The notes under the pieces were generated by a model, which was given only the letters and a program-made list of their open reading frames with translations, was not told the DNA's origin and made no database searches. A stretch of 64,000 bases of DNA, from the NCBI RefSeq assembly GCF_006475605.1, contig NZ_SSBC01000019.1, positions 248,001 to 312,000 on the forward strand, given 5' to 3'. Source of the DNA: Asticcacaulis tiandongensis (GTDB lineage Bacteria; Pseudomonadota; Alphaproteobacteria; Caulobacterales; Caulobacteraceae). The translations under genes and the position numbers were made by a program. Shown in pieces: positions 1-64,000 of this stretch; position 1 is the stretch's first letter; every line of letters begins with the position of its first letter.

Positions 1-1252
1 CATAGATCGGGTGCCCGCCACGGCGATCCCACCACAGGTCAACGTCCTTACGTCGAATAGTGGTGAAGTTGTTGTCTTCCTTACCGCGGCGCTCGGCCTT
101 AGAGGTCGAGGCGTCAAAAGTCAGGGTCAGGCTTGGGGACACGCGCCAGTTGGCATTAAGGCCCAGCATTGTGGTGGTGACTTCGCGTCGATCAAATTGA
201 ATGATCTGATCGACGAAACCGCCTTCATAGCGTTGGTAAACGGCCTCATTGCCTTCGACGACCTGCTCAACCAGCGTGCCGCCCGCAAAATCGTAGGCGA
301 GGCCCGTTTGCTGGTCTGTAATCTCTGCCTTCGAATAAAGTCCGTCCAGCGTAAGTGTGAGATTATCAACAGGCTTCCATTGGCCAGAGGCATTCAGGCC
401 TGTCATTTTCTTTTCGCGTTCATAGAAGAAAGGCGAGAGGTTAGACGGCATGGAAATGCCTGTGAACGGAGCAACGTTCGGGCCGATGCGCCCGCCGGGA
501 ACTACGGTTCCATTAACTGTGCGATTATAATAGGTGCTGTTGGATGAGCGCTTAACGTGACCGGCACCAATGGTGAATTCGTCAGTGCGCGCTTCCTGCT
601 CCGCATGGGAGGCGGCTACAGCCAGACCTAATGTCCGGTCAGAGTTACGCCAGCTAATGACACCTGAAGCTTTTGGGGTGGTTTTGTCTGCCAAAGAAGC
701 GTGCACGCCACCAATTGAGGCAGCTGCAGCGAAAGTATTCTGATCCAGCGGACGCATGGTGCGAACGTCAACGGTTGCGCCAATCGATGCGCCAACAATA
801 TTTGCCTGAGGTGTTTTATAAACATCGGCACCGGAAATGATCTCGGACGGCAGGACGTCGAAGGAAAATTCACGGCCCTTATGCTCGGTAGCCAGTGTGC
901 GGCCGTTTACAGTGACGGCATTAAATTTTGGGCCAAAGCCGCGCACCGAGATGAATGACCCTTCGCCACGGTTACGCTCGATGGTGACACCGGCGATGCG
1001 TTGCAGGGATTCCGCGACGTTTTGATCCGGCAGCTTGCCGAGATCTTCGGCGGCGATGGAGTCAACCACGCCAATGGCGGATTTCTTGATGTCGATGGAG
1101 GCCTTAATTCCGCGGCGGATGCCGCGCACAACGACTTCTTCGACTTCGTCCGAAGCTTCGGGGGTGTTAACGGCCTGTGCGGCTGCCCATTGCGGTGTGA
1201 TCAGGGCAACAGACAGAGCGGTAGCGGCCATCATGATGGATTTTCTGGACAT
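1..1252 (-). CDS. TonB-dependent receptor, 5' part (runs off the left edge)
   Basis: Outer-membrane, TonB-energised uptake channel; only the first ~417 codons are present. Reading the minus strand gives a Sec signal (MSRKSIMMAATALSVAL...WAAAQ), a short TonB-box-like stretch (EEVVVRGIRR), then a plug domain with the usual run SIAAEDLGKLPDQNVAESLQRIAGV, VRGFGPKF and NGRTLA, followed by the first barrel strands. The frame stays open to base 1. ATG at 1252 is chosen over ATG at 1258 because GGGATGAAA lies exactly 5 nt upstream of it, as in two other receptor genes here (starts at 18519 and 51578). The substrate is unknown; the adjacent L-sugar catabolic operon suggests an oligosaccharide. Confidence 0.9.
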   Translation of the reverse strand, partial: MSRKSIMMAATALSVALITPQWAAAQAVNTPEASDEVEEVVVRGIRRGIKASIDIKKSAIGVVDSIAAEDLGKLPDQNVAESLQRIAGVTIERNRGEGSFISVRGFGPKFNAVTVNGRTLATEHKGREFSFDVLPSEIISGADVYKTPQANIVGASIGATVDVRTMRPLDQNTFAAAASIGGVHASLADKTTPKASGVISWRNSDRTLGLAVAASHAEQEARTDEFTIGAGHVKRSSNSTYYNRTVNGTVVPGGRIGPNVAPFTGISMPSNLSPFFYEREKKMTGLNASGQWKPVDNLTLTLDGLYSKAEITDQQTGLAYDFAGGTLVEQVVEGNEAVYQRYEGGFVDQIIQFDRREVTTTMLGLNANWRVSPSLTLTFDASTSKAERRGKEDNNFTTIRRKDVDLWWDRRGGHPIY

Positions 1253-1297
1253 AAACATTTCATCCCGTGGTTATGCGTGGCTCTTTGGGTTCCACGC
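1253..1297 (-). promoter_or_regulatory. TBDR translation leader: stem-loop plus GGGATGAAA element
   Basis: On the minus strand a 6-bp stem (GCGTGG/CCACGC, 1292-1297 with 1275-1280, 11-nt loop) is followed after 8 nt by GGGATGAAA (1266-1258), 5 nt and the ATG at 1252. The same order and spacing occurs before the receptor genes starting at 18519 and 51578. The GGGA core probably acts as the ribosome-binding site; the role of the stem is unknown. Confidence 0.55.
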
Positions 1298-1761
1298 TGC
1301 TTATGAGGAGAGGCTATGTTAACATCATACATATGTCAAATTATGATATTATGTCTGACTATATTTTGGGCGGGCTGCGTCCCCTCAGTGGGTCGGGGCT
1401 GGATTAACGTATGTGATCAGGTTTAGTCCCTGATATATCGAAGGGTTTGGTTAATCCTGAAGGGCTTTGCTGTATAGAAGTTTATGCAAAAGCGCTGGCT
1501 GTCCATTGAACACGGTAATGATCCGCGTTTGTCCTATTTGATTGATAATATGTCATTTTGTGTTCCGCCTCTGGTGTGCCAACCCTATGTGTTGGTTGCC
1601 CCTTAGGGGCTTGTTTGTGGTCATTTTAACACAATTCTGAGGGTTTCACACTTCTTTATCATCAAATATCTGATGTAAAATGATGTAATAATAAGATTTA
1701 CTCAGACTAAAAAAGCCCCGCTTTCGCAGGGCTTTGAGGGTAAAGGATTAAAATTGGCGTT
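1298..1761. other. intergenic region upstream of the first receptor
   Basis: No gene is visible. It should hold the promoter of the minus-strand receptor. An AT-rich part at 1320-1365 contains the perfect palindrome ACATATGT (1329-1336), also found before the 18519 receptor. The MFS terminator lies at 1709-1735. A GCCCC-TTA-GGGGC hairpin at 1598-1610 has no U-tract on the minus strand. Confidence 0.5.
1709..1735 (-). terminator. rho-independent terminator of the sugar-acid operon
   Basis: Read on the minus strand: GCCCTGC-GAAA-GCGGGGC, a 7-bp stem with one G-U pair and a GNRA loop, followed by six T. It lies 27 nt after the MFS gene stop. Confidence 0.85.
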
Positions 1762-3021
1762 TTATCTGACCGAGCGGATCGGCAAAACACACAAGGACGA
1801 GCCAAAAACAAAGATGATGGCGGCGATGAAAAGCACCGCATAGTTATGTCCGAACATATTGAGCAATATGGCAGCCATGACGGGGCTGAGGATTTGCGGG
1901 ATATTAACGGCGGTTGTCAGTATGCCGAGGTCCTTGCCTTCGTCACCGTCTTCGGTTTTCGGCAAAACCTGTGTCATCAGGGCCATGTCAATCGACATAA
2001 ACGCGCCGTAGCCCAGACCGATGATCGCGGCATAGGCATACATGCCGGTCATGTCGGGTCTGAGGAGTGGCATGAGCATGGCTATGCCCATGATCAGGCT
2101 GGCACCAAAGACAAAGGGTTTGCGACGTTGCAGCCAGTCGGACAGGAAGCCGGAAATGACAGATGACAGGACCAGACAGACAAAGGTAACCATGGCCAGT
2201 TTGGCAATCGCCGTATTGGCTCCTTCGGTGCCGAGCCCTATATAGTCCTGAAGGATATAGAGCATATAGGTGGCAATCGCCTGATAGCCCATATAGATGG
2301 TGAAGCGACCGGCAAAGGCCCAGGCGAAGTCAGGGTGCGCCTTGGGGTCGATCCAGAAGCTTTTGAGGAAGGTTTTGAAGTCGAATTTTTTGCGCGGGAT
2401 GTGTGTGGCGGGAGATTCGCGGTTGATCACCACAAAGGCCAGACAGCAGGCGGCAATCGCCAGCGCGAACAGGCCGTAGGCGAGGACGCGCTCACCGGCA
2501 AGGAAGCCTGCGACCACCGTACCGGCGGTCAGGCCTGCGGTCATGCCGGCGCCGACAAAGCCTGAGACGACGCCGCGGGTTTCCGGTGGGAAGCGGTCGG
2601 CAATGATGGTGGTCATGGCCGGCTGCATGGAATTATAGGCGACGGTGGCCATGACCCAGAAGATCATCAGTGACCAGAAGGTCGTCATCAGCGACACGCC
2701 AAACAGGGCGAAAGAGCCGATCAGTGACCCCAGTGCGATCCACGGTGAGCGTCGACCCCAGCGTGTACGGGTACGGTCAGACAGGGCACCGGCAATGGGT
2801 GTTGTCAGGGTTGAAAAGACCGAGGTAATGGCAAACAGAATGGCGAGATTATTGGCCTTGTTGGCCGGATCAAATTCAGCGATCTGACCGGGGAGAAGGA
2901 CGCCTAAGACGCCGGAATAGAGCGCCATCAGGACGAAGAAATTGACCATCAGCGAGTTTTGCAACACCAGACGTCTGGTGCCGCTGACGTGCTGGGAAGT
3001 GTCCGGTGTGGCTGTGGTCAT
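1762..3021 (-). CDS. MFS sugar/sugar-acid transporter (GPH-like)
   Basis: A 419-aa integral inner-membrane protein with about 12 hydrophobic segments, the usual length for the major facilitator superfamily. The loop between TM2 and TM3 reads ALSDRTRTRWGRRSPWI, the GPH/SLC45-type signature of glycoside and sugar carriers. It is the last gene of the minus-strand operon lactonase/AKR/dehydratase order 6056-1762 and ends just before a good terminator, so the likely cargo is the monosaccharide or aldonate processed by those enzymes. It is separated from the lactonase gene by a 66-bp gap filled with a double-hairpin repeat. Specificity (fucose, rhamnose, galactose, uronate) cannot be read from the sequence. 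Confidence 0.85.
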   Translation of the reverse strand: MTTATPDTSQHVSGTRRLVLQNSLMVNFFVLMALYSGVLGVLLPGQIAEFDPANKANNLAILFAITSVFSTLTTPIAGALSDRTRTRWGRRSPWIALGSLIGSFALFGVSLMTTFWSLMIFWVMATVAYNSMQPAMTTIIADRFPPETRGVVSGFVGAGMTAGLTAGTVVAGFLAGERVLAYGLFALAIAACCLAFVVINRESPATHIPRKKFDFKTFLKSFWIDPKAHPDFAWAFAGRFTIYMGYQAIATYMLYILQDYIGLGTEGANTAIAKLAMVTFVCLVLSSVISGFLSDWLQRRKPFVFGASLIMGIAMLMPLLRPDMTGMYAYAAIIGLGYGAFMSIDMALMTQVLPKTEDGDEGKDLGILTTAVNIPQILSPVMAAILLNMFGHNYAVLFIAAIIFVFGSSLCVLPIRSVR

Positions 3022-3044
3022 GTGCGTTTCCTTTATTATAATTA

Positions 3045-3101
3045 TGCCCCCTCCGGCGGGACTTCGCCCGCCACCTTCCCCGATAAATCAGGGGAGGGTG
3101 G
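3045..3101. repeat. double-hairpin intergenic repeat, copy 1
   Basis: Two adjacent stem-loops: GGCGGG-acttcg-CCCGCC (3055-3072), then an 11-bp stem CCACCTTCCCC/GGGGAGGGTGG (3071-3081 with 3091-3101, one G-U). The layout matches the element at 9255-9316. The lactonase stop codon (3088-3090) and its last four codons lie inside it, so the repeat forms the 3' end of that gene. Confidence 0.6.
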
Positions 3102-3966
3102 AGGCAGGGAGTCTGTATAGTCGTCGGGCGGTTTCTGAGCGGATGGCGGCACGGTCATGGGGCGACAGGTCAGAGGTGGCCGCGTCAAAGACCGCAAGCC
3201 AGCGGTCATAACCGCCGGACAGGTCAACAACCGGCCAGTCGCCGCCAAACAGGCAGCGGTCGGGGCCGAAGCTGTCGATAGCGTGGTGGATGTAGGGGGT
3301 CAGGTGCGCAGGCTGCCAGTGGCCCCAGTCAGCTTCGGTGCTCAGGCCGGAAATCTTGGTGGCCAGATTGGGGAAGCCCGAAAGGGTTTTAAAATGGTTC
3401 GCCCAGTCGCCGCCCGTGATGTCGCCCTGATGGGTTTTGATGTCGGGCTTGCCCAGATGATCGAGGATGACGATGGCCTCAGGGACGCGGTCGAACAGGA
3501 TATTCAGCGTGCGGATTAGTTCCGGCATCTGATGCGCTTTTGAGCACATATCGATGCTCAGGCCGGCGCGGGCCACTTCGGTGAGGCCGTCAATATAGGC
3601 GGGGGCGGACAGGAAACCGTCCGGTTCGCCTTGCACATTGCGGCGAATACCGCGCAGCTTTGTGACGCTTTTTAGCGCCGCAATATCCTCAGCGACGGCG
3701 CTGCCTTTTTCCAAAGGCGCATAGGCGACTATGCCGCCAATATTCAGGGTCGGATGGTCGATGGCCGCGACCCACTGCGCTTCTTTGAGGGCGTCGGCGG
3801 GGTTATCGGAGGCCTGAACGAACACGGCCTGTTCTGTTGGGATGTTCAGCGCCGCCCATTCATCCGCGTCATGCGTTTCAGCAATAGCGGGCACGTAGGA
3901 CAGCCAGTCATAGCCAAGGGTTTTGGGATTCCACAGATGCAGGTGCGCGTCGATCAGGTCGCTCAT
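3088..3966 (-). CDS. amidohydrolase-family sugar lactonase (L-fucono-/rhamnono-lactonase type)
   Basis: 292 aa, cytoplasmic, amidohydrolase-2 fold. Expected reaction is hydrolysis of an aldono-lactone to the aldonate. Visible metal/active-site motifs are DAHLHLW at 6-12 (H8, H10), ILDHLGKPD near 167-175 and FGGDWPV near 240, as in L-fuconolactonase and L-rhamnono-lactonase. The start overlaps the stop of the AKR gene by 4 nt, implying translational coupling. The last residues (ASTLP) are encoded by the intergenic double-hairpin repeat, so the native C-terminus may have been replaced. Genomic order (dehydrogenase, lactonase, dehydratase, transporter) supports a non-phosphorylative L-sugar route. 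Confidence 0.82.
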   Translation of the reverse strand: MSDLIDAHLHLWNPKTLGYDWLSYVPAIAETHDADEWAALNIPTEQAVFVQASDNPADALKEAQWVAAIDHPTLNIGGIVAYAPLEKGSAVAEDIAALKSVTKLRGIRRNVQGEPDGFLSAPAYIDGLTEVARAGLSIDMCSKAHQMPELIRTLNILFDRVPEAIVILDHLGKPDIKTHQGDITGGDWANHFKTLSGFPNLATKISGLSTEADWGHWQPAHLTPYIHHAIDSFGPDRCLFGGDWPVVDLSGGYDRWLAVFDAATSDLSPHDRAAIRSETARRLYRLPASTLP

Positions 3967-4913
3967 TTTCCGGCTTTCCCGCCGTTGCCCGGCAGGACGT
4001 CCCAGCCCTTATCCCGCACAGGGGCAAGCAGAGCCTCAACCTTCGCCAGCAACGCCGAATCAGGAGATTGGGTTACGGCGGCGATATTGCCACGCATATG
4101 TTTGGCGCGGGAAGCCCCGATAACCGTTGAGGCGATGCCGTTATCAGCCGCTGTTTGCAGGGCAAATTGCAGGGCCAGTTGTGAAATGTCGGTGCTTGAG
4201 GCGTCGCAGAGGTCTGCGGCTTCACGGGCTGAGGCATGGACGCTTTCGTGGCCCGGATGCCAGTCAGGTGGGCCTTTGCGCGTCAGAAGCCCCATGCCGA
4301 GCGGCGAGGCATTGAATACGGCAATGCCTTTGTCCTTAAGGCGGCGGGCGACGGGGGCCAAACGCTGATCCTGAAGGGTGTAGGTGCAATAGGCCATGAC
4401 CGTATCGACCTGTTGTTCCACCGCGACCTTTTCCAGCAGGGCCAGATCATAGCCGGTAATCCCGATGGCCTTGATGGCCCCTTGTGATTTGAGGTCACGT
4501 AAAGTGGGCAGGGCTTCGTCAATAAGCTGCGTATAGTCGCCATGTTCGATGTCGTGGCATTGCAGAATGTCGATGTGCTCAAGTTTCAGGCGTGCGCAAC
4601 TCTGGTCGAAGCTGTTAAGCGTGGCGTCGCGGGAAAAATCCCAGTCCTTGTCACCATAGCGGCCGATCTTCGATGACAGCACATAGGTGTCGCGCGGGGT
4701 GTCACGCAAAGCGATGCCCAGAACCGTCTCGGCGCGGGTCAGGCCGTAATAGGGGGCGACATCAATGAAGTTCACACCGCCTTCGAGGGCTGTGGCCACG
4801 GCGTCATCGGCCTCACTCTGGCTGACGGCGTGATAGACGGCTCCAAGAGACGCGGCCCCCAGAGACAGTTCGGAAACCTCAAGGCCGGTCTGACCGATGG
4901 CGGTGTAATGCAT
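3963..4913 (-). CDS. aldo/keto reductase, L-fucose/L-galactose dehydrogenase-like
   Basis: 316 aa, NAD(P)-dependent aldo/keto reductase expected to oxidise a free sugar to its lactone in the cytoplasm. The AKR tetrad is visible: D51 and Y56 (DVAPYYG), K82 (SKIGRYG) and H120 (LQCHDIE). The C-terminal NAD(P)-binding part has the usual ASTVIGASR segment. It resembles the branch with L-galactose dehydrogenase and bacterial L-fucose dehydrogenase rather than xylose reductases. It starts 3 nt after the dehydratase stop and overlaps the lactonase start by 4 nt. The exact sugar is an inference from context: GH95, whose family includes L-fucosidases and L-galactosidases, is encoded 17 kb away. Confidence 0.8.
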   Translation of the reverse strand: MHYTAIGQTGLEVSELSLGAASLGAVYHAVSQSEADDAVATALEGGVNFIDVAPYYGLTRAETVLGIALRDTPRDTYVLSSKIGRYGDKDWDFSRDATLNSFDQSCARLKLEHIDILQCHDIEHGDYTQLIDEALPTLRDLKSQGAIKAIGITGYDLALLEKVAVEQQVDTVMAYCTYTLQDQRLAPVARRLKDKGIAVFNASPLGMGLLTRKGPPDWHPGHESVHASAREAADLCDASSTDISQLALQFALQTAADNGIASTVIGASRAKHMRGNIAAVTQSPDSALLAKVEALLAPVRDKGWDVLPGNGGKAGK

Positions 4914-4916
4914 GGT

Positions 4917-6056
4917 TCAGGATTCCGGTACGAGGCGAAGACCGGCGCGGGCCGGACGCACGTGCGGGCCGCCGGGGGAGAGCCACTGACCGGACAGCTT
5001 GTTCTGTGCAATCGCGGCTTCGTCAAGCGTGATGCCAAGGCCCGGCGCATCGCCCAGCACAATGCCGCCATCGGTAATTTCCTGATCGGCGCTGATGCCG
5101 ACGGGCAGGCTCAGATCCTGAATTTCGAGCGACAGCATGTTAGGCAGGGCGGCGGCGGCATGGGCCAGCGGATTGACATTATAGCCGACCGGCGATACCG
5201 GCAGGTTATGGGCCAGAGCGGCGGTAGCGACGCGGTTGAAATGGGTAATACCCCAGACGCTGCCGGTTTGCAGAATGTCGGCGGCGCGATGCGCAAATAG
5301 GGGGGAGAACTGATCAAGACCGGTCAGGTTTTCGCCGGTGGCCACGGCGGCCTTAACGGCACGGCTGATGGCGGCGTGGCCTTCGGCGTCCCAGCGGCGT
5401 ACCGGTTCTTCGATCCATGTCAGGTCGATCTGCTGCTCGATTTCATGGATGTGGCGGATCGCCTGTTTCGGGTTCCATGCCTCGTTGACATCAAGCATCA
5501 GGGCGGGACGGGGCGTATTACGGCTAAGGATGTCACGCGCCAGTTTCAGGCGGTGGATATCGCGGTCGAGGTCACGTCCACCCTTGATCTTGGCGGAGGT
5601 GAAGTCGCGCTCGGCCCAGCGTTCATAAAGGCCGGCAAAGGCGTCGTCCTCAAGGCCATAGCACAGGCCGGACGCATAGCCGGTGACAAAGCGGTCACGT
5701 GCCCCGAGCGTGCGCCACAATGGCTCATCGTTCAGCTTAGCCTTCAGATCCCAAAGCGCCATATCGACCGCACCGATAGCGCCAAAGGTGGCACCGGCAT
5801 GGCCGGATTTAAAGACATGGGCCAGCATACGGTCATAGAGACTGGCGACGGCGCGTGGGTCTTCGTTTTCGATAGCGGGAAATACACGCGCAATATCGGT
5901 ATGCGCCCCAAGGCCGATACCGCTAACACCGGCGTCGGTTTCAAGGATCAGCACCGGCACCTCTGTGATGCCTGAGGACACGACGCCATTAACGTCTCCG
6001 ATAGGGCGGCCCCAGTTGTGGACGGTACTGAGGCTGCGGTAACCGGTAATTTTCAT
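4917..6056 (-). CDS. enolase-superfamily (mandelate racemase-like) sugar-acid dehydratase, atypical active site
   Basis: 379 aa. First gene of the minus-strand operon; expected to dehydrate an aldonate to a 2-keto-3-deoxy acid. The capping domain (about 1-120) and the barrel are both present. The KxK catalytic pair is K156/K158 (SAKIKGG), and the Mg ligands are D189 (LDVNEAW), E216 (WIEEP) and E242 (ATGENL). The Asp-His dyad usual in this subgroup is not seen: the Asp position reads QTGSVWGIT (263-271) and the His position reads SPVGYN (288-293). The protein may therefore use another general acid/base, or belong to a subgroup with different chemistry. The ATG at 6056 is about 70 nt from an ACATATGA box (6126-6133). 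Confidence 0.78.
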   Translation of the reverse strand: MKITGYRSLSTVHNWGRPIGDVNGVVSSGITEVPVLILETDAGVSGIGLGAHTDIARVFPAIENEDPRAVASLYDRMLAHVFKSGHAGATFGAIGAVDMALWDLKAKLNDEPLWRTLGARDRFVTGYASGLCYGLEDDAFAGLYERWAERDFTSAKIKGGRDLDRDIHRLKLARDILSRNTPRPALMLDVNEAWNPKQAIRHIHEIEQQIDLTWIEEPVRRWDAEGHAAISRAVKAAVATGENLTGLDQFSPLFAHRAADILQTGSVWGITHFNRVATAALAHNLPVSPVGYNVNPLAHAAAALPNMLSLEIQDLSLPVGISADQEITDGGIVLGDAPGLGITLDEAAIAQNKLSGQWLSPGGPHVRPARAGLRLVPES

Positions 6057-6192
6057 GGAAACGCACTTTCTGGACTTCGTTACGTGTCCCTGACGGTGAG
6101 CGGTTCAACCGGCAGGAAAAATAATACATATGATGATTTTTATCACGTGAAAATTCGTATGACAAGTGCGATTTATTATTTCGTTTTTTGAA

Positions 6193-6798
6193 TTATGCGT
6201 CGTCAGAAAGAGGCGGCAGATGGGCTTCGGGCAGGGTCGTTAGCTCAGCCACCTTTTGCGGGCTTCCCGGACGCGTGCGGTGCATCAGATCGCCTGCGCC
6301 GCTGGCATAGGTCAAAAAGACGGCGCCAAAAATGATGAGCGCTATCAGTAGGCTGTTGCCGCTAACGGCCCATGCCACCCACGCCAGCAGAAGCAGCGAC
6401 AGGCACAGCATAATCGAATAGCCCCAGTGTCGGGTCTGGTGCTCGCCGGTGACAAGCACGGCGTCAGGATTGTGCTGCTTTAAGGTGCTAAACAGGGCCG
6501 CAAGCATTTGTCGGAAACTGTCGGAACGTTCCTCGAAGTCGCCTATGCCGTGGAAATGGCCATTATCAATGACAAAGCTGTGCCCGCTTTTCAGCCGGAT
6601 TTCGGCGACATAACGCCAGAGTTTAAGTTGGGTCGGGGCATAGGCGACGCGCAGGCTTTCGATGTCCCTGTAGTCAATGCGCAAAGAGCGTGCATCGGCA
6701 TCCACAATGTTCAATCCCTGAGGCATTACGCACCACAGGCGTTCGTGGGATTCTCTGAAGCTTTCGCGCTTGCTGTGGCTGGCCGGATCAGCGGACAT
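6193..6798 (-). CDS. uncharacterised membrane protein with two TM segments
   Basis: 201 aa. Family not recognised. The first ~120 residues are soluble with alternating beta-strand-like segments (for example SLRIDYRDIESLRVAY and AEIRLKSGHSFVID), loosely reminiscent of a bacterial PH-like domain (inference). Two hydrophobic segments follow at about 127-145 and 148-166, with a short soluble tail. The ATG lies 11 nt inside the preceding small gene (6788-7018), and no good ribosome-binding site is seen, so it is probably translated by coupling. It is the last of three small minus-strand genes that start with the YbjN-like gene. Confidence 0.65.
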   Translation of the reverse strand: MSADPASHSKRESFRESHERLWCVMPQGLNIVDADARSLRIDYRDIESLRVAYAPTQLKLWRYVAEIRLKSGHSFVIDNGHFHGIGDFEERSDSFRQMLAALFSTLKQHNPDAVLVTGEHQTRHWGYSIMLCLSLLLLAWVAWAVSGNSLLIALIIFGAVFLTYASGAGDLMHRTRPGSPQKVAELTTLPEAHLPPLSDDA

Positions 6799-7018
6799 GG
6801 ATAGTCAGGCTTTCGCGGGCGTCTTTGAGCCAGTCGGGGTCTTTGTCCGGTGTGAAGCAACTGAGCAGCAGGCTTTGGCCTGAAGCCAGTTCTACGCCCC
6901 AGCCATACAGGTAAAATTCGGCGTCCGGATTGACGATCAGGGCGCGGGCCTGAAAACGCGTCGCCACGCCTGCAATGACACCAACAAAAGTACGGAAGGC
7001 TGTGAAGCGGCGTGCCAT
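6788..7018 (-). CDS. small hypothetical protein
   Basis: 76 aa from ATG 7018, beginning MARRFTAFRTFVGVIAG. An in-frame upstream ATG at 7048 exists, but it would overlap the restored reading frame of the YbjN-like gene; starting at 7018 places the gene 4 nt after that gene's TAG (7023-7025). The N-terminus is basic with a modestly hydrophobic stretch, then a beta-rich part (EFYLYGWGVELASGQSLLL) and an acidic/basic tail. No family is recognised. The 3' end overlaps the next gene by 11 nt, which supports it as a real coupled gene. Confidence 0.55.
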   Translation of the reverse strand: MARRFTAFRTFVGVIAGVATRFQARALIVNPDAEFYLYGWGVELASGQSLLLSCFTPDKDPDWLKDARESLTIHVR

Positions 7019-7022
7019 GATC

Positions 7023-7536
7023 CTAATAGCCCAGGAAAAAGTCGTCATCCAGATTGGTCCACAAATCCACCAGAGATAAGAATTCCTGTTCAGTCAGATT
7101 GCCTTCCGGTATGTGTGGACATGGCAATCGTCAGCCGGTTATCGGCTGACAGCTCGGCCATTACGTTCAGTTTTCTGTTGGGCCACCCCTTAAGGGCGTT
7201 GGTGACATATTCGCTGGTTGTCCACGCCTGCATGTCTTCCTTGACCTCGTCAGCGCTTTCGGGCGTGGGGCTTTCCTCCTGACTGTAGAACAATAGATTC
7301 TTGCACACGCGCGCGGCGTCGCAGTCGTTGAAAAACAGGTAATATGCAGGCCAGTCGGGGAAGCTGTAGCGAATATAGGCCTCGCCATCGCGGTCAATGA
7401 TTTCAGTGATCATGCCCTTGTTTTTCAGGGAGGCGCTAAGCACTTCGGGCGTAACAATGAGGGTCTGGGCACCGGCGTGAGTGGTAAGGCCAGCTATCAT
7501 TATAATAGCCACAAAAGCAGATATTATCGCGCGCAT
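7023..7536 (-). pseudogene. YbjN-family secreted protein with a frameshift near its end
   Basis: From ATG 7536 the frame encodes a Sec signal (MRAIISAFVAIIMIAG...AGAQ) and a YbjN-type domain (YLFFNDCD..VCKNLLFY), then stops early at 7090 after STHTGRQSD. Moving one base near 7110-7120 (ACACATACC) continues the domain as IPEGNLTEQEFLSLVDLW and NLDDDFFLGY to a TAG at 7023-7025. That tail is the typical YbjN ending (L-x-x-x-x-DLW-x-x-L-x-x-F), and its stop falls 4 nt before the next gene. So either the gene is genuinely frameshifted or the assembly has a one-base error. YbjN proteins are small regulators/chaperone-like proteins of uncertain function. Confidence 0.75.
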
Positions 7537-7736
7537 GGGGTGCCCTTCAATTCAGTTGGCCAGAAGCCTTTGTGTCAGGGTAGTAACCTAATGCGAAACG
7601 TCACCCCCTGAACAGGGGACTTACCGCAGAATAATGTCGCTTTTCTCTGTGATCACATTTTCGGGCGCTGGCTTTTTTTACCGGACGTGAATGCGGAAAC
7701 GCGCTAGGCATTGCGGGTCAAGCGGAGGTCTCTTTG

Positions 7737-9236
7737 ATGCGTAATATTGCTCATTACATAGACGGTAAAACGGTATCGGGTCTTTCGGGAAGCAAGGGGG
7801 ATGTGTTTGACCCCAATACGGGCAAGGTACAGGCGCAGGTCGAACTGGGGGATGCAGGCCTTGTTGATAAGGCGGTGCAATCGGCCTTAAAGGCGCAAAA
7901 AGAATGGGCGGCGCAGAACCCGCAGCGACGGGCGCGGGTGATGTTTGAATTCAAGCGACTGCTTGAGCGCGACATGGACGCACTGGCGCACCTTCTGTCG
8001 TCTGAGCATGGCAAGGTGATTGCTGACTCAAAAGGTGACATTCAGCGCGGCCTTGAGGTGGTCGAATTTGCCTGCGGTATCCCGCATCTGCTGAAAGGGG
8101 CCTATACGCAGGGGGCGGGGCCGGGCATCGATGTCTATAGCCTGCGTCAGCCTTTGGGCGTGGTGGCGGGGGTTACGCCGTTCAATTTTCCGGCCATGAT
8201 CCCGATGTGGATGTTTGCACCGGCTCTGGCGTGCGGCAATGCGTTCATCCTTAAGCCTTCGGAGCGTGATCCATCAGTGCCGGTGAAGCTGGCGGAATTG
8301 CTGATTGAGGCCGGTCTGCCTGAGGGTGTGCTGAATGTTGTGCAGGGCGATAAGGTGGTCGTCGATGCCATTCTGGATCACCCTGATATTCGCGCCGTCA
8401 GCTTTGTCGGTTCGAGTGATATTGCGCAATATGTCTATGGGCGAGGGGCGGCCAATGGCAAGCGCATGCAGTGTATGGGCGGGGCCAAGAACCACGGCAT
8501 TATCCTGCCCGATGTCGATATGGATCAGGCCGTGGCAGATATAATGGGGGCAGCCTTCGGCTCGGCGGGGGAGCGCTGCATGGCGCTGCCGGTTGTGGTG
8601 CCGGTGGGTGAGGATACGGCCAATATATTGCGCAGCAAACTGGTGGCGGCGGTTGAGGGGTTGCGTGTGGGGGTATCGACTGACACTGAGGCCCATTACG
8701 GGCCGGTTGTGTCGGCGCAGCATAAGGCGCGTATCGAGTCCTATATTCAGATGGGCGTCGATGAAGGGGCCGAGCTGGTGCTCGATGGGCGGGGCTTTAC
8801 GCTTCAGGGGCATGAGGGCGGCTATTTTCTGGGGCCGACCCTTTTTGACCGTGTGACCAGGGGCATGAAAACCTATCAGGATGAGATTTTCGGGCCGGTT
8901 TTGCAGATCGTGCGGACGCAGAGTTTTGAAGAGGCCCTGTCCCTGCCGTCGCAGCATCCCTATGGTAACGGGGTGGCGATATTTACCCGCAACGGCGATG
9001 CGGCGCGGGAATTTGCCGCTCAGGTCGAGGTCGGGATGGTCGGTATCAATGTGCCGATACCTGTGCCGGTGGCCTATCATAGTTTTGGCGGCTGGAAGCG
9101 GTCGGGCTTTGGCGATCTCAATCAGTATGGCGAGGACGGGGTGCGCTTCTATACACGCACCAAGACCGTTACCCAGCGCTGGCCGAAAGGCGGGGCGGTT
9201 GAGGATCAGGCGTTCGTCATTCCGACTATGCGGTAG
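7737..9236 (+). CDS. mmsA: CoA-acylating methylmalonate-semialdehyde dehydrogenase
   Basis: 499 aa, cytoplasmic aldehyde dehydrogenase converting (methyl)malonate semialdehyde plus CoA and NAD to propionyl- or acetyl-CoA and CO2 (valine and inositol catabolism). The catalytic Cys281 is in GSAGERC. The segment GGAKNH (248-253) occupies the place where hydrolytic ALDHs have a Glu base, a hallmark of the MmsA branch. The N-terminal VTPFNFPAMIPMW and C-terminal SFGGWKRSGFGD motifs fit. ATG 7737 is preferred to the in-frame TTG at 7734 because GGAGG (7724-7728) is 8 nt upstream. It stands alone, divergent from the YbjN-like operon; a link to the neighbouring sugar pathway is not proven. Confidence 0.93.
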   Translation: MRNIAHYIDGKTVSGLSGSKGDVFDPNTGKVQAQVELGDAGLVDKAVQSALKAQKEWAAQNPQRRARVMFEFKRLLERDMDALAHLLSSEHGKVIADSKGDIQRGLEVVEFACGIPHLLKGAYTQGAGPGIDVYSLRQPLGVVAGVTPFNFPAMIPMWMFAPALACGNAFILKPSERDPSVPVKLAELLIEAGLPEGVLNVVQGDKVVVDAILDHPDIRAVSFVGSSDIAQYVYGRGAANGKRMQCMGGAKNHGIILPDVDMDQAVADIMGAAFGSAGERCMALPVVVPVGEDTANILRSKLVAAVEGLRVGVSTDTEAHYGPVVSAQHKARIESYIQMGVDEGAELVLDGRGFTLQGHEGGYFLGPTLFDRVTRGMKTYQDEIFGPVLQIVRTQSFEEALSLPSQHPYGNGVAIFTRNGDAAREFAAQVEVGMVGINVPIPVPVAYHSFGGWKRSGFGDLNQYGEDGVRFYTRTKTVTQRWPKGGAVEDQAFVIPTMR

Positions 9237-9254
9237 GGGGATAGGAAGAAAAAT

Positions 9255-9316
9255 ACCCCACCACCCCTTTGCTGACGCAAAGCGGTCCCCCTCCCCGCAA
9301 AGCAGGGAGGAGAAAA
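9255..9316. repeat. double-hairpin intergenic repeat, copy 2
   Basis: CTTTGC-tgac-GCAAAG (9267-9282) followed by CCTCCC-N9-GGGAGG (9290-9310), embedded in CCCC/GGAG-rich sequence after mmsA. It has the same two-hairpin architecture and C-rich/G-rich arms as the element at 3045-3101. It may also help to terminate mmsA transcription, but no U-tract follows. Confidence 0.55.
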
Positions 9317-9412
9317 GGTGATCAGTTTCGAGCAAAAAAGAGCAGGGTGGGCTTGCGGGGGTCGGGTGATCTGGCGCAGAATGCGGTCAATGGTTTTATA
9401 AGGAAATGCCGC

Positions 9413-10426
9413 ATGGATCGTCGTCAGCTTTTGTCATTTGCCGCTCTGGCGTCATTATTGCCAGTCGCGGCCTGTGCCCAGACGACGGGCACGCAAACCC
9501 TTCAGCCGCAAACGCTGCCTGCGGGTGGGGCGAAGCCGCTGTTGCCGCCGCTGGAGAGTTTCCCTTTGTGGCCCAATGGTGCGCCGGGGGCTGAGAATGT
9601 AACGGTCACCGAGGAATGGATTTTGCGTAATCCGGCCGGTGGCGATCCGAATGATACGGCGGCGACCCATGTCACCAAGCCGATCCTGATGGTGCGCCGG
9701 CCGGCTAATCCGAACGGTTCGGCGATTCTGATGATTCCGGGCGGCGGTTATCAGCGTGTGGCCGTGTCACGCGCCGGTGGCGGCACGGATAAGGAACTGG
9801 CCGATAAGGGCGTGACGGTGTTTACACTGGTTTACCGCCTGCCCGCCGATGGCTGGGCGGCGGGTTTTGAAGCGCCGCTTCAGGACGTACAACGCGCGAT
9901 CCGCCTGATCCGGTATCGGGCGGCTGAGTTTTCAATTGATACCCAACGTGTCGGTGTGATCGGCTTTTCGGCGGGCGGGCATCTGGCTGGCTGGGCGGCA
10001 ACGGCTTTTGCCAAAAAGACCTATGAGCCAGTGGATGCGGCGGACAATCTGTCGGCGCGCCCCGATGTGGCGGGCCTGTTCTATCCGGTAATTACCACCC
10101 GCGCCCCTGTAGCACATGGTGGGTCGGTGAAGAATCTTCTGGGGGCTGACCGGTCGGAAGAGCGGCTGAAAGCGACCTCGATCAATGAGCTTTTGCCTGC
10201 CGATGCGCCGCCGGTCTTTGTGGCCCATGCGGCCAATGATCCGGTCGTGCCCGCGGACAATAGCGTCATCATGTGGCAGGCGTTGCGGGCGCAAAAAACC
10301 CCGACGGAACTGCATATTTTTGAGGTCGGCGGACACTCCCTTCGTGACGGTAATGCCGAACTGCCCTGGCTCAGTCTGTTCAGCATTTTTGCTCGTCGCC
10401 ACGGATTGTGGGCAGACAGCTGGTAA
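9413..10426 (+). CDS. alpha/beta-hydrolase lipoprotein, carbohydrate-esterase-like
   Basis: 337 aa. ATG 9413 has AGGA at 9401-9404, spacing 8. The N-terminus MDRRQLLSFAALASLLPVAAC combines a twin arginine with a lipobox (VAAC, Cys21), so it is probably a lipid-anchored protein. The catalytic triad is visible: S186 (GFSAGGH), D276 (ANDPVVP) and H308 (GGHSL), plus an oxyanion loop IPGGGYQRV. The fold is that of BD-FAE/acetyl-xylan-esterase-like hydrolases common in plant polysaccharide loci. It probably removes acetyl or feruloyl groups from hemicellulose or pectin. It is followed after 104 bp by the PL26 gene in the same direction. Confidence 0.8.
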   Translation: MDRRQLLSFAALASLLPVAACAQTTGTQTLQPQTLPAGGAKPLLPPLESFPLWPNGAPGAENVTVTEEWILRNPAGGDPNDTAATHVTKPILMVRRPANPNGSAILMIPGGGYQRVAVSRAGGGTDKELADKGVTVFTLVYRLPADGWAAGFEAPLQDVQRAIRLIRYRAAEFSIDTQRVGVIGFSAGGHLAGWAATAFAKKTYEPVDAADNLSARPDVAGLFYPVITTRAPVAHGGSVKNLLGADRSEERLKATSINELLPADAPPVFVAHAANDPVVPADNSVIMWQALRAQKTPTELHIFEVGGHSLRDGNAELPWLSLFSIFARRHGLWADSW

Positions 10427-10530
10427 TTTACCAGTAAAGAAGTCTGATAAATTTTGTTGATTAGCGACCGGTTTTGCAGGTTAATGCGTGAAACCAATCA
10501 TAACCAAGCATAAAACTGGGACAAAACACT

Positions 10531-13254
10531 ATGCCGACACTTACCAAGCGTCATTTCATGGGCACAGCCATGGCCGTTACGGCAGGCAGCGCCCTGTCTG
10601 TAGAGGCCACAGCGGCGACAAAAAAAGCCGCCGCAAAGGCGTCTATGCCGCAGACGGATCTGATCTGGCTTGATGGCGCGCCACCGAAGAATTTTGAGGG
10701 TGTGACCCTTGGGGTGCCCTGGCCGCGAGGGGCATTGAAAAAGAATGCGTCCCTGACGGTTGCCGGTGCCGCCAGCCAGTCCTGGCCGATTGCCTATTGG
10801 CCGGACGGGTCAGTGAAGTGGACGGCGCATGCGGTAGGGGCGGGGGCGGATGCCCCATCGCTTCCGCTTGCGGTAGGTAAACCCTCCGTCGGTGCGACGC
10901 CAATCAGCGTAAAAACCGAAGGCGGTTCGGTGATTATCAGTACCGGCGATCATCGCTGGCATATCGCAACGTCGGGTCAGTCGCTTATTCGGGAAGCCAC
11001 GGTCAAGGGGCGCGCGGCCCTGACCAATGCCGCCCTGACGCTGCGTTTGCAAAATCGTCCTGAGCTTGAGGAAGGGGCTTTGAGCGAAACGACCCTGACC
11101 GGCGAAGTGACGTCGGCTACGGTTGAGCAATCAGGCCCTGTGCGGGCGGTTGTGCGTGTCGAAGGCAAGTTTACGGGTAATGGCCGTGAAATCCTGCCGT
11201 TTACCCTGCGTCTTTATGGCTATGCGGGTGGCAAGTCGCTTCGGGCGGTGTTCTCGTTCATCTATGATGCCGATGCCGACAAGGACTTCATCCGCGGTCT
11301 GGGCCTGACGGCACAGGTGCCGATGACGGATGAGCTTTATAACCGCCATGTGCGTTTTTCAGGCGAAAACCGTGGCGTCTGGGGTGAAGCGATACGTCCG
11401 CTTACGGGTTTACGTCGTCAGGTCGGGCGTGAAGCGGCCGATGCGCAGGTCAATGGGCGTTTTGTGGCGCTGGAGCAAATGGCCAAGCCGGTGCAGGACG
11501 GTCTGCAATGGATCCCGCCGTGGGGGGATTTCACCCTGTCTCAACCTAATTCAGACGGCTATCATATCCGCAAGCGTACCGAACCCGGTCACGCGTGGAT
11601 TGATGCGGCGGGCGACAAGCGGGCGACGGGTCTGGCCTATGTCGGCGGGTCGCAAGGCGGCGCGGCACTGGGGCTGAACAATTTCTGGCAGATGTCACCG
11701 ACGCGTCTCGATGTGCGCGGTGCGGCAACGGAAACGGCGACGCTTACGGCATGGATGTGGTCGCCCGAAGCGCCGATCATGGACATGCGTACCTATCGTC
11801 CGGTCTGGGGTATGGATACGCATGAAAAGGAAATTCACGGCCTCAATATCACCTATGAGGACTATGAAGAGGGTTACGACAAGGCCTATGGCATTGCCCA
11901 TACCTCAGAGTTGATGATCTATGCCTTTGACAGCACACCGGCGCGGGCTGATTTTGCCGAGATGGCGGAAAATCTCTCGAAGACGCCACGTCTGACGGTG
12001 TCGCCAAAGCGTCTGCATGAGGCCGGTGTGTTCGGTTACTGGACGGTGCCGGATCATTCGACGCCGGTTAAGGCCGCGATTGAAAACCGCCTGACCTATG
12101 ATCTGGAATATTACCTGAAACAGATTGATCAGCATCGCTGGTACGGGTTCTGGAACTATGGCGATGTCATGCATGCCTATGATACCGACCGTCACGTCTG
12201 GCGCTATGATATTGGTGGTTATGCGTGGGACAATTCGGAACTGTCGACCGATATGACCCTGTGGTTCGGGTTCCTGCGTACCGGACGGGCGGATTTCTTC
12301 CGTATGGCCGAGGCCATGACACGCCACACCGGTGAGGTCGATGTCTATCATATTGGCCCGTGGAGAGGCATGGGTACGCGTCACGGCGTGCAGCATTTCT
12401 CGGATTCGTCAAAGCAGCAGCGCGTGTCGAATGCCGCCTATCGCCGGTACTATTATTATCTGACGGCGGATGAGCGTTGCGGCGATCTGATGCGGGCGTT
12501 GAATGACAGCGATCAGGCGCTGAAGCGTGTCGATATCACGCGTAAGGTGCGCATTGAAACGAATCCCTTTGTTGGGGGCGACATCGTCGAGATGAGTTTC
12601 GGCACCATGTGGGGCTCGATCATCTCGGCCTGGTACACGGAGTGGGAGCGCACGGGTGATACCCAGTGGCGTGACCGCATCGCCAAGGGCATGATCTCGA
12701 TTGCCAAGCTGAAATATGGCTGGTTTGCCAGTGGCGAGGCCTATGACCTCAGGACCCATACCTTTGTCGGTAAGGGGGACAAGGTACGCTTCTCGCACCT
12801 TAACGGGGTGTTCGGCGTCTATGAAATGCATGCCGAGCTTCTGGAACTGATTGATATACCGGAATATCGCAAGGCCTGGACGGATTACTGCCAGCAATAT
12901 AATGCGCCTGTGCCTGAAACCGCCGCCTTCCTGGGGCTTGAGAGCATCCACTCTGCGCGTAACCTGCGCGAAGGTCACTCGCGCTTTACGGCCTTTGCGG
13001 CGGTTGAGCGTAACAACAAGGCGCTGGCGACGCGGGCCTGGCATGAGTTGTTGAGCACGATCGATCTTTCGCCTGAGCCTGTGACCATTGAGGGGCCTGC
13101 GGTGCTGCATCCGACGGTCGAAGACCCGAGCATCTCGACCAATGGCATTGCCCAGTGGGGCATGGCGGCGATTGCCAATCTGGCGCTGATTGGGGACGAT
13201 CTTGAGGAGGCCTATAAGTCTCTGCCGGAGCGTCCGCGCCGCAGACAAAACTAA
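10531..13254 (+). CDS. exo-rhamnogalacturonan lyase, PL26 / YetA-PcRGLX family
   Basis: 907 aa, the usual size of the family. Expected to cleave the RG-I backbone (GalA-Rha) exolytically by beta-elimination, releasing an unsaturated disaccharide. The N-terminal domain has the family-typical pattern LIWLDGAP..GVTLGVPWPRG..SWPIAYWPDGSVKWTAHA. A large alpha-helical region follows (roughly 400-800) with aromatic runs such as HRWYGFWNYGDV and GGYAWDN. The leader (KRHFMGTAMAVTAG..) is a probable export signal with KR rather than RR. It stands directly upstream of the sigma/anti-sigma/receptor set, so the substrate signal may be RG-I fragments. Confidence 0.83.
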   Translation: MPTLTKRHFMGTAMAVTAGSALSVEATAATKKAAAKASMPQTDLIWLDGAPPKNFEGVTLGVPWPRGALKKNASLTVAGAASQSWPIAYWPDGSVKWTAHAVGAGADAPSLPLAVGKPSVGATPISVKTEGGSVIISTGDHRWHIATSGQSLIREATVKGRAALTNAALTLRLQNRPELEEGALSETTLTGEVTSATVEQSGPVRAVVRVEGKFTGNGREILPFTLRLYGYAGGKSLRAVFSFIYDADADKDFIRGLGLTAQVPMTDELYNRHVRFSGENRGVWGEAIRPLTGLRRQVGREAADAQVNGRFVALEQMAKPVQDGLQWIPPWGDFTLSQPNSDGYHIRKRTEPGHAWIDAAGDKRATGLAYVGGSQGGAALGLNNFWQMSPTRLDVRGAATETATLTAWMWSPEAPIMDMRTYRPVWGMDTHEKEIHGLNITYEDYEEGYDKAYGIAHTSELMIYAFDSTPARADFAEMAENLSKTPRLTVSPKRLHEAGVFGYWTVPDHSTPVKAAIENRLTYDLEYYLKQIDQHRWYGFWNYGDVMHAYDTDRHVWRYDIGGYAWDNSELSTDMTLWFGFLRTGRADFFRMAEAMTRHTGEVDVYHIGPWRGMGTRHGVQHFSDSSKQQRVSNAAYRRYYYYLTADERCGDLMRALNDSDQALKRVDITRKVRIETNPFVGGDIVEMSFGTMWGSIISAWYTEWERTGDTQWRDRIAKGMISIAKLKYGWFASGEAYDLRTHTFVGKGDKVRFSHLNGVFGVYEMHAELLELIDIPEYRKAWTDYCQQYNAPVPETAAFLGLESIHSARNLREGHSRFTAFAAVERNNKALATRAWHELLSTIDLSPEPVTIEGPAVLHPTVEDPSISTNGIAQWGMAAIANLALIGDDLEEAYKSLPERPRRRQN

Positions 13255-13284
13255 AAGCCTGAGCTTTTTTACAGGCAATATAGT

Positions 13285-13311
13285 GCCGTCCTCACCACTG
13301 GTGGGGGCGGC
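13285..13311 (+). terminator. probable terminator after the PL26 gene
   Basis: A 12-bp stem GCCGTCCTCACC/GGTGGGGGCGGC with two G-U pairs and an ACT loop, followed by ATTTCTGTGT. The U-tract is weak, so efficiency is uncertain. Confidence 0.5.
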
Positions 13312-13396
13312 ATTTCTGTGTCCTGCGATGCCCACCTCAGCACAAGAAGAGGGGGATTTGTCATTTTAGGTTTGTAATCAAAAACCCTGACGTGCA

Positions 13397-13410
13397 TGTT
13401 AGGGCTAACA
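13397..13410. promoter_or_regulatory. inverted repeat upstream of the ECF sigma gene
   Basis: TGTTAG-GG-CTAACA is a perfect 6-2-6 inverted repeat, itself framed by ACCCTG (13384-13389) and CAGGGT (13409-13414). It lies about 115 nt before the sigma factor start. It could be an operator or a transcribed stem-loop; no regulator can be assigned. Confidence 0.35.
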
Positions 13411-13523
13411 GGGTGATTTTCAGGTAAAAAACGCGCAACAAAGCGTGTGAGCATGAAAATCTGACACACAGGCATGTCGGGAAAGTCGTGTCTGCGCGTC
13501 TTATAAAAAGGCGTAGGAAAGAG

Positions 13524-14003
13524 ATGCCAGGTTTACAGGATATTCTGGATAAGGCCCGGCGGGTCGTGCTCAGAAAAGGTGTGGATGCGCAGGACGCCGA
13601 TGATGTGGTTCAGGAAGCCTATCTGCGGGTGCAGACCTATGCGCAAGGACAGGCGGTCAGATCGCGGGAGGCCTTGCTGATTACGGCGGCGGTAAATCTT
13701 TCGTTTGATCAGAAGCGTCGTCGCAAACATGCGCCTTTCGTCAGGCACGCGGCGGAGCATCTGGATGCGGTGGATAATGCGCCCTTACCGGATCAGGCCT
13801 ATCAGTCGCAGGTCAGGCTGAAGCGGCTGAATGAAGGTATCGGGCGCTTGCCGGAGCGAACCAGACGTATTCTTTTGTCACGGCGACTGGATGGTAAAAG
13901 TTTTAAGGAAATAGCCGCTGACGAGGCCATGTCAGTGGCGGCAGTGGAAAAGCAGGTCGCGCGGGCGACACTTGAGTTGATGAAGTGGATGGACGGATGG
14001 TGA
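13524..14003 (+). CDS. ECF (FecI-type) RNA polymerase sigma factor
   Basis: 159 aa, with sigma region 2 (DADDVVQEAYLRVQTY, LLITAAVNLSFDQKRR) and region 4 (LPERTRRILLSRRLDGKSFKEIAADEAMSVAAVEKQVARA). ATG 13524 is preceded directly by AGGAAAGAG; an upstream in-frame GTG (13488) has no such site. The stop overlaps the start of the FecR gene. With the following FecR and STN-domain receptor it makes a standard cell-surface signalling cascade: substrate binding at the receptor releases the sigma factor to transcribe target genes. Confidence 0.92.
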   Translation: MPGLQDILDKARRVVLRKGVDAQDADDVVQEAYLRVQTYAQGQAVRSREALLITAAVNLSFDQKRRRKHAPFVRHAAEHLDAVDNAPLPDQAYQSQVRLKRLNEGIGRLPERTRRILLSRRLDGKSFKEIAADEAMSVAAVEKQVARATLELMKWMDGW

Positions 14004-14926
14004 CGGGGGAGGCCGGAGACAGGGAACAGGCAGCAGAAGCAGCTGCGCTGTGGCACACCCGTCTTCAGGGGGATGATCTGACGGCTGAGGATCTGGCGGC
14101 GTTTGAGGCGTGGTTTCAGGCCGATCCCGCGCATGAGGAAGCGTTTGCATCGGCGTCAGATATCTGGAGCCTGTTGCCGGAAGCCGTGGCGGTGAAAGGG
14201 GCGCCGGTCAGGGCTTTGCAGCGTCCGGTATGGCAGGGGGTGGCACTGGCGGCCTGTTTGCTGTTGTCGGTTGGCATTGGCTGGTCGTTTCTGAAGGCCC
14301 AGCCGGTTGTGTATGAAACCGGACGCGGTGAACAGCAGGTGGTGGCGCTTAAGGACGGCACCGAGGTTACGCTCAATACCGACAGCCGTCTGACGGTGCG
14401 CTATAGTGGCAAGGGGCGTCAGGCGGTGCTTGAGCGGGGCGAGGCCTATTTTGATGTGAACCCTGATCCTGAGCGCCCGTTTACGGTAAGGGCTGGTGAT
14501 GACAGCGTCAGGGTGCTGGGGACGTCGTTTGTCGTGCGTCATGAAGCGCAGACCTTCAGCGTGACATTGGTCGAAGGCCGGCTTGAGGTGCGCAGCCCCG
14601 ATCAGCCGGCGGTTGTTCTGGCAGCGGGGGAACGGGCTGTGCGGGCTGACGGACAGGGGCTTAGGGTTGATCAGCCGCAGGTACAGGCCGTTACCGCCTG
14701 GCAGAAGGGCGAGATCATATTGTCGGACACCGCCCTGAGTGAAGCGGTGCGCGAATTCAATCGCTATGCGGGGGTACCAATTGTTCTGAACAGCGCTGAG
14801 GTCGGGGCTTTGCGCATTTCAGGCGTGTTCCAGACCGACAAGGCTGCGGAATTTGCCATGACAGTTGCCGAGCTTAATGGTCTTAGGGTACGAAAGACGG
14901 GCGGGGCTATTGAACTGACCCGCTAA
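13997..14926 (+). CDS. FecR-family anti-sigma regulator
   Basis: 309 aa from ATG 13997, which overlaps the sigma gene stop by 7 nt. The N-terminal cytoplasmic part contains the FecR motif W..RLQGDDLTAEDLAAFEAWFQADPAHEEAF, which binds the sigma factor. A single TM helix lies at about 80-100 (VALAACLLLSVGIGWSFL). The periplasmic part holds the FecR beta domain (DGTEVTLNTDSRLTV, RGEAYFDV, VRVLGTSF..V..VEGRLEV) and a C-terminal STN-like signalling segment (FNRYAGVPIVL). It relays receptor occupancy to the sigma factor. A GTG at 13985 is a less likely start. Confidence 0.92.
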   Translation: MVTGEAGDREQAAEAAALWHTRLQGDDLTAEDLAAFEAWFQADPAHEEAFASASDIWSLLPEAVAVKGAPVRALQRPVWQGVALAACLLLSVGIGWSFLKAQPVVYETGRGEQQVVALKDGTEVTLNTDSRLTVRYSGKGRQAVLERGEAYFDVNPDPERPFTVRAGDDSVRVLGTSFVVRHEAQTFSVTLVEGRLEVRSPDQPAVVLAAGERAVRADGQGLRVDQPQVQAVTAWQKGEIILSDTALSEAVREFNRYAGVPIVLNSAEVGALRISGVFQTDKAAEFAMTVAELNGLRVRKTGGAIELTR

Positions 14927-14959
14927 GGCGTGAAGAGCTGAAGCCGGGAATAGAGGGGA

Positions 14960-17900
14960 ATGAACCTTAGTCTGTTAAGCAGTGTCTCTGTTCTGGCGGC
15001 CCTGTGTGCCGGTGGGCAGGCCTGTGCGCAGGCGGTGAGGGATTATGACCTGCCGACGCAATCGCTTGAACGCTCGCTGACAGCTGTCGGGGTTCAGGCG
15101 CGGGTCAATATCATTTTTGCGCCGACGACTGTGGCCGGGCGTGAGGCGAAGGCCCTTAGGGGCCGTTACACTGTGGACGCCGCTTTGCGGCAATTATTGC
15201 TAAACAGCGGTCTGGAAGCGGTACACACCTCACGCAATGCCTATATTATACGGCCAACGACAAAGAAAAGTGGTCTTCGCCCCCTGGCTGTGACCCCGCC
15301 TGCATCGCCACCGGATACTGAGGTGCCGGTTGTCATCGTGACCGGCTTTCGCAACAGTTATCGGCAATCCCTGCGCATCAAGCGGCAATATACCGGTGTC
15401 ATCGACAGTATCGTCGCCGAGGATATCGTTAAATTTCCGGATAATAATCTGGCCGAGTCCGCGCAGCGCGTTTCCGGTGTCGCCATTGCCCGTGATCAGG
15501 GTGAGGGGCGCTCCATATCGGTGCGGGGGCTGGGGCCGGACTATACGCGTGTTGAAATCAACGGCATGGAGACACAGGCGGCGACGGATGGATTGACGCA
15601 AGGCGTCAATCGCGGGCGCGGCTTTGATTTCAACGTGTTTCCTTCGGAACTTTTCAGTCGCATCGATGTCAAGAAAACCTCGGCGGCAGACCAGCCTGAA
15701 GGCTCATTGGGGGCCACAGTGGCCTTACGTCCGCCCAAGCCCTTCGACCAGCAGGGCGACCGGGTCGTGATGGGGGTGCAGGGCAGTTATAATGACCTCA
15801 ATGAGCGATCCGGAACGCGGGCTTCTGTTCTGGTCAGCAAGCGGCTCAGTGATAACCGGTTTGGCATTTTGCTGGCGGCGGCCTATGCCCATACGCCCTT
15901 GCAGATGCAGGGCGTCAATAGTGGCGGGTGGGAACAGGCGACGAGCAATGGCGGATTTTGCATGCCCACTTCGGAGACGGGCGGGTTGTGTGATGTGCCG
16001 CAAAGCGATCTGGAGGCGTCACTAGGCGCCCATGCCGTGCTCAGGAGTTCGGAGGTCTATCATCCCCGATTTTACCGATATACCGACCTGACGGGTTACA
16101 CGCAGCGCATGGGTCTGACGAGCACGGTGCAGTGGCAGGTTGCGTCGGATACGTCGGTGGATATTAATTTCCTGGCCTCACGTTTCAAGACCCGTCGGAA
16201 TGATCATTTTCTTGAGGCCATAGGCTTCAGCCGCAACGCCGCGCAGGGAGGCAAGCCGGAGATTGTACCGCGTCGCGTTGAAACGGATCGGCACGGTGCA
16301 CTGGTCTATGGGGTCTTCGATAATGTGGACATGCGTTCCGAACTTGCCTTTGAAGATTTCAAGACCGATTTTGCGCAAGCCACGATCATTTTGCACCATA
16401 AGTTGACCGACGGGCTGACGCTGAAAACCTATGTCGGGCGCTCACGGTCGCAATTCGACAACAAGGTTGAAATCACGGCCCAGATCGACCGGTTCAATGT
16501 CGATAACTATGTGTTTGATGCGCGCAAGGGCGGGGCCTTCCGGCCGGAACTGAAGTACGGGTTCGATGTCACTGACCCCGCGCAATGGTATTTTGGCCCG
16601 GTCATTCAGCAAGCGGGCGGTACGGGGGCCACGGGGCCTGAAATTCGTCTCAGGCCCAATGGGGTGCGCAATGAATTTGATGTGGCGCAGGTGGCGTTTA
16701 ATTATGAATTTGGGCAGGTGCACAGGCTGGATTTTGGCGTCCAGCATAAAACCTATGGCTACCGCTCCGAAAGCTATCGTCTGGAGCAGGGCGAGAGTGA
16801 CTGGCCGGTTGCTTCGGTCGGGATGGAGAGCCTTACCAGGGTCTATTGCGGGCTTGAGCGGCTTAATCCGCCAGAGGGCACGCCCCAATGCTGGCGTGTG
16901 CCGGATATTGAGGTGTTTATCCGGGAATATGACCTGCTTTCCAATAGCGGCCGGACAAAGCTTTCGCCGTCAGCACCGGCGGCGCGGGTACATAATCATC
17001 AGGTGGTCGAAGACAGTGCCTCTGTGTTTGTGCAATTACGTTCGCGGGGGCGGCTTTGGGGTAAACCGGTCAGAACGATTGTCGGTGTGCGGGCGGTGCA
17101 AACGCGCCAGAGAGCGCAATCTTATGCCAATGTGCCGGTTGAGGTAGAGGCAGCGGGCTTCAGGACTATCGGCAGCGACCGCCGCTATACTGACCTTTTG
17201 CCGTCATTCAATATGGCGCTGGAGGTTAAGCCGGATGCGCTCATACGCTTCGGTGCCGCCCGTGTCATGGCCCGCCCGCCACTATCCAGTCTGACGGCGC
17301 TCACCCAGTTAACGGTAAGCGAGGGGCGTCGTGAGGTAACGACCGGCAATCCTTATGTCGAACCGGTGCGGGCCACGGCTTATGATCTGTCCTATGAATG
17401 GTATCCGGATAAGGATTCCCTGTTCGCTGTCGGGTTCTTTTACAAGGACATTTCGACCTACATACAGAATGTCACCTATGTCGCGCCCTTCAGTGAAACG
17501 GGTTTGTCGCCGTCACTGCTTGAGGGGTCCGGGGCATCGGTTACGGATGATTTTCTCATTACGGGTATCATCAATACGCCGGGCGGGCCATTGCATGGAT
17601 ATGAAATAAGCTATCAGGCCCCCATCAGATTTCTGCCTGAGATGTTTACAGGGCTGGGGCTGAATCTGAACTACACGTTTGTAACCAGCAAGATTGATTA
17701 TCAACTCAGGCCCGCAATGGGTGGGGGTGTTGTCAGGGCCGATCTGATCAATCTGTCGCGTAACGCCTATAATGCGACCCTCTATTATGAGAGGGGGCCG
17801 TTTCAGGCCAGAATCGCCGCTAATTATCGTGATAAGTATCTGACGGCGGTGCCGGGTACGAATGGCGCAGATGCCAACGGGGTGGAGGCGGCGCGATATT

Positions 17901-18070
17901 GGGATATGTCCATTGCCTATCGCCTGACGGAGCGCCTGACGATGAGTCTGGAGGGGATTAACCTGACCGATGCGCGCCATGTTACGTGGGAGCACACGGA
18001 TAAGCGCCTTATGGTCGATGGCCGTCTGAGCGGGCGGCAATTCTATCTCGGGCTGCGCTACAGCTATTGA
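14960..18070 (+). CDS. TonB-dependent transducer with N-terminal STN domain
   Basis: 1036 aa outer-membrane receptor of the Caulobacter/Xanthomonas class. Sec signal ends at ACAQA. The STN (secretin/TonB N-terminal) signalling domain spans about 25-100 (YDLPTQSLERSLTAVGVQA..IIFAP, LRGRYTVDAALRQLL). A linker and TonB box (VPVVIVTGFR) follow, then a plug (SIVAEDIVKFPDNNLAESAQRVSGV, VRGLGPDYTRVEINGMETQ) and a barrel ending in an aromatic (LGLRYSY). It is the only receptor in the window with STN, and it sits 33 nt after FecR, so it is the sensor of the FecI-FecR pair. The likely ligand is a pectin fragment, by context. Confidence 0.92.
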   Translation: MNLSLLSSVSVLAALCAGGQACAQAVRDYDLPTQSLERSLTAVGVQARVNIIFAPTTVAGREAKALRGRYTVDAALRQLLLNSGLEAVHTSRNAYIIRPTTKKSGLRPLAVTPPASPPDTEVPVVIVTGFRNSYRQSLRIKRQYTGVIDSIVAEDIVKFPDNNLAESAQRVSGVAIARDQGEGRSISVRGLGPDYTRVEINGMETQAATDGLTQGVNRGRGFDFNVFPSELFSRIDVKKTSAADQPEGSLGATVALRPPKPFDQQGDRVVMGVQGSYNDLNERSGTRASVLVSKRLSDNRFGILLAAAYAHTPLQMQGVNSGGWEQATSNGGFCMPTSETGGLCDVPQSDLEASLGAHAVLRSSEVYHPRFYRYTDLTGYTQRMGLTSTVQWQVASDTSVDINFLASRFKTRRNDHFLEAIGFSRNAAQGGKPEIVPRRVETDRHGALVYGVFDNVDMRSELAFEDFKTDFAQATIILHHKLTDGLTLKTYVGRSRSQFDNKVEITAQIDRFNVDNYVFDARKGGAFRPELKYGFDVTDPAQWYFGPVIQQAGGTGATGPEIRLRPNGVRNEFDVAQVAFNYEFGQVHRLDFGVQHKTYGYRSESYRLEQGESDWPVASVGMESLTRVYCGLERLNPPEGTPQCWRVPDIEVFIREYDLLSNSGRTKLSPSAPAARVHNHQVVEDSASVFVQLRSRGRLWGKPVRTIVGVRAVQTRQRAQSYANVPVEVEAAGFRTIGSDRRYTDLLPSFNMALEVKPDALIRFGAARVMARPPLSSLTALTQLTVSEGRREVTTGNPYVEPVRATAYDLSYEWYPDKDSLFAVGFFYKDISTYIQNVTYVAPFSETGLSPSLLEGSGASVTDDFLITGIINTPGGPLHGYEISYQAPIRFLPEMFTGLGLNLNYTFVTSKIDYQLRPAMGGGVVRADLINLSRNAYNATLYYERGPFQARIAANYRDKYLTAVPGTNGADANGVEAARYWDMSIAYRLTERLTMSLEGINLTDARHVTWEHTDKRLMVDGRLSGRQFYLGLRYSY

Positions 18071-18477
18071 AGCCGGCGGCGCAAAGCGCGTCTCTATAGG
18101 TGGCTTCAAAAAAATCCAAAAATATGTGTCGGGAATGCGGCGGGTGAACGTCTGGATAATCAGAGTTCATAAGGCTGGAGGCGTATGCGTTTGCCAGCGA
18201 GCGTTGTTGCTTTTTAAGTAAATAATTACATATGTCTAAATTGTTCTCATGTATTATTGAGAATGATTTGGCATTTTCATGATTAATTGAATATTTTTCA
18301 AATCTAATAATGTTGTTTGCGGGCAACAAATAAGGTTAAAAACATTTAATAATTATCATTTTTTAAAAAGATACTTGATATGTGAAAAAGTTAGCGGTAA
18401 CAAATTTGCTTCTTGGGGGAAATTGTTGTTATCTGTAATGACACCGGTTTCCTCCGATGAGTGCACTATTAAAAAAG
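18071..18477. other. AT-rich intergenic region before the second receptor
   Basis: No gene is visible. The stretch 18205-18420 is markedly AT-rich compared with its surroundings and probably carries the promoter. The perfect palindrome ACATATGT is at 18228-18235. A small hairpin TTGTTTGC-GG-GCAACAA lies around 18311-18328. A FecI-dependent promoter is possible but no convincing match was found by eye. Confidence 0.45.
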
Positions 18478-18518
18478 AAACGGCCTGACCGTTTTCAAAT
18501 AACAGGGATGAAAAAGAC
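18478..18518 (+). promoter_or_regulatory. TBDR translation leader: stem-loop plus GGGATGAAA element
   Basis: Stem AAACGG/CCGTTT (18478-18483 with 18489-18494, loop CCTGA), 10 nt, GGGATGAAA (18505-18513), 5 nt, then ATG 18519. The internal ATG of the element opens a four-codon frame (M-K-K-T) whose TGA overlaps the receptor start codon. Same design as at 1253-1297 and 51579-51617. Confidence 0.55.
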
Positions 18519-21500
18519 ATGAGCAGTTTACGTGGGCGCGGGCGCACCATGCGTGGTGCATTGCTGGCCGGGATTTCTGTCACCGCCGCCATGGCAGCGT
18601 TTCCGCTGGCCGCTACGGCGCAGGAAGCGGCCGCAGACGGGGATGTCACTACGGTTGTGGTGACGGGCTATCGGGCATCGCTTCAGAGCGCCATTACCTT
18701 AAAGCGTAATGCCGATGTGATGATGGACGCCATCAACGCCGAAGATATTGCCGACATGCCGGATTCCAACCTTGCGGAATCCTTGCAGCGTATTCCGGGG
18801 ATTTCTATCGACCGTGACAATGGCGAAGGTCGCCAGATCAGTGTGCGCGGTCTGGGGGGTGATTTCACCCGCGTGCGTATCAACAATATGGAAGCCCTGT
18901 CGACCGGCGGTTCCAATGATGCGGGTTCAAGCCCTAACCGTTCGCGGGCCTTTGACTTTAACGCCTTTGCGTCGGAACTGTTTAATTCTATTCGCGTGCG
19001 CAAGACCGCTTCGGCGGAAACCGATGAAGGGTCGCTTGGGGCTACGGTTGACCTGATTGCCGGACGTCCGTTCGACTATAAGGAAGACGCCTTTGCCTTC
19101 TCGGTCGAGGACTCTTATTATGTCAACGGCAAGACGCATAATCCGCGTATGGCCGGTCTGTTCTCGAAGCGCTGGGCCGATGGTCGTCTTGGCTTTCTGA
19201 TGTCGGTCGCCTACGCCGAGCGTAACTCAGAGGATGACCAGTATCGTCGGGGTGTCGGAGCGTCTGACTATACCTATCGCGGTTCGACCTGGGCGGGAGA
19301 TGAGCTTCCCGGACGTGCGGGTTTTGCGGCACCCACGGGAACGGATTTCCGGGTTCGTGTTCCGGGGACGACCGATCAATATTATGATCCGTTCGAGTTT
19401 AACCCGACCGCATATGCGGCCATGACGGGTTCCAATCCCGAGGCCTATGCCAAGTTATATCCGAATTGTGCGGCTGCCGAGGCGGCAGATCCGGACACGC
19501 TTACGCCGACTTCACCGGGATGTAATGATTCACAGGTACGTTTTCCCGCCCTGCCATCCATTGAACAAAAGGATACGACCACCAAACGTTTGGGGGTGAC
19601 CTCGTCCTTCCAGATGCAGCTTTCGGCCAATACGCGCTTTACGATCGATGGCCTCTATTCGAAGTTTGAGAGTGAATCGACCAATTATCAGCTGTCGCCA
19701 GTGGGGCTGAACCGTAACAATACGAATGCGCTCTTTAACCACGGTATAAGCCTGCCAACCGCAGCCAATCCGAATCCTAACCCTATTGACAATGGTCTCT
19801 CCGAAGCCCAGCGTCGCGGCCTTTATCCGAACCTGTGTACGGCGCGAGCCGAGACGGCTCTCGTGGCCGCTATTGATTGTGGTCAGTCCTATTACGGCGG
19901 CGCATTGGCACCGGGTTTTGGTTACAGCTTTAATCCGAAAAACCTCGATACCTACGACTATTATACCAATGCGGCTTCGCCCTATTATACGAATCCGGCG
20001 TCAGTCGGGTATGGCACATATGCGGGAGCGGGTAATCTGGCATTCCGTGACTCGCTGATCGGGCGTCCAGCGACCAAGGTGCTGGCGGCTGAGGTTAATG
20101 GTGGCAATGCCGAATATCTGGAACTTCAGAATGTTGACTGGCGGTCCGGGGCTGACCGCGGGGCCTATACGACCGAATTCGCTCAGGCTTCGGTAGAGCT
20201 GACGCATCGTTTCAGCGACCGGTTCTCGGGGACCTTCTCGGCGGGGCTGTCGGAATCGACCAACTTCATGACGGGTCTGCTGGTTGAGTTCAATAATATG
20301 GACGAGCAGGGCGTTTTCGTATTTGACGAACGCGGCGGCGGTTCTATGCCTGTGATGAATGCCGGTTTCGATGCGGCTGATCCCACCAAGTGGGGTATCG
20401 TCAAGGGCTTCTCGGCCATGCGTAACTATACGCGTGAGACGATTAATGAATATAAGGGTGCCAAGGCTGATTTCAGCTATGATCTTACGGACAATCTGAC
20501 CTTCAAGTTCGGTGTGGTCGGGCGTCAGTTTGACTTCTCGACCAACCAGTTCGAACGTCAGAACGATGCCATCAATCCGACCGAGCTTGAGGCCGGTGTC
20601 ACAACCGCGTCACTGGGCCGCGTGATTAACTTCGGGGACGGTCTGGATGTGCCCGGTGGCACCACGACCTCGTTCTTTGCCCCAAGCATCGAAGCCTTTG
20701 ATGCGGTGTTTGGCTTTACCTGTAACTGCATCAACGAATACGGTGATTTCACTATCACCCGTAAACGGAACCGCACGACGACCTTTGGCGTGACGGAAAA
20801 GACGAACGGTGGCTATGGTCAGTTGAACTTCAACTATGACGTCATGGGCCGCAATATGTTCGGTAATATTGGGGTGCGTTACGTTAAGACCGATCTGAGT
20901 TCGGTGGGTGAAACCAATGACGGGCGGCCTATCTACGGCTCCAACAAGTATGACGACACACTGCCTTCATTCAACCTCGCGTGGGAAGTGATGGACGATG
21001 TCTATCTGCGCTTCGGTGCCTCAAAGGTTATGTCGCGTCCGATGCTCGGTAACCTGTCGCCAGCCATTACCGGTGTCAGCATTCCGTCAAACGGCAATAC
21101 GACGGGCGGGACGATCAATTTGGGTAACCCCAAGCTGTCGCCATTCCGTGGTACCGCCTATGATATGAGCGCCGAATGGTATTTCGCACCGGGTGCGCTG
21201 CTCAGCTTCGCTGTCTTCAAGAAGGACATCGAATCCTATCCGCAGACGGTTCTGTATGAAGCACCATTGTCTGAGTTCCTTGATGCGGAGTCCCGCGAAA
21301 CGCTCAAGGCGCAATTTGGCCTGAACGCCAGCGGTGATGCGCAGCGCGAATATGTCGACTCCGACTATCCGGTTCTGGCGCGTCAGTATCGTGATGCACC
21401 AGGCGGCACACTTGAAGGCTGGGAGTTCAGCTATCAGCAGGATCTGACGTTCCTGCCCTGGTATTTCAAGAATCTGGGGGTTCAGTTCAACGCCACGCAT

Positions 21501-21950
21501 ATTGAATCGAACCTGACCTATATTCTTGATCCGGGTACGGCAACCAAGCCTGCGGTCTATGGTGACGGGCCGTGGCTTGGGGCGTCGCCTAATGCGATTA
21601 ACTTCACGGTCTATTATGAAACCGAAAAGTTCAATGCCCGTATCTCGACGTCACAACGTGACGCCTATTTCACCACCTATCCTCTGACCTCCGGAAACTG
21701 TGATCCGGGGCTTCAGGCCAATGGCTCGCCCTGTGACGGACCTCTGATCAGGGAAATGGGCGGTTCCAAGGAAACGGTGAACGTCGATATGGCCATGCGC
21801 TATCAGCCAACCAAGCGCATCGCCATCACCTTTGAAGCCCAGAACCTTACCGATCAGGCCTCAGAGCGTTACGCCTATGATAATCCGGTGGTCAGCACCT
21901 ACAGCGCCGGTGGCCGGAACTTCAAGGTCGGCCTGCGCTATAAGTACTAA
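18519..21950 (+). CDS. TonB-dependent receptor (Caulobacter/Xanthomonas class)
   Basis: 1143 aa. Signal peptide with a basic start (RGRGRTMRGALLAGISVTAAM..) ends near ATAQE. TonB box TTVVVTGYRASLQ, plug with NAEDIADMPDSNLAESLQRIPGISIDRDNGEGRQISVRGLGG, and a long barrel ending NFKVGLRYKY. No STN domain. Long extracellular loops are rich in N, Y and T, as in carbohydrate-binding receptors. It lies directly upstream of the ten-gene pectin operon, separated by a structured leader and terminator, and is the most likely importer of the oligosaccharides those enzymes make. Confidence 0.93.
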   Translation: MSSLRGRGRTMRGALLAGISVTAAMAAFPLAATAQEAAADGDVTTVVVTGYRASLQSAITLKRNADVMMDAINAEDIADMPDSNLAESLQRIPGISIDRDNGEGRQISVRGLGGDFTRVRINNMEALSTGGSNDAGSSPNRSRAFDFNAFASELFNSIRVRKTASAETDEGSLGATVDLIAGRPFDYKEDAFAFSVEDSYYVNGKTHNPRMAGLFSKRWADGRLGFLMSVAYAERNSEDDQYRRGVGASDYTYRGSTWAGDELPGRAGFAAPTGTDFRVRVPGTTDQYYDPFEFNPTAYAAMTGSNPEAYAKLYPNCAAAEAADPDTLTPTSPGCNDSQVRFPALPSIEQKDTTTKRLGVTSSFQMQLSANTRFTIDGLYSKFESESTNYQLSPVGLNRNNTNALFNHGISLPTAANPNPNPIDNGLSEAQRRGLYPNLCTARAETALVAAIDCGQSYYGGALAPGFGYSFNPKNLDTYDYYTNAASPYYTNPASVGYGTYAGAGNLAFRDSLIGRPATKVLAAEVNGGNAEYLELQNVDWRSGADRGAYTTEFAQASVELTHRFSDRFSGTFSAGLSESTNFMTGLLVEFNNMDEQGVFVFDERGGGSMPVMNAGFDAADPTKWGIVKGFSAMRNYTRETINEYKGAKADFSYDLTDNLTFKFGVVGRQFDFSTNQFERQNDAINPTELEAGVTTASLGRVINFGDGLDVPGGTTTSFFAPSIEAFDAVFGFTCNCINEYGDFTITRKRNRTTTFGVTEKTNGGYGQLNFNYDVMGRNMFGNIGVRYVKTDLSSVGETNDGRPIYGSNKYDDTLPSFNLAWEVMDDVYLRFGASKVMSRPMLGNLSPAITGVSIPSNGNTTGGTINLGNPKLSPFRGTAYDMSAEWYFAPGALLSFAVFKKDIESYPQTVLYEAPLSEFLDAESRETLKAQFGLNASGDAQREYVDSDYPVLARQYRDAPGGTLEGWEFSYQQDLTFLPWYFKNLGVQFNATHIESNLTYILDPGTATKPAVYGDGPWLGASPNAINFTVYYETEKFNARISTSQRDAYFTTYPLTSGNCDPGLQANGSPCDGPLIREMGGSKETVNVDMAMRYQPTKRIAITFEAQNLTDQASERYAYDNPVVSTYSAGGRNFKVGLRYKY

Positions 21951-21960
21951 GGCGATCTGC

Positions 21961-22104
21961 AACCCTGTTGCTCACAATTGGGGGTGACAGGGTTCGCGAA
22001 ATATTTTCAATTCGGCTGACACGTACTTCCCTGTGTCAGCCGTCTCTCAGACCAGCTCCCCGTTGTTGTGATCCTATCTCATCACACAGTTGCTGGCACC
22101 TCAG
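21961..22104 (+). promoter_or_regulatory. structured leader with three stem-loops before the pectin operon
   Basis: Three stem-loops precede the terminator: AACCCTG/CAGGGTT plus TCAC/GTGA (21961-21994); GGCTGACAC/GTGTCAGCC (22014-22022 with 22033-22041); and TGTGAT/ATCACA (22067-22072 with 22081-22086). TGACAC (22017-22022) can alternatively pair with GTGTCA (22109-22114) in the 5' arm of the terminator, which would disrupt it. This is consistent with attenuation/antitermination, but that is inference only. Confidence 0.5.
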
Positions 22105-22142
22105 GCGGGTGTCATAGGGAACTATGACCCCGCTTTTTTTTT
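22105..22142 (+). terminator. strong intrinsic terminator immediately before the GH95 start
   Basis: GCGGG(T)GTCATAG-GGAA-CTATGACCCCGC, a 12-bp stem with one bulged T, followed by nine T. The T-tract ends 12 nt before ATG 22155 and abuts the GGAG ribosome-binding site (22145-22148). There is no room for a promoter after it, so transcription of the operon must read through. Confidence 0.9.
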
Positions 22143-22154
22143 GTGGAGTTATCT

Positions 22155-24533
22155 ATGCCTGATATTACACGCCGGACCGGTCTTGGGTTTATGGCCGCCC
22201 TGATGGGCGCCACCGCAATCCCTCCTCATGTACTGGCGCAAGCTCAGGCCGATGAAATTTTGCCGCGCACACAGGCTCAGGCCGGTGATCTGAGCCTGTG
22301 GTACAAGGCAGCGGCCAACGAATGGACCGAAGCCCTGCCGCTGGGCAACGGGCGTCTGGGGGTCATGGTGTATGGCGGCGTGGCGCGGGAGCGGTTGCAG
22401 ATCAGCGAAGACACACTCTATGCCGGTGCGCCCTATCAGCCGGCTAATCCCGATGCGCGGGCGGCCTTACCCGAAGTGCGTAAGCTGATTTTTGACGGAA
22501 AATATCTTGAGGCGCAGGAGCTGGTGCAGGCGAAGATGATGGGTACGCCCATCCGTCAGGTCTCCTATCAGACCGTGGGCGAAATCAGCCTGATTTTTTC
22601 GGCTTCCTCCAATGCCAGCGACTATCGGCGTGAGCTTGATCTGACGCGGGCGGTGTCGACGGTGACCTATCGCCGCGACGGTGTGAATTATAAACGTGAG
22701 ACCTTTGTGTCGCCGATTGATCAGGTGATGGTGACGCGTCTGACGGCGGATAAGCCGGGTCGCATCAGCTTTCAGCTAGGGTTTGAAACCCCGATGAATG
22801 CTACGGTTTCGGTCGAAGGGCCGCAGGACATCGTCCTGTCCGGTCGTAACAGCCCCCATGCCGGTCAGGAAGGCGCGCTGCGTTATGAAAACCGTGTGCG
22901 CGTGGTGGCCAGAGGTGGTCAGCAAAGTACGGGCACGGATGAGATTGTGGTGAGCGCGGCCGATGAGGTGCTTATCTACGCGGCGGCGGCAACCAACTAT
23001 GTCAATTTCAGAGATGTCAGCGGTGATCCGACGGCCATTACAAAGGCGCAGATCGCGGCGGCGGTGACACGCCCTTATGGGCAGATGCTGACAGATCATA
23101 TCGCGGCGCATCAGGTGCTGTTCAATCGTGTCAGTGTCGATTTTGGTCGCACGAAATTTGCCGATCTGCCGACCAATGAGCGGATCGCCAAATCCCAGAC
23201 GCAGGATGATCCGGCGCTGGCCATGCTTTATTTTCAGTTCGGGCGGTATCTGCTGATCTGCTGTTCAAGGCCCGGCACGCAACCGGCCAATCTTCAGGGG
23301 ATATGGAACGACCGGCCAAGTGCGCCTTGGGGTGGCAAATATACGATCAATATCAATACCGAGATGAATTACTGGCCCGCCGAGCCAACCAATCTGCCGG
23401 AAATGGTGGAGCCTCTGATTGAAATGGTCAGGGATATATCGGTGACCGGCGCGGAAACGGCTAAAACCATGTATGGCGCGCGCGGCTGGGTGACGCACCA
23501 CAACACCGACCTGTGGCGGGCGACGGCCCCTATCGATTCCGCCTTCTATGGCACATGGCCAACGGGGGGCGCATGGCTGTGTCTGCATCTGTGGGATCGC
23601 TATGATTACGGGCGTGACAAGGCCTATCTGAAGAACATCTATCCGATCCTTAAGGGTGCGTCGCTGTTCTTTGTCGATACACTGGTGAAGGACCCCAACA
23701 GCGGCTACATGGTCACGGCACCGTCGATCTCACCGGAAAACCGTCACCAGTTCGGCACCTCAATCTGTGCGGGGCCGACCATGGATATGCAGATCATCCG
23801 TGACCTGTTTGATAACACTATCAGGGCTGCGGAAATTCTTAAGCTTGATGCGCCGCTGCGCAAGGAAATGGCCGCTTTGCGGGCGCAGCTTGTGCCGAAT
23901 AAAATCGGTAAGGCCGGTCAGCTTCAGGAGTGGCAGGACGACTGGGACCTGACGGCGGTGGATATGCACCATCGTCACGTCTCGCATCTCTATGGGCTTT
24001 ATCCGTCAAGCCAGATCAATGTGCGTGATACGCCTGATCTGGCGGCAGCGGCGCGCAAATCGCTTGAGATGCGCGGTGACCACTCGACCGGCTGGGCGAT
24101 TGCCTGGCGGATCAATCTGTGGGCGCGGCTGGGCGAAGGGGATCGTACCCATTCGATCCTCAGGCTGCTTCTGGGGCCGGATCGCACCTATCCAAACATG
24201 TTTGACGCCCATCCGCCGTTCCAGATCGATGGCAATTTCGGCGGTACGTCCGGTATGGTCGAGATGCTGATGCAGTCCTATAATAACCAGATCATCATCC
24301 TGCCCGCCCTGCCGTCGGCATGGCCGTCAGGCGAGATCAGGGGGTTACAGGCCCGTGGCGGTTTCGCCGTTGACCTGAAATGGCAGGAGGGCAAGCCGAA
24401 ACAGGTTGTGCTGACCAGCCGCTTGGGCGAACCTGTGCGTCTGGTGTTTGGTCAGCAGGTGCTTGAGGTCAAACTCAAGGCCGGGCAGACGGCGACCTAT
24501 GATTTTGACGGATATGGACTGGTGAGGGCGTAA
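22155..24533 (+). CDS. GH95 alpha-L-fucosidase / alpha-L-galactosidase-family hydrolase
   Basis: 792 aa, inverting GH95 enzyme removing terminal L-fucose or L-galactose from side chains (xyloglucan, RG-I, RG-II) outside the cytoplasm. The N-terminus DITRRTGLGFMAALMG is a twin-arginine signal. The N-terminal beta domain has the family motif EALPLGNGRLGVMVYGG. The (alpha/alpha)6 barrel has NINTEMNYWPAEPTNL (catalytic Asn pair), DMHHRHVSHLYGLYP and QIDGNFGG (Asp of the active site). GGAG is 6 nt before ATG 22155; a GTG at 22143 is less likely. The gene ends TAATG, overlapping the PL1 start by one base, and heads the ten-gene operon. Confidence 0.9.
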   Translation: MPDITRRTGLGFMAALMGATAIPPHVLAQAQADEILPRTQAQAGDLSLWYKAAANEWTEALPLGNGRLGVMVYGGVARERLQISEDTLYAGAPYQPANPDARAALPEVRKLIFDGKYLEAQELVQAKMMGTPIRQVSYQTVGEISLIFSASSNASDYRRELDLTRAVSTVTYRRDGVNYKRETFVSPIDQVMVTRLTADKPGRISFQLGFETPMNATVSVEGPQDIVLSGRNSPHAGQEGALRYENRVRVVARGGQQSTGTDEIVVSAADEVLIYAAAATNYVNFRDVSGDPTAITKAQIAAAVTRPYGQMLTDHIAAHQVLFNRVSVDFGRTKFADLPTNERIAKSQTQDDPALAMLYFQFGRYLLICCSRPGTQPANLQGIWNDRPSAPWGGKYTININTEMNYWPAEPTNLPEMVEPLIEMVRDISVTGAETAKTMYGARGWVTHHNTDLWRATAPIDSAFYGTWPTGGAWLCLHLWDRYDYGRDKAYLKNIYPILKGASLFFVDTLVKDPNSGYMVTAPSISPENRHQFGTSICAGPTMDMQIIRDLFDNTIRAAEILKLDAPLRKEMAALRAQLVPNKIGKAGQLQEWQDDWDLTAVDMHHRHVSHLYGLYPSSQINVRDTPDLAAAARKSLEMRGDHSTGWAIAWRINLWARLGEGDRTHSILRLLLGPDRTYPNMFDAHPPFQIDGNFGGTSGMVEMLMQSYNNQIIILPALPSAWPSGEIRGLQARGGFAVDLKWQEGKPKQVVLTSRLGEPVRLVFGQQVLEVKLKAGQTATYDFDGYGLVRA

Positions 24534-25816
24534 TGGGTGTGTACCGGCGTGGCGTACTGGCCGGTTTAGCGGGACTGGGTCTGATGCCTGCGCAGTTATC
24601 GGCTGCGGGGCAGGCGGGCTATACCGCTACGCGGGGCGGGGCGGGTGGTCGCATCCTGCGCGTGACGACGCTTGCGCCGGACGGTGAAGGGTCGCTGAAA
24701 AACGCACTTGAGGCCAAAGGGCCGCGCATTGTGGTTTTTGAGGTTGGCGGCGTTATCGACCTTGGGAAGCAGACCCTGAAAGTCACCGAGCCTTATCTGA
24801 CAGTGGCCGGTGAGACGGCACCCGATCCGGGTATCACGCTGATAAAAGGCGGGGTCCAGATATCGACCCATGACGTCATTGTACGGCATCTGGCCATTCG
24901 GCCGGGGACAGCAGGCATGGCGAAGGGCAGCGGCTTTGAACCGGATGGCCTGTCTATTACGGCGGGACGGGATATTATTGTCGATCATTGCAGCCTGACC
25001 TGGGCTATTGATGAAGCGCTTTCGGCGTCGGGGCCGCGCTTTAACGGTGACGGGCCTGACGACTGGCGGCGGAACACCTCACACCGGATCACATTTTCAC
25101 ATAATCTGATTGCACAGTCGCTGCACGATGCCAGCCACGCCAAGGGGCCGCATTCGATGGGGTCGCTGGTGCACGACAATGTGACCGGCGTGCTGATCTA
25201 CGGCAATCTCTATGCGCACAACAACGAACGTCATCCGCTTGTGAAGGGCGGCGGGCATTGCGCGGTGATCAACAATGTCTTCGTCAATCCGGGCACGGCC
25301 TGTGCGCAATATACGCTGGTCGAGGATCAGTGGGCGGGGCGTGACCGGCTGGAAGGCCGGATGATCCTGCGCGGCAATGTGATGCGTTGCGGGCCGGATA
25401 CAAAGGCCGGTTTGCCGATGCTGTTGTTTGGCGGGGCGGGTGATCTGAGGCTGCATGCGCACGACAATATTGCGACCTATCAGGACGGACGTGACGCGCC
25501 GGTGATCGGCTATTATCAGGCGCGGCCTGATGGGCATCCGGCGGCGGTGCCATATGTGCCTAAGGGGTTCATTAAGGCGATGCCGCGCGAACAGATGTGG
25601 CCGCAGGAGATCGGTCTGCGGTCGGGCGCGAACACCGAAGCCTTTGTGTATCGGGATTGCGGGGCGCGGCCATGGGCGCGTGATCCGATTGATGCCCGCA
25701 TTGTTGCGCAGGCCAAAACCGGTGCGGGCCGCATCATTCACAATGAATCCGAGGCCGGAGGTTATCCGGCCTATGCCCCAAGGCGACGAAAATTTGCGCC
25801 GTCGTCCCTGCTATAA
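24533..25816 (+). CDS. pectate lyase-like protein, PL1 family
   Basis: 427 aa right-handed beta-helix lyase cutting de-esterified homogalacturonan by beta-elimination with Ca2+. The signal YRRGVLAGLAGLGLMP is of the twin-arginine type. Helix motifs are GRILRVTTL..GEGSLKNAL, VVFEVGGVIDL, VDHCSLTWAIDEAL (Ca-binding strand) and NNERHPLVKGGG (catalytic Arg region). The TAATG overlap with GH95 indicates coupled translation. The length is normal. Polygalacturonate is the likely substrate; methylated pectin cannot be excluded. Confidence 0.85.
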   Translation: MGVYRRGVLAGLAGLGLMPAQLSAAGQAGYTATRGGAGGRILRVTTLAPDGEGSLKNALEAKGPRIVVFEVGGVIDLGKQTLKVTEPYLTVAGETAPDPGITLIKGGVQISTHDVIVRHLAIRPGTAGMAKGSGFEPDGLSITAGRDIIVDHCSLTWAIDEALSASGPRFNGDGPDDWRRNTSHRITFSHNLIAQSLHDASHAKGPHSMGSLVHDNVTGVLIYGNLYAHNNERHPLVKGGGHCAVINNVFVNPGTACAQYTLVEDQWAGRDRLEGRMILRGNVMRCGPDTKAGLPMLLFGGAGDLRLHAHDNIATYQDGRDAPVIGYYQARPDGHPAAVPYVPKGFIKAMPREQMWPQEIGLRSGANTEAFVYRDCGARPWARDPIDARIVAQAKTGAGRIIHNESEAGGYPAYAPRRRKFAPSSLL

Positions 25817-25840
25817 AAAATTAAAATAAGAGGAAATGCC

Positions 25841-27493
25841 ATGTCAGAGAGACCCCCCCGTAATAAACCGGCTGCTAACCGGCGTGATGCCCTGAAATCC
25901 TTAAGTCTTGGGGCCTTGATGTTCGGCGGTGCCAGCACCGCACAGGCCGCACAGAATGATTGTAAAGCCGTGGTAGCTCCGGAGTGGGCGAAAGGCGTGG
26001 AAGGGCAGCGCAAGCCTGATCTGGGGAACGGCTATTTCCTCAATCCGCTGGTGGCGGGGGATCATCCTGATCCGACCATCCTTAAGGATGGCGAAGACTA
26101 TTACATGACCTTTTCGACCTTTGAGGCCTATCCGGGGCTGGTCATCTGGCACTCAAGGGATCTGGTCAACTGGCGGCCGCTGACGGCCAGTCTGACGAAA
26201 AATATCGGTGCCGTCTGGGCACCGGAACTGACCAAACACAAGGGGCGGTTCTATCTCTATATTCCGACCAAGAAGACAGACGCACCGGACAGCAAGACGA
26301 CCTCATGGGTGATCTGGGCAGACAACATCATGGGGCCGTGGTCGGAGCCGATTGATCTCAATCTGACGCGCCATATCGATCCGGGCCATGCGGTCGGCGA
26401 GGATGGGTCACGCTGGCTGTTCCTGTCGGGCGGAGATCGTATCCGCTTGTCGGATGACGGCCTGAGCACCGTAGGTGCGGTTGAGCATGTCTATGATCCG
26501 TGGCGATATCCTGATGACTGGGACGTTGAAGGTTTCTCACCGGAGGGGCCGAAGATTACCCGTCATGGCGACTATTATTATCTGATCACCGCCGTGGGGG
26601 GGACGGCGGGGCCGCCGACCGGACATATGGTCATTGCGGCGCGGTCGAAATCGATCAACGGGCCGTGGGAACATCACCCGAAAAACCCGCTGGTGCGCAC
26701 GGAATCTTTAAGTGAAAAGTGGTGGTCGCGCGGTCATGCGACGCTGGTTGAGGGGCCAGCCGGTGATTGGTGGAGCGTGTATCATGGCTATGAAAATGGC
26801 TTCTGGACGCTGGGGCGGCAGACGCTTCTGGCACCGGTGACCTGGACGAATGATGGCTGGTTTGAATTTGGCGGCGGCGACCTGTCGCAACCGATCAAAA
26901 AGCCTGCGGGCGGTAAGGCGCATGGTCATGAACCGGCGCATGGCTATGCCTTGTCGGATGATTTCCGTGAAGACCGTTATGGTGTCCAGTGGAACTTCTT
27001 TGCACCGAAACCGGATGAGGCGTCGCGCATTCGCCGCGAGAACGGCGTGCTGCACCTTAAGGCCACGGGTGAGGCGCCAAGTTCCTCGTCGCCGCTGGTC
27101 TGTGTGACCGGTGATCAGGCCTATGAATTCGAGTGCGAAATCGAGATTGATGATGGCGCATGGGCCGGGCTTTTGCTGTGGTACGACCGGCAGCTTTACT
27201 GCGGTCTGGGCTTTAACGCGAAAAACTTTATTACGCATCAGTATGGCATTGAGCGCGGCCGTCCGGCCAATCCGCACGGCAAACGCCTGCACATGCGTGT
27301 GCGCAATGACCGGCACATTGTCAGTTATTTCACCTCAAATGACGGGGTGAACTGGAAGCGCTTTGATCGCGGCATGGAGGTGTCAGGTTATCACCACAAT
27401 GTGCGTGGCGGCTTCCATATGCTCAAGCCCGGCTTCTATGCGGCGGGTAAGGGCGAGGTGCGCTTTAAAAACTTCAAGTACAAGGCATTGTGA
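25841..27493 (+). CDS. GH43 glycosidase with C-terminal beta-sandwich
   Basis: 550 aa exported enzyme, probably an exo-acting alpha-L-arabinofuranosidase or beta-xylosidase on pectin side chains. Signal has twin arginine (NRRDALKSLSLGALMFGG). The five-bladed propeller shows the GH43 triad: general base D77 (DHPDPT), pKa modulator Asp (RHIDPGHA) and general acid Glu (FSPEGP). From about 370 a C-terminal beta-sandwich domain follows (YALSDDFRED..WNFFAPKP..VLHLKATGE). AGAGGA 7 nt before the ATG supports this start. Only 24 nt separate it from PL1, and its stop overlaps the CE8 start (TGATG). Confidence 0.88.
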   Translation: MSERPPRNKPAANRRDALKSLSLGALMFGGASTAQAAQNDCKAVVAPEWAKGVEGQRKPDLGNGYFLNPLVAGDHPDPTILKDGEDYYMTFSTFEAYPGLVIWHSRDLVNWRPLTASLTKNIGAVWAPELTKHKGRFYLYIPTKKTDAPDSKTTSWVIWADNIMGPWSEPIDLNLTRHIDPGHAVGEDGSRWLFLSGGDRIRLSDDGLSTVGAVEHVYDPWRYPDDWDVEGFSPEGPKITRHGDYYYLITAVGGTAGPPTGHMVIAARSKSINGPWEHHPKNPLVRTESLSEKWWSRGHATLVEGPAGDWWSVYHGYENGFWTLGRQTLLAPVTWTNDGWFEFGGGDLSQPIKKPAGGKAHGHEPAHGYALSDDFREDRYGVQWNFFAPKPDEASRIRRENGVLHLKATGEAPSSSSPLVCVTGDQAYEFECEIEIDDGAWAGLLLWYDRQLYCGLGFNAKNFITHQYGIERGRPANPHGKRLHMRVRNDRHIVSYFTSNDGVNWKRFDRGMEVSGYHHNVRGGFHMLKPGFYAAGKGEVRFKNFKYKAL

Positions 27494-28491
27494 TGGACAC
27501 TATATCACGCAGACTGATTTTGGGTGGTCTGGCAGGCATGGGCCTGTCGGCGCTTAGTCCATCCCTTTGGGCACAGAACTTGTCCGGCAACCGTCCGGTG
27601 GTGCGTGTGCCGCAGGATCACAAGACTCTGGAGGCGGCTTTTGCGGCCCTTCCTGACACCGGTGGCACAGTTGAAATTGCCGCAGGCACCTATCGCGAGA
27701 AGCTGCAACTCGCCAAGCGCGATGTGCATCTGGTGGGCAAGGGCGAGTGTCCCGGGGATGTAATCATTGTCTGGGGTGACAGCGCCAAAATGGCCGGTGG
27801 CACAGGCAAGTCTTCGTCATTCACGGTCACGGGTGATGGGTTTCGGGCGGAGAATCTGACGATTTCCAATGACTATGATTACCATGCTGATCCGTCTCAG
27901 GCGGTCGCCTTGTATCTGACGGCAGATCGGGCAGTGTTGCGTAACGTCAGTCTTCTGGGGGGGCAGGATACGCTCTATGCGGCGTCGAAAGACCGCAATA
28001 ATCCGAGCCGCCAGTATTATGATCACTGCTATATCGAAGGCCATGTCGATTACATTTTCGGCAATGCGCTGGCTTTGTTCGACCGCTGTCATCTGCATGT
28101 TCTGAAACGTGGGACGGCGTTCATTACGGCCCATAGTCGCACGGCAGACACCGAGACCTCGGCCTATGTGTTTGACCATTGCCGCATCACCATTGAGGCC
28201 GGTTCGGGCAATGTCTATTTCGGGCGCGCTTGGCGGCCCTATGCGCAGGTTATTTTCCTTAATACCGAGATTGGCGAAGGGCTGCATCCCGAAGGCTGGC
28301 GCGAATGGACGCCGGGCAAGACCGAGACCTATGCCACGGCGCATTTTGCCGAATATGGCTCAACGGGGGCTGGCGGCAATATGGATATGCGGGTGTTCTG
28401 GGCCAAAGCCCTGACGGATGCGCAAGCCGCGCAGTGGCGGCGCGAGGTTATTTTCAAAGACAATAGCTGGATCGGAGCCGCCAATGGTTAA
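27493..28491 (+). CDS. pectin methylesterase, CE8
   Basis: 332 aa beta-helix enzyme removing methyl groups from homogalacturonan so that lyases can act. Twin-arginine signal SRRLILGGLAGMGLSA, cleavage near LWAQ. Catalytic motifs: GGQDTLYA (Q158, D159), VDYIFGNALALFD (D186) and GRAWRPY (R246). ATG 27493 overlaps the GH43 stop by one base; a GTG just before is in frame. The 3' end overlaps the next gene by 8 nt. The length and motif order are typical of bacterial CE8. Confidence 0.92.
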   Translation: MDTISRRLILGGLAGMGLSALSPSLWAQNLSGNRPVVRVPQDHKTLEAAFAALPDTGGTVEIAAGTYREKLQLAKRDVHLVGKGECPGDVIIVWGDSAKMAGGTGKSSSFTVTGDGFRAENLTISNDYDYHADPSQAVALYLTADRAVLRNVSLLGGQDTLYAASKDRNNPSRQYYDHCYIEGHVDYIFGNALALFDRCHLHVLKRGTAFITAHSRTADTETSAYVFDHCRITIEAGSGNVYFGRAWRPYAQVIFLNTEIGEGLHPEGWREWTPGKTETYATAHFAEYGSTGAGGNMDMRVFWAKALTDAQAAQWRREVIFKDNSWIGAANG

Positions 28492-31400
28492 TCTCAATCG
28501 CCGTGGCTTTTTGGGCGTGGCCGGTGCGGGCGTGGCTTTGTCGGCGGGCGCACAGGCGCAGTCAAAAACCGCAACACTTGATATTCCCGATGAGGGGTGG
28601 AATCTGTGGATTGATGAACAGGCAGCCTTCAAGGATGACGTGATCTATCTGCCGTCGCAGGTGGATCTGAAATCGTTGCCCATTAATCCGCCGACCGGTG
28701 GCTGGGGCGCTTTGCGGCCCGAAGTGACGGTGACGCTGCCTGCCACGGTTGAGCAATATTTCTGGGGCCGGTTCGGTCTGAGGCCCTATGGGGCGGATGA
28801 ATATCGCTATGCCGAAGATGATGATGTGCCGCAAAACGGGGCCTATCGCGGGGTGTCCTGGTGGTATCGCACTATCGATATTCCGGCCTCGGCCAAGGGT
28901 AAGCGCGTATTCTTGCACATTCGCGGCGCACGGCTGCGGGCCGAAGTGTTTCTGAATGAGAAGCTGGTCGGCTATTCGATCATGTCGGAACTGCCGATTG
29001 ATTGCGACCTGACGGCAGCGATGAATGCAGGCGGGCCAAACCGTCTGGCGATCCGCATTACCAATCCGGGCGGGCGCTATGACTGGCGCGATTCCACGAC
29101 CATGATGTGGGGCAAGCTGAAGCTGTTTGCCTCGCACGGGTTTGGTGGGCTTGATCGCGGTATGTCGCTGAGCGTGCATCCGCTGGCGGCGCACATCGAA
29201 GACGCGTGGGTGCTCAACACGCCTGATCCGCGAAAAGTCACCGCCCATATGCAGGTGCGTCTGGCTAAGCCCGCGACAGCGGCGGCGCTTAAGGCTGCGG
29301 CCAGCGTCAGCTTAACGGATGATCATGGCAAACCGCTTGCCGCGCAGATTAGTCTTAAGGACAGCAAGGTCGAAGGAACTCTGGCGACGCTGGTGTTTGA
29401 TCTGCATGCGCCGGAAGCAAAGCTGTGGGATCTGGAAAACCGTCACCTCTATCGCATCGATTTTGCCTATAAGGCGGGTAAGGAAGCGTCACAAAGCAAT
29501 GTGCGGTTCGGCTTCCGCTGGTTTGTGGTTGATGGGGTCGGCACGGACGCCATGCTCAGGCTCAATGGTAAGCGTATCAAGCTCTATTCGGCGATTTCCT
29601 GGGGCTATTGGGCCTATAATGGCATGTGGCCGACGCCCGCTCTGGCGCGGCGCGAGGTTGAGGCGGCGCAAGCCTTGGGGCTCAATGCGCTGCATGCCCA
29701 CCGTAATATCGGTAAACACGATGTCTTTACGGCGCAGGACGAGATGGGCCTGATGCGGGTGATGGAGCCCGGTGGCGGACGTCATGCCATTGGCCGTGAT
29801 CTGAAAGAGGGTGAGTCCTTAAATGAGGCCGACCGTTTCAGCCGCGACTTCATGTTTGAGAAATGCGTGGCCATGGCCCGAACCTTCCGCTCGCATCCAT
29901 CACTGGCGCACTATACGCTGCAAAACGAGATCGGGGCCAATCTGCAAAATCCCGATGTGCAGCGCGTGCTGAAGGCCATCCACGACACTGATCCGTCACG
30001 CACGGTCATCCTCAATGATGGCTTTGTGAAGCGCGGCGCAGCGCAGGCCATGTATCTGGCCTATAATGACCATTACTTCCGTTCGGATGTCGAGGAATGG
30101 GGCGGCTGGTGGGTTGAGCATCAGGCGGCGGGTGATCAGTGGTATGACCGTTTTTACGTCAACCGCGATGACTATGTGCACCGTCAGACCGGCAAGCCCT
30201 ATATTGTCGAGTTCGGCGAGATGCAGGGCTGTGCGGTCGCCGACAACCACGTGAAAATGGTGGCCGATATTCTGGCCAACGGCGGAAAGTCCTATGACCT
30301 TGAGGATCACAAGATCATCATCGAAAACACCTCGGCTTATCTGGATAAGTGGGGGTTCCGCAAGGCGTTCCCGACGACCGAAAGTCTGTTTCTGTCGGTG
30401 GGTCGTAAGGTCTATGACGGCTGGCAGAACTATATGGAAAATATCCGCATCGGTAATGAGGTGGATATTGCGGCAATCTCCGGCTGGGAAACGACGGCTA
30501 TCGAAAACCATTCTGGGATTGTCGATAACCTGCGCTATTTCAAGGCCAATCCTGACCTGATCCGCGTCAGTCTTCAGCCCGTGCGTCCGGTCGCCAAGCA
30601 GCGGCGTCTGGTCTATGCGGCGGGTGAGGTGGCGGAACTGGATATCTATCTGCTCAATGACACCAATGCGGCGGTTCCGGGTGAACTGAAGCTCAGTCTG
30701 GTGACACCGGATGGGAAGGTCACGGACATCGCCACCTATCCGGCACCGGCCTTTAAGGACGATGTGTTCAGCTATCTGCTGGCGGAAAATGTAAAAACGC
30801 CGGTGCTGACGCAGGGGGGCATCAACAAGGTGCGCCTTGAGCTTAAGGGGCATCCGGTCTTTGAACGTGAACTGTGGGTGGTGGATGTGAAACCGTACTT
30901 CCCGCGTCGCCTCAAGGTCGGGTTGTCGGGCGTTTCGAAATCCTTCCGCGCCCAGCTTACGGGGATCAGTGGTGTGGCGTTTGAAGACTTCAGAGCCGGT
31001 GTCAAATATGATGCTGTGATCGCGTCAGGTCTTAAGGCCGATGAGATCGAACGCCGTGACATTGCTGAAAAAACCGGTCACGAAGCTCAGCCGAAAAAGG
31101 ATGAAAAACCGGTTCTGGTGCTTGGGGAACTGCCTGCCGATGTGCTTAAGGCCGTGCAGGGCGGGACGCCGCTTCTGGCCTATGTGCCCGAAGACGGTCT
31201 GGCTGAGGGTGTGGCCAAGCAACTCGAAGGTCTCGGCCTGTTCAGCTATCAGGGGCGTGTCGGTAATCTGCGGGCACCGTGGATGGGCAACTGGAACTAT
31301 CTCAGGGCCCATGCCCTGTTTGACGGTATCCCTGCCGATCAGGCGACCTCGGTCTGGCATCAGGTTGAAGGTGAGCCGTCGAACGGGCTGATCATTGACG

Positions 31401-31579
31401 GTTCAGGTCTTGAGGTGGTGGCGGCCTATAGTCGTGACCATGACCGGCATAATGGTGCGGCGACCTTTACGGCGCAAAAGAACGGGATGAAGGTGGTGTT
31501 TCAACGTCTGCCGGACATGGTGGCGCCGTTGCAAACCCGTTTCCTGATCAATGCAATCAACTGGATGGTGCAGGCATGA
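28484..31579 (+). CDS. GH2-family glycosidase, beta-galactosidase-like
   Basis: 1031 aa. Classic twin-arginine signal NRRGFLGVAGAGVALSAG. Modules: sugar-binding jelly roll (about 80-230, with YRGVSWWYRT and VFLHIRGAR..AEVFLN), immunoglobulin-like domain, TIM barrel (about 350-620) and a long C-terminal beta region. The acid/base is in LQNEIG (E482) and the nucleophile candidate is E576 (YIVEFGEMQG). GH2 members act on beta-galactosides, mannosides or glucuronides; in this RG-I operon, galactan side chains are the obvious target (inference). ATG 28484 is inside the CE8 gene end; a longer frame to 28418 would overlap CE8 by 74 nt and lack the signal at its N-terminus. Confidence 0.85.
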   Translation: MVNLNRRGFLGVAGAGVALSAGAQAQSKTATLDIPDEGWNLWIDEQAAFKDDVIYLPSQVDLKSLPINPPTGGWGALRPEVTVTLPATVEQYFWGRFGLRPYGADEYRYAEDDDVPQNGAYRGVSWWYRTIDIPASAKGKRVFLHIRGARLRAEVFLNEKLVGYSIMSELPIDCDLTAAMNAGGPNRLAIRITNPGGRYDWRDSTTMMWGKLKLFASHGFGGLDRGMSLSVHPLAAHIEDAWVLNTPDPRKVTAHMQVRLAKPATAAALKAAASVSLTDDHGKPLAAQISLKDSKVEGTLATLVFDLHAPEAKLWDLENRHLYRIDFAYKAGKEASQSNVRFGFRWFVVDGVGTDAMLRLNGKRIKLYSAISWGYWAYNGMWPTPALARREVEAAQALGLNALHAHRNIGKHDVFTAQDEMGLMRVMEPGGGRHAIGRDLKEGESLNEADRFSRDFMFEKCVAMARTFRSHPSLAHYTLQNEIGANLQNPDVQRVLKAIHDTDPSRTVILNDGFVKRGAAQAMYLAYNDHYFRSDVEEWGGWWVEHQAAGDQWYDRFYVNRDDYVHRQTGKPYIVEFGEMQGCAVADNHVKMVADILANGGKSYDLEDHKIIIENTSAYLDKWGFRKAFPTTESLFLSVGRKVYDGWQNYMENIRIGNEVDIAAISGWETTAIENHSGIVDNLRYFKANPDLIRVSLQPVRPVAKQRRLVYAAGEVAELDIYLLNDTNAAVPGELKLSLVTPDGKVTDIATYPAPAFKDDVFSYLLAENVKTPVLTQGGINKVRLELKGHPVFERELWVVDVKPYFPRRLKVGLSGVSKSFRAQLTGISGVAFEDFRAGVKYDAVIASGLKADEIERRDIAEKTGHEAQPKKDEKPVLVLGELPADVLKAVQGGTPLLAYVPEDGLAEGVAKQLEGLGLFSYQGRVGNLRAPWMGNWNYLRAHALFDGIPADQATSVWHQVEGEPSNGLIIDGSGLEVVAAYSRDHDRHNGAATFTAQKNGMKVVFQRLPDMVAPLQTRFLINAINWMVQA

Positions 31580-32472
31580 GGGTATTCATTTTAGCATCGC
31601 TTATGTTGTTGGCGGCGACGCCGGTTTTTGCGCAAACTCCGGCCACTACTCTGACCGCCGAAGACTATGCGGCGCGGGCAGAGGTAAAGAAGATCACGGC
31701 GAAGAAAATCGTTCTGGTAGGCGATTCGACCACGGCGGTTATTGGTGGCTGGGGGCCGAGTTTTTGTGCGCAGCATTTAACCTCGTTTGTGGCGTGCGTG
31801 AATCTGGCGCGCGGGGGGCGTTCGACCTTTAATTATCGCGCCGAAGGGTCATGGGATATTGCTCTGGCCGAGATGAAATCGGGCGGGTTTAGTGAAACCT
31901 ATGTGCTGATTCAGTTTGGCCATAATGATCAGCCGGGCAAGCCCGGCCGGTCAACCGATCTGGAAACCGAATTTCCGCAAAATCTGAGGCGTTATGTTGA
32001 AGAGGTACGCGCCGCCGGTGCGGTGCCGGTTCTGGTGACACCGCTGACGCGGCGGGGTTTCAAAAACGGTGTGGTGGAAAACGATCTGGGTCTGTGGGCC
32101 GAAGCCACGCGCAAGGTTGCGGCGGAAATGGATGTGCCGCTGGTTGATCTCTATGCGCGTTCGCAGGAGGCCGTGCAGGACATGGGGGCGGTCGCGGCCA
32201 TGCGGTTTGCGCAAAAACCGCCGTCAGATCAGGTGCGTGAAGCAGGCAAAACCGGCAATACTATTCCAGGCTCGACCGGTGTGGTACCTGTGCCAGCTAT
32301 GACACCGGTGACAGAGGCGCAAATCCGCGCTACGACGGAGCCTATGGGTCAGGCAAGACTCAGTTTTGACTATACCCATCTTGGTCGTGAAGGTGCGGAT
32401 TTCTTTGCCGCAATTGTGACACGCGAACTGGCGAAGGTTGTGCCCGAACTGCGAAAAGACCTTATACCTTAA
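31576..32472 (+). CDS. rhamnogalacturonan acetylesterase, CE12 (SGNH hydrolase)
   Basis: 298 aa secreted esterase removing acetyl groups from GalA in RG-I. Sec signal MRVFILASLMLLAATPVFAQ. SGNH blocks: GDSTT with nucleophile S51, LARGGRST (Gly block), FGHND (N117) and DYTHLG (D265, H268). An insertion at about 215-255 with Pro/Thr-rich sequence separates the last block from the core. The start overlaps the GH2 stop (ATGA). It works together with PL26 and GH105, which need deacetylated backbone. Confidence 0.92.
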   Translation: MRVFILASLMLLAATPVFAQTPATTLTAEDYAARAEVKKITAKKIVLVGDSTTAVIGGWGPSFCAQHLTSFVACVNLARGGRSTFNYRAEGSWDIALAEMKSGGFSETYVLIQFGHNDQPGKPGRSTDLETEFPQNLRRYVEEVRAAGAVPVLVTPLTRRGFKNGVVENDLGLWAEATRKVAAEMDVPLVDLYARSQEAVQDMGAVAAMRFAQKPPSDQVREAGKTGNTIPGSTGVVPVPAMTPVTEAQIRATTEPMGQARLSFDYTHLGREGADFFAAIVTRELAKVVPELRKDLIP

Positions 32473-32499
32473 GAAAACCAATAAACAGGAACAGAAACA

Positions 32500-33804
32500 A
32501 TGCCCGGACATACTCTCAAGCGTCATCTGTGTTTAACGGCGGCCATCGGTCTTATGTGGTTGCCGGTAAGCGGACAAGGGGCGGTGATCGGGCAGAATGT
32601 GCCGTTTCCACCGCTGACGGCGGAGCGCCTGACGCCGGATCAGCAGGACTGGCGGGATTATCTGGCACGTTCCGAAGCCCAGAAACAGGCCGACCGCGCG
32701 GTTCTGGCGGCAGAGCGCAAGGGACTGACCGAGATTCCGGCGTCGGCTCAGGCCGGAAATGGCGAAAAAACCATGCCGTTGAACAGGCCAGCGGACTGGT
32801 ACGCGTCTTCTGAGGCCCGTCAGGTTGCCGATCATATCGTCAGCTACCAGACACCGGCGGGCGGCTGGACGAAGAACCATCCGCGCGACGCCGCCCCCCG
32901 TCAGAAAGGACAGGCCTTTACGGCGCGCGGGTCTGTGCGGGTGCCGACAGCGGGTGATTTCGACACCGGCAGCGATGCGGAATGGAGCTATGCCGGTACG
33001 ATTGATAATGAGGCAACGACGCTTGAAATCCGCTTTCTGATGAAGGTGGCGGCGCAGTTACCGGCCGCTGAGGCGAAGCCCTATATTGCGGCTGCCGAAA
33101 AGGGATTGACCTATCTGTTTGCCGCACAATTTCCCAATGGCGGCTGGCCTCAGGTCTGGCCGCTTCAGGGCGGTTATCATGACGGTGTGACGCTGAATGA
33201 CAATGCCATGATCGAGGTGATCTCGCTGATGGATGAGGTGTCGCGCAGTGTCGGGGAATTCAGCCTCCTTAGTGAAGCCACGCGTCAGAAGGCGGCGGAC
33301 TCTGAGACGAAAGGGGTGAATAACCTTCTGGTGTCTCAGGTACGGGTGGGTGATAAGGGGGGGCTGTGGGCGCAGCAATATGACGCCCTGACCCTGACAC
33401 CGGCTTCGGCGCGTAACTATGAGCCACCGGCCATAAGTTCGTCGGAAAGTGCTGCTGTTTTAGGCTATCTGATGAGCCTGCCTGATCCGTCGCCGGAAAT
33501 AGTTAAGGCGGTCGATGATGGGGTGAAGATGTTGCACCATCTGAAGATTCACGACAAGGTTTTCAGACGGGTCAGCGAAACCGAGGGGCGTCGACTGGTG
33601 ACCGAAGACGGTGCGGTGATCTGGGCGCGTTACTATGATCCGAAGACCCTGAAGCCGATCTTTGGCGAGCGCGACAAATCCGTTTTTGACAGCGTAGATG
33701 ATGTCGGCCTTGAGCGGCGTAACGGTTATGCCTGGTTCTCGACCAGCCCGCAGAAAATAATTGATGCCTATGACGCGTGGAAAAAAACGCACGGTGACCA
33801 CTAA
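32500..33804 (+). CDS. pectate lyase, PL10 (operon copy)
   Basis: 434 aa (alpha/alpha)3-type lyase for homogalacturonan. Sec signal ends near SGQGA. A helical N-terminal part (about 35-95) precedes the catalytic domain (WYASSEARQVADHIVSYQTP.GGWTKN, TIDNEATT, FPNGGWPQVWP, VTLNDNAMIEV), which carries the PL10 aromatic/Asp motifs. AGGA lies 9 nt before ATG. It is 27 nt after CE12 and overlaps the next gene by one base (TAATG). A paralogue lies at 51720-53033 on the other strand, with different linker sequence. Confidence 0.9.
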   Translation: MPGHTLKRHLCLTAAIGLMWLPVSGQGAVIGQNVPFPPLTAERLTPDQQDWRDYLARSEAQKQADRAVLAAERKGLTEIPASAQAGNGEKTMPLNRPADWYASSEARQVADHIVSYQTPAGGWTKNHPRDAAPRQKGQAFTARGSVRVPTAGDFDTGSDAEWSYAGTIDNEATTLEIRFLMKVAAQLPAAEAKPYIAAAEKGLTYLFAAQFPNGGWPQVWPLQGGYHDGVTLNDNAMIEVISLMDEVSRSVGEFSLLSEATRQKAADSETKGVNNLLVSQVRVGDKGGLWAQQYDALTLTPASARNYEPPAISSSESAAVLGYLMSLPDPSPEIVKAVDDGVKMLHHLKIHDKVFRRVSETEGRRLVTEDGAVIWARYYDPKTLKPIFGERDKSVFDSVDDVGLERRNGYAWFSTSPQKIIDAYDAWKKTHGDH

Positions 33805-35540
33805 TGCAGCGGTTAGTATTGAAGCAGATTGTGCGGTTATGTTGCGCCCTGACGGCTATTGGGGCGCTGACGGGGGCGGCTGTGGCGGAGCCGGTTATGC
33901 CCTCTGGTATTTGGGTGCCGGATCAGGGCGATGGCACCTATATCAATCCGATCCTTAATGGCGACTATTCTGATCCCGATGCGGTGCGGGTGGGGGACGA
34001 CTATTTTCTGACGGCGTCTTCCTTTACTAATATTCCCGGCCTGCCGGTGCTGCATTCAAAGGATCTGGTGAACTGGACCCTGATTGGCTATGCGCTTTCG
34101 CGTAATGTGCCGGACGCCCACCACAGTGTGGCGCGGCGCGGCGGCGGGGTGTGGGCACCGGCGATCCGGCATCATGATGGCCTGTTCCATATCTATTATC
34201 CCGATCCGGATTTTGGCATTTTTGTCGTCAGCGCCAAGGACCCTGCGGGGCCGTGGTCTGAGCCGGTGCTGGTTGAAGGCGCGAAGGGTGTTATTGATCC
34301 GGCACCGTTCTGGGATGAGGACGGGCAAGGCTGGCTGGTCTATTCCTACGCCAAGTCGCGTTCAGGTATCATCAATGTTGTTGCGCTGAAAAAGCTCAAT
34401 GGTGATGGCACGAAAACTGTCGGTGAAGAAAAGATCATCATCAACGGCGATAATTTGCCCAAGGTGCAGACCTCTGATGGCCCCAAGGACTGGGTGGTGA
34501 TCGAGGGCGCGAAGCTTTATAAGCGCGACGGCTGGTATTATATTTTTGCCCCTGCCGGTGGCGTGAAAGGTGGCTGGCAGGGCGTGTTCCGTTCGCGGAC
34601 TATCGAAGGCCCCTATGAGGAGCGCAATGTGCTCGATCAGGGCCAGACACCGGTCAATGGCCCGCATCAGGGGGCGTGGATTGATACGCCTTCGGGTGAG
34701 GACTGGTTCGTGCATTTTCAGGACACCGACTCCTATGGGCGTCGCGTGCACCTTCAACCGGTAAGCTGGCCCAAGGGGCAGTGGCCGGTCATTGGGGAGC
34801 CTCAGAAAGGCACCCATTACGGTCAGCCGGTGTTACACCATAAGAAGCCTTCAGGCTCTGCGCAGCCGATTGCTATTCCGCCGGTCGATGATGATTTCGC
34901 CAGCGGCCCGCATCTGGGCTGGCAATGGCAGGCCAATCCGGCAGATGACTGGCGCGACGCTTCGGTTACGGGGCATCTGCGGCTGAAATCGGTGTCTTCG
35001 TCGTCTAATCTTTGGGAGAGCGGGCATATTTTCAGTCAGAAGCTGCCGGGCATGACCTTTGAGGCGACGACGAAGTTGGACTTTGCGCCTAAGGCTGTGG
35101 GTGAGCGGGCGGGGCTTACCCTGTTTGGCTATTCTTATGGTTTTGTCGGATTGCAAAACACGCCGGAGGGTTTGCGGGTCGTTCAGGCCGCCAATCTGAC
35201 GGCCAATGAAAACGGCACGGAACAGGTTACATCGGGGCCGGTGCATACGGGGCCGGTGTGGCTTAAGGTATCTGTCGCGCCGATCCGTGAAACCATTGCG
35301 CCACCGGCTGACCCGACGCGATACTGGCCGTCCATGACGCGCGCGATCTACGCCCGTGCGCAGTTCAGCTATAGCCTTGATGGCAAGACCTATGTGCCTC
35401 TGGGGGCGGCAGTGACGGTTAAGCCGGGGCGTTGGGTCGGGTCGCAGCTTGGCCTGTTTGCGCAGGCCCCCGCGGGCACACCGGCCTTTGCCGCTACGGC
35501 GGTGGGACACGCTGATTTCGACGATTTCAGCGTAAAATAA
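33804..35540 (+). CDS. GH43 (beta-xylosidase/arabinofuranosidase type) with C-terminal domain
   Basis: 578 aa. Sec signal ends at GAAVAE. The propeller has NGDYSDPDAVRVGDDYF (general base Asp), GVIDPAPFWDEDG (second Asp) and the general acid in WVVIEGAKLYKR. A beta-sandwich follows from about 350 (VDDDFASGPHLGWQWQANP), as in the GH43 subfamilies of beta-xylosidases and exo-arabinanases/galactosidases. It differs clearly from the GH43 at 25841, which has a Tat signal and a different C-terminal domain, so the two probably attack different linkages. Coupled on both sides through TAATG overlaps. Confidence 0.87.
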   Translation: MQRLVLKQIVRLCCALTAIGALTGAAVAEPVMPSGIWVPDQGDGTYINPILNGDYSDPDAVRVGDDYFLTASSFTNIPGLPVLHSKDLVNWTLIGYALSRNVPDAHHSVARRGGGVWAPAIRHHDGLFHIYYPDPDFGIFVVSAKDPAGPWSEPVLVEGAKGVIDPAPFWDEDGQGWLVYSYAKSRSGIINVVALKKLNGDGTKTVGEEKIIINGDNLPKVQTSDGPKDWVVIEGAKLYKRDGWYYIFAPAGGVKGGWQGVFRSRTIEGPYEERNVLDQGQTPVNGPHQGAWIDTPSGEDWFVHFQDTDSYGRRVHLQPVSWPKGQWPVIGEPQKGTHYGQPVLHHKKPSGSAQPIAIPPVDDDFASGPHLGWQWQANPADDWRDASVTGHLRLKSVSSSSNLWESGHIFSQKLPGMTFEATTKLDFAPKAVGERAGLTLFGYSYGFVGLQNTPEGLRVVQAANLTANENGTEQVTSGPVHTGPVWLKVSVAPIRETIAPPADPTRYWPSMTRAIYARAQFSYSLDGKTYVPLGAAVTVKPGRWVGSQLGLFAQAPAGTPAFAATAVGHADFDDFSVK

Positions 35541-36739
35541 TGCGCTGGCGTGGGGTGGCAGGGATTATCGGTGTTTTGAGCCTGTTGAGCGCCGCCGTAA
35601 GTCATGCCGCACCCTATCGGGTGGCGGAGGGGGTGTTTGCCCCGTCGCAGCCCGATCTGGGGCTGAAGACCGACGAGGGTACGCAGACCTTCACGGTGTT
35701 TGCGCCAAAAGCCGCGGAAGACCGGTTCAACAACGGTGTGGTTCTGATCCCGTTTAAGGGGCGGCTCTATGCCCAGTGGCAAAGCTCTTACCGGGATGAG
35801 GATTCCTCCGACACATGGGTGGCCTTCAGCCAGAGTGAGGATGGTGAAAACTGGCGCGCGCCGGTTATGCTGGCCGAACGCGGGCGCAACGGGGCCATGC
35901 ACACCAGCGGTGGCTGGTGGACGGATGGGGACACATTGGTGGCCTTTATCAATGTCTGGCCCACAGGGTTTCAGTCCGGCGACGGCGGCTATACCGATTA
36001 TCGTCTGTCAACGGACGGGGTGAACTGGAGTGCCCCGCAACGGGTAACGGATCATACGGGTGCGCCGGTGGCCGGTATCATAGAACAGGACCCGCACCGG
36101 CTTAAGCGCGGGCGCATTGTCACGGCCTTTCATCAGCGTCCGGGGCTGGTGGTTAGTCCTTTTTATACGGATGACCCTTTGGGGGTGAGCGGCTGGGTCA
36201 AGGGTTCGTTGCCGCTTTTGCCGCATGATGCCAGGGCCCCGCATGGCCAGCCGGTAAGCCGTGAACTGGAGCCGAGTCTGTTTGAAGTCGGTGACTGTAT
36301 GGTGATGGTCTTCCGCGATCAGGCCTCAAGCTATCGGCAACTGGCATCCGAAAGCTGTGACGGCGGAGAAAATTGGACGCAGGCGGTTATGACAAACATG
36401 CCGGATTCGCGCTCCAAACAAAGTGCGGGCAATCTGCCGGACGGGCGGGCTTATCTGGTGAATGCGCCCAATGCCGATCGGGTGCGTAGGCCTCTGGCCA
36501 TCACGGTGGGCGACGGGCGGTGCTTTACTGACAGCTATCTGCTGCGCGGAGCGGCTGACCTTCAGCCGTTACGTACTGAGGGCAAGTATAAGCGCCCCGG
36601 ATATCATTACCCCAAGTCGGTGATCTGGGGCGATTATCTCTATGTCGGCTATGCCACCAACAAGGAAGATGTGCAGGTCACGCGCGTGCCTTTGAGCGCC
36701 TTAAAAACCAAACCGGAGCGCGGCTGCGACTCCGAATAA
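35540..36739 (+). CDS. sialidase-like beta-propeller protein (BNR/Asp-box repeats)
   Basis: 399 aa exported protein, Sec signal ending near SHAAP. Asp-box type repeats are visible: SEDGENWRAP, STDGVNWSAP and SCDGGENWTQ, spaced as blades of a six-bladed propeller. A conserved-looking R/E set (FRDQASSYRQLASE, KYKRPGYHYPKS) could form an active site. The sialidase fold also houses rhamnosidases and other glycosidases, and sialic acid is not expected in pectin, so the likely role is hydrolysis of a pectin side-chain residue. The family was not identified. Overlaps GH43 by one base; 16 nt to GH3. Confidence 0.65.
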   Translation: MRWRGVAGIIGVLSLLSAAVSHAAPYRVAEGVFAPSQPDLGLKTDEGTQTFTVFAPKAAEDRFNNGVVLIPFKGRLYAQWQSSYRDEDSSDTWVAFSQSEDGENWRAPVMLAERGRNGAMHTSGGWWTDGDTLVAFINVWPTGFQSGDGGYTDYRLSTDGVNWSAPQRVTDHTGAPVAGIIEQDPHRLKRGRIVTAFHQRPGLVVSPFYTDDPLGVSGWVKGSLPLLPHDARAPHGQPVSRELEPSLFEVGDCMVMVFRDQASSYRQLASESCDGGENWTQAVMTNMPDSRSKQSAGNLPDGRAYLVNAPNADRVRRPLAITVGDGRCFTDSYLLRGAADLQPLRTEGKYKRPGYHYPKSVIWGDYLYVGYATNKEDVQVTRVPLSALKTKPERGCDSE

Positions 36740-36755
36740 CAGGACAGGAAACGAG

Positions 36756-39410
36756 ATGAGAAAACGTCATTTGCAATTGACGGCGGCCATTGGGACACTG
36801 GTGTTCGGTGGTCTGGCTCCGGCCATTGTGCAGGCGGAAGCGCCCGCCGCCTATCTTGATACGTCCTTATCGGCCAGGGCGCGGGCGGCGGATCTGGTGG
36901 CGCGTATGACGCTGGAGGAAAAGGCGTCGCAGATTCACAATAATGCGGCGGCGATTCCGCGTTTAGGCATACCAGCCTATGAGTGGTGGAACGAAGGTCT
37001 GCACGGGGTAGCACGCGCCGGTGAAGCGACCGTTTTCCCGCAAGCTATCGGGATGGCGGCGACGTGGGATGTGCCGCTCATTCATCAGGTTGCCGATGTT
37101 ACCGCTACCGAATTTCGCGCCAAGAACCTGAAGGCCCGTGCGCCTGACGGCAGCACCAAGCGCTATCAGGGGCTGACCGTGTGGTCGCCTAACGTCAATA
37201 TCTTTCGCGATCCGCGTTGGGGGCGGGGACAGGAGACATGGGGTGAAGACCCGCACCTGACGACCCGCATGGGTGTGGCCTTCATTCAGGGGCTTCAGGG
37301 TGATGACCCCGAACGGCCCAAGACCATTGCCGCTGTCAAACATTACGCCGTCCACAGTGGCCCCGAAGCTGATCGCCATTTCGATGATATTCATCCGTCA
37401 AAGCGTGATGTCGTCGAGACCTATATGCCTGCCTTTTACGCAGCGGTGACCGAGGCAAAGGCGCAGTCTTTGATGTGCGCCTATAATGCTATTGACGGTT
37501 ATCCGGCCTGCGCCAATCCGGTCTATATGCAGGACATTCTGCGGCAGGAATGGAAGTTTACCGGCCATGTGGTATCGGACTGTGCGGCCATTGCCGACTT
37601 TCATCTGCCGACCTCGCACAAGTGGGTCAAAACGCCTGAGGAGGCGGTGGCTGAGGCGCTTAAGGCCGATACCGACCTGATCTGCGATTTTCCGGCCAAT
37701 GCGACGGCGCAACCGGTAACGACGGTTAATGCGGTGAAAGCTGGTCTGTTGCCTGAGGCTGATCTGGATGAAGCCTTGGTGCGCCTATTTGAGGCGCGTA
37801 TTCGTCTGGGGCTTTATGAGGCAGCAGGCGAAGGCCCGTGGGGGCATATTACTGTGGCCGATTACGACACGCCGGACCATCGGGCACTGGCGCAGAAGAC
37901 GGCGGAATCGGCCATAGTGCTGCTTAAGAATGACGGGCTTTTGCCCCTTGAGGGTGATCCGAGACGCATCGCGGTTATCGGGCCGAATGCCCACTCGGTT
38001 GATGCGCTGGTGGGTAATTACAATGGTACGCCTTCAAAGCCGGTGACCATAGTTGATGGTCTTAAGGCGCGGTATCCTAATGCCGATATTACCTATGTTG
38101 AAGGTACGGGCTGGGTCGCGCCGCCGCTTGAGGACGTGCCGGATGCGGCGCTTTGTGTTGATGTGGCCTGCGCGCAAACCGGCATAGAACAGGCTGAGTT
38201 TGATAATCTGCGGCTGGAAGGGTCTCCCGTTAAGGTCGGCACGGAAAAGAACGTCTATTTCCGCTGGGGCTGGCCGGATCGCCAGCAGCGCGACACGACG
38301 ATCCGCTGGTCAGGTTATCTTAAGGCCAGTGAAAGCGGGGCGCACCGTTTCCGCTTTACGGGGGATGACGGCTATCGCATCTGGATTAATGATCAGCTGA
38401 TTGCCGATGTCTGGGATATCGCCTGGCCGACCTCGGACAGCGATGTGCAGCTTGAGGCAGGTAAGACCTACAGCATTCGTGTCGAGGCAGCTCAGAAAGG
38501 CGTGCGCGAAGACCAGAAGCTGCAATGGAGCCGCCCGAGTGCGGGGGGTGACAAGGCGCTTGAGGCGGCGAAAAACGCTGATCTGGTGGTCTTTGCGGCC
38601 GGACTGACATCGCGGCTTGAGGGGGAGGAGATGCGGGTCAGTGCGCCGGGCTTTGCCGGTGGCGACCGTACGAGTCTTGATTTGCCCGCGCCGCAGCAAA
38701 ACCTGCTGGAGGCCCTGCACGCGACGGGCAAGCCGGTCATTCTGGTGCTTATGAACGGGAGTACCATGAGTGTTAACTGGGCCGATCAGCACATTCCGGC
38801 GATTATTGAGGCCTGGTATCCGGGTGGTGAGGGCGGTCATGCTGTGGCGCGCCTTATTGCCGGTGATTATAGCCCCGCCGGAAGGCTGCCGCTGACCTTT
38901 TATCGTTCGGTGGATCAGTTGCCGCCGTTCAAGGACTATAATATGGACGGGCGCACCTATCGCTATTTCAGAGGGGAAGCGCTTTATCCGTTTGGGCATG
39001 GCCTGAGCTATACGGATTTCACCTATAGCCAGCCGATACTCAGTCAGACAGAAGTTAAGGCGGGCGATGCGGTCACCATGAGTGTCACCGTGACCAATAG
39101 CGGTCAGCGCGACGGTGATGAGGTTGTGCAGGTCTATGTGTCACGCGACCATAAGGACGCGCCAATCCGTACGTTGCGCGCTTTCAAACGCATAGGGTTG
39201 AAAGCCGGCGAAAGTCAGGTCGTTACGTTCACGCTCACGGCGCACGACATGAGTCTTGTGGATACAGAGGGTCAGCGTCAGGTAGAGGCCGGGGCCGTGA
39301 ATATCTGGGTTGGAGGTGGTCAGCCTGTATCACGGGACGGTTTGAAGGCCCCGTCCGGGGTTGCGGCTTCATTTAAGGTTACAGGGCTTGCGGATATTGC
39401 GGCCTATTAA
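36756..39410 (+). CDS. GH3 glycosidase with inserted PA14 domain
   Basis: 884 aa periplasmic beta-glycosidase (beta-glucosidase/xylosidase group). Sec signal ends near VQAEA. The TIM barrel has WWNEGLHGVAR, KHYAVHSGPE and nucleophile D275 in HVVSDCAAI. The alpha/beta sandwich is interrupted at about 465-595 by a PA14 carbohydrate-binding module (VYFRWGWPDRQ..GYLKASESGAHRFRFTGDDGYRIWI). A C-terminal Fn3-like domain (about 760-865, VTNSGQRDGDEVVQVYVS) follows. It is the last gene of the operon and ends 6 nt before a terminator hairpin. It finishes beta-linked oligosaccharides; the exact sugar is uncertain. Confidence 0.9.
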   Translation: MRKRHLQLTAAIGTLVFGGLAPAIVQAEAPAAYLDTSLSARARAADLVARMTLEEKASQIHNNAAAIPRLGIPAYEWWNEGLHGVARAGEATVFPQAIGMAATWDVPLIHQVADVTATEFRAKNLKARAPDGSTKRYQGLTVWSPNVNIFRDPRWGRGQETWGEDPHLTTRMGVAFIQGLQGDDPERPKTIAAVKHYAVHSGPEADRHFDDIHPSKRDVVETYMPAFYAAVTEAKAQSLMCAYNAIDGYPACANPVYMQDILRQEWKFTGHVVSDCAAIADFHLPTSHKWVKTPEEAVAEALKADTDLICDFPANATAQPVTTVNAVKAGLLPEADLDEALVRLFEARIRLGLYEAAGEGPWGHITVADYDTPDHRALAQKTAESAIVLLKNDGLLPLEGDPRRIAVIGPNAHSVDALVGNYNGTPSKPVTIVDGLKARYPNADITYVEGTGWVAPPLEDVPDAALCVDVACAQTGIEQAEFDNLRLEGSPVKVGTEKNVYFRWGWPDRQQRDTTIRWSGYLKASESGAHRFRFTGDDGYRIWINDQLIADVWDIAWPTSDSDVQLEAGKTYSIRVEAAQKGVREDQKLQWSRPSAGGDKALEAAKNADLVVFAAGLTSRLEGEEMRVSAPGFAGGDRTSLDLPAPQQNLLEALHATGKPVILVLMNGSTMSVNWADQHIPAIIEAWYPGGEGGHAVARLIAGDYSPAGRLPLTFYRSVDQLPPFKDYNMDGRTYRYFRGEALYPFGHGLSYTDFTYSQPILSQTEVKAGDAVTMSVTVTNSGQRDGDEVVQVYVSRDHKDAPIRTLRAFKRIGLKAGESQVVTFTLTAHDMSLVDTEGQRQVEAGAVNIWVGGGQPVSRDGLKAPSGVAASFKVTGLADIAAY

Positions 39411-39416
39411 GTATAC

Positions 39417-39458
39417 GGGCGGCGTTTATTTACCCCAAGCGCCGTCCAGATATTTTTT
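39417..39458 (+). terminator. terminator of the ten-gene pectin operon
   Basis: Stem GGGCGGCG/CGCCGTCC (39417-39424 with 39440-39447, one G-U), 15-nt loop, followed by AGATATTTTTT. Confidence 0.75.
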
Positions 39459-39726
39459 GCAACGCAACAAATGTGATGCAGGGTGTATTTTTGCATTAAA
39501 CTTATGCCTTTTTTATAATAACAACTACGCTCTTTCTATGAAACTTATGCAGACTCGGGTAATTTTAACAGGCTGATTACGCAGTTGTTTTCGGAAAAGG
39601 AAGCGGGGCGTGTAACGCGTGCCTGCCTCAGTCAGCATCTGGGTGGTGCCGGATGTGCGTGTACAGTCAGGGTGAGCCACCTCTCGTTTGGTAAGGAACT
39701 GTCCCTTCTAAATTCCGGAGATCGTC
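39459..39726. other. intergenic region, no gene seen
   Basis: Between the operon terminator and the small membrane protein there is no convincing reading frame or RNA gene. The first part is AT-rich (39470-39545) and may hold the promoter for the following gene. Confidence 0.4.
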
Positions 39727-39939
39727 ATGCCTAGTGTACATAATGATCCAATGTTTACCCATACCCCCGTCCCGACCGAGGATACGACCAGCCGTAACTG
39801 GCTATGGCCGACCATCGCTCTTGTGGCGGCGCTTCTGGTGGTTCTGTTTGTCATGCTGACCCATACTGAGCGCGGGGTTGATCCAAGAGTCATGAGTCAA
39901 CCCATTGCGGTGGAAGCGGGCGTAGCGGCTAATCGCTGA
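39727..39939 (+). CDS. small single-pass membrane protein
   Basis: 70 aa. GGAG at 39716-39719, 7 nt before ATG, supports expression. N-terminal cytoplasmic Thr/Pro-rich part (HTPVPTEDTTSR), one TM helix at about 24-44 (LWPTIALVAALLVVLFVML), then a short periplasmic tail. No family recognised and no clear operon partner; the next gene is 245 nt downstream. Confidence 0.6.
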   Translation: MPSVHNDPMFTHTPVPTEDTTSRNWLWPTIALVAALLVVLFVMLTHTERGVDPRVMSQPIAVEAGVAANR

Positions 39940-40184
39940 TATCTCAGGTCGGCCAATATTTATCGATATTGCGCGGATAGGCGAAGGCCCATCCGCCTTT
40001 GGCCATGTGTGTCTGTAGGTATTGGGTCAGTCGGGCTGTGGTTTAAATTTCCTCATTTTATAGTTGAGAAAAAATCACAGACCAAAATCGGGGTGACGCA
40101 TGGATAAATTAATATCCATATGATAGGAATTAAGCGTACCTTCTCGGGTGCATCCCTATCCTCCTCAGAAAAGGGTCAACTCCC

Positions 40185-41243
40185 ATGACCGTCCGGCCGA
40201 ATTCAACGACAGTACCGACAAGCATGCCTGCGCAGCTTGTGTGGTATGCGCGTTGCCCGACCCTGACGGCCATGGGCCTTCTGGCTCATCGCGGTGCCTT
40301 GCAGCGCGCGTTTCTGCGTGAGCCGATCAATCTGGTGTCTGTGCGGGAGACGTCTCAGCCCAGTGTGAAACAGGGCTATATCGATCACAGTCTGCCGAAC
40401 CTTGTGCGCGAAGGCGATGCCGCCACGGCACTTTGGTCTCATGGGCTTAATGAGCGGTCGCGTCTGCTGGCGGTTGGCCATACCTGGCATACGGTGCTGG
40501 TGGTTACATCGGGCCGCAGCCATATTACGCGCCTGAGCGATCTGAAGGGGCGAACCCTTGCCTTGCCGCGTGAAGCTGGCAGCTTTTCTCCAGCGCGCGT
40601 ACGGGCTTTGAGGGCGTGGGAAACCATTCTTGGTGTGGCAGGCATTGCCGCAAAAGACATTGAGTTTTATAATATTATCGCCGATCACCCATCGACGCCT
40701 TTTGGGGATATTGCCCGGCGTGAAGTTGAGGCGGTGTTAAGTGGTCAGGCGGAGGCTGGGTTGCTGTTCGGGGCCAAGGGGCTTGAGCTGGCGCGCGCGG
40801 CGAACCTGAAAATCGTTCATGCGTTTACGCCTGAGGATATTCGCTCGGATCCGGCGCTGGAGGGGTTGATCGAGTTGCGCACACTGACGGTCGATTACCC
40901 GTTTTTAGAGGCCAATCAAAGCGTGGTCGCCCGGCTTGTGGGTCTTTTGACCGAAGCCTCCGGCTGGGCCCAGAGTTTTCCGAAAGAAGCGCTGAACCAT
41001 GTGGCCCATGAAGGTAAGGTCGAGGTGCCGGATGCCGAAGCCGGTTACGGCAGCCTGCTGGCGCAAGGCGCGTCATTGGGACTTGAGGATTATCGTCTGG
41101 AGCATCTGAGGCGGCTGAATATCTGGCTCAAGGCCCGGCATGCGATTGCCGAGGCGGTGAACATAGACGACTGGATGCGTAGTGATATTTTGGATCAGGC
41201 CCTTACGAGCAATGGCCAGCAGAATTTAAGCGTGGTGGCCTGA
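40185..41243 (+). CDS. DszB-like (2'-hydroxybiphenyl-2-sulfinate desulfinase family) / periplasmic-binding-fold protein
   Basis: 352 aa with the type II periplasmic-binding fold of NitT/TauT binding proteins, but no signal peptide. The N-terminus aligns by eye with the desulfinase DszB: YARCPTLTA carries Cys24 where DszB has YSNCPVPNA with its catalytic Cys27, and R75 (LVREGDAATAL) matches its catalytic Arg70. The C-terminus (LRRLNIWL..NIDDWMRSDIL) also matches the DszB ending. A catalytic His is less clear (H69 is a candidate). It may be a cytoplasmic C-S-cleaving or related enzyme rather than a transporter subunit. No ABC partners are nearby. CCATATGA lies 62 nt upstream. Confidence 0.65.
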   Translation: MTVRPNSTTVPTSMPAQLVWYARCPTLTAMGLLAHRGALQRAFLREPINLVSVRETSQPSVKQGYIDHSLPNLVREGDAATALWSHGLNERSRLLAVGHTWHTVLVVTSGRSHITRLSDLKGRTLALPREAGSFSPARVRALRAWETILGVAGIAAKDIEFYNIIADHPSTPFGDIARREVEAVLSGQAEAGLLFGAKGLELARAANLKIVHAFTPEDIRSDPALEGLIELRTLTVDYPFLEANQSVVARLVGLLTEASGWAQSFPKEALNHVAHEGKVEVPDAEAGYGSLLAQGASLGLEDYRLEHLRRLNIWLKARHAIAEAVNIDDWMRSDILDQALTSNGQQNLSVVA

Positions 41244-41343
41244 GACCTTATCCCCCTCGGGTTACGGCGCTTAACGACAAACAGAGGCAATGGCCTTTGG
41301 TTGTCTTGTGTGAAAAGGGAAGTGGTGCGCCCTTGTCACACGC

Positions 41344-41377
41344 AAAAACCCCGAAAGCAGAGGCTTTCGGGGTTTTT
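41344..41377 (+). terminator. strong rho-independent terminator after the DszB-like gene
   Basis: AAAAACCCCGAAAGC-AGAG-GCTTTCGGGGTTTTT: a perfect 15-bp stem including the A/T flanks. It could work on both strands. Confidence 0.92.
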
Positions 41378-41539
41378 CATGTACAAAACAATGCTCAGGT
41401 AAGAAAGTGCCTCAGCGGTTTCTAAGTAAAAGGCTATGTACGGCTATATTTGTCTAACAAATTGAGCAAAACGACTTCCCATATATGCCGTTGCGCTTTA
41501 GATTGCGGGACTTGGATCTGGTATCGGAGACGCCTGACT

Positions 41540-42364
41540 TTGGCCCGAAAAGCACAAGATAATAAGATTTTGCAGGACGAGGAAGATTTGGGGGATGCCA
41601 GCGCCGAGAAAGAAAAAGGTGGCGCGGCGGCTCTGACGCTAATGCGCGGCCTTGAGGTGCTTGGCCGGGTGGCCAAGGGCGATAACAGCCTGCCGAAAAT
41701 TTCCAAATCACTCGGCCTGAATAAATCAACCGTGCACCGTCTGGCTTCGACGCTGGTCGATAGCGGATTCCTGTCGTTTTCACAGCGCGAGGGCTATGTG
41801 CTGGGGACGCGGTTGCTTGAACTGGGCCATGCCGCCCAGCAGCAGATTACCTTAACGCGGGTGTCGCATGATTATCTGGTGCGGCTGGCGGCGGATACGG
41901 GCGATACGATCAATCTCGGGGTGCTTGATGGTCATCAGGTGCACTATATTGATAAAATCCCCGGCACGCGCCGCATTGAAGTCCGCTGCGTGATTGGCGA
42001 GCGTCAGTTCCTGCGTCCGACGGGACTGGGCAAGGCTTTGTTGTTTGATGAAAACGAGGACAAACTGCGCGAAGTCTATCACCGCGAGGCCCGCGAATTT
42101 CCTAACTATCGCTATGATCTCAAGGGCTGGCTTGAGGTTATGAAGGCCTATCGCGCCAAGGGCTATGCGATGGACATGGACGAAAACGAGGACCGTGTCC
42201 GCTGCGTGGCGGCACCGATCCGTGACCTGTCCGGTAAGATTGTTGCAGCGGTTTCCATCTCAAGTGCGGCGCAATATATGGATGATGAACGTATCGAAAC
42301 GCTGAAGGACTATGTGCGTGAGGTCACGCACGCCATCAGTCAGGAGTTGGGTTACCAGGGGTAG
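41540..42364 (+). CDS. IclR-family transcriptional regulator
   Basis: About 274 aa from TTG 41540, chosen because GGAGA (41526-41530) lies 9 nt upstream; the frame can extend to a TTG at 41450 without a ribosome site. N-terminal winged helix-turn-helix (LMRGLEVLGRVAKGD..LPKISKSLGLNKSTVHRLASTLV), then the IclR effector domain (INLGVLDGHQVHYIDKI, FLRPTGLGKALL, AVSISSA). In pectin loci IclR proteins such as KdgR sense 2-keto-3-deoxygluconate, so control of the surrounding genes is plausible but inferred. It is followed after 17 nt by the triple TonB-C-like gene. Confidence 0.9.
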   Translation: MARKAQDNKILQDEEDLGDASAEKEKGGAAALTLMRGLEVLGRVAKGDNSLPKISKSLGLNKSTVHRLASTLVDSGFLSFSQREGYVLGTRLLELGHAAQQQITLTRVSHDYLVRLAADTGDTINLGVLDGHQVHYIDKIPGTRRIEVRCVIGERQFLRPTGLGKALLFDENEDKLREVYHREAREFPNYRYDLKGWLEVMKAYRAKGYAMDMDENEDRVRCVAAPIRDLSGKIVAAVSISSAAQYMDDERIETLKDYVREVTHAISQELGYQG

Positions 42365-42381
42365 TTACCAAAGGGGGGGAT

Positions 42382-43632
42382 ATGCGGCCTATATTCAAAG
42401 GGCTGGCGATTGGTGTAAGTCTGACGGTGATTTCAGCACCTGTTTATGCCAGCAAAGATCCGCTACCGCTGAACTCACCGGTTAAGGTGACGGTTTATAC
42501 GCTCGAACCGGAAGCTCAGGGCGTAGTCTGTGAAAACGGTACGCGGTCGTGGCCCGCCGAGCTTGTGTTTCCGGCAGGTTTATTGCCCGTGCCACAGAAC
42601 CGGCCGGTTTCCGTACACGACAGGGTGGCCTTACAGTTTGATGTGCTGAAGAACGGACGCCTGACCAATATTCAGGTCGGTGCGAGCGCCTATCCGGCGA
42701 CCAATTTCCAGTATCTTCCGCTCTGGGCGGCGGCATGGTCGTTAGATCCCCGGAATGAGACCCTTAAAGGGTGCCGGATGCGCTGGAAAATACGCTCAGA
42801 TTACGCGCCGGAAATGGCGGCGGTCTTAAGTCGTGAAGCCTTGCATTTGCGGACCCATGCGTCGAACCTGAAGCGCCCGTCTCTGCCTACGGATGCCTGT
42901 CGTGCGGCAGGTCAGCGTCTTAAAACCCGCGTCTATCCGGACAAAAGCAGGTTGCAACGCAAAGACGGTCAATTGCAGTGGATCATTGAGCGTTTCAATA
43001 TAGATGCCCACGGCAAGGTCGACGTAACCGCAACCGTTGGCGGGCAGGCGACGCCTGAAAACAGGGCGCTTGTGACGCAGGCTGTGGCGCAGCATAACTA
43101 CTATCCCGGTGACGCCGCCGAAGAATGCCTGATCAGCTATGTGATTCAGGCCGGTATGTTACCGGTCGATGATGCCGAAAGCTGGAACGAGCTCAGGCAG
43201 CTGCATAAGGCCAGAGCCCTTGCGCCCAGACCCGATGCGCCGATAATATCTGCGCCTGAAGTGCCGTCCAATATACCGGACTCATCGGCATCGGATACCT
43301 GCCCGCCCGAAGCGTTACGTCAGGTTGTGACCTTTGTTTACAAGCCCGAAGATTACCCGAGTGGCGCGCGTCGTCACCGCATCGAAGGCCTGGCCTATCT
43401 GGTGTATGATATCGCCCCCTGGGGTGAGCTTAAGGTGCGTAGCCAATGGGGGCATCCGCTGCCGCAGTTTGCGCAGGCCGCCGAAAACATGCTGCGCCAG
43501 TCAGAGATCAGGGCGTCAGACCGCGGCCTGAGCGGTTGTCAGCTCAGGGTGAAATTTATCTTTGCGAATGATGCGTCGGCGGACACAGTCCCGACCCTGA
43601 TCGGGGCGGACGGGGAAGCATCCCACGACTGA
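42382..43632 (+). CDS. secreted protein of three tandem TonB-C-like, Cys-paired repeats
   Basis: 416 aa. Sec signal (IFKGLAIGVSLTVISAPVYAS) and a G-rich ribosome site just upstream. The mature protein is three ~80-residue repeats, each opened by a Cys and closed by a Cys in its last strand: C50-C131 (GCRMRWKI), C173-C249 (ECLISYVI), C307-C386 (GCQLRVKF). Each has a central G-x-[LV] strand pair. The third (YPSGARRHRIEGLAYLVYDIAPWGELKV) reads like a TonB C-terminal domain. There is no TM anchor or Pro-rich spacer, so it is not a normal TonB. It could bind TonB boxes or peptidoglycan in the periplasm. It lies 17 nt after IclR. Confidence 0.6.
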   Translation: MRPIFKGLAIGVSLTVISAPVYASKDPLPLNSPVKVTVYTLEPEAQGVVCENGTRSWPAELVFPAGLLPVPQNRPVSVHDRVALQFDVLKNGRLTNIQVGASAYPATNFQYLPLWAAAWSLDPRNETLKGCRMRWKIRSDYAPEMAAVLSREALHLRTHASNLKRPSLPTDACRAAGQRLKTRVYPDKSRLQRKDGQLQWIIERFNIDAHGKVDVTATVGGQATPENRALVTQAVAQHNYYPGDAAEECLISYVIQAGMLPVDDAESWNELRQLHKARALAPRPDAPIISAPEVPSNIPDSSASDTCPPEALRQVVTFVYKPEDYPSGARRHRIEGLAYLVYDIAPWGELKVRSQWGHPLPQFAQAAENMLRQSEIRASDRGLSGCQLRVKFIFANDASADTVPTLIGADGEASHD

Positions 43633-43643
43633 GGCATATCCGA

Positions 43644-44492
43644 TCAGGACAACTGGCAGATATCCAGTTCGTTGAAGTCGCCATAATCCAGATTTTCGCC
43701 GCCCATGGCCCAGATGAAGGCATAGTTTGAGGTGCCGACACCACTGTGGATCGACCAGGGCGGGCAGATGACCGCTTCTTCGTTGGCGACCACGATCTGG
43801 CGGGTGTTTTGCGGCTGACCCATGAAGTGGAACACGCGATCTGACGGGCCAAGACGGAAATAGTAATAGGCTTCGGAACGGCGGTCATGCAGATGCGGCG
43901 GCATGGTGTTCCAGACATTGCCCGGTTTCAGGATGGTAAGGCCGAGTAGCAATTGGGCCGAGGCACAGACCTGTGGCACAACAAGCTGATGCACGGTGCG
44001 CTGATTGGCGGTTAGCTGGTCGCCTCTGTGCAGCGGATTGCTGCCTGACAGGAGGATGTGCTTGTTTGGATAGGCGCAATGGGCAGGTGTGGAGGCAAGA
44101 TAAAAGCGTGCCGGTGTGGCCGCGTCTTTCGAGCGGAAGATGACCTCTGAGGTGCCGCGACCCAGATAAAGCGCATCAAGTGGATCGATATTATAGGTGA
44201 CGCCGTCAGCTTCGATTTCACCCGCACCTTCCCCGACATTGACGATGCCCATTTCACGCGCGGCCAGAAACGGCTGGCCCACCATTGAGGCCGGTTCGGT
44301 ATGTGCCGGCAGGTGCACAGCCGACGTGACCGGTGCCGCGCCTCCGATGACCAGCCTTTCCTGATGCAGGTAGTTAAGCTGAGCCGTTTCCGCAACAAAC
44401 AGGTCGCGGATCAGGTAACGGTCGCGCAGGGCCTGAGTGTCAGCCAGCGCCATCTCGTCGGGATGGGTCGCGTAGAAGGTGCGTGAGAACAT
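43644..44492 (-). CDS. kduI: 5-dehydro-4-deoxy-D-glucuronate (DKI) isomerase
   Basis: 282 aa cytoplasmic cupin enzyme converting 4-deoxy-L-threo-5-hexosulose uronate to 3-deoxy-D-glycero-2,5-hexodiulosonate, the step after pectate oligomer breakdown. Zinc ligands are visible: H200 and H202 (PPHLHDRRSEAY), E207 and H249 (WSIHSGVG). The start at 44492 gives MFSRTFYATHPDE, the normal KduI N-terminus and length; a longer open frame runs into the upstream gene. It lies 10 nt downstream of the oligogalacturonate lyase gene and converges on the TonB-C-like gene with only 11 nt between stops. Confidence 0.95.
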   Translation of the reverse strand: MFSRTFYATHPDEMALADTQALRDRYLIRDLFVAETAQLNYLHQERLVIGGAAPVTSAVHLPAHTEPASMVGQPFLAAREMGIVNVGEGAGEIEADGVTYNIDPLDALYLGRGTSEVIFRSKDAATPARFYLASTPAHCAYPNKHILLSGSNPLHRGDQLTANQRTVHQLVVPQVCASAQLLLGLTILKPGNVWNTMPPHLHDRRSEAYYYFRLGPSDRVFHFMGQPQNTRQIVVANEEAVICPPWSIHSGVGTSNYAFIWAMGGENLDYGDFNELDICQLS

Positions 44493-44502
44493 GGGAACCG
44501 GA

Positions 44503-45876
44503 TCAGACTTTGCGGCTAGGGGCAACTTCGACAGCATAGACGTGGTTGACGCCATGCATGTTCGACGAAAAGACAATCCACTTATCGTCCGGTGTGAACC
44601 TGAGGTTTGGCTCAAGACGATAATCATGGGCAGACAGATCAACCAGACGGGTCGCCTTGAATTTTTCAACTGTGATCAGGCTGTCGTCGTAGGATTCAAG
44701 GTCGGCATCAACGATGGTTTCGGCATGAAGGAGTGAAATCCATTTACCGTCCGGCGCATGGGCCACCATGTCAAAATCGCCGCCGTCACTGGCGAAGGTC
44801 GCGCCATCATGGGCGACGTTGAAATGCACACCCCAGTCGTTCTGTTCGACGCGTTTCCAGACACGCTTGCCGGTGGCCAGTTCGAGACCGGCGACCCAGA
44901 AGACCTGCCCGCGCGGAGTTTGCAGATCGAACCACAGCCATTTGCCGTCATGACTGAAAAATTCGTGGCCCCAGATTTCCATATTCTGGGTGCGGGTGTG
45001 CACGCTTTTCAGATCCGAGCCGTCGGCACGGATCAGCTTGATACGATCGACGCGGTGCCAAGGGCCTTCCATGCAGAAGCGGATCTGATGTGGATCAGTA
45101 GGCGAAAACTGGGCGTGACCGATCCAGTCCTCGGTCGAGTAAATAACCTTGCGCTCGCCGGTTTTGATATCGATGGTGAACAGTTCCGCAGGCACACGTG
45201 CTGCCCAGCGTTCCAACATGCGCACGCCCTTGGCCTTAGCGAAATTGAGCGGCTTGCCGTCCGGCCCGACCGCCGCATAGTTGTCGCTGCCGAACTGGGT
45301 CGGGTCATTACTGCGTTGTTGTATGGCCTTGGCACCATAGGCGACCGTGCCGAGCAGAAGCGTGTCATCGGCGTTTAAGGCGCTGATATTACCGGCAGGG
45401 ATACGGGCGACCTGACGGGTTTTTTTGGTATCGATATTGACGGCATAGATAGTTTTCGGACGATCCGCCGGTTCACCTTCGCCGGCGTCGGTAACCGAAT
45501 AAAAGGCCTCACGTGATTTACGGGCGGTGAACATCAGATCGGCACCGGCCTGTTCCACCAGTCGCGTCACCTTCCAGTCGCTGAGGCGTACCGACTGAAT
45601 GCCGGTCGAGGAGCGAATGACCATTACATCGCCTTCGGGCGTGTAGACATTGCGATAGAAGTACATGCCGAGCGAACCGGCTTCTTCGGTAATGCGGATA
45701 ATGCGGTGACCGGTTTTGGGGTCTATCCAGTCCTTTGGAATAACGCCTGAGAGCGGGGTTGCCGCAGGCGCCACGGTCTGGGCCTGCGAGGTGCCTGATA
45801 ACCCTAAAATCGAAGCGGCCCCGAAAATTCCCCCTCCAAGTCCTTTGAGTGCCGAACGGCGTGTTCCGGTTGTCAT
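44503..45876 (-). CDS. ogl: oligogalacturonate lyase, PL22, with export signal
   Basis: 457 aa beta-propeller lyase that splits (un)saturated di- and trigalacturonate to the 4,5-unsaturated monouronate or DKI. Motifs: GHRIIRIT, EDWIGHAQFSP, EIWGHEFFSHDGKW, GVHFNVAHDGATFASDGGDF, with His residues suited to the Mn site. Unlike enterobacterial Ogl, which is cytoplasmic, it begins with a twin-arginine signal (GTRRSALKGLGGGIFGAA..SQA), so it is probably periplasmic. AAGGAG lies 7 nt before ATG and overlaps the stop region of GH105 11 nt upstream. It forms an operon GH105-ogl-kduI. Confidence 0.92.
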   Translation of the reverse strand: MTTGTRRSALKGLGGGIFGAASILGLSGTSQAQTVAPAATPLSGVIPKDWIDPKTGHRIIRITEEAGSLGMYFYRNVYTPEGDVMVIRSSTGIQSVRLSDWKVTRLVEQAGADLMFTARKSREAFYSVTDAGEGEPADRPKTIYAVNIDTKKTRQVARIPAGNISALNADDTLLLGTVAYGAKAIQQRSNDPTQFGSDNYAAVGPDGKPLNFAKAKGVRMLERWAARVPAELFTIDIKTGERKVIYSTEDWIGHAQFSPTDPHQIRFCMEGPWHRVDRIKLIRADGSDLKSVHTRTQNMEIWGHEFFSHDGKWLWFDLQTPRGQVFWVAGLELATGKRVWKRVEQNDWGVHFNVAHDGATFASDGGDFDMVAHAPDGKWISLLHAETIVDADLESYDDSLITVEKFKATRLVDLSAHDYRLEPNLRFTPDDKWIVFSSNMHGVNHVYAVEVAPSRKV

Positions 45877-45887
45877 GGTGCTACTCC

Positions 45888-48146
45888 TTACTGAGGGGTG
45901 AAGTTAAAGGTCTGGCGAGCGACATAGGCGTCCCAGTCGGCACGCGATTTGAAATCAAGGCCACCGTCCCAGCCTGCGCCCATATAATAGACAAAGGGCT
46001 TGCCCGGCGTGACGCGCAACAGGATCAGATAGTTATCGGCATCCTCGGCAAAGCCTTCGACCATAGCGGGATCTGCGGCGATGGTTATGCCGTGGCTGCC
46101 ATAGGCCTCATGCGCCGGTTCCCAGAAGCTTAAGGTGCCTGCCCTGGCGTCGCGGGTCACAAAGCCTGCACCATTGGCGTTACGGCGTTTGGAAATACCA
46201 ACGGCCACGATCAGCGGCTCAGAGGTATCGGACTGAAGGTGCGATTCCATGCGCGTAAAATTGGTGCCGAGCGGCAGGGAGAAGGTGCGGGTTTCCCAGA
46301 CCTTGCGCACCACATCCACCGGCCAGGGGCGGTAATCGACCTTGAAGCGGGCTTCGTCGCCGCCGGTTTTCAGGATTTCGTAGGTCGAATAGTTGCGTGA
46401 GGTCCACAACTTGTTTTCATACCAGATACCTAAGCCGCCGGTGCCGCGACCGCGACCGACATCGTAATAATCAAGGCCTTCGCCACGATCGACGTGATAG
46501 TTGGGGAATTTGAGCTGACGATCCATGAATGGCCAGCGCACGCGCTTGGCCCAGACGTCGATGCCGGAACCTGAGGGGGCTTCGCGCGCCTCTAGGGCAG
46601 GGCCATAGATGCGGTGGGCGATGCGGTCGTTTTCCCACAACAGGTCATCGAGACGGTCGGGCGCAAAGCGGGCTACGGCACGGGGTTTCTGATCGGCTGT
46701 CGCTGGCGGTGTCAGTTGCTCAACGGCCGAAGGACGGTTGAGGGTGGCCGGGTCATAGGCCAGCGCACGGGTGGCCTGCATTTCCTTGGCGCGGCGGGCC
46801 TTTTCTTCTTCGCTGATGACCGTAACCGGCGCGATGGGCTGTGGCGTAGTGGCGAAGATAGTCGCCTCACTGTCACGCGCAGGCAGGGCTTCGGGCAGGG
46901 TCTGTGTGGGCTTATTCAGGTCAATGACTTCGAGGCCCGCCACCAGATAGGCACCGGTGGCATAGGGGCCGACCTCATCGGGGCGCGTATTGACCGGCTG
47001 GTCGCCGGTTTTTTGCGCCGCGCCGATCAGGCCGTTTGGCAGAACATGGCGGTTGAGTGCCGCCCAGCCTTTGAGGACCGCCGGTTCATAGGTGGCGCGA
47101 TCCAGCAGGCCGTGATTGATGCCCCAGGCGAGTGCATAGACAAAGAAGGCCGAGCCTGAGGTTTCGGCTTCGGGGTAATGCTCTGGCGCATTGAGATCGG
47201 CGCGCCACAGGCCATCTGCCTGTTGCAGTTCAAGAACGCGTGACGCCATCTGTGTGAACTGCGTGGTGTAATAGTCGCGGCCTTCGAAATCAGCCGGCAT
47301 GGATTCCAGTACGCGGGCCAGACCGCCCATGACCCAGCCATTGCCCCGCGCCCAGTAGATGGGTTCACCGTTCGGGCCTCTGTGACCCGTTTTGAAGCGC
47401 TCATCACGCAGGAACAGGCGCTCTTCGGGCACCCACAGGCGTTCGGCGGTGCGGCGCCATTCCTTGTCCATGGCGCGGATATATTTCAGGTCACCGGTCA
47501 GGGCCGACTGACGCGCCAGAACCGGCGGCGCCATATAGAGCGCATCACACCACCACCATATCAGGGTGTCGGTATCCTGTGGGCGGTTGAGGTGCGGAAT
47601 CATGAAATCAAGGCGCTGTTGCAGGGGCATCAGCACGCCTTGCTGCCCACGCCGGGCGTAAAGCTCCTGATAGAGGTCACCTATGGCCAGATCGTCGGCA
47701 TTGAGTAGCAGGCGCTCGGCACGTGCCCCACGGAAGGCATAGTTGTAATGCTCAGCGGTAGCGGTCAGGAAGCGCAGGGTTTCTTTATTGTCGCTGACGC
47801 GCGCCAGACGGGCGGCACCAATGTAGAAGGTCGCGGCGACCCAGTTAGACGAGATTTCCGACAGATTGCTGCCGGTCGAAAGCTGAATCGGGCGGCGGCT
47901 CATGTCGGCAATCTGAGACGCGGTGACATATTCAAGCACCGGCAGGACTTCGGCCTGAGAGGGGCGTTTGGTCGGCGAAAAATTAATGGCCGGACGGGTT
48001 GGTGTCTGAAGCCAGACGGCTTCGATACCGGCAATCGGCGTGGTTTGCGGGGCATCAGCGGCAATCGCCGGAGCCGCGCTTAAGAGAACACCCGCAGAGG
48101 CAAATGAGATCAGGGCTTGTCGAAAAGTCTTGATGGTCAGGGGCAT
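45888..48146 (-). CDS. GH105 unsaturated rhamnogalacturonyl hydrolase fused to DUF4861
   Basis: 752 aa. Sec signal ends near PAIAAD. Residues about 65-425 are an (alpha/alpha)6 GH105 domain, with catalytic D201 (WWWCDALYMAPP), DDLAIGDLYQ and YWARGNGWVMGGLAR. After a Pro/Glu/Lys-rich linker (about 430-505) a second module follows (about 510-745: ENDRIAHRIYGPAL, WAKRVRWPFMD, GEGLDYYDVGRGRGTGGLG, GWDGGLDFKS), matching the DUF4861 pattern. GH105 removes the unsaturated uronate from products of RG lyases or pectate lyases. DUF4861 looks carbohydrate-active but its role is unknown. Free-standing versions of both domains are common; the fusion suggests consecutive action. Confidence 0.85.
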   Translation of the reverse strand: MPLTIKTFRQALISFASAGVLLSAAPAIAADAPQTTPIAGIEAVWLQTPTRPAINFSPTKRPSQAEVLPVLEYVTASQIADMSRRPIQLSTGSNLSEISSNWVAATFYIGAARLARVSDNKETLRFLTATAEHYNYAFRGARAERLLLNADDLAIGDLYQELYARRGQQGVLMPLQQRLDFMIPHLNRPQDTDTLIWWWCDALYMAPPVLARQSALTGDLKYIRAMDKEWRRTAERLWVPEERLFLRDERFKTGHRGPNGEPIYWARGNGWVMGGLARVLESMPADFEGRDYYTTQFTQMASRVLELQQADGLWRADLNAPEHYPEAETSGSAFFVYALAWGINHGLLDRATYEPAVLKGWAALNRHVLPNGLIGAAQKTGDQPVNTRPDEVGPYATGAYLVAGLEVIDLNKPTQTLPEALPARDSEATIFATTPQPIAPVTVISEEEKARRAKEMQATRALAYDPATLNRPSAVEQLTPPATADQKPRAVARFAPDRLDDLLWENDRIAHRIYGPALEAREAPSGSGIDVWAKRVRWPFMDRQLKFPNYHVDRGEGLDYYDVGRGRGTGGLGIWYENKLWTSRNYSTYEILKTGGDEARFKVDYRPWPVDVVRKVWETRTFSLPLGTNFTRMESHLQSDTSEPLIVAVGISKRRNANGAGFVTRDARAGTLSFWEPAHEAYGSHGITIAADPAMVEGFAEDADNYLILLRVTPGKPFVYYMGAGWDGGLDFKSRADWDAYVARQTFNFTPQ

Positions 48147-48221
48147 GAGGGGATGTTTTCCTTAGGCTGGCTCCTGAACACAGATAGCCGTGTTACGGGA
48201 GGCGTGGGGATTGAGATAAAT

Positions 48222-48249
48222 GTCCGGCCTTACGCAGGTAAGGCCGGAC
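48222..48249 (-). terminator. perfect 12-bp hairpin between receptor and GH105 genes
   Basis: GTCCGGCCTTAC/GTAAGGCCGGAC with a 4-nt loop. On the minus strand it is followed by ATTTATCTC, a weak U-tract. It starts 27 nt after the receptor stop, so it may terminate partly or protect the upstream mRNA. Confidence 0.6.
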
Positions 48250-48275
48250 TTAAGGTTTACACAAACAGTTCAGGA

Positions 48276-51200
48276 TCAGAAGGAGGCAATGATCCCGAAG
48301 TAGTAACGACGTCCTTGGTAGAAGGTGTCAAAGACATAGGGAATGCCTTCACCGATGTTACGCAGATCGTCAGGTGCGTAACGGGTCACCGTATCATCGA
48401 GAAGATTTTTACCTTCCCCGAACAATTGAAGGTTTTGATTGACCTTGTATGACACACGGGCGTCAAGGGATTTCGAACCGTTCTTATAAACCGGTGTGCC
48501 GACCTTGAAGTAGGCGTCTGCAGCCCCATTCGGGGTGGCGGTTTTCGGGACGCGGTTAATGCTGGCCGAGAAATCAGAACGGTCGTAGTAGAAATCACGT
48601 TCCTGATAGGCGACACGGGCATTTACACGACCATCGTCATACCAGAAGTTGATGTTATAGTAGTAGCTGGACTGCTTTTTCGGAGGCAGTGCCTTGCCAG
48701 TGAATGGATCGAAGTCGGTATTTTGTTCGTTGGATTCGGTTGTCGAATAGTTGAAACCGGCACCGGTATATTTCAGGTAGCTTGGCAGGAAGGTAAAGGC
48801 TGTACGACCCGCAATTTCTAACCCGGTTTGTTTCAGGCCGCTGGGGCCATTAATGTAGGTTCTGACAGAATATTCTCTGCCTTCAATGAGGTAGGTAGGG
48901 TCACTGTCGGTGTCAGGTGTACCTGATTTGACGTCGATAGAATAGGTGGCAATGCTGAGTTGCGTGTCGCGGTTAGGGTACCATTCGACAGACAAATTCT
49001 GAGTGGTTGCGCCATAGCCTTTAAGTTCCGGGTTGCCGATGTTACCTGAGCAACTGTTTGTGAAGCGGTCAGCCATATCGTTGTCGTTATCAGGATCGGG
49101 GTCAGGGTTAGCCGCTTCCCAGTCTGCGATTTGCTGTCTTACGGAGGGATCAGCGTAATAGCAGTTTACCGCGCTGTTACCGGTAAGCTGGGTCATGCTC
49201 GGGCGTGCACGCTGCTTGGCAATGGAATAACGTACAGCCAGTGTGTCTTCAATGGGCCATACGGCGAGGTTGAAGCTAGGCAATATGTCTTCCGATGTAC
49301 GTTCTATCTGGGTTACGCGACGAGAAACAAAGGCCGAGTCTACGACCTTACCCCTGTCGGGGTTGGTGGGGTCAAAGGTGCGGTCATTGAAAATAATCGA
49401 AGGTGCTGCATTAACCTGGATTTTCTGATAGCGTACCCCAAGGTTGGCCATGACAGGCATGCCAAACAGTCTTGTTTCTAAATCGGCCATGAAATAGGCA
49501 GAATCAGTGACTTCATTGGTCGAATAGGTGGGACGTGTATATACCTTGCCGTCTGAAGCCACGCATTTATACAGACAGTCGATATTATGATCGCTCAGAT
49601 CAGCATACTGGCTGAGGGTGTCGTAAAAACGATCAAAATCGATTGTTTTCCATGAAGACAGCAGATCACCCCGATCCGGCATTCCGTTAAAATAGGAAGC
49701 GCCGGGCAGGTCAATCATACTGTTGTTGATAAGCTCTTCGTACTGCGACTTAGTGATAACGTGCTTGTTCCACAGGGTGCGACGAAGGTCTGTTTCACCT
49801 GTCGGACTGGTGCCAAATGTACAGGGATTGGAATCTGGTGCAGTGGAGGGGTCGCACCAGTAAAGCCGATCCTGTTTCTGTGCATTGGCGAGTGTCACGC
49901 CGGGTAAAATCTCAAAACCATCCTGACGCCAGGTCTGATTATCGCGGTCACGGCGTTGCGCACCGAATTTGATACTTTTGAGCGGACCGAAATTGTCAAA
50001 ATGACGGGTGACGTCAAGCTGATAGTTCCATTCGCTGTTTTCTTCGGCGTAGGGCGTAAATTCAAATACGTCTGATCTTACGCTGCGACCGAGATTGGCG
50101 GCATTGGTGTCGGCCACGGGGAAATAGGCGGCAGCACTGGACACGTCCGTCCCGGAGGGGAGTTCAAACGTCCAAAGACCACTTTCGGGAATGACTCTGA
50201 ATATGGCTGAGGGGATCGGAGCCAGAAATTTGAAGGCGTTATCTTCACGTTCACTGCTGGCGTAGCCATACTGAATGCGGGCCTTGGCAAGCCATTGGCC
50301 GTATTTGAAATCTGCACCGGTTTGTGTGTAGTGCTGTTCCGTGCGGCGAATGATGCGGCGTGTCTGTGTGTCGAAATTAAGTGAGCTTATATAGCCCAAT
50401 GGGCCACCAGCCCGCTGCACCATTTCGTATTCAGTCACGTAGTGATTGTCAGTTACTTTGACATTCTGGATGTTGGACTTAGTGAGTTGACCTGCCGCAT
50501 TGGTTTCACCCGTAGGACGCGCGAACGACAGGTTAAAGGCTTTCAGGTCCTGCTCACGAATATTGGGGTTGTAAGAAATGAAGGCTGTAATGTTTTCATT
50601 GATGCGCCAGTCGGCACGGGCCTGAAATGAAATGCGTTTATCCTGACGCGCTTCGCGGCGGATGCGTGGCAGGGACGGCACAAAGTCTTCCCATTGTGCA
50701 TAACAATTCAGGCGACTGTTAATGCCACTTGTTGAAAGAGTGGCGCAGTCGGCCTTGTTAGTGATGGCAGCCGCAATCGGGTCATAAGGTGTTGTGAAAC
50801 TTTTTTCCGGAGAATTATCAAGATCGCCAATCGGCAGATAACCGGCCTGTTTATCGGACACACTGTTAAAGTCTGTCGTGGTGCGCTGGTCATCATAGGT
50901 CATGTTAAACAACAGACCTACGCGATCATCGAAAATTTTACGCGTTGCAATCAGGTTAACGCGTGGCGACCAGTTGCCATCAAGCGTATTCTTTTGGTAC
51001 TGCAAGTTGAATTTGTAGAGCGGTTTGGCAAAATCAAGGCCGCTACGTTGTTCAATGCGAACCGTACCTCCGACGCCGCCCGGCGTCATATCGGCGGTCT
51101 GGCCTTTGATGACATCGACGCTCTTGATCAGGTCAGAGGACATATCCCCAAGACCGGTGGCAGAGCGCCCGCCCTGACTGTCGGTTGGCAGCATGGTCAT

Positions 51201-51578
51201 GCCATCGACTTCGACGCGGATGAGGTCAGCGGACTGACCACGGATGGTAAACCCGCCCTGATCGCCGGCATCACTGATATCCAGCGCTACACCTGCGATA
51301 CGGGCGATGGCCTCACCCGCGTTCTTATCGGGGAACTGGCCGACGTCATCGGCGACGATGGAGTCTGAATGGGTGGCGGCGCGTTTTTTGCGCTGGATGG
51401 CCGACTGTTCGGCGCGGCGGGCGCCGACGACGACGACTTCCTGAACGTCGCTTGCGGCGGCATCCTGTGTCTGGGCCGAAGCGGTGCCGCCGATGGTCAT
51501 GACACCGGTGGCAGCCGTAAGCGCAATCAGTGACGCCCCCAGCTTTAATCTCATTGTGTTGCCCAAGGCTTTTTTCAT
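48276..51578 (-). CDS. TonB-dependent receptor
   Basis: 1100 aa. Start 51578 gives a clear signal (MKKALGNTMRLKLGASLIAL..GTASAQ); GGGATGAAA is 5 nt upstream. TonB box EVVVVGARRAEQ, plug with SIVADDVGQFPDKNAGEAIARIAGVALDI and TIRGQSADLIRVEVDGM, long barrel with a C-terminal RRYYFGIIASF. No STN domain. The plug differs from the others (DKNAGEAIARIAGVAL rather than AESLQRI), so a different ligand is likely. It lies between PL10 (upstream) and GH105-ogl-kduI (downstream), which fits import of oligogalacturonates or RG disaccharides. Confidence 0.92.
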   Translation of the reverse strand: MKKALGNTMRLKLGASLIALTAATGVMTIGGTASAQTQDAAASDVQEVVVVGARRAEQSAIQRKKRAATHSDSIVADDVGQFPDKNAGEAIARIAGVALDISDAGDQGGFTIRGQSADLIRVEVDGMTMLPTDSQGGRSATGLGDMSSDLIKSVDVIKGQTADMTPGGVGGTVRIEQRSGLDFAKPLYKFNLQYQKNTLDGNWSPRVNLIATRKIFDDRVGLLFNMTYDDQRTTTDFNSVSDKQAGYLPIGDLDNSPEKSFTTPYDPIAAAITNKADCATLSTSGINSRLNCYAQWEDFVPSLPRIRREARQDKRISFQARADWRINENITAFISYNPNIREQDLKAFNLSFARPTGETNAAGQLTKSNIQNVKVTDNHYVTEYEMVQRAGGPLGYISSLNFDTQTRRIIRRTEQHYTQTGADFKYGQWLAKARIQYGYASSEREDNAFKFLAPIPSAIFRVIPESGLWTFELPSGTDVSSAAAYFPVADTNAANLGRSVRSDVFEFTPYAEENSEWNYQLDVTRHFDNFGPLKSIKFGAQRRDRDNQTWRQDGFEILPGVTLANAQKQDRLYWCDPSTAPDSNPCTFGTSPTGETDLRRTLWNKHVITKSQYEELINNSMIDLPGASYFNGMPDRGDLLSSWKTIDFDRFYDTLSQYADLSDHNIDCLYKCVASDGKVYTRPTYSTNEVTDSAYFMADLETRLFGMPVMANLGVRYQKIQVNAAPSIIFNDRTFDPTNPDRGKVVDSAFVSRRVTQIERTSEDILPSFNLAVWPIEDTLAVRYSIAKQRARPSMTQLTGNSAVNCYYADPSVRQQIADWEAANPDPDPDNDNDMADRFTNSCSGNIGNPELKGYGATTQNLSVEWYPNRDTQLSIATYSIDVKSGTPDTDSDPTYLIEGREYSVRTYINGPSGLKQTGLEIAGRTAFTFLPSYLKYTGAGFNYSTTESNEQNTDFDPFTGKALPPKKQSSYYYNINFWYDDGRVNARVAYQERDFYYDRSDFSASINRVPKTATPNGAADAYFKVGTPVYKNGSKSLDARVSYKVNQNLQLFGEGKNLLDDTVTRYAPDDLRNIGEGIPYVFDTFYQGRRYYFGIIASF

Positions 51579-51617
51579 GGTTGTTTCATCCCTCTTTTTT
51601 ACCGCCGTAATGGCGGT
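51579..51617 (-). promoter_or_regulatory. TBDR translation leader: stem-loop plus GGGATGAAA element
   Basis: Stem ACCGCC/GGCGGT (51601-51606 with 51612-51617, loop of 5), 8 nt of A-rich spacer, GGGATGAAA (51592-51584), 5 nt, ATG 51578. The element's own ATG opens M-K-Q-P followed by a TGA that overlaps the receptor start. Confidence 0.55.
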
Positions 51618-51675
51618 GTTCTTTAGTTGCTCCGTCGGCGGGCCCATTTGTCTCCATACCCGCCGGAACTTTCAC

Positions 51676-51697
51676 GGCCTGTTTTTTAAATCAGGCC
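51676..51697 (-). other. stem-loop between PL10 and receptor genes
   Basis: GGCCTG/CAGGCC with a 10-nt A/T loop, 23 nt after the PL10 stop on the minus strand. No U-tract follows, so it is probably not a terminator; it may mark an mRNA processing or stability site. Confidence 0.35.
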
Positions 51698-51719
51698 AAT
51701 ATGCTTACTTCGCTCCCGA

Positions 51720-53033
51720 TTAATCCCCGGGGTGCTGTCCGGGGTTTTGGATCACCCAGCGTTCATAGGCGTCGAGGGCCTTTTGCGGATGGGTGTTGTA
51801 CCAGGAATAGCCGTTGCGACGGCCCTTCGAGATCTCATTGACATCGTCGTGGATGTTCTTGCTCCAGTCGCCAAAGATCGGCAGGCCGGTCTTAAGGTCG
51901 TAATTGCGCGACCACAGGGGGCCTGCGCCCGGCTGAGAGATCAGCTTGCGGCCTTCCTCGTCACTGACCTTGGTGAAGGCAACGTCATAAATGGCCTTGG
52001 ATTTCAGCCATGCCACACCGGCATGAACCGCCGCCCTGATCTCAGGTGACGGATCAGGAAAGCGCATCAGGTATAAAAGCACATCGGTGCTTTCGGCGCT
52101 GGCCAGTGAGCGCATCTCATAGTTACGCGCTGAAATCGGTTGCAGGGTCAGGGCGTCAACCTGTTGCGGCCAGACGGTCTTTTTGCCGTCAACGATCACC
52201 TGAGACTTCAGGATAACCGTAACCGCACGTTCGCTGGCCTGACGGGCTTTTTGACGTACGTCATCGGCAATGAAGGCAAAATCGGGATGGCCTTCGGCAA
52301 CGTCGCTGAGGATCATGGCCGCTTCGGCGACGACATTGTCATTGAAGGTTACGCCGTCATGAAAGCCGCCCTCAAGCGGATAGTTTTGCGGCCAGCCCCC
52401 ATTGGGATATTGCGCCAGCAGGAGATAATCGACACCTTTGGCGATGCTTTGGCGATATTTGTCACCCTGAGGGCCCGGCAAATGCGCCTGAACACGCCCA
52501 AGGAAGCGCATTTCGGTTGTGGTTGCGCCGTTGTCCATGGAGCCGACAAAGGTCCAGTAGCGGTCGCGCGGCTCATCAAAGCTGCCCTTGCCGACCTCCA
52601 TGGTCTCGGCATTATTGGCATAGCGCTGACCGGGCAGACGCGCCGGGCCGGTACGATCCTGGTTTTTGCTCCAGCCACCGGTTGGGGTCTGAAAGCTCAC
52701 GATGGTGTCGGCAATGGCGCGGGCCTCAGGCGTGGCATACCATGCGCTTTCCCGATTGAGCGGCATTTTCGGGCTGCCGGCCACGGGCGGCGGTGGCGCG
52801 GCCTGACCGGCGGGCAATTCAGCGGCCAGCGTGGCGCGATCAAATTGCTCCTGTTGTTGTGAGCGACGCAGGTAAACTTCCCATGCCGCGCGCTCAGAGG
52901 CGGGCAGAAGGTTTAAGCGTTCAAAGCTGACTTCGGGGGCAGGCTCGTTGACACCAATGACCGCTGACATGGCAGAAGACGCCATCATAAGCGCGGTCAG
53001 GGACGCAAGTCCCGCCTTATATAATACCAGCAT
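51720..53033 (-). CDS. pectate lyase, PL10 (second copy)
   Basis: 437 aa. Sec signal MLVLYKAGLASLTALMMASSAMSA. N-terminal helical part (about 30-85), then catalytic domain with WYATPEARAIADTIVSFQTP.GGWSKN, SMDNGATTTE, YPNGGWPQNYP and VTFNDNVVAEA. Homologous along its length to the operon copy at 32500-33804, sharing MPLNR..WYA and the SARNYE region, but with a different linker and loops. Homogalacturonan lyase activity is expected. It is the first gene of the minus-strand group leading to the receptor; GGGACGGA is just upstream of ATG. Confidence 0.9.
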   Translation of the reverse strand: MLVLYKAGLASLTALMMASSAMSAVIGVNEPAPEVSFERLNLLPASERAAWEVYLRRSQQQEQFDRATLAAELPAGQAAPPPPVAGSPKMPLNRESAWYATPEARAIADTIVSFQTPTGGWSKNQDRTGPARLPGQRYANNAETMEVGKGSFDEPRDRYWTFVGSMDNGATTTEMRFLGRVQAHLPGPQGDKYRQSIAKGVDYLLLAQYPNGGWPQNYPLEGGFHDGVTFNDNVVAEAAMILSDVAEGHPDFAFIADDVRQKARQASERAVTVILKSQVIVDGKKTVWPQQVDALTLQPISARNYEMRSLASAESTDVLLYLMRFPDPSPEIRAAVHAGVAWLKSKAIYDVAFTKVSDEEGRKLISQPGAGPLWSRNYDLKTGLPIFGDWSKNIHDDVNEISKGRRNGYSWYNTHPQKALDAYERWVIQNPGQHPGD

Positions 53034-53433
53034 TTCCGTCCCGTTATTTATATTCTTGTTTCAAAATGGATACTTTAAGTGTGACGGGCTGTAAACGAAA
53101 ATGCTCATTTCCGACGTAATTTTTAAAATAGTTTTCACAAGTAAAATGCAGAAAATGCGGTTATTCTCAGTGAAATTTTTGCCGCGATTTTGAGATGAGA
53201 ATGATTATTTTTGCTGACTTATGCGGGATTGGAATCATTTTTACGACCTTTGGCGTTGCATCGGTTCCGGCTTGAAACTAGACATATGGCAACAATAAAT
53301 GCCCGTAATTTTGCTCTGCCGACGTCACGTCGTGCCTTTCATGGCAAAATATCGTATCAATTATGGGGACGTTGTTTATGACAGCCCTGTCATAAAACCG
53401 TTCTGCTACAGGAAAAATCACAGGAAGGTTTTT
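53034..53433. other. divergent promoter region
   Basis: 400 bp between the PL10 gene (minus) and the glycosidase at 53434 (plus). No gene is credible here. The AT-rich part 53090-53210 fits two divergent promoters. ACATATGG lies at 53282-53289. An in-frame extension of the downstream gene to 53299 is rejected on signal-peptide and ribosome-site grounds. Confidence 0.45.
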
Positions 53434-55734
53434 ATGCGCGCGCGCTTTATATCCCGACGTCACCTTATGTTTAGCGCCACAGCGGCGGGCATTGCTTTTT
53501 CCGCTGGTTTGCCGTCAGCACGCGCGGCAACCTCTATTGATCGCAAAGCCCTTGTGCAGCGTCATAATCCGTCATTGCGTGCGGTCGATCCCTCAAGCCC
53601 GCTTATGCTTGGTAATGGCAATATCGGGTTTACGACGGATATTACCGGCCTTCAGACCTTTACCGATCCCTATAGCGCCATGTCGCCGCTTTTGACCGAA
53701 GCGCAATGGGCCTGGCACAGCTTCCCTAATCCGCAGGGTTTTGGTGTTCGCGATACGCAGGTGCCGATTGAGGTCAATGGTGTGATGCGGCGCTATGGCT
53801 ATATAAAGAGCTGGGATGAAGCCGCTACCAATCCGGCCATTGCCTATATCCGGGAAAATCCGCACCGCTTTTCGTTGGGGCGTGTATCGCTTGATCTGAG
53901 GGATCGGGCCGGAAAGCCCGTGCGGTTTGAAGATATCAAAGATACCGCCCAGACGCTTGATCTGTGGAGCGGCACCCTGACCAGCCGGTTTGTCTATGAC
54001 GGTGAGGCGGTAACGGTTGTGACGCGGGTTCTGCCTGATCAGGATACGATCATGGCTGAAGTCGTATCGGCTCTGGTCGCTCAAGGTCGGTTGGGGGTTG
54101 TTGTCCGTTTTCCGGGCGTAGCGAAATCGGTTAATCCCGATCCGGCAGACTGGAGTAATCCTGACGCGCACAGCACGGCCGAAGTATCGCGCCGTTCGGG
54201 CGAGGTGCGCCTGAAGCGTCAGATAGATGATACGGTTTATTATGCGGCGATTGGAGCCGGTCAGGCCACGATTGAAAATACGGCGCCGCACACCTACCAT
54301 GTGGGCCATAAGGGCCAGAAGCGTCTAACGGTAATGACGCAATTCTCATCTGAAGCCGGTGCGGCCTTGCCTTCAGCAGCGGTGGCGCGGGCCAGTGTTG
54401 CAAAGCACTGGGCTGATTACTGGTTAAACGGTGGCATGGTTGATTTTTCTGGCTCAACCGACCCGCGTGCTATTGAGCTGGAACGAAGGGTCATCCTGTC
54501 GCAATATCTGATGGCCATCAATGCTTCGGGCGTATTCCCGCCTCAGGAAGAGGGCCTGTTTTCCAATAGCTGGAATGGCAAGTCGCACCTTGAGATGCAC
54601 CCCTGGCACGCGGCGCATTTTGCCCTGTGGGGGCGGCCGCAACTGCTGGAGCGCAGTCTCGGCTGGTATGTTGGTTTCCTGCCCAAGGCGAAGGCGCGTG
54701 CCGAAGAACAGGGCCTTAAGGGGGCCTGGTGGCCGAAGATGATCGGGCCGGACGGCGTCGATAGCCCCAGCAAGGTGTCACCCTTCATCATGTGGCAACA
54801 GCCGCACCCGATCTATATGTCGGAACTGTTGTACCGTGCGGCTGACACGGTGTCTGAGCGGGCGCGCCTGATCAATATCTACGGGGAACTGGTGGCCGAA
54901 AGTGCCGCCTTACTGGCGTCCTTTATGCAGAAGGATGCGGCGTCGGGCCAGCTACGCCTCGGGCCACCTGTCATTCCGGTCCAGGAAAACTTCGATCCGT
55001 TTGCAACCTATAACCCGCTGTTTGAAGCTTCATATTATCGCTGGGGCATTGAGACGGCGCAAAGCTGGCGTGAGCGTCAGGGCCATGGTCGGCGGGCGGA
55101 TTGGGATGCCTTGCTGGCCAAGTGGCCGAAGCCCGCGCAGAAGGACGGGCTTTATCTGCCGACCGAATCCCAGACCGATTTCTGGGATAAGGCGGCAGGT
55201 GACGTATGCCGCACCCATGCGGCCGAAGGCTGTCAGAACCGTGACCACCCGTCTTTCCTGATGGCGCTTGGCTGGTTGCCGGGACGCGATATCGACAAGG
55301 CCGTCATGCGCAATACGCTTGATCGCATGAAGCGTGACTGGGATCTGCGTCAGACATGGGGCTGGGATTATCCGATGATTGCCATGACGGCGGCGCGTCT
55401 GGAGGCGGGGGATGAGGCGATTGACTGGCTGTTCTTCCCGGCGAAAAACAACCAGTTCGGTCTGAGCGGCATGACGCCGCGTGTACACCTTGATGCCCAT
55501 GCGGCGGCTTTTGTGCCGGCAGCGACCGGTGCAGGGCCCGGCGCGTCTTCGGATGCAGGGCCGGATGGGCCGGGTTATCAGCGGGCGGCAGAGACCTACT
55601 TCCCGTCTAACGGTGGCCTGTTGCTTGCGGTTGGTTTGATGGCGGGGGGCTGGGACGGCAGTTCGGGTCACGCGCCGGGCTTCCCGAAGTCGGGCTGGAA
55701 AGTGCGTGCCGAAGGCATCAAGCCACTGTTTTAA
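53434..55734 (+). CDS. exported six-hairpin-type glycosidase, unclassified
   Basis: 766 aa. AGGAAGG lies 5 nt before ATG 53434. Twin-arginine signal (FISRRHLMFSATAAGIAF). The N-terminal beta domain opens with SPLMLGNGNIGFTTDITGLQTF, comparable to the LGNG motif of GH95/GH65-like enzymes. The helical catalytic part has EEGLFSNSWNGKSHLEMHPWHAAHFALWGRP, ENFDPFATYNPLFEASYYRWGIE and TWGWDYPMIAMTAARL, with several Glu/Asp candidates. It is similar in layout to GH65/GH95 clans but no family could be assigned. It stands alone between a divergent promoter and a strong terminator. Confidence 0.65.
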   Translation: MRARFISRRHLMFSATAAGIAFSAGLPSARAATSIDRKALVQRHNPSLRAVDPSSPLMLGNGNIGFTTDITGLQTFTDPYSAMSPLLTEAQWAWHSFPNPQGFGVRDTQVPIEVNGVMRRYGYIKSWDEAATNPAIAYIRENPHRFSLGRVSLDLRDRAGKPVRFEDIKDTAQTLDLWSGTLTSRFVYDGEAVTVVTRVLPDQDTIMAEVVSALVAQGRLGVVVRFPGVAKSVNPDPADWSNPDAHSTAEVSRRSGEVRLKRQIDDTVYYAAIGAGQATIENTAPHTYHVGHKGQKRLTVMTQFSSEAGAALPSAAVARASVAKHWADYWLNGGMVDFSGSTDPRAIELERRVILSQYLMAINASGVFPPQEEGLFSNSWNGKSHLEMHPWHAAHFALWGRPQLLERSLGWYVGFLPKAKARAEEQGLKGAWWPKMIGPDGVDSPSKVSPFIMWQQPHPIYMSELLYRAADTVSERARLINIYGELVAESAALLASFMQKDAASGQLRLGPPVIPVQENFDPFATYNPLFEASYYRWGIETAQSWRERQGHGRRADWDALLAKWPKPAQKDGLYLPTESQTDFWDKAAGDVCRTHAAEGCQNRDHPSFLMALGWLPGRDIDKAVMRNTLDRMKRDWDLRQTWGWDYPMIAMTAARLEAGDEAIDWLFFPAKNNQFGLSGMTPRVHLDAHAAAFVPAATGAGPGASSDAGPDGPGYQRAAETYFPSNGGLLLAVGLMAGGWDGSSGHAPGFPKSGWKVRAEGIKPLF

Positions 55735-55752
55735 AGCAGGGTGCCAGCACAG

Positions 55753-55790
55753 AAAAAAGCCGCCTGATCCGATGATCAGGCGGCTTTTTT
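55753..55790. terminator. perfect bidirectional terminator
   Basis: AAAAAAGCCGCCTGATC-CGAT-GATCAGGCGGCTTTTTT: 11-bp GC-rich stem flanked by A6 and T6. It serves both the plus-strand glycosidase (stop 55734) and the minus-strand DUF4450-like gene (stop 55810). Confidence 0.95.
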
Positions 55791-55809
55791 CTTTGGGATT
55801 ATACAGAGC

Positions 55810-58800
55810 CTATCTTACAAGACTTACGCCCATAAGACCGATGACCACATCATTGGCCACAGAGTGCACTGAAAGCGATTTCAGAGTTCTGGAGGGGTCA
55901 AGATCAAGATAAAGCAGGTTGGCAGAACCCCCTTCCAGCTTTTCACGATCGGCATAGCCCTTGGTTTGCGGGACAAATATCTTACCGGTTTGCATGTCGA
56001 AGCGTACGGGAACTTCACCACACAGGCGGAACTGATAGTCGTCGATGAAGAAGTCACGCTCAACCGGCCACCAGTTATCGGGGTTGCGCAGCTCAAGCTT
56101 TGAGGTCGTGCCGTCCGTATAGGTGACGATGACTTCGCCATTAATCAGGCGGCTTTGCATTTGGTTGGTCGAGCCTGCCATCATCAGGTAGGCGCGACTG
56201 GCCTTACCGGTTAATGGCACTTCAGCGGCGCTCGGGTAATTGTCCCACTGTGAGGTGAACATGACGTTCGGCTGATCGCCCGCAGGGGTGCGGAATTTCA
56301 GACCGTTGAGAGTAGTGACTTCGCCACCGGCGGCGCGCAGAGCGTCATCCTTGACGTGGAACATATCGTTCACATTACCGGCCCAGCCACCAATACCTTG
56401 CGCGGGCAGGGCCATGGATACGAAGGGCGAGCGTGGTGAGCGGTACTTGCCCATCTCGTAAAGTGTCGTCACCTTATCATTAAAGGCGGCGCTGATGTCG
56501 ACGGTCTCAGCCGATATGATGTTGCCTGCGCGTGCCCAGTCGGGCGTTCTCATCGGGCAGGCCTGAGGCGGGTTCGTCGTGTGATTCAGGGTGAACCACG
56601 AAAAATCCCCTTGTCGGTTTTCGCTGAATTGCGGTTGGGTCGCCGGTTTGGTCTGGCTGCGGGCCTCGGTGATGGTTTGGCCGGCCCACGTGACTTCGAT
56701 ATTGGCCGAAGCGGGCAGTGGGCTTTCGATCCGCAGCTTGGGGGTGCCGACGGACTGAAGGGCTGTCCATTTAACGGAGCGGCCATTAACGCGCACAGCG
56801 CTGACCTTGTCGGTGCGGGCGGGAATGTCCAGCACGAGCTGATCGAACGCCTTGCCGGTTTGACTGATGCGCCAGTGGTCGGTCTGGCCTTTGCTTTCAT
56901 AGCTCAGGCTCAGATTGGGATGGGTCAGGCGAGCGTGATCCCACTCAGACGGAAAGCCCGGTGAAATCGTCAGGGTGCGGTTGAGCGCGTCGGGTTGAAT
57001 GCCGAACAGGCCCTCGACAATGGTGCGCGACATGACGCCGATACCGTCGGCAAAGTCGCGCTGGGACTCACGGCGATAGACATCCAGATAGTTCAGGCTG
57101 CCGACGTTACCCGGCGCGATGCCCATGAAGAAGCTGCCCAATATGCTGCCGCGTGTAATGTCATAGGCGGTATCGGGGCGTCCGGCCTGCCACAGAGCCA
57201 GAGCCGTGTGCAGGTTTTCACCCATGACCATATTATTGGTTGACCAGTGATAGGGCATCCAGTCCGTTGTCGGCAACATATGATAGGGGCGGTCGTCCGG
57301 TACGCCTTCGCCGGTGATCGGCACCTTGCGGAAGCTGTTGTCTATATCGGCGGCCATGCGGGCGGCTTCGAACGCATCAGGCACGCCGGAATCGACCGTA
57401 TGGTAGAAGCTCCACAGGCCATAGCTCGGGTGCAGAAGCTGATTGCCCATAAGGTCGCGGAATTCACCAAAGGCCCCGCGCTCAGGCATCCACAGGTTGG
57501 CACGCATACCCTTGGCGATCAGGTCGGCTTCCTGTTCGTAAGGGGTCGGGTCCTTGCCGATCAGTTTCGCCAGACGCGCGACCATGCGGTTATGATAGAG
57601 GTTATAGGCCGAGGTATAGGCTGCGCCCCCGCCGTTATACTGAATTTCGTCGCTGGCCCAGATGGCTGCGTAACCTTCGTACAGGGGCAGTTTTTCGGCG
57701 CCGTATTCGCGGCGGAACAGGCGTTTTTCCCACGCCATGTGGCGCTCAATGACTGGCCAGACTTCGCGCACATAGTCGAGATCGCCGGTCCACAATATGT
57801 GACGGAACATGGCATCAAAGAAGCCGACATTCATATCATAGTGGGCATTGGTCAGGTCGCCGTTGGAATGCAGGGCATCCGGATTGCGCGCCAGATGGGT
57901 GGCTTCGGCGGGCGGCGGCAGGGTGTCGGGTATGGGTTGCGTATTCTGCTTCACCGTCCAGAGATTAAAGTTGCGCCGTGCCCGATCATGCCAGCCAAGC
58001 GCATCAAGCGCGTAAGGCCCGCGCCAGCCGACCAGCCGTGTACGCCAGGCAATGGCCCCGTGCGTAATGCCTGCGCCCTGACTGTTTTCATCCCACACGC
58101 CATCGGCGGCGACATTCAGCGCGCCTACGGCGGCATTGAGATAGACGTCGGGCGTTTCTACCCGTACCCGTTGGCGCAGTGCGGTGAAATGTTTGCGAGT
58201 GGCGTCAAAGCGTGCGGACATGGCGGCGGGGGCGGGTGTTGACGGCCCCGCATTATTGGCGTCAGATTCGGTTAGGGCCGTACCGGAGGCGCGAACATCG
58301 CTATAGTCGCCCAATTCGCGCAAGGCGCCCCTGCGGGTGACTTCGATGCCAATATAGACGGGGCTGGAGCTGAGCTTCAGGGTGCCTGTGACGACCTTAA
58401 TGGGAGCATCGCCTGATGAGGCCAGAAGGTCTGCGGCATTGTCCCAAAAACGGGCATCGGCCAACTGCCATTTCACATCGTTTGATGCCTGACCGGTCAG
58501 GCCTGCCGCCTTGCCGTCGGCGACGAAACCGGTCTGCGTCAGAGTATAGGTGGTGTCCGTTGCAAATTCGGGTTTGAACTGAAAATATTCGCTGATCGGT
58601 ACTTTTTCAGTGCCGATATCGCCGTCACGCGCCCCGCGCACGCCGTTACCGCCGCCGTAAGCGACAATAAGTTCCGCTCCCGCAGGCAGGCCATGCCCTG
58701 TGGCGCGCAGCATGAGGCCTTCGGTGTCGTGCAACGCCAGAACCTCAAGTTCGATGCGTCCGCCTGCCCCGATCAAAGGGTCCTGAACCGTATAAAGCAT

Positions 58801-59208
58801 TTCGCCCGGACGATAACGGGCGGTGATGTTGTCGGCATGGTTCAGCCACTTCACGCCCTTAGCGGTCTTTAGGCCCAATCTCAGATTGCCGCCACGTCCG
58901 GGCAGATAGAGGGAAAATTCAGGCTTATCACCGGCATCGACGCGAAAGCCTGTATTACCGCCATAAAGCGCCCGATTGAAATATTCGGCACCATTACGAA
59001 TGACAAAATCCTCACCGTCCGCCTGATAGCGCAGAGGGGTAGAGAGCTGTCCTTCGAGATTGGGATAAAGGCCGCGTGTCGCCGAAGGCTTTGTTGTGCT
59101 CTGGTTATTGGCGGGTACGGTTTGGGCCGAAACTGACAAAGATATCGGTGTCAGCAAAAGGGCCCAGATTATAGCGGTGGCGCATCTATGGCGGGACATG
59201 GTTGGCAT
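55810..59208 (-). CDS. large DUF4450-type (six-hairpin) glycosidase-like protein
   Basis: 1132 aa. Sec signal ends near SVSAQ; start 59208, or 59199 three codons later, with AGAGGA upstream. The N-terminal beta region (about 45-320: LYPNLEGQLSTPLRY, DFVIRNGAEYFNRALYGGN, SLYLPGRGGNLRLGL) resembles the DUF4450 pattern. The (alpha/alpha)6-like catalytic part (about 350-800) has GITHGAIAWRTRLVGWRGPYALDAL, HYDMNVGFFDAMFRHILWTGD and WASDEIQYNGGGAAYTSAYN. A C-terminal beta domain follows to 1132. Probably a side-chain hydrolase acting on RG-I or RG-II (inference). The CAZy family was not identified. It converges with the 53434 gene. Confidence 0.6.
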   Translation of the reverse strand: MPTMSRHRCATAIIWALLLTPISLSVSAQTVPANNQSTTKPSATRGLYPNLEGQLSTPLRYQADGEDFVIRNGAEYFNRALYGGNTGFRVDAGDKPEFSLYLPGRGGNLRLGLKTAKGVKWLNHADNITARYRPGEMLYTVQDPLIGAGGRIELEVLALHDTEGLMLRATGHGLPAGAELIVAYGGGNGVRGARDGDIGTEKVPISEYFQFKPEFATDTTYTLTQTGFVADGKAAGLTGQASNDVKWQLADARFWDNAADLLASSGDAPIKVVTGTLKLSSSPVYIGIEVTRRGALRELGDYSDVRASGTALTESDANNAGPSTPAPAAMSARFDATRKHFTALRQRVRVETPDVYLNAAVGALNVAADGVWDENSQGAGITHGAIAWRTRLVGWRGPYALDALGWHDRARRNFNLWTVKQNTQPIPDTLPPPAEATHLARNPDALHSNGDLTNAHYDMNVGFFDAMFRHILWTGDLDYVREVWPVIERHMAWEKRLFRREYGAEKLPLYEGYAAIWASDEIQYNGGGAAYTSAYNLYHNRMVARLAKLIGKDPTPYEQEADLIAKGMRANLWMPERGAFGEFRDLMGNQLLHPSYGLWSFYHTVDSGVPDAFEAARMAADIDNSFRKVPITGEGVPDDRPYHMLPTTDWMPYHWSTNNMVMGENLHTALALWQAGRPDTAYDITRGSILGSFFMGIAPGNVGSLNYLDVYRRESQRDFADGIGVMSRTIVEGLFGIQPDALNRTLTISPGFPSEWDHARLTHPNLSLSYESKGQTDHWRISQTGKAFDQLVLDIPARTDKVSAVRVNGRSVKWTALQSVGTPKLRIESPLPASANIEVTWAGQTITEARSQTKPATQPQFSENRQGDFSWFTLNHTTNPPQACPMRTPDWARAGNIISAETVDISAAFNDKVTTLYEMGKYRSPRSPFVSMALPAQGIGGWAGNVNDMFHVKDDALRAAGGEVTTLNGLKFRTPAGDQPNVMFTSQWDNYPSAAEVPLTGKASRAYLMMAGSTNQMQSRLINGEVIVTYTDGTTSKLELRNPDNWWPVERDFFIDDYQFRLCGEVPVRFDMQTGKIFVPQTKGYADREKLEGGSANLLYLDLDPSRTLKSLSVHSVANDVVIGLMGVSLVR

Positions 59209-59308
59209 TTTCCTCTGTCTTATATTTATTTAATGCCAATAAATTATAGAGACGATATGTGCGGGGCAAGTCCTAATCCGCTCACCTGTAACAATCTCTT
59301 TTACTAAG
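59209..59308. other. promoter region of the DUF4450-type gene
   Basis: AT-rich sequence (59215-59260) between the receptor terminator at 59309-59341 and the ATG at 59208. No gene seen; probably carries the promoter of the downstream minus-strand gene. Confidence 0.4.
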
Positions 59309-59341
59309 GAAAAAAATACCCCTCCTTTTTCAAGAAGGGGT
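59309..59341 (-). terminator. rho-independent terminator downstream of the fifth receptor
   Basis: On the minus strand: ACCCCTTCTT-gaaa-AAGGAGGGGT (one mismatch) followed by A and seven T. It lies about 200 nt after the receptor stop. Confidence 0.75.
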
Positions 59342-59501
59342 GAATCGTGCATTTTCCCACGGAGAGTAAAGAAATGCAGATGAAAATTCAGTCAAGGTGC
59401 AGGGAATATATTAAAGGCTATTGAAATGCGCAACCCTTATATAGGGACTAAGTTCCATTTATTGGTACGGATTCTGCATCACATCTGTGCCTAAACAGGT
59501 T

Positions 59502-59532
59502 TGTGAGGGGAGGGTGACGCCGCCCCCTCACA
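59502..59532 (-). terminator. hairpin just after the receptor stop
   Basis: TGTGAGGGG/CCCCTCACA, 9-bp stem with a 13-nt loop, 8 nt after the stop of the 59541 receptor gene. It lacks a U-tract, so it may be a 3'-end stabilising hairpin rather than a terminator. Confidence 0.45.
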
Positions 59533-59540
59533 GACTGTGT

Positions 59541-62291
59541 TTAGAATTCGGCGCGAAGGCCCAGGCTGATGCGACGGCCCGACAGCTCATACATGGTCGG
59601 GAAAGCCGGATCCATGGTGTAGCCGGTTGTGGCTTCGTCGGTGATGTTGATGCCTTTCAGGCTGACCTGAATCTTCGGTGTGAAGCGATAGGACAGCGAT
59701 ACATCTAGCTGGCCATAGCCGTCACGCCAGATCGGATACATTTCATACCCGATGTTTTCGACATATTTGTCCTTATAATTATAGGAGACTCGGGCATCAA
59801 AGCGCGCGTCTTCGTAATAAAGGGTGACGTTATAGGTATTGTCAGCCAGCCCGATCGGTGGCGTCGGGATGCCTAGATCGGATTCACCGGTCAGCGAGCT
59901 GTCGAGTTTGGTATAGTTGGCATTGATACCGAAGCCCCTGAGGCGTTCGCTGAGAAGGCTGAAGGGCACCACTGCTACCAGCTCGATCCCGCTGACTTCA
60001 TAGGCACCATCGGCATTGACCGGCTGGTAGACGTCAAAGTCATAGACGCCGTCAATGGTGCCGTTGGCATTATATTTTGTCGCGTCAGGCACCGTACCGG
60101 TCAGGGCGTTACGCACCACGCCTTCGATTTCTTTCCAGAAATAGGAAGCGGCCAGCAAACCGCCTTCGAGCAGGTATTTTTCGATACCGAGTTCCCACTG
60201 GGTGGCAAGGGTCGGTTTCAGGTTCGGGTTGCCATCCGTAAAGCGGAACGAGCTCCAGCTTGCGGTGCGCTTATAGGCGAGGTCTGTCAGGGCCGGACGC
60301 ATCAGGGTTTCGGAAGCGGCGCCACGTAAGATCAGATCCGGCATCAGTTCTGCCGTAAAGTTCAGGCTCGGCAGAAGCTTGTCATACTGGCCCTCCATCG
60401 ACACCGGCGCGTCGGTATAGCCGGTTGTGCCGTCGACGTTCTGAATCTGGTGGAAACCCGATGAGGTGACGGTCGTATCGATATAGCGCGCACCGGCATT
60501 CACGTTTACCGGTATATGGGCAAGAGTGAAGCCTAAATCAGCCATGGCATAGAGGCTTAAGACCTCTTCGGAGACTTCGTAATACTGGCCGTCATCAAAG
60601 GGGGTGCGGAAACCGGCATAGCGGAAGGTGCGGCGGGCATAGTCATTGGATACCTGCTGCCAGTCGAGATTGCGGGCGCTGTAGGCACCGCCCGGTACCA
60701 GATCGCTGAGTGAGGTCAGTTCGCTATCGGCCAGGGTGCGCGTATTAACCCATGACGCGTTACCTGCGCCGGGGCCCTGAATATTCAGGGTGCCATACTG
60801 ACGTTCCTTGGTCTTGTCAGTGAAGCGAGCACCTAACTGTACCGATTGCAGGGCCGGAAAGGCGCTGAAGCTGAAATAGCGTGTATAGTCGGCCTGAGCG
60901 GCGAATTTGTCATCCGTGACCTTTTCAAGCGTGGTTTCATAGGCTTCGAACAGGTAGCTTGCCGGTGCATTATACATGTCGATTGAGGCGGGATTATCGC
61001 TCTTGATGGTCTCTCCGCCACGGCTTGTCCAGCGGGTGCGTGACGGGGCATAGGCCACATGCTTCAGGTTAGCGTAATCCACGGTTTTTTCAGCGCCTGA
61101 GAAACCGGCCAATGCCCTTAGCTTCCAGTCCTCGCCGCGCCAGTTCAGCTCGGTGCCAAACTGAGCATAGTCGGTTTTATTGATACGTTCCTTGCTCAGA
61201 AATTCATGTTGGGTCGCCGTATAGGAAACGTCGCGCAGGATGACCATGCCGTAATCGGCGAGGGTCACATCGTCATATTCATGAATGGTTTCAAAGGTGC
61301 TGCGGCTTGAGGCGGAATAGGCGGCGGCGTCATATTCGTCTTCTGTGGCGTCATAGCCGCCGACCATGGCGTCAAAGGCCAGATTAAAACGCGAAGACGG
61401 GCGATATTGCAGGGAAAGCGTGGCGCCCCATTTGTCCTGATCGTTCAGATAGGCGCGGTCGCCGACCTTGTCCTGAAAGATGATGCGGCCTGTCTGTTCA
61501 CGATCCCTGAGGTTGGTGACCGTCACACCGGCGTCGCGTTCAAGAACCTCTGCGGCCTGTGTGCCGCGAACGCCGGAAGCCTCAAGGAAGCGGAAGGACG
61601 GGCGGAAATTGATGCCGGAATTGGAATCTGTGCGGTTGGTGCGCTGGGTTTTCGAGAAAGAGACAAGCGCGCCCCAGTCACCCCAGGTGTTGCTGGCCAG
61701 AAACGAAAAGCGCGGATCAATCTCTTCGGAAATGGAATTGTGCGCACCTTCGACCGTGGCCACCAGCTTACGGCCGGAATAGTCGAACGGACGGGCGGTC
61801 GTGATGTCTACGGAACCGGCGATGCCGCCTTCTTCATCGGCGGCGGTGGGTGATTTCTGTACCGTCACCTGCTGAATGATTTCTGAAGCAAACATGTCAA
61901 ATTCAACGTCGCGCCCGCCGCTGCCGGAGGCTGTGGCCAGATCATTGATCGACACATGGGTAAATTCGCTCGGCAGGCCGCGCACCATGACGCGGTTGCC
62001 TAAGCCCTTGCTGCGTTCAATGGTTACGCCCGGAATACGCTGAAGCGCCTCGGCAAGGTTTTGTTCGGGAAAATCCACCACATCGGTGGCGACGATGGAG
62101 TCAGAAAAGCCAATGGTTTTGCGCTTGATATCAACAGCCTTCTCAAGGCTGCGACGATAGCTGCCGGTGACGACGATGGTCTGAACCTCATCAGCGGCAT
62201 CAGCCTCCGTGGCCGTCTGCGCATTGGCAAACACAGGTAAGGCGGTCGCCACGACGACCAGCGCGGTTGTGCAAAGAATATGCTTTTTCAT
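59541..62291 (-). CDS. TonB-dependent receptor
   Basis: 916 aa. Signal MKKHILCTTALVVVATALPVFANAQ. TonB box TIVVTGSYRRSLE, plug with SIVATDVVDFPEQNLAEALQRIPGVTIERSKGLGNRVMVRGLPSEF, and a barrel with C-terminal RISLGLRAEF. It is shorter than the other receptors and has no STN. Its leader lacks the GGGATGAAA element (GGGGACAG precedes ATG instead). It lies 107 nt downstream of the GH130 gene in the same direction, so the two may handle the same oligosaccharide, possibly one with mannosyl residues. Confidence 0.92.
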   Translation of the reverse strand: MKKHILCTTALVVVATALPVFANAQTATEADAADEVQTIVVTGSYRRSLEKAVDIKRKTIGFSDSIVATDVVDFPEQNLAEALQRIPGVTIERSKGLGNRVMVRGLPSEFTHVSINDLATASGSGGRDVEFDMFASEIIQQVTVQKSPTAADEEGGIAGSVDITTARPFDYSGRKLVATVEGAHNSISEEIDPRFSFLASNTWGDWGALVSFSKTQRTNRTDSNSGINFRPSFRFLEASGVRGTQAAEVLERDAGVTVTNLRDREQTGRIIFQDKVGDRAYLNDQDKWGATLSLQYRPSSRFNLAFDAMVGGYDATEDEYDAAAYSASSRSTFETIHEYDDVTLADYGMVILRDVSYTATQHEFLSKERINKTDYAQFGTELNWRGEDWKLRALAGFSGAEKTVDYANLKHVAYAPSRTRWTSRGGETIKSDNPASIDMYNAPASYLFEAYETTLEKVTDDKFAAQADYTRYFSFSAFPALQSVQLGARFTDKTKERQYGTLNIQGPGAGNASWVNTRTLADSELTSLSDLVPGGAYSARNLDWQQVSNDYARRTFRYAGFRTPFDDGQYYEVSEEVLSLYAMADLGFTLAHIPVNVNAGARYIDTTVTSSGFHQIQNVDGTTGYTDAPVSMEGQYDKLLPSLNFTAELMPDLILRGAASETLMRPALTDLAYKRTASWSSFRFTDGNPNLKPTLATQWELGIEKYLLEGGLLAASYFWKEIEGVVRNALTGTVPDATKYNANGTIDGVYDFDVYQPVNADGAYEVSGIELVAVVPFSLLSERLRGFGINANYTKLDSSLTGESDLGIPTPPIGLADNTYNVTLYYEDARFDARVSYNYKDKYVENIGYEMYPIWRDGYGQLDVSLSYRFTPKIQVSLKGINITDEATTGYTMDPAFPTMYELSGRRISLGLRAEF

Positions 62292-62398
62292 TTTCTGTCC
62301 CCAAACTGAAAGCGGCCCCTGAAGGCGTGATGCGGCCTTCCTTATTGGCTTTAGATGTCAGTTTGATATCAGTGGGGTTTCAGAACGCCGGTTTATGT

Positions 62399-63550
62399 CT
62401 ATCCGCGTTTCAGGCGCGTTTTAGGGATGTGGGTAATGCGACACGCCAGATCGGCTTCGCCTGAGGCGACAATATAGTGATCGCCGCCATCCACCAGCCC
62501 TGTAGTGAAGACAACATCCCGCAGATATATCTGATGCTCAATCGGGGCGGTCAGGGCGGGATTGGGTTCCAGTACAGGCAGGGATTGTGTGTGCAAAATC
62601 CGGCTGGGGTCATCGCGATCAAGAATGGAGAAATAGGTCCGGTAAATGCCGACGATTTCCTTAGGCTCGACGCCATGCCAGAGACTGAGCCAGCCCTCGT
62701 CGGTCAGTATGGGGGGCGTTCCTCCACCGATGCGCGCGGTGGCTACGGTGCCAGAGGCCGGACGTATGCCGGGCTTGTGGTAGGGTTTCCAGTACAGGCT
62801 GTCTTTTGACGTGGCCAGATTGATCGATGGGCCGGCACGCCACTCACTGCCCGGCGGATAGGCAAAATAGAGGTCACCTAACGGGCGGGTCTGGGCCCAG
62901 TATTCTCCGTTGATCAGGCCTTCGAAGATCACCATGTCCTTATTCTGATGGTCAAGAATGATATCGGCGAAGGTCCAGTCGAGACCATTTTCCGATGTGT
63001 AGAGTGTCGTGGAATGGCGTTCGGGCGAAACAGAGCAGGTCGTCATTAGCCAGCGGTCGCCGACTTTTGAGACGCGGGCATCTTCGATGCCATAGGCCTG
63101 AAGACTGTTTTGCGGGGCTATGGCCTTATCGTAATGGAGGGCGACCCGTTCGCGGCCGTCGGGGGTCAGTTCGACGGGCAATATCCATGACAGGGAGGTC
63201 AGGGCCATGATTTTCCACCCGCCGCCATGCAGCAAAAATTTGCGCGGGTCAGCGGTATTGGCGAGATCGAGCGGCCAGGCATCGAGCCCATACCCATGGG
63301 CTTCATCCCAGCGGATGGCGTGGACATGGCCACCGAAAATGGGGGTTTTAAGCGCTTCGGCAATCCGCACATAAAGCATGAGGTTGCCATTGGGCAGACG
63401 CGTCATGCCGGGATTGAACGCCCCCAGCACATAGGTTTCGGCCGACAGTTTTCCGGCCAGAGGGGATCGTGACAGATCAATATCGTCCGGCGTCAGGATG
63501 AGGTGATCAAAGTCATAGGTGCTATGGCTGTGGGGTGTGGTGTCGGTCAT
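62399..63550 (-). CDS. GH130-family glycosidase/phosphorylase
   Basis: 383 aa, no signal peptide, so cytoplasmic. A five-bladed propeller with the GH130 pattern: FNPGMTRLPNGNLMLYVRIAE, AYGIEDARVSKVGDRW (catalytic Asp candidate), MVIFEGLINGEYW and GTPPILTDEGWLSLWHG. GH130 enzymes phosphorolyse or hydrolyse beta-mannosides. The presence of an acidic residue in place of phosphate-binding Arg/Lys could not be judged by eye, so phosphorylase and hydrolase remain open. It may be co-transcribed with the receptor at 59541. Confidence 0.8.
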   Translation of the reverse strand: MTDTTPHSHSTYDFDHLILTPDDIDLSRSPLAGKLSAETYVLGAFNPGMTRLPNGNLMLYVRIAEALKTPIFGGHVHAIRWDEAHGYGLDAWPLDLANTADPRKFLLHGGGWKIMALTSLSWILPVELTPDGRERVALHYDKAIAPQNSLQAYGIEDARVSKVGDRWLMTTCSVSPERHSTTLYTSENGLDWTFADIILDHQNKDMVIFEGLINGEYWAQTRPLGDLYFAYPPGSEWRAGPSINLATSKDSLYWKPYHKPGIRPASGTVATARIGGGTPPILTDEGWLSLWHGVEPKEIVGIYRTYFSILDRDDPSRILHTQSLPVLEPNPALTAPIEHQIYLRDVVFTTGLVDGGDHYIVASGEADLACRITHIPKTRLKRG

Positions 63551-63780
63551 GACACTTATCCTGTCGCTACTGTTTTGCGGTAATCCGAGCCTAACGTACG
63601 GGGTGTAAATTTACATGGCGAGAAGCGTCTGGTTTCATCAGGGGGCAGTGTGCGGTGTCAATGAGCATGCGAGGAGCGCAGAGGCATAACAGATTGTGCG
63701 TTTATTTGCTGCCCTGCGATGGGGGCTGAAAACTTAGATAATCTGGCGCAGCCTGTGGATAAGCAAAGGAGTTTATCCCG

Positions 63781-64000
63781 ATGGCCAGACAACCACAGCC
63801 CCCACCCCCAGCCAATAAAATGCCTGAGCATAAGGATTCATCGACCTTATTGCATCCGCTTCACGGCCAGGTGAGTCTTGATGAGTACCAGTTCCCTGAA
63901 GACCGGACTCCGCCTCAGAACCGGCCGCCAGGTGCGGGCATAGACATTGCCTCTGACGCCATGCCGGATGAGGGCATGCTCGAGGTTTATGACGACGATG
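63781..64000 (+). CDS. hypothetical protein, 5' part (runs off the right edge)
   Basis: 73 codons are visible and remain open at the edge. AAAGGAG at 63765-63771 lies 9 nt before ATG. The sequence is Pro- and Asp/Glu-rich (RQPQPPPPANKMPEH, EDRTPPQNRPPGAGIDI) and looks disordered; no signal peptide or TM segment in the visible part. No family recognised. The 230 bp upstream (63551-63780) hold the divergent promoters for this gene and GH130. Confidence 0.6.
   Translation, partial: MARQPQPPPPANKMPEHKDSSTLLHPLHGQVSLDEYQFPEDRTPPQNRPPGAGIDIASDAMPDEGMLEVYDDD

Follow-up and report, generated by a model that had tools for sequence, protein, structure and literature searches.

An RNA element followed by an intrinsic terminator is conserved at the 3' end of genes encoding one clade of TonB-dependent receptors in Asticcacaulis. 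The window, which is the whole stretch of 64,000 nucleotides that was analyzed, contains one copy of this element at the junction between a receptor gene and ten genes of the pectin type. The conservation of the element, the presence of the terminator, the tie to a single receptor clade, and the retention of the element in the absence of a pectin operon were established by computation, and the C-rich core of the element is open in the predicted folds. We propose, with a probability of about 40%, that the mRNA of the receptor gives rise at its 3' end to a terminator-ended regulatory RNA of the anti-Shine-Dalgarno type. The formation of a stable RNA, its pairing in trans, and its targets are the components of this proposal that we infer.

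Organization of the receptor/GH95 junction

The leader located between the receptor and GH95 genes folds with a predicted energy of −86 kcal/mol, versus −59.4 ± 4.2 kcal/mol for shuffled sequences (z = −6.35; 0 of 200 shuffles were as low). The preliminary description of this region reported a structured leader containing four hairpins, and the arms of hairpins 1 and 2 were confirmed (Table 1). A third hairpin does exist at 22067-22086, as reported, but this interval is only the inner part of a larger structure closed by stem P1 (CCAGC/GCUGG, 22052-22056/22092-22096). Within P1, the element comprises an exposed UCCCCG (22057-22062), stem P2 (UUGU/ACAG), and a variable hairpin, P3. The last hairpin, GCGGG(U)GUCAUAG/CUAUGACCCCGC with a GGAA loop, is GC-rich and directly abuts the run of T residues, which defines an intrinsic (Rho-independent) terminator; its tail ends 12 nt ahead of the GH95 ATG codon, as had been described. 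The ten co-directional genes announced downstream were identified as GH95, pectate lyase, GH43, pectinesterase, GH2-like, GDSL, Pec_lyase, GH43, BNR_2, and GH3. A crude scan restricted to sites of the sigma-70 type detected no promoter-like sequence on the plus strand between 20297 and 25078, in agreement with the reported lack of a promoter in the leader. The combination of structured RNA and a strong terminator at the receptor/enzyme junction also proved to be conserved in related bacteria.

Table 1. Features of the window in the vicinity of the receptor/GH95 junction.
Feature	Position	Strand	Comment
Operator-like motif TGACACCGGTTTC	18439-18451	+	Precedes the receptor gene; shares its motif with the TGACACCGGTRTCA sites ahead of related receptor genes
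TonB-dependent receptor gene	18519-21950	+	TIGR01782 family; 1143 aa; element at its 3' end
Hairpin 1	21961-21994	+	Inverted repeat; arms 21961-21977/21978-21994, 76% complementary
Hairpin 2	22013-22042	+	Perfect 10-bp arms 22013-22022/22033-22042; C-rich loop GUACUUCCCU
Conserved element (hairpin 3, enlarged)	22052-22096	+	Sequence comparison, covariance models, folds
Intrinsic terminator	22105-22142	+	Stem 22105-22133; nine T 22134-22142
GH95 gene	22155-24533	+	First gene past the terminator; ATG at 22155
Nine more pectin-type genes	24533-39410	+	Co-directional, downstream of GH95

Identification of the element in related genomes

A search for GH95 gave matches in 29 of 119 related genomes, and 30 GH95 loci were fetched, one of which was that of the window. 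At six other loci (L003-L006, L009, and L010), GH95 adjoined a gene for a receptor closely homologous to that of the window. The alignment of these seven junctions, made before the choice of any motif, revealed 14 consecutive invariant columns (CCAGCTCCCCGTTG), followed by a variable stretch, GCTGG, and the terminator. The sequences of hairpins 1 and 2 were not conserved in the six orthologous junctions; by eye, the loop of hairpin 2 resembles the ACUCCCUGU loops present after some related receptors.

A covariance model, R1, built without the window copy, recovered the window element (21.6 bits; E of 2e-4 in the window and 0.012 in the whole genome) and detected new copies behind other receptors in four genomes (G017, G011, G003, and G020). 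R1 was run over 299 genomes of the family, generating matches with E ≤ 1 in 64 genomes. The contexts inspected were those of the seven known copies and 23 more (L050-L072), weaker matches being left out with the exception of G017:C10, which was rejected as antisense to a coding sequence. Among the 23 contexts, the four new copies and the window were kept, 17 were rejected by eye as coding or due to chance, and one, L069, was doubtful. The latter locus (G019:C12, near 96320; 18.4 bits) lies behind a gene that does not encode a receptor; it displays a possible element-like hairpin (CCAGCUCCCCGU...GCUGG) together with a stem resembling a terminator, and may be a chance match.

The receptor clade was then defined by protein homology alone, which gave 26 loci distributed over 17 of the 25 genomes; for 24 of these loci, identity to the window receptor was 56% or more. 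The 3' ends of these genes supplied two variants of the element (CCGGC-UCCCUG-UU...GCUGG, in L132 and L133). A second covariance model, R2, built from 12 distinct copies, led to 14 accepted elements in 12 of the 25 Asticcacaulis genomes; three further matches in the genus (18-23 bits) were not accepted, one of which (L275) was inspected. A pattern search in 61 genomes pointed to 11 places in 10 genomes, including three (L032, L033, and L041) judged by eye to be coding. Extending the pattern scan to 84,980 species returned 27 stretches: the eight from Asticcacaulis corresponded to loci already counted, and the remaining 19 were judged by eye to be coding-like chance matches.

No match to Rfam was obtained in the window at the gathering score, and a further search gave two sub-threshold matches (E of 0.94 and 2). 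No such element was found, judging by titles and the opening of abstracts, among the articles of the searched library naming Asticcacaulis together with TonB-dependent receptors, small RNAs, or riboswitches, and a search joining 3' UTR-derived small RNA and TonB-dependent returned no match. The available part of a review on 3'-end small RNAs (PMC9438474) mentions neither TonB nor Caulobacter.

Conservation and predicted structure of the element

The general plan of the element is CCAGC-[UCCCCG]-UU-variable hairpin-GCUGG, with a strong terminator hairpin located 5-8 nt further on. The core was present at 14 of the 24 clade loci fetched by receptor homology. For eight representatives of the clade (28 pairs), the 60-nt upstream flanks were 47.1% identical, versus 47.3% for shuffled sequences; the 97% identity of the core among the same representatives follows in large part from the pattern used in the search and was not counted as evidence, in contrast to the flank control.

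The nucleotides CCC were predicted to be unpaired with a probability of at least 0.71, and P1 to be paired with a probability of at least 0.90, in all 14 elements. The element therefore displays, in predicted folds, the conserved and accessible seed that is expected of a small RNA derived from an mRNA 3' end. The sequence of P3 varied with conservation of pairing, negative z values being obtained for all 12 distinct inner segments (Stouffer −6.5, for rows that are not independent). P1 was nearly invariant, with a single change from A-U to G-U, and showed no double-sided covariation. A terminator hairpin was found behind each of the 14 elements at a distance of 5-8 nt, with energies ranging from −17.9 to −26.9 kcal/mol. 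At least four consecutive T residues followed this hairpin in 13 of the 14 copies, the sequence being TTTCTT in L133.

In seven further members of the clade, a C-rich or related motif was detected by eye in hairpins with quite different stems. Five relatives with a wholly changed P1 keep a loop of the ACUCCCYGU type, again by eye, with the motif ACUCCCCGUU in L116 and ACUCCCUGU in L114 and L124-L126. The loop motifs of L129 (CUUCCCGUU) and L131 (ACUCGGGCGUU) are weak, by eye. No C-rich or related motif was found in three of the 24 members (L122, L134, and L135).

Association of the element with a receptor clade

All 14 elements follow receptor genes belonging to the same clade, 4-206 nt past the stop codon. 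Each copy thus combines a position at an mRNA 3' end with an intrinsic terminator, yet 12 copies precede another gene. In the receptor tree, strict elements were found on either side of the deepest drawn split, the deepest two (L127 and L128) being long branches, and members with loop-type motifs or devoid of the element were scattered.

The gene located behind the 12 strict copies encoded GH95 (seven copies), pectate lyase (two), GH43, Pec_lyase, or pectinesterase (one each). No recognizable pectin gene was found behind the two variant copies, L132 and L133, which are close orthologues and were considered as a single event. L132 is followed by a convergent LRR/kinase gene; in the next 9.6 kb, none of the eight ORFs tested, out of 13 listed, matched a pectin family in Pfam, and five matched nothing. 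Behind L133 lie a DUF2322 gene and then a receptor gene in convergent orientation, and the contig stops 4 kb further on. The diversity of the next gene and the two copies devoid of a pectin gene indicate that the element is linked to the receptor rather than to the downstream genes.

At two loci, L113 and L115, an extra full terminator was seen by eye between the receptor stop codon and the element, indicating that the element is not a simple 3' UTR there. By eye also, the usual last codons of the receptor gene seem to be displaced by a short insertion at these loci. Palindromic repeats resembling MITEs (AGAG...CTCT-like, then GCGATAT...ATATCGC-like) were seen by eye between the terminator and the next gene in L118, L120, L124, and L126.

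In the genome of the window (G000), a strict intrinsic terminator follows 19 of the 45 receptor genes, which are L195-L238 plus the copy in the window, versus 20 of 352 sampled genes; the window terminator, which has a bulge, is outside the 19. Hairpins with a C-rich loop preceded the terminator in six of these 19 receptor genes versus none of the 20 background genes (Fisher 0.008, or 0.05-0.09 if short UTRs were omitted), a count of little weight since the motif was picked post hoc and the counted hairpins differ from L211 and L237, which had been picked by eye. Hairpins with C-rich loops were noted by eye ahead of the terminator at other receptor 3' ends of this genome, in L211 (G000:C16, near 228059), L230, and L237, for example GGGAUUG[UAACUCCCCG]CAGUCCC.

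Alternative pairing of the terminator arm

It had been suggested that TGACAC and GTGTCA motifs of the leader form mutually exclusive structures acting as a switch. In the window, such a pairing is possible, between 22024-22045 and 22103-22124 (19 of 22 pairs), and the energy of pairing of the upstream region with the terminator arm (−17.8 kcal/mol) was slightly more favorable than that of shuffled sequences (p = 0.037). For a transcript extending to 22124, ahead of the 3' arm of the terminator, the antiterminator fold was the minimum (−65.0); over 200 nt of the leader, the terminator fold reached −80.0, versus −73.1 if the antiterminator was forced. In the 12 other leaders, pairing between the upstream region and the terminator arm did not exceed that of shuffles (p of 0.11-0.92; L133 has no upstream region). 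The alternative structures are thus feasible in the window and are not conserved: hairpin 2 varies between orthologous junctions, the paired bases are not kept in relatives, and the switch was rejected. The attenuation that it was thought to mediate is weakened by L132 and L133, in which the element and the terminator occur without a recognizable pectin gene, and a terminator regulated by other means could still operate. Two additional pairings were examined by eye and rejected: a pseudoknot between CCCCG and GCGG of the terminator fits several copies but neither L127 nor L128, and pairing of the bulge with the Shine-Dalgarno sequence of the downstream gene was inconsistent.

Candidate target sites

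The sequence AACGGGGAG is the exact complement of CUCCCCGUU, the exposed core of the element. It precedes an ATG codon, at about 40-120 nt from the operator-like motif TGACACCGGTRTCA, in 23 of the 25 genomes of the genus, the latter motif being found in all 25. In eight translated cases, AACGGGGAG was judged by eye to open one kind of receptor, distinct from the window clade. The homologue of this receptor in the genome of the window, G000:C15, is 58% identical to that of G002 over 485 aa. Its start site, ACGGGGAG, gave the strongest predicted pairing among those of the 45 receptor genes (−15.5 kcal/mol). An operator is located upstream of this gene, whose neighbors encode GH28, GH88, a PfkB kinase, and an ABC transporter.

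These observations make G000:C15 a weak candidate target, a lead rather than a result, since the site is equally common in genomes devoid of the element and since shuffled and other anti-Shine-Dalgarno seeds perform well. Among the genomes carrying the element, 11 of 12 had an operator-near AACGGGGAG site, against 12 of 13 among those lacking it, which slightly lowers our confidence both in a 3'-end RNA and in a ranking of receptors, as discussed below. Pairing with the seed was mildly stronger for receptor start sites than for 345 other sites (p = 0.008), a result equaled by 21 of 200 shuffled seeds and exceeded by the anti-Shine-Dalgarno seeds CUCCCUGUU (p = 6e-6) and the alphaR8 core (p = 0.002). 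The start sites of the clade itself contain AACAGGGA in 12 of 24 members, with one C.A mismatch to CUCCCCGUU.

The operator-like motif is palindromic and was seen before many receptor genes of the clade and before another pectin receptor. Its distribution may perhaps correspond to a single pectin regulon.

Interpretation

Since the element is conserved with the receptor, including at loci without pectin genes, a receptor-linked 3'-end RNA fits the data better than an operon attenuator. In the mechanism that we propose, the hairpin would hold CUCCCCGUU open and the adjoining intrinsic terminator would end most transcripts of the receptor gene. The resulting 3' end of about 90 nt (about 22049-22142) would act as, or be processed to, a base-pairing regulatory RNA aimed at receptor mRNAs with ribosome sites resembling AACRGGGAG, the best receptor match in the genome of the window being another putative pectin-regulon receptor, G000:C15. 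Expression of the enzyme operon would then depend on leakage of the terminator or on a promoter that escaped detection.

A wider role, possible but doubtful, is an RNA-based ranking of receptors, in which the mRNAs of one pectin-receptor clade would release anti-Shine-Dalgarno RNAs silencing competing receptors of the same regulon. If so, making one receptor would turn down another and the ranking would be written into the 3' ends of receptor genes in Asticcacaulis. Caulobacterales produce dozens of TonB-dependent receptors, over 60 in Caulobacter (PMC11005374), and must choose which to make; the genome of the window encodes 44 in addition to that of the window. Through a conserved 3'-end RNA module, the expression of one receptor would be directly connected with the control of other receptors, and pectin operons would gain a layer of regulation by RNA.

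The element could instead belong to a plain partial terminator accompanied by stabilizing hairpins, which would keep enzyme levels below receptor levels and protect the 3' end of the receptor mRNA. This explanation, which we consider rather unlikely, agrees with the abundance of strict terminators after receptor genes and with the free variation of hairpins 1 and 2, but accounts neither for a motif shared by 14 of 24 clade members amid random-looking flanks nor for the recurrence of an open C-rich loop. Regulated attenuation, in which a protein, an RNA, or a sugar would bind the UCCCCG bulge or loop and alter readthrough of the terminator, thereby setting enzyme levels relative to the receptor, is unlikely. 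The tight spacing between the element and the terminator in all 14 copies, the location of 12 copies ahead of co-directional pectin genes, and the feasibility of an antiterminator fold in the window speak for it. Against it speak the lack of a conserved alternative pairing and of an Rfam match at the gathering score, the C-rich loop carried by unrelated stems in some relatives, unlike a structured aptamer, and L132 and L133, which retain the element with no recognizable pectin gene behind it, an attenuator being expected always to precede the genes that it controls.

The open CUCCCCGUU might also capture a G-rich RNA acting in trans, as a docking site or a sponge, and thereby couple the receptor operon to carbon starvation. 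Such a role has a precedent in Caulobacter, in which CrfA binds the UUUCCUCCCU core of alphaR8 RNAs by a G/A-rich loop (PMC12559287). We regard it as improbable, the element being devoid of this core by eye.

Comparison with known regulatory RNAs

The element is a conserved RNA without an Rfam match and of a known kind. Small RNAs derived from the 3' ends of uptake operons have already been described, as illustrated by OppZ (PMC7398697) and MalH (PMC8081044). The RusT RNA of Caulobacter reduces the mRNAs of several TonB-dependent receptors (PMC11005374). Unlike the element, it is an iron-starvation RNA under NtrYX control, and the available part of this article does not tie it to a receptor 3' end. 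SisA-D (alphaR8) are anti-Shine-Dalgarno small RNAs of Caulobacter that are countered by the sponge CrfA and whose repressed targets include a receptor mRNA (PMC12559287). They resemble the element in having an exposed C-rich anti-Shine-Dalgarno core downstream of a weak hairpin and a terminator. They differ from it by the sequence of this core (UUUCCUCCCU versus CUCCCCGUU), the former being absent from the element by eye, and by being described in that source as separate genes with their own promoters rather than receptor 3' ends.

OppZ and CarZ are 3' UTR small RNAs of Vibrio cholerae, the former originating from an oligopeptide transporter operon (PMC7398697). They pair with their own transcripts, whereas the start site of the receptor carrying the element is mismatched and the element is usually intergenic. 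They have in common with the element a short conserved unit located just past the stop codon and ended by a Rho-independent terminator (PMC7398697). MalH is an Escherichia coli small RNA produced from the 3' end of malG in the malEFG mRNA (PMC8081044). It differs from the element in sequence and organism, and by the fact that its expression and targets have been tested, the element being known from sequence alone. MalH and the element both lie at the end of a sugar-uptake transcript, and MalH affects outer membrane channels (PMC8081044).
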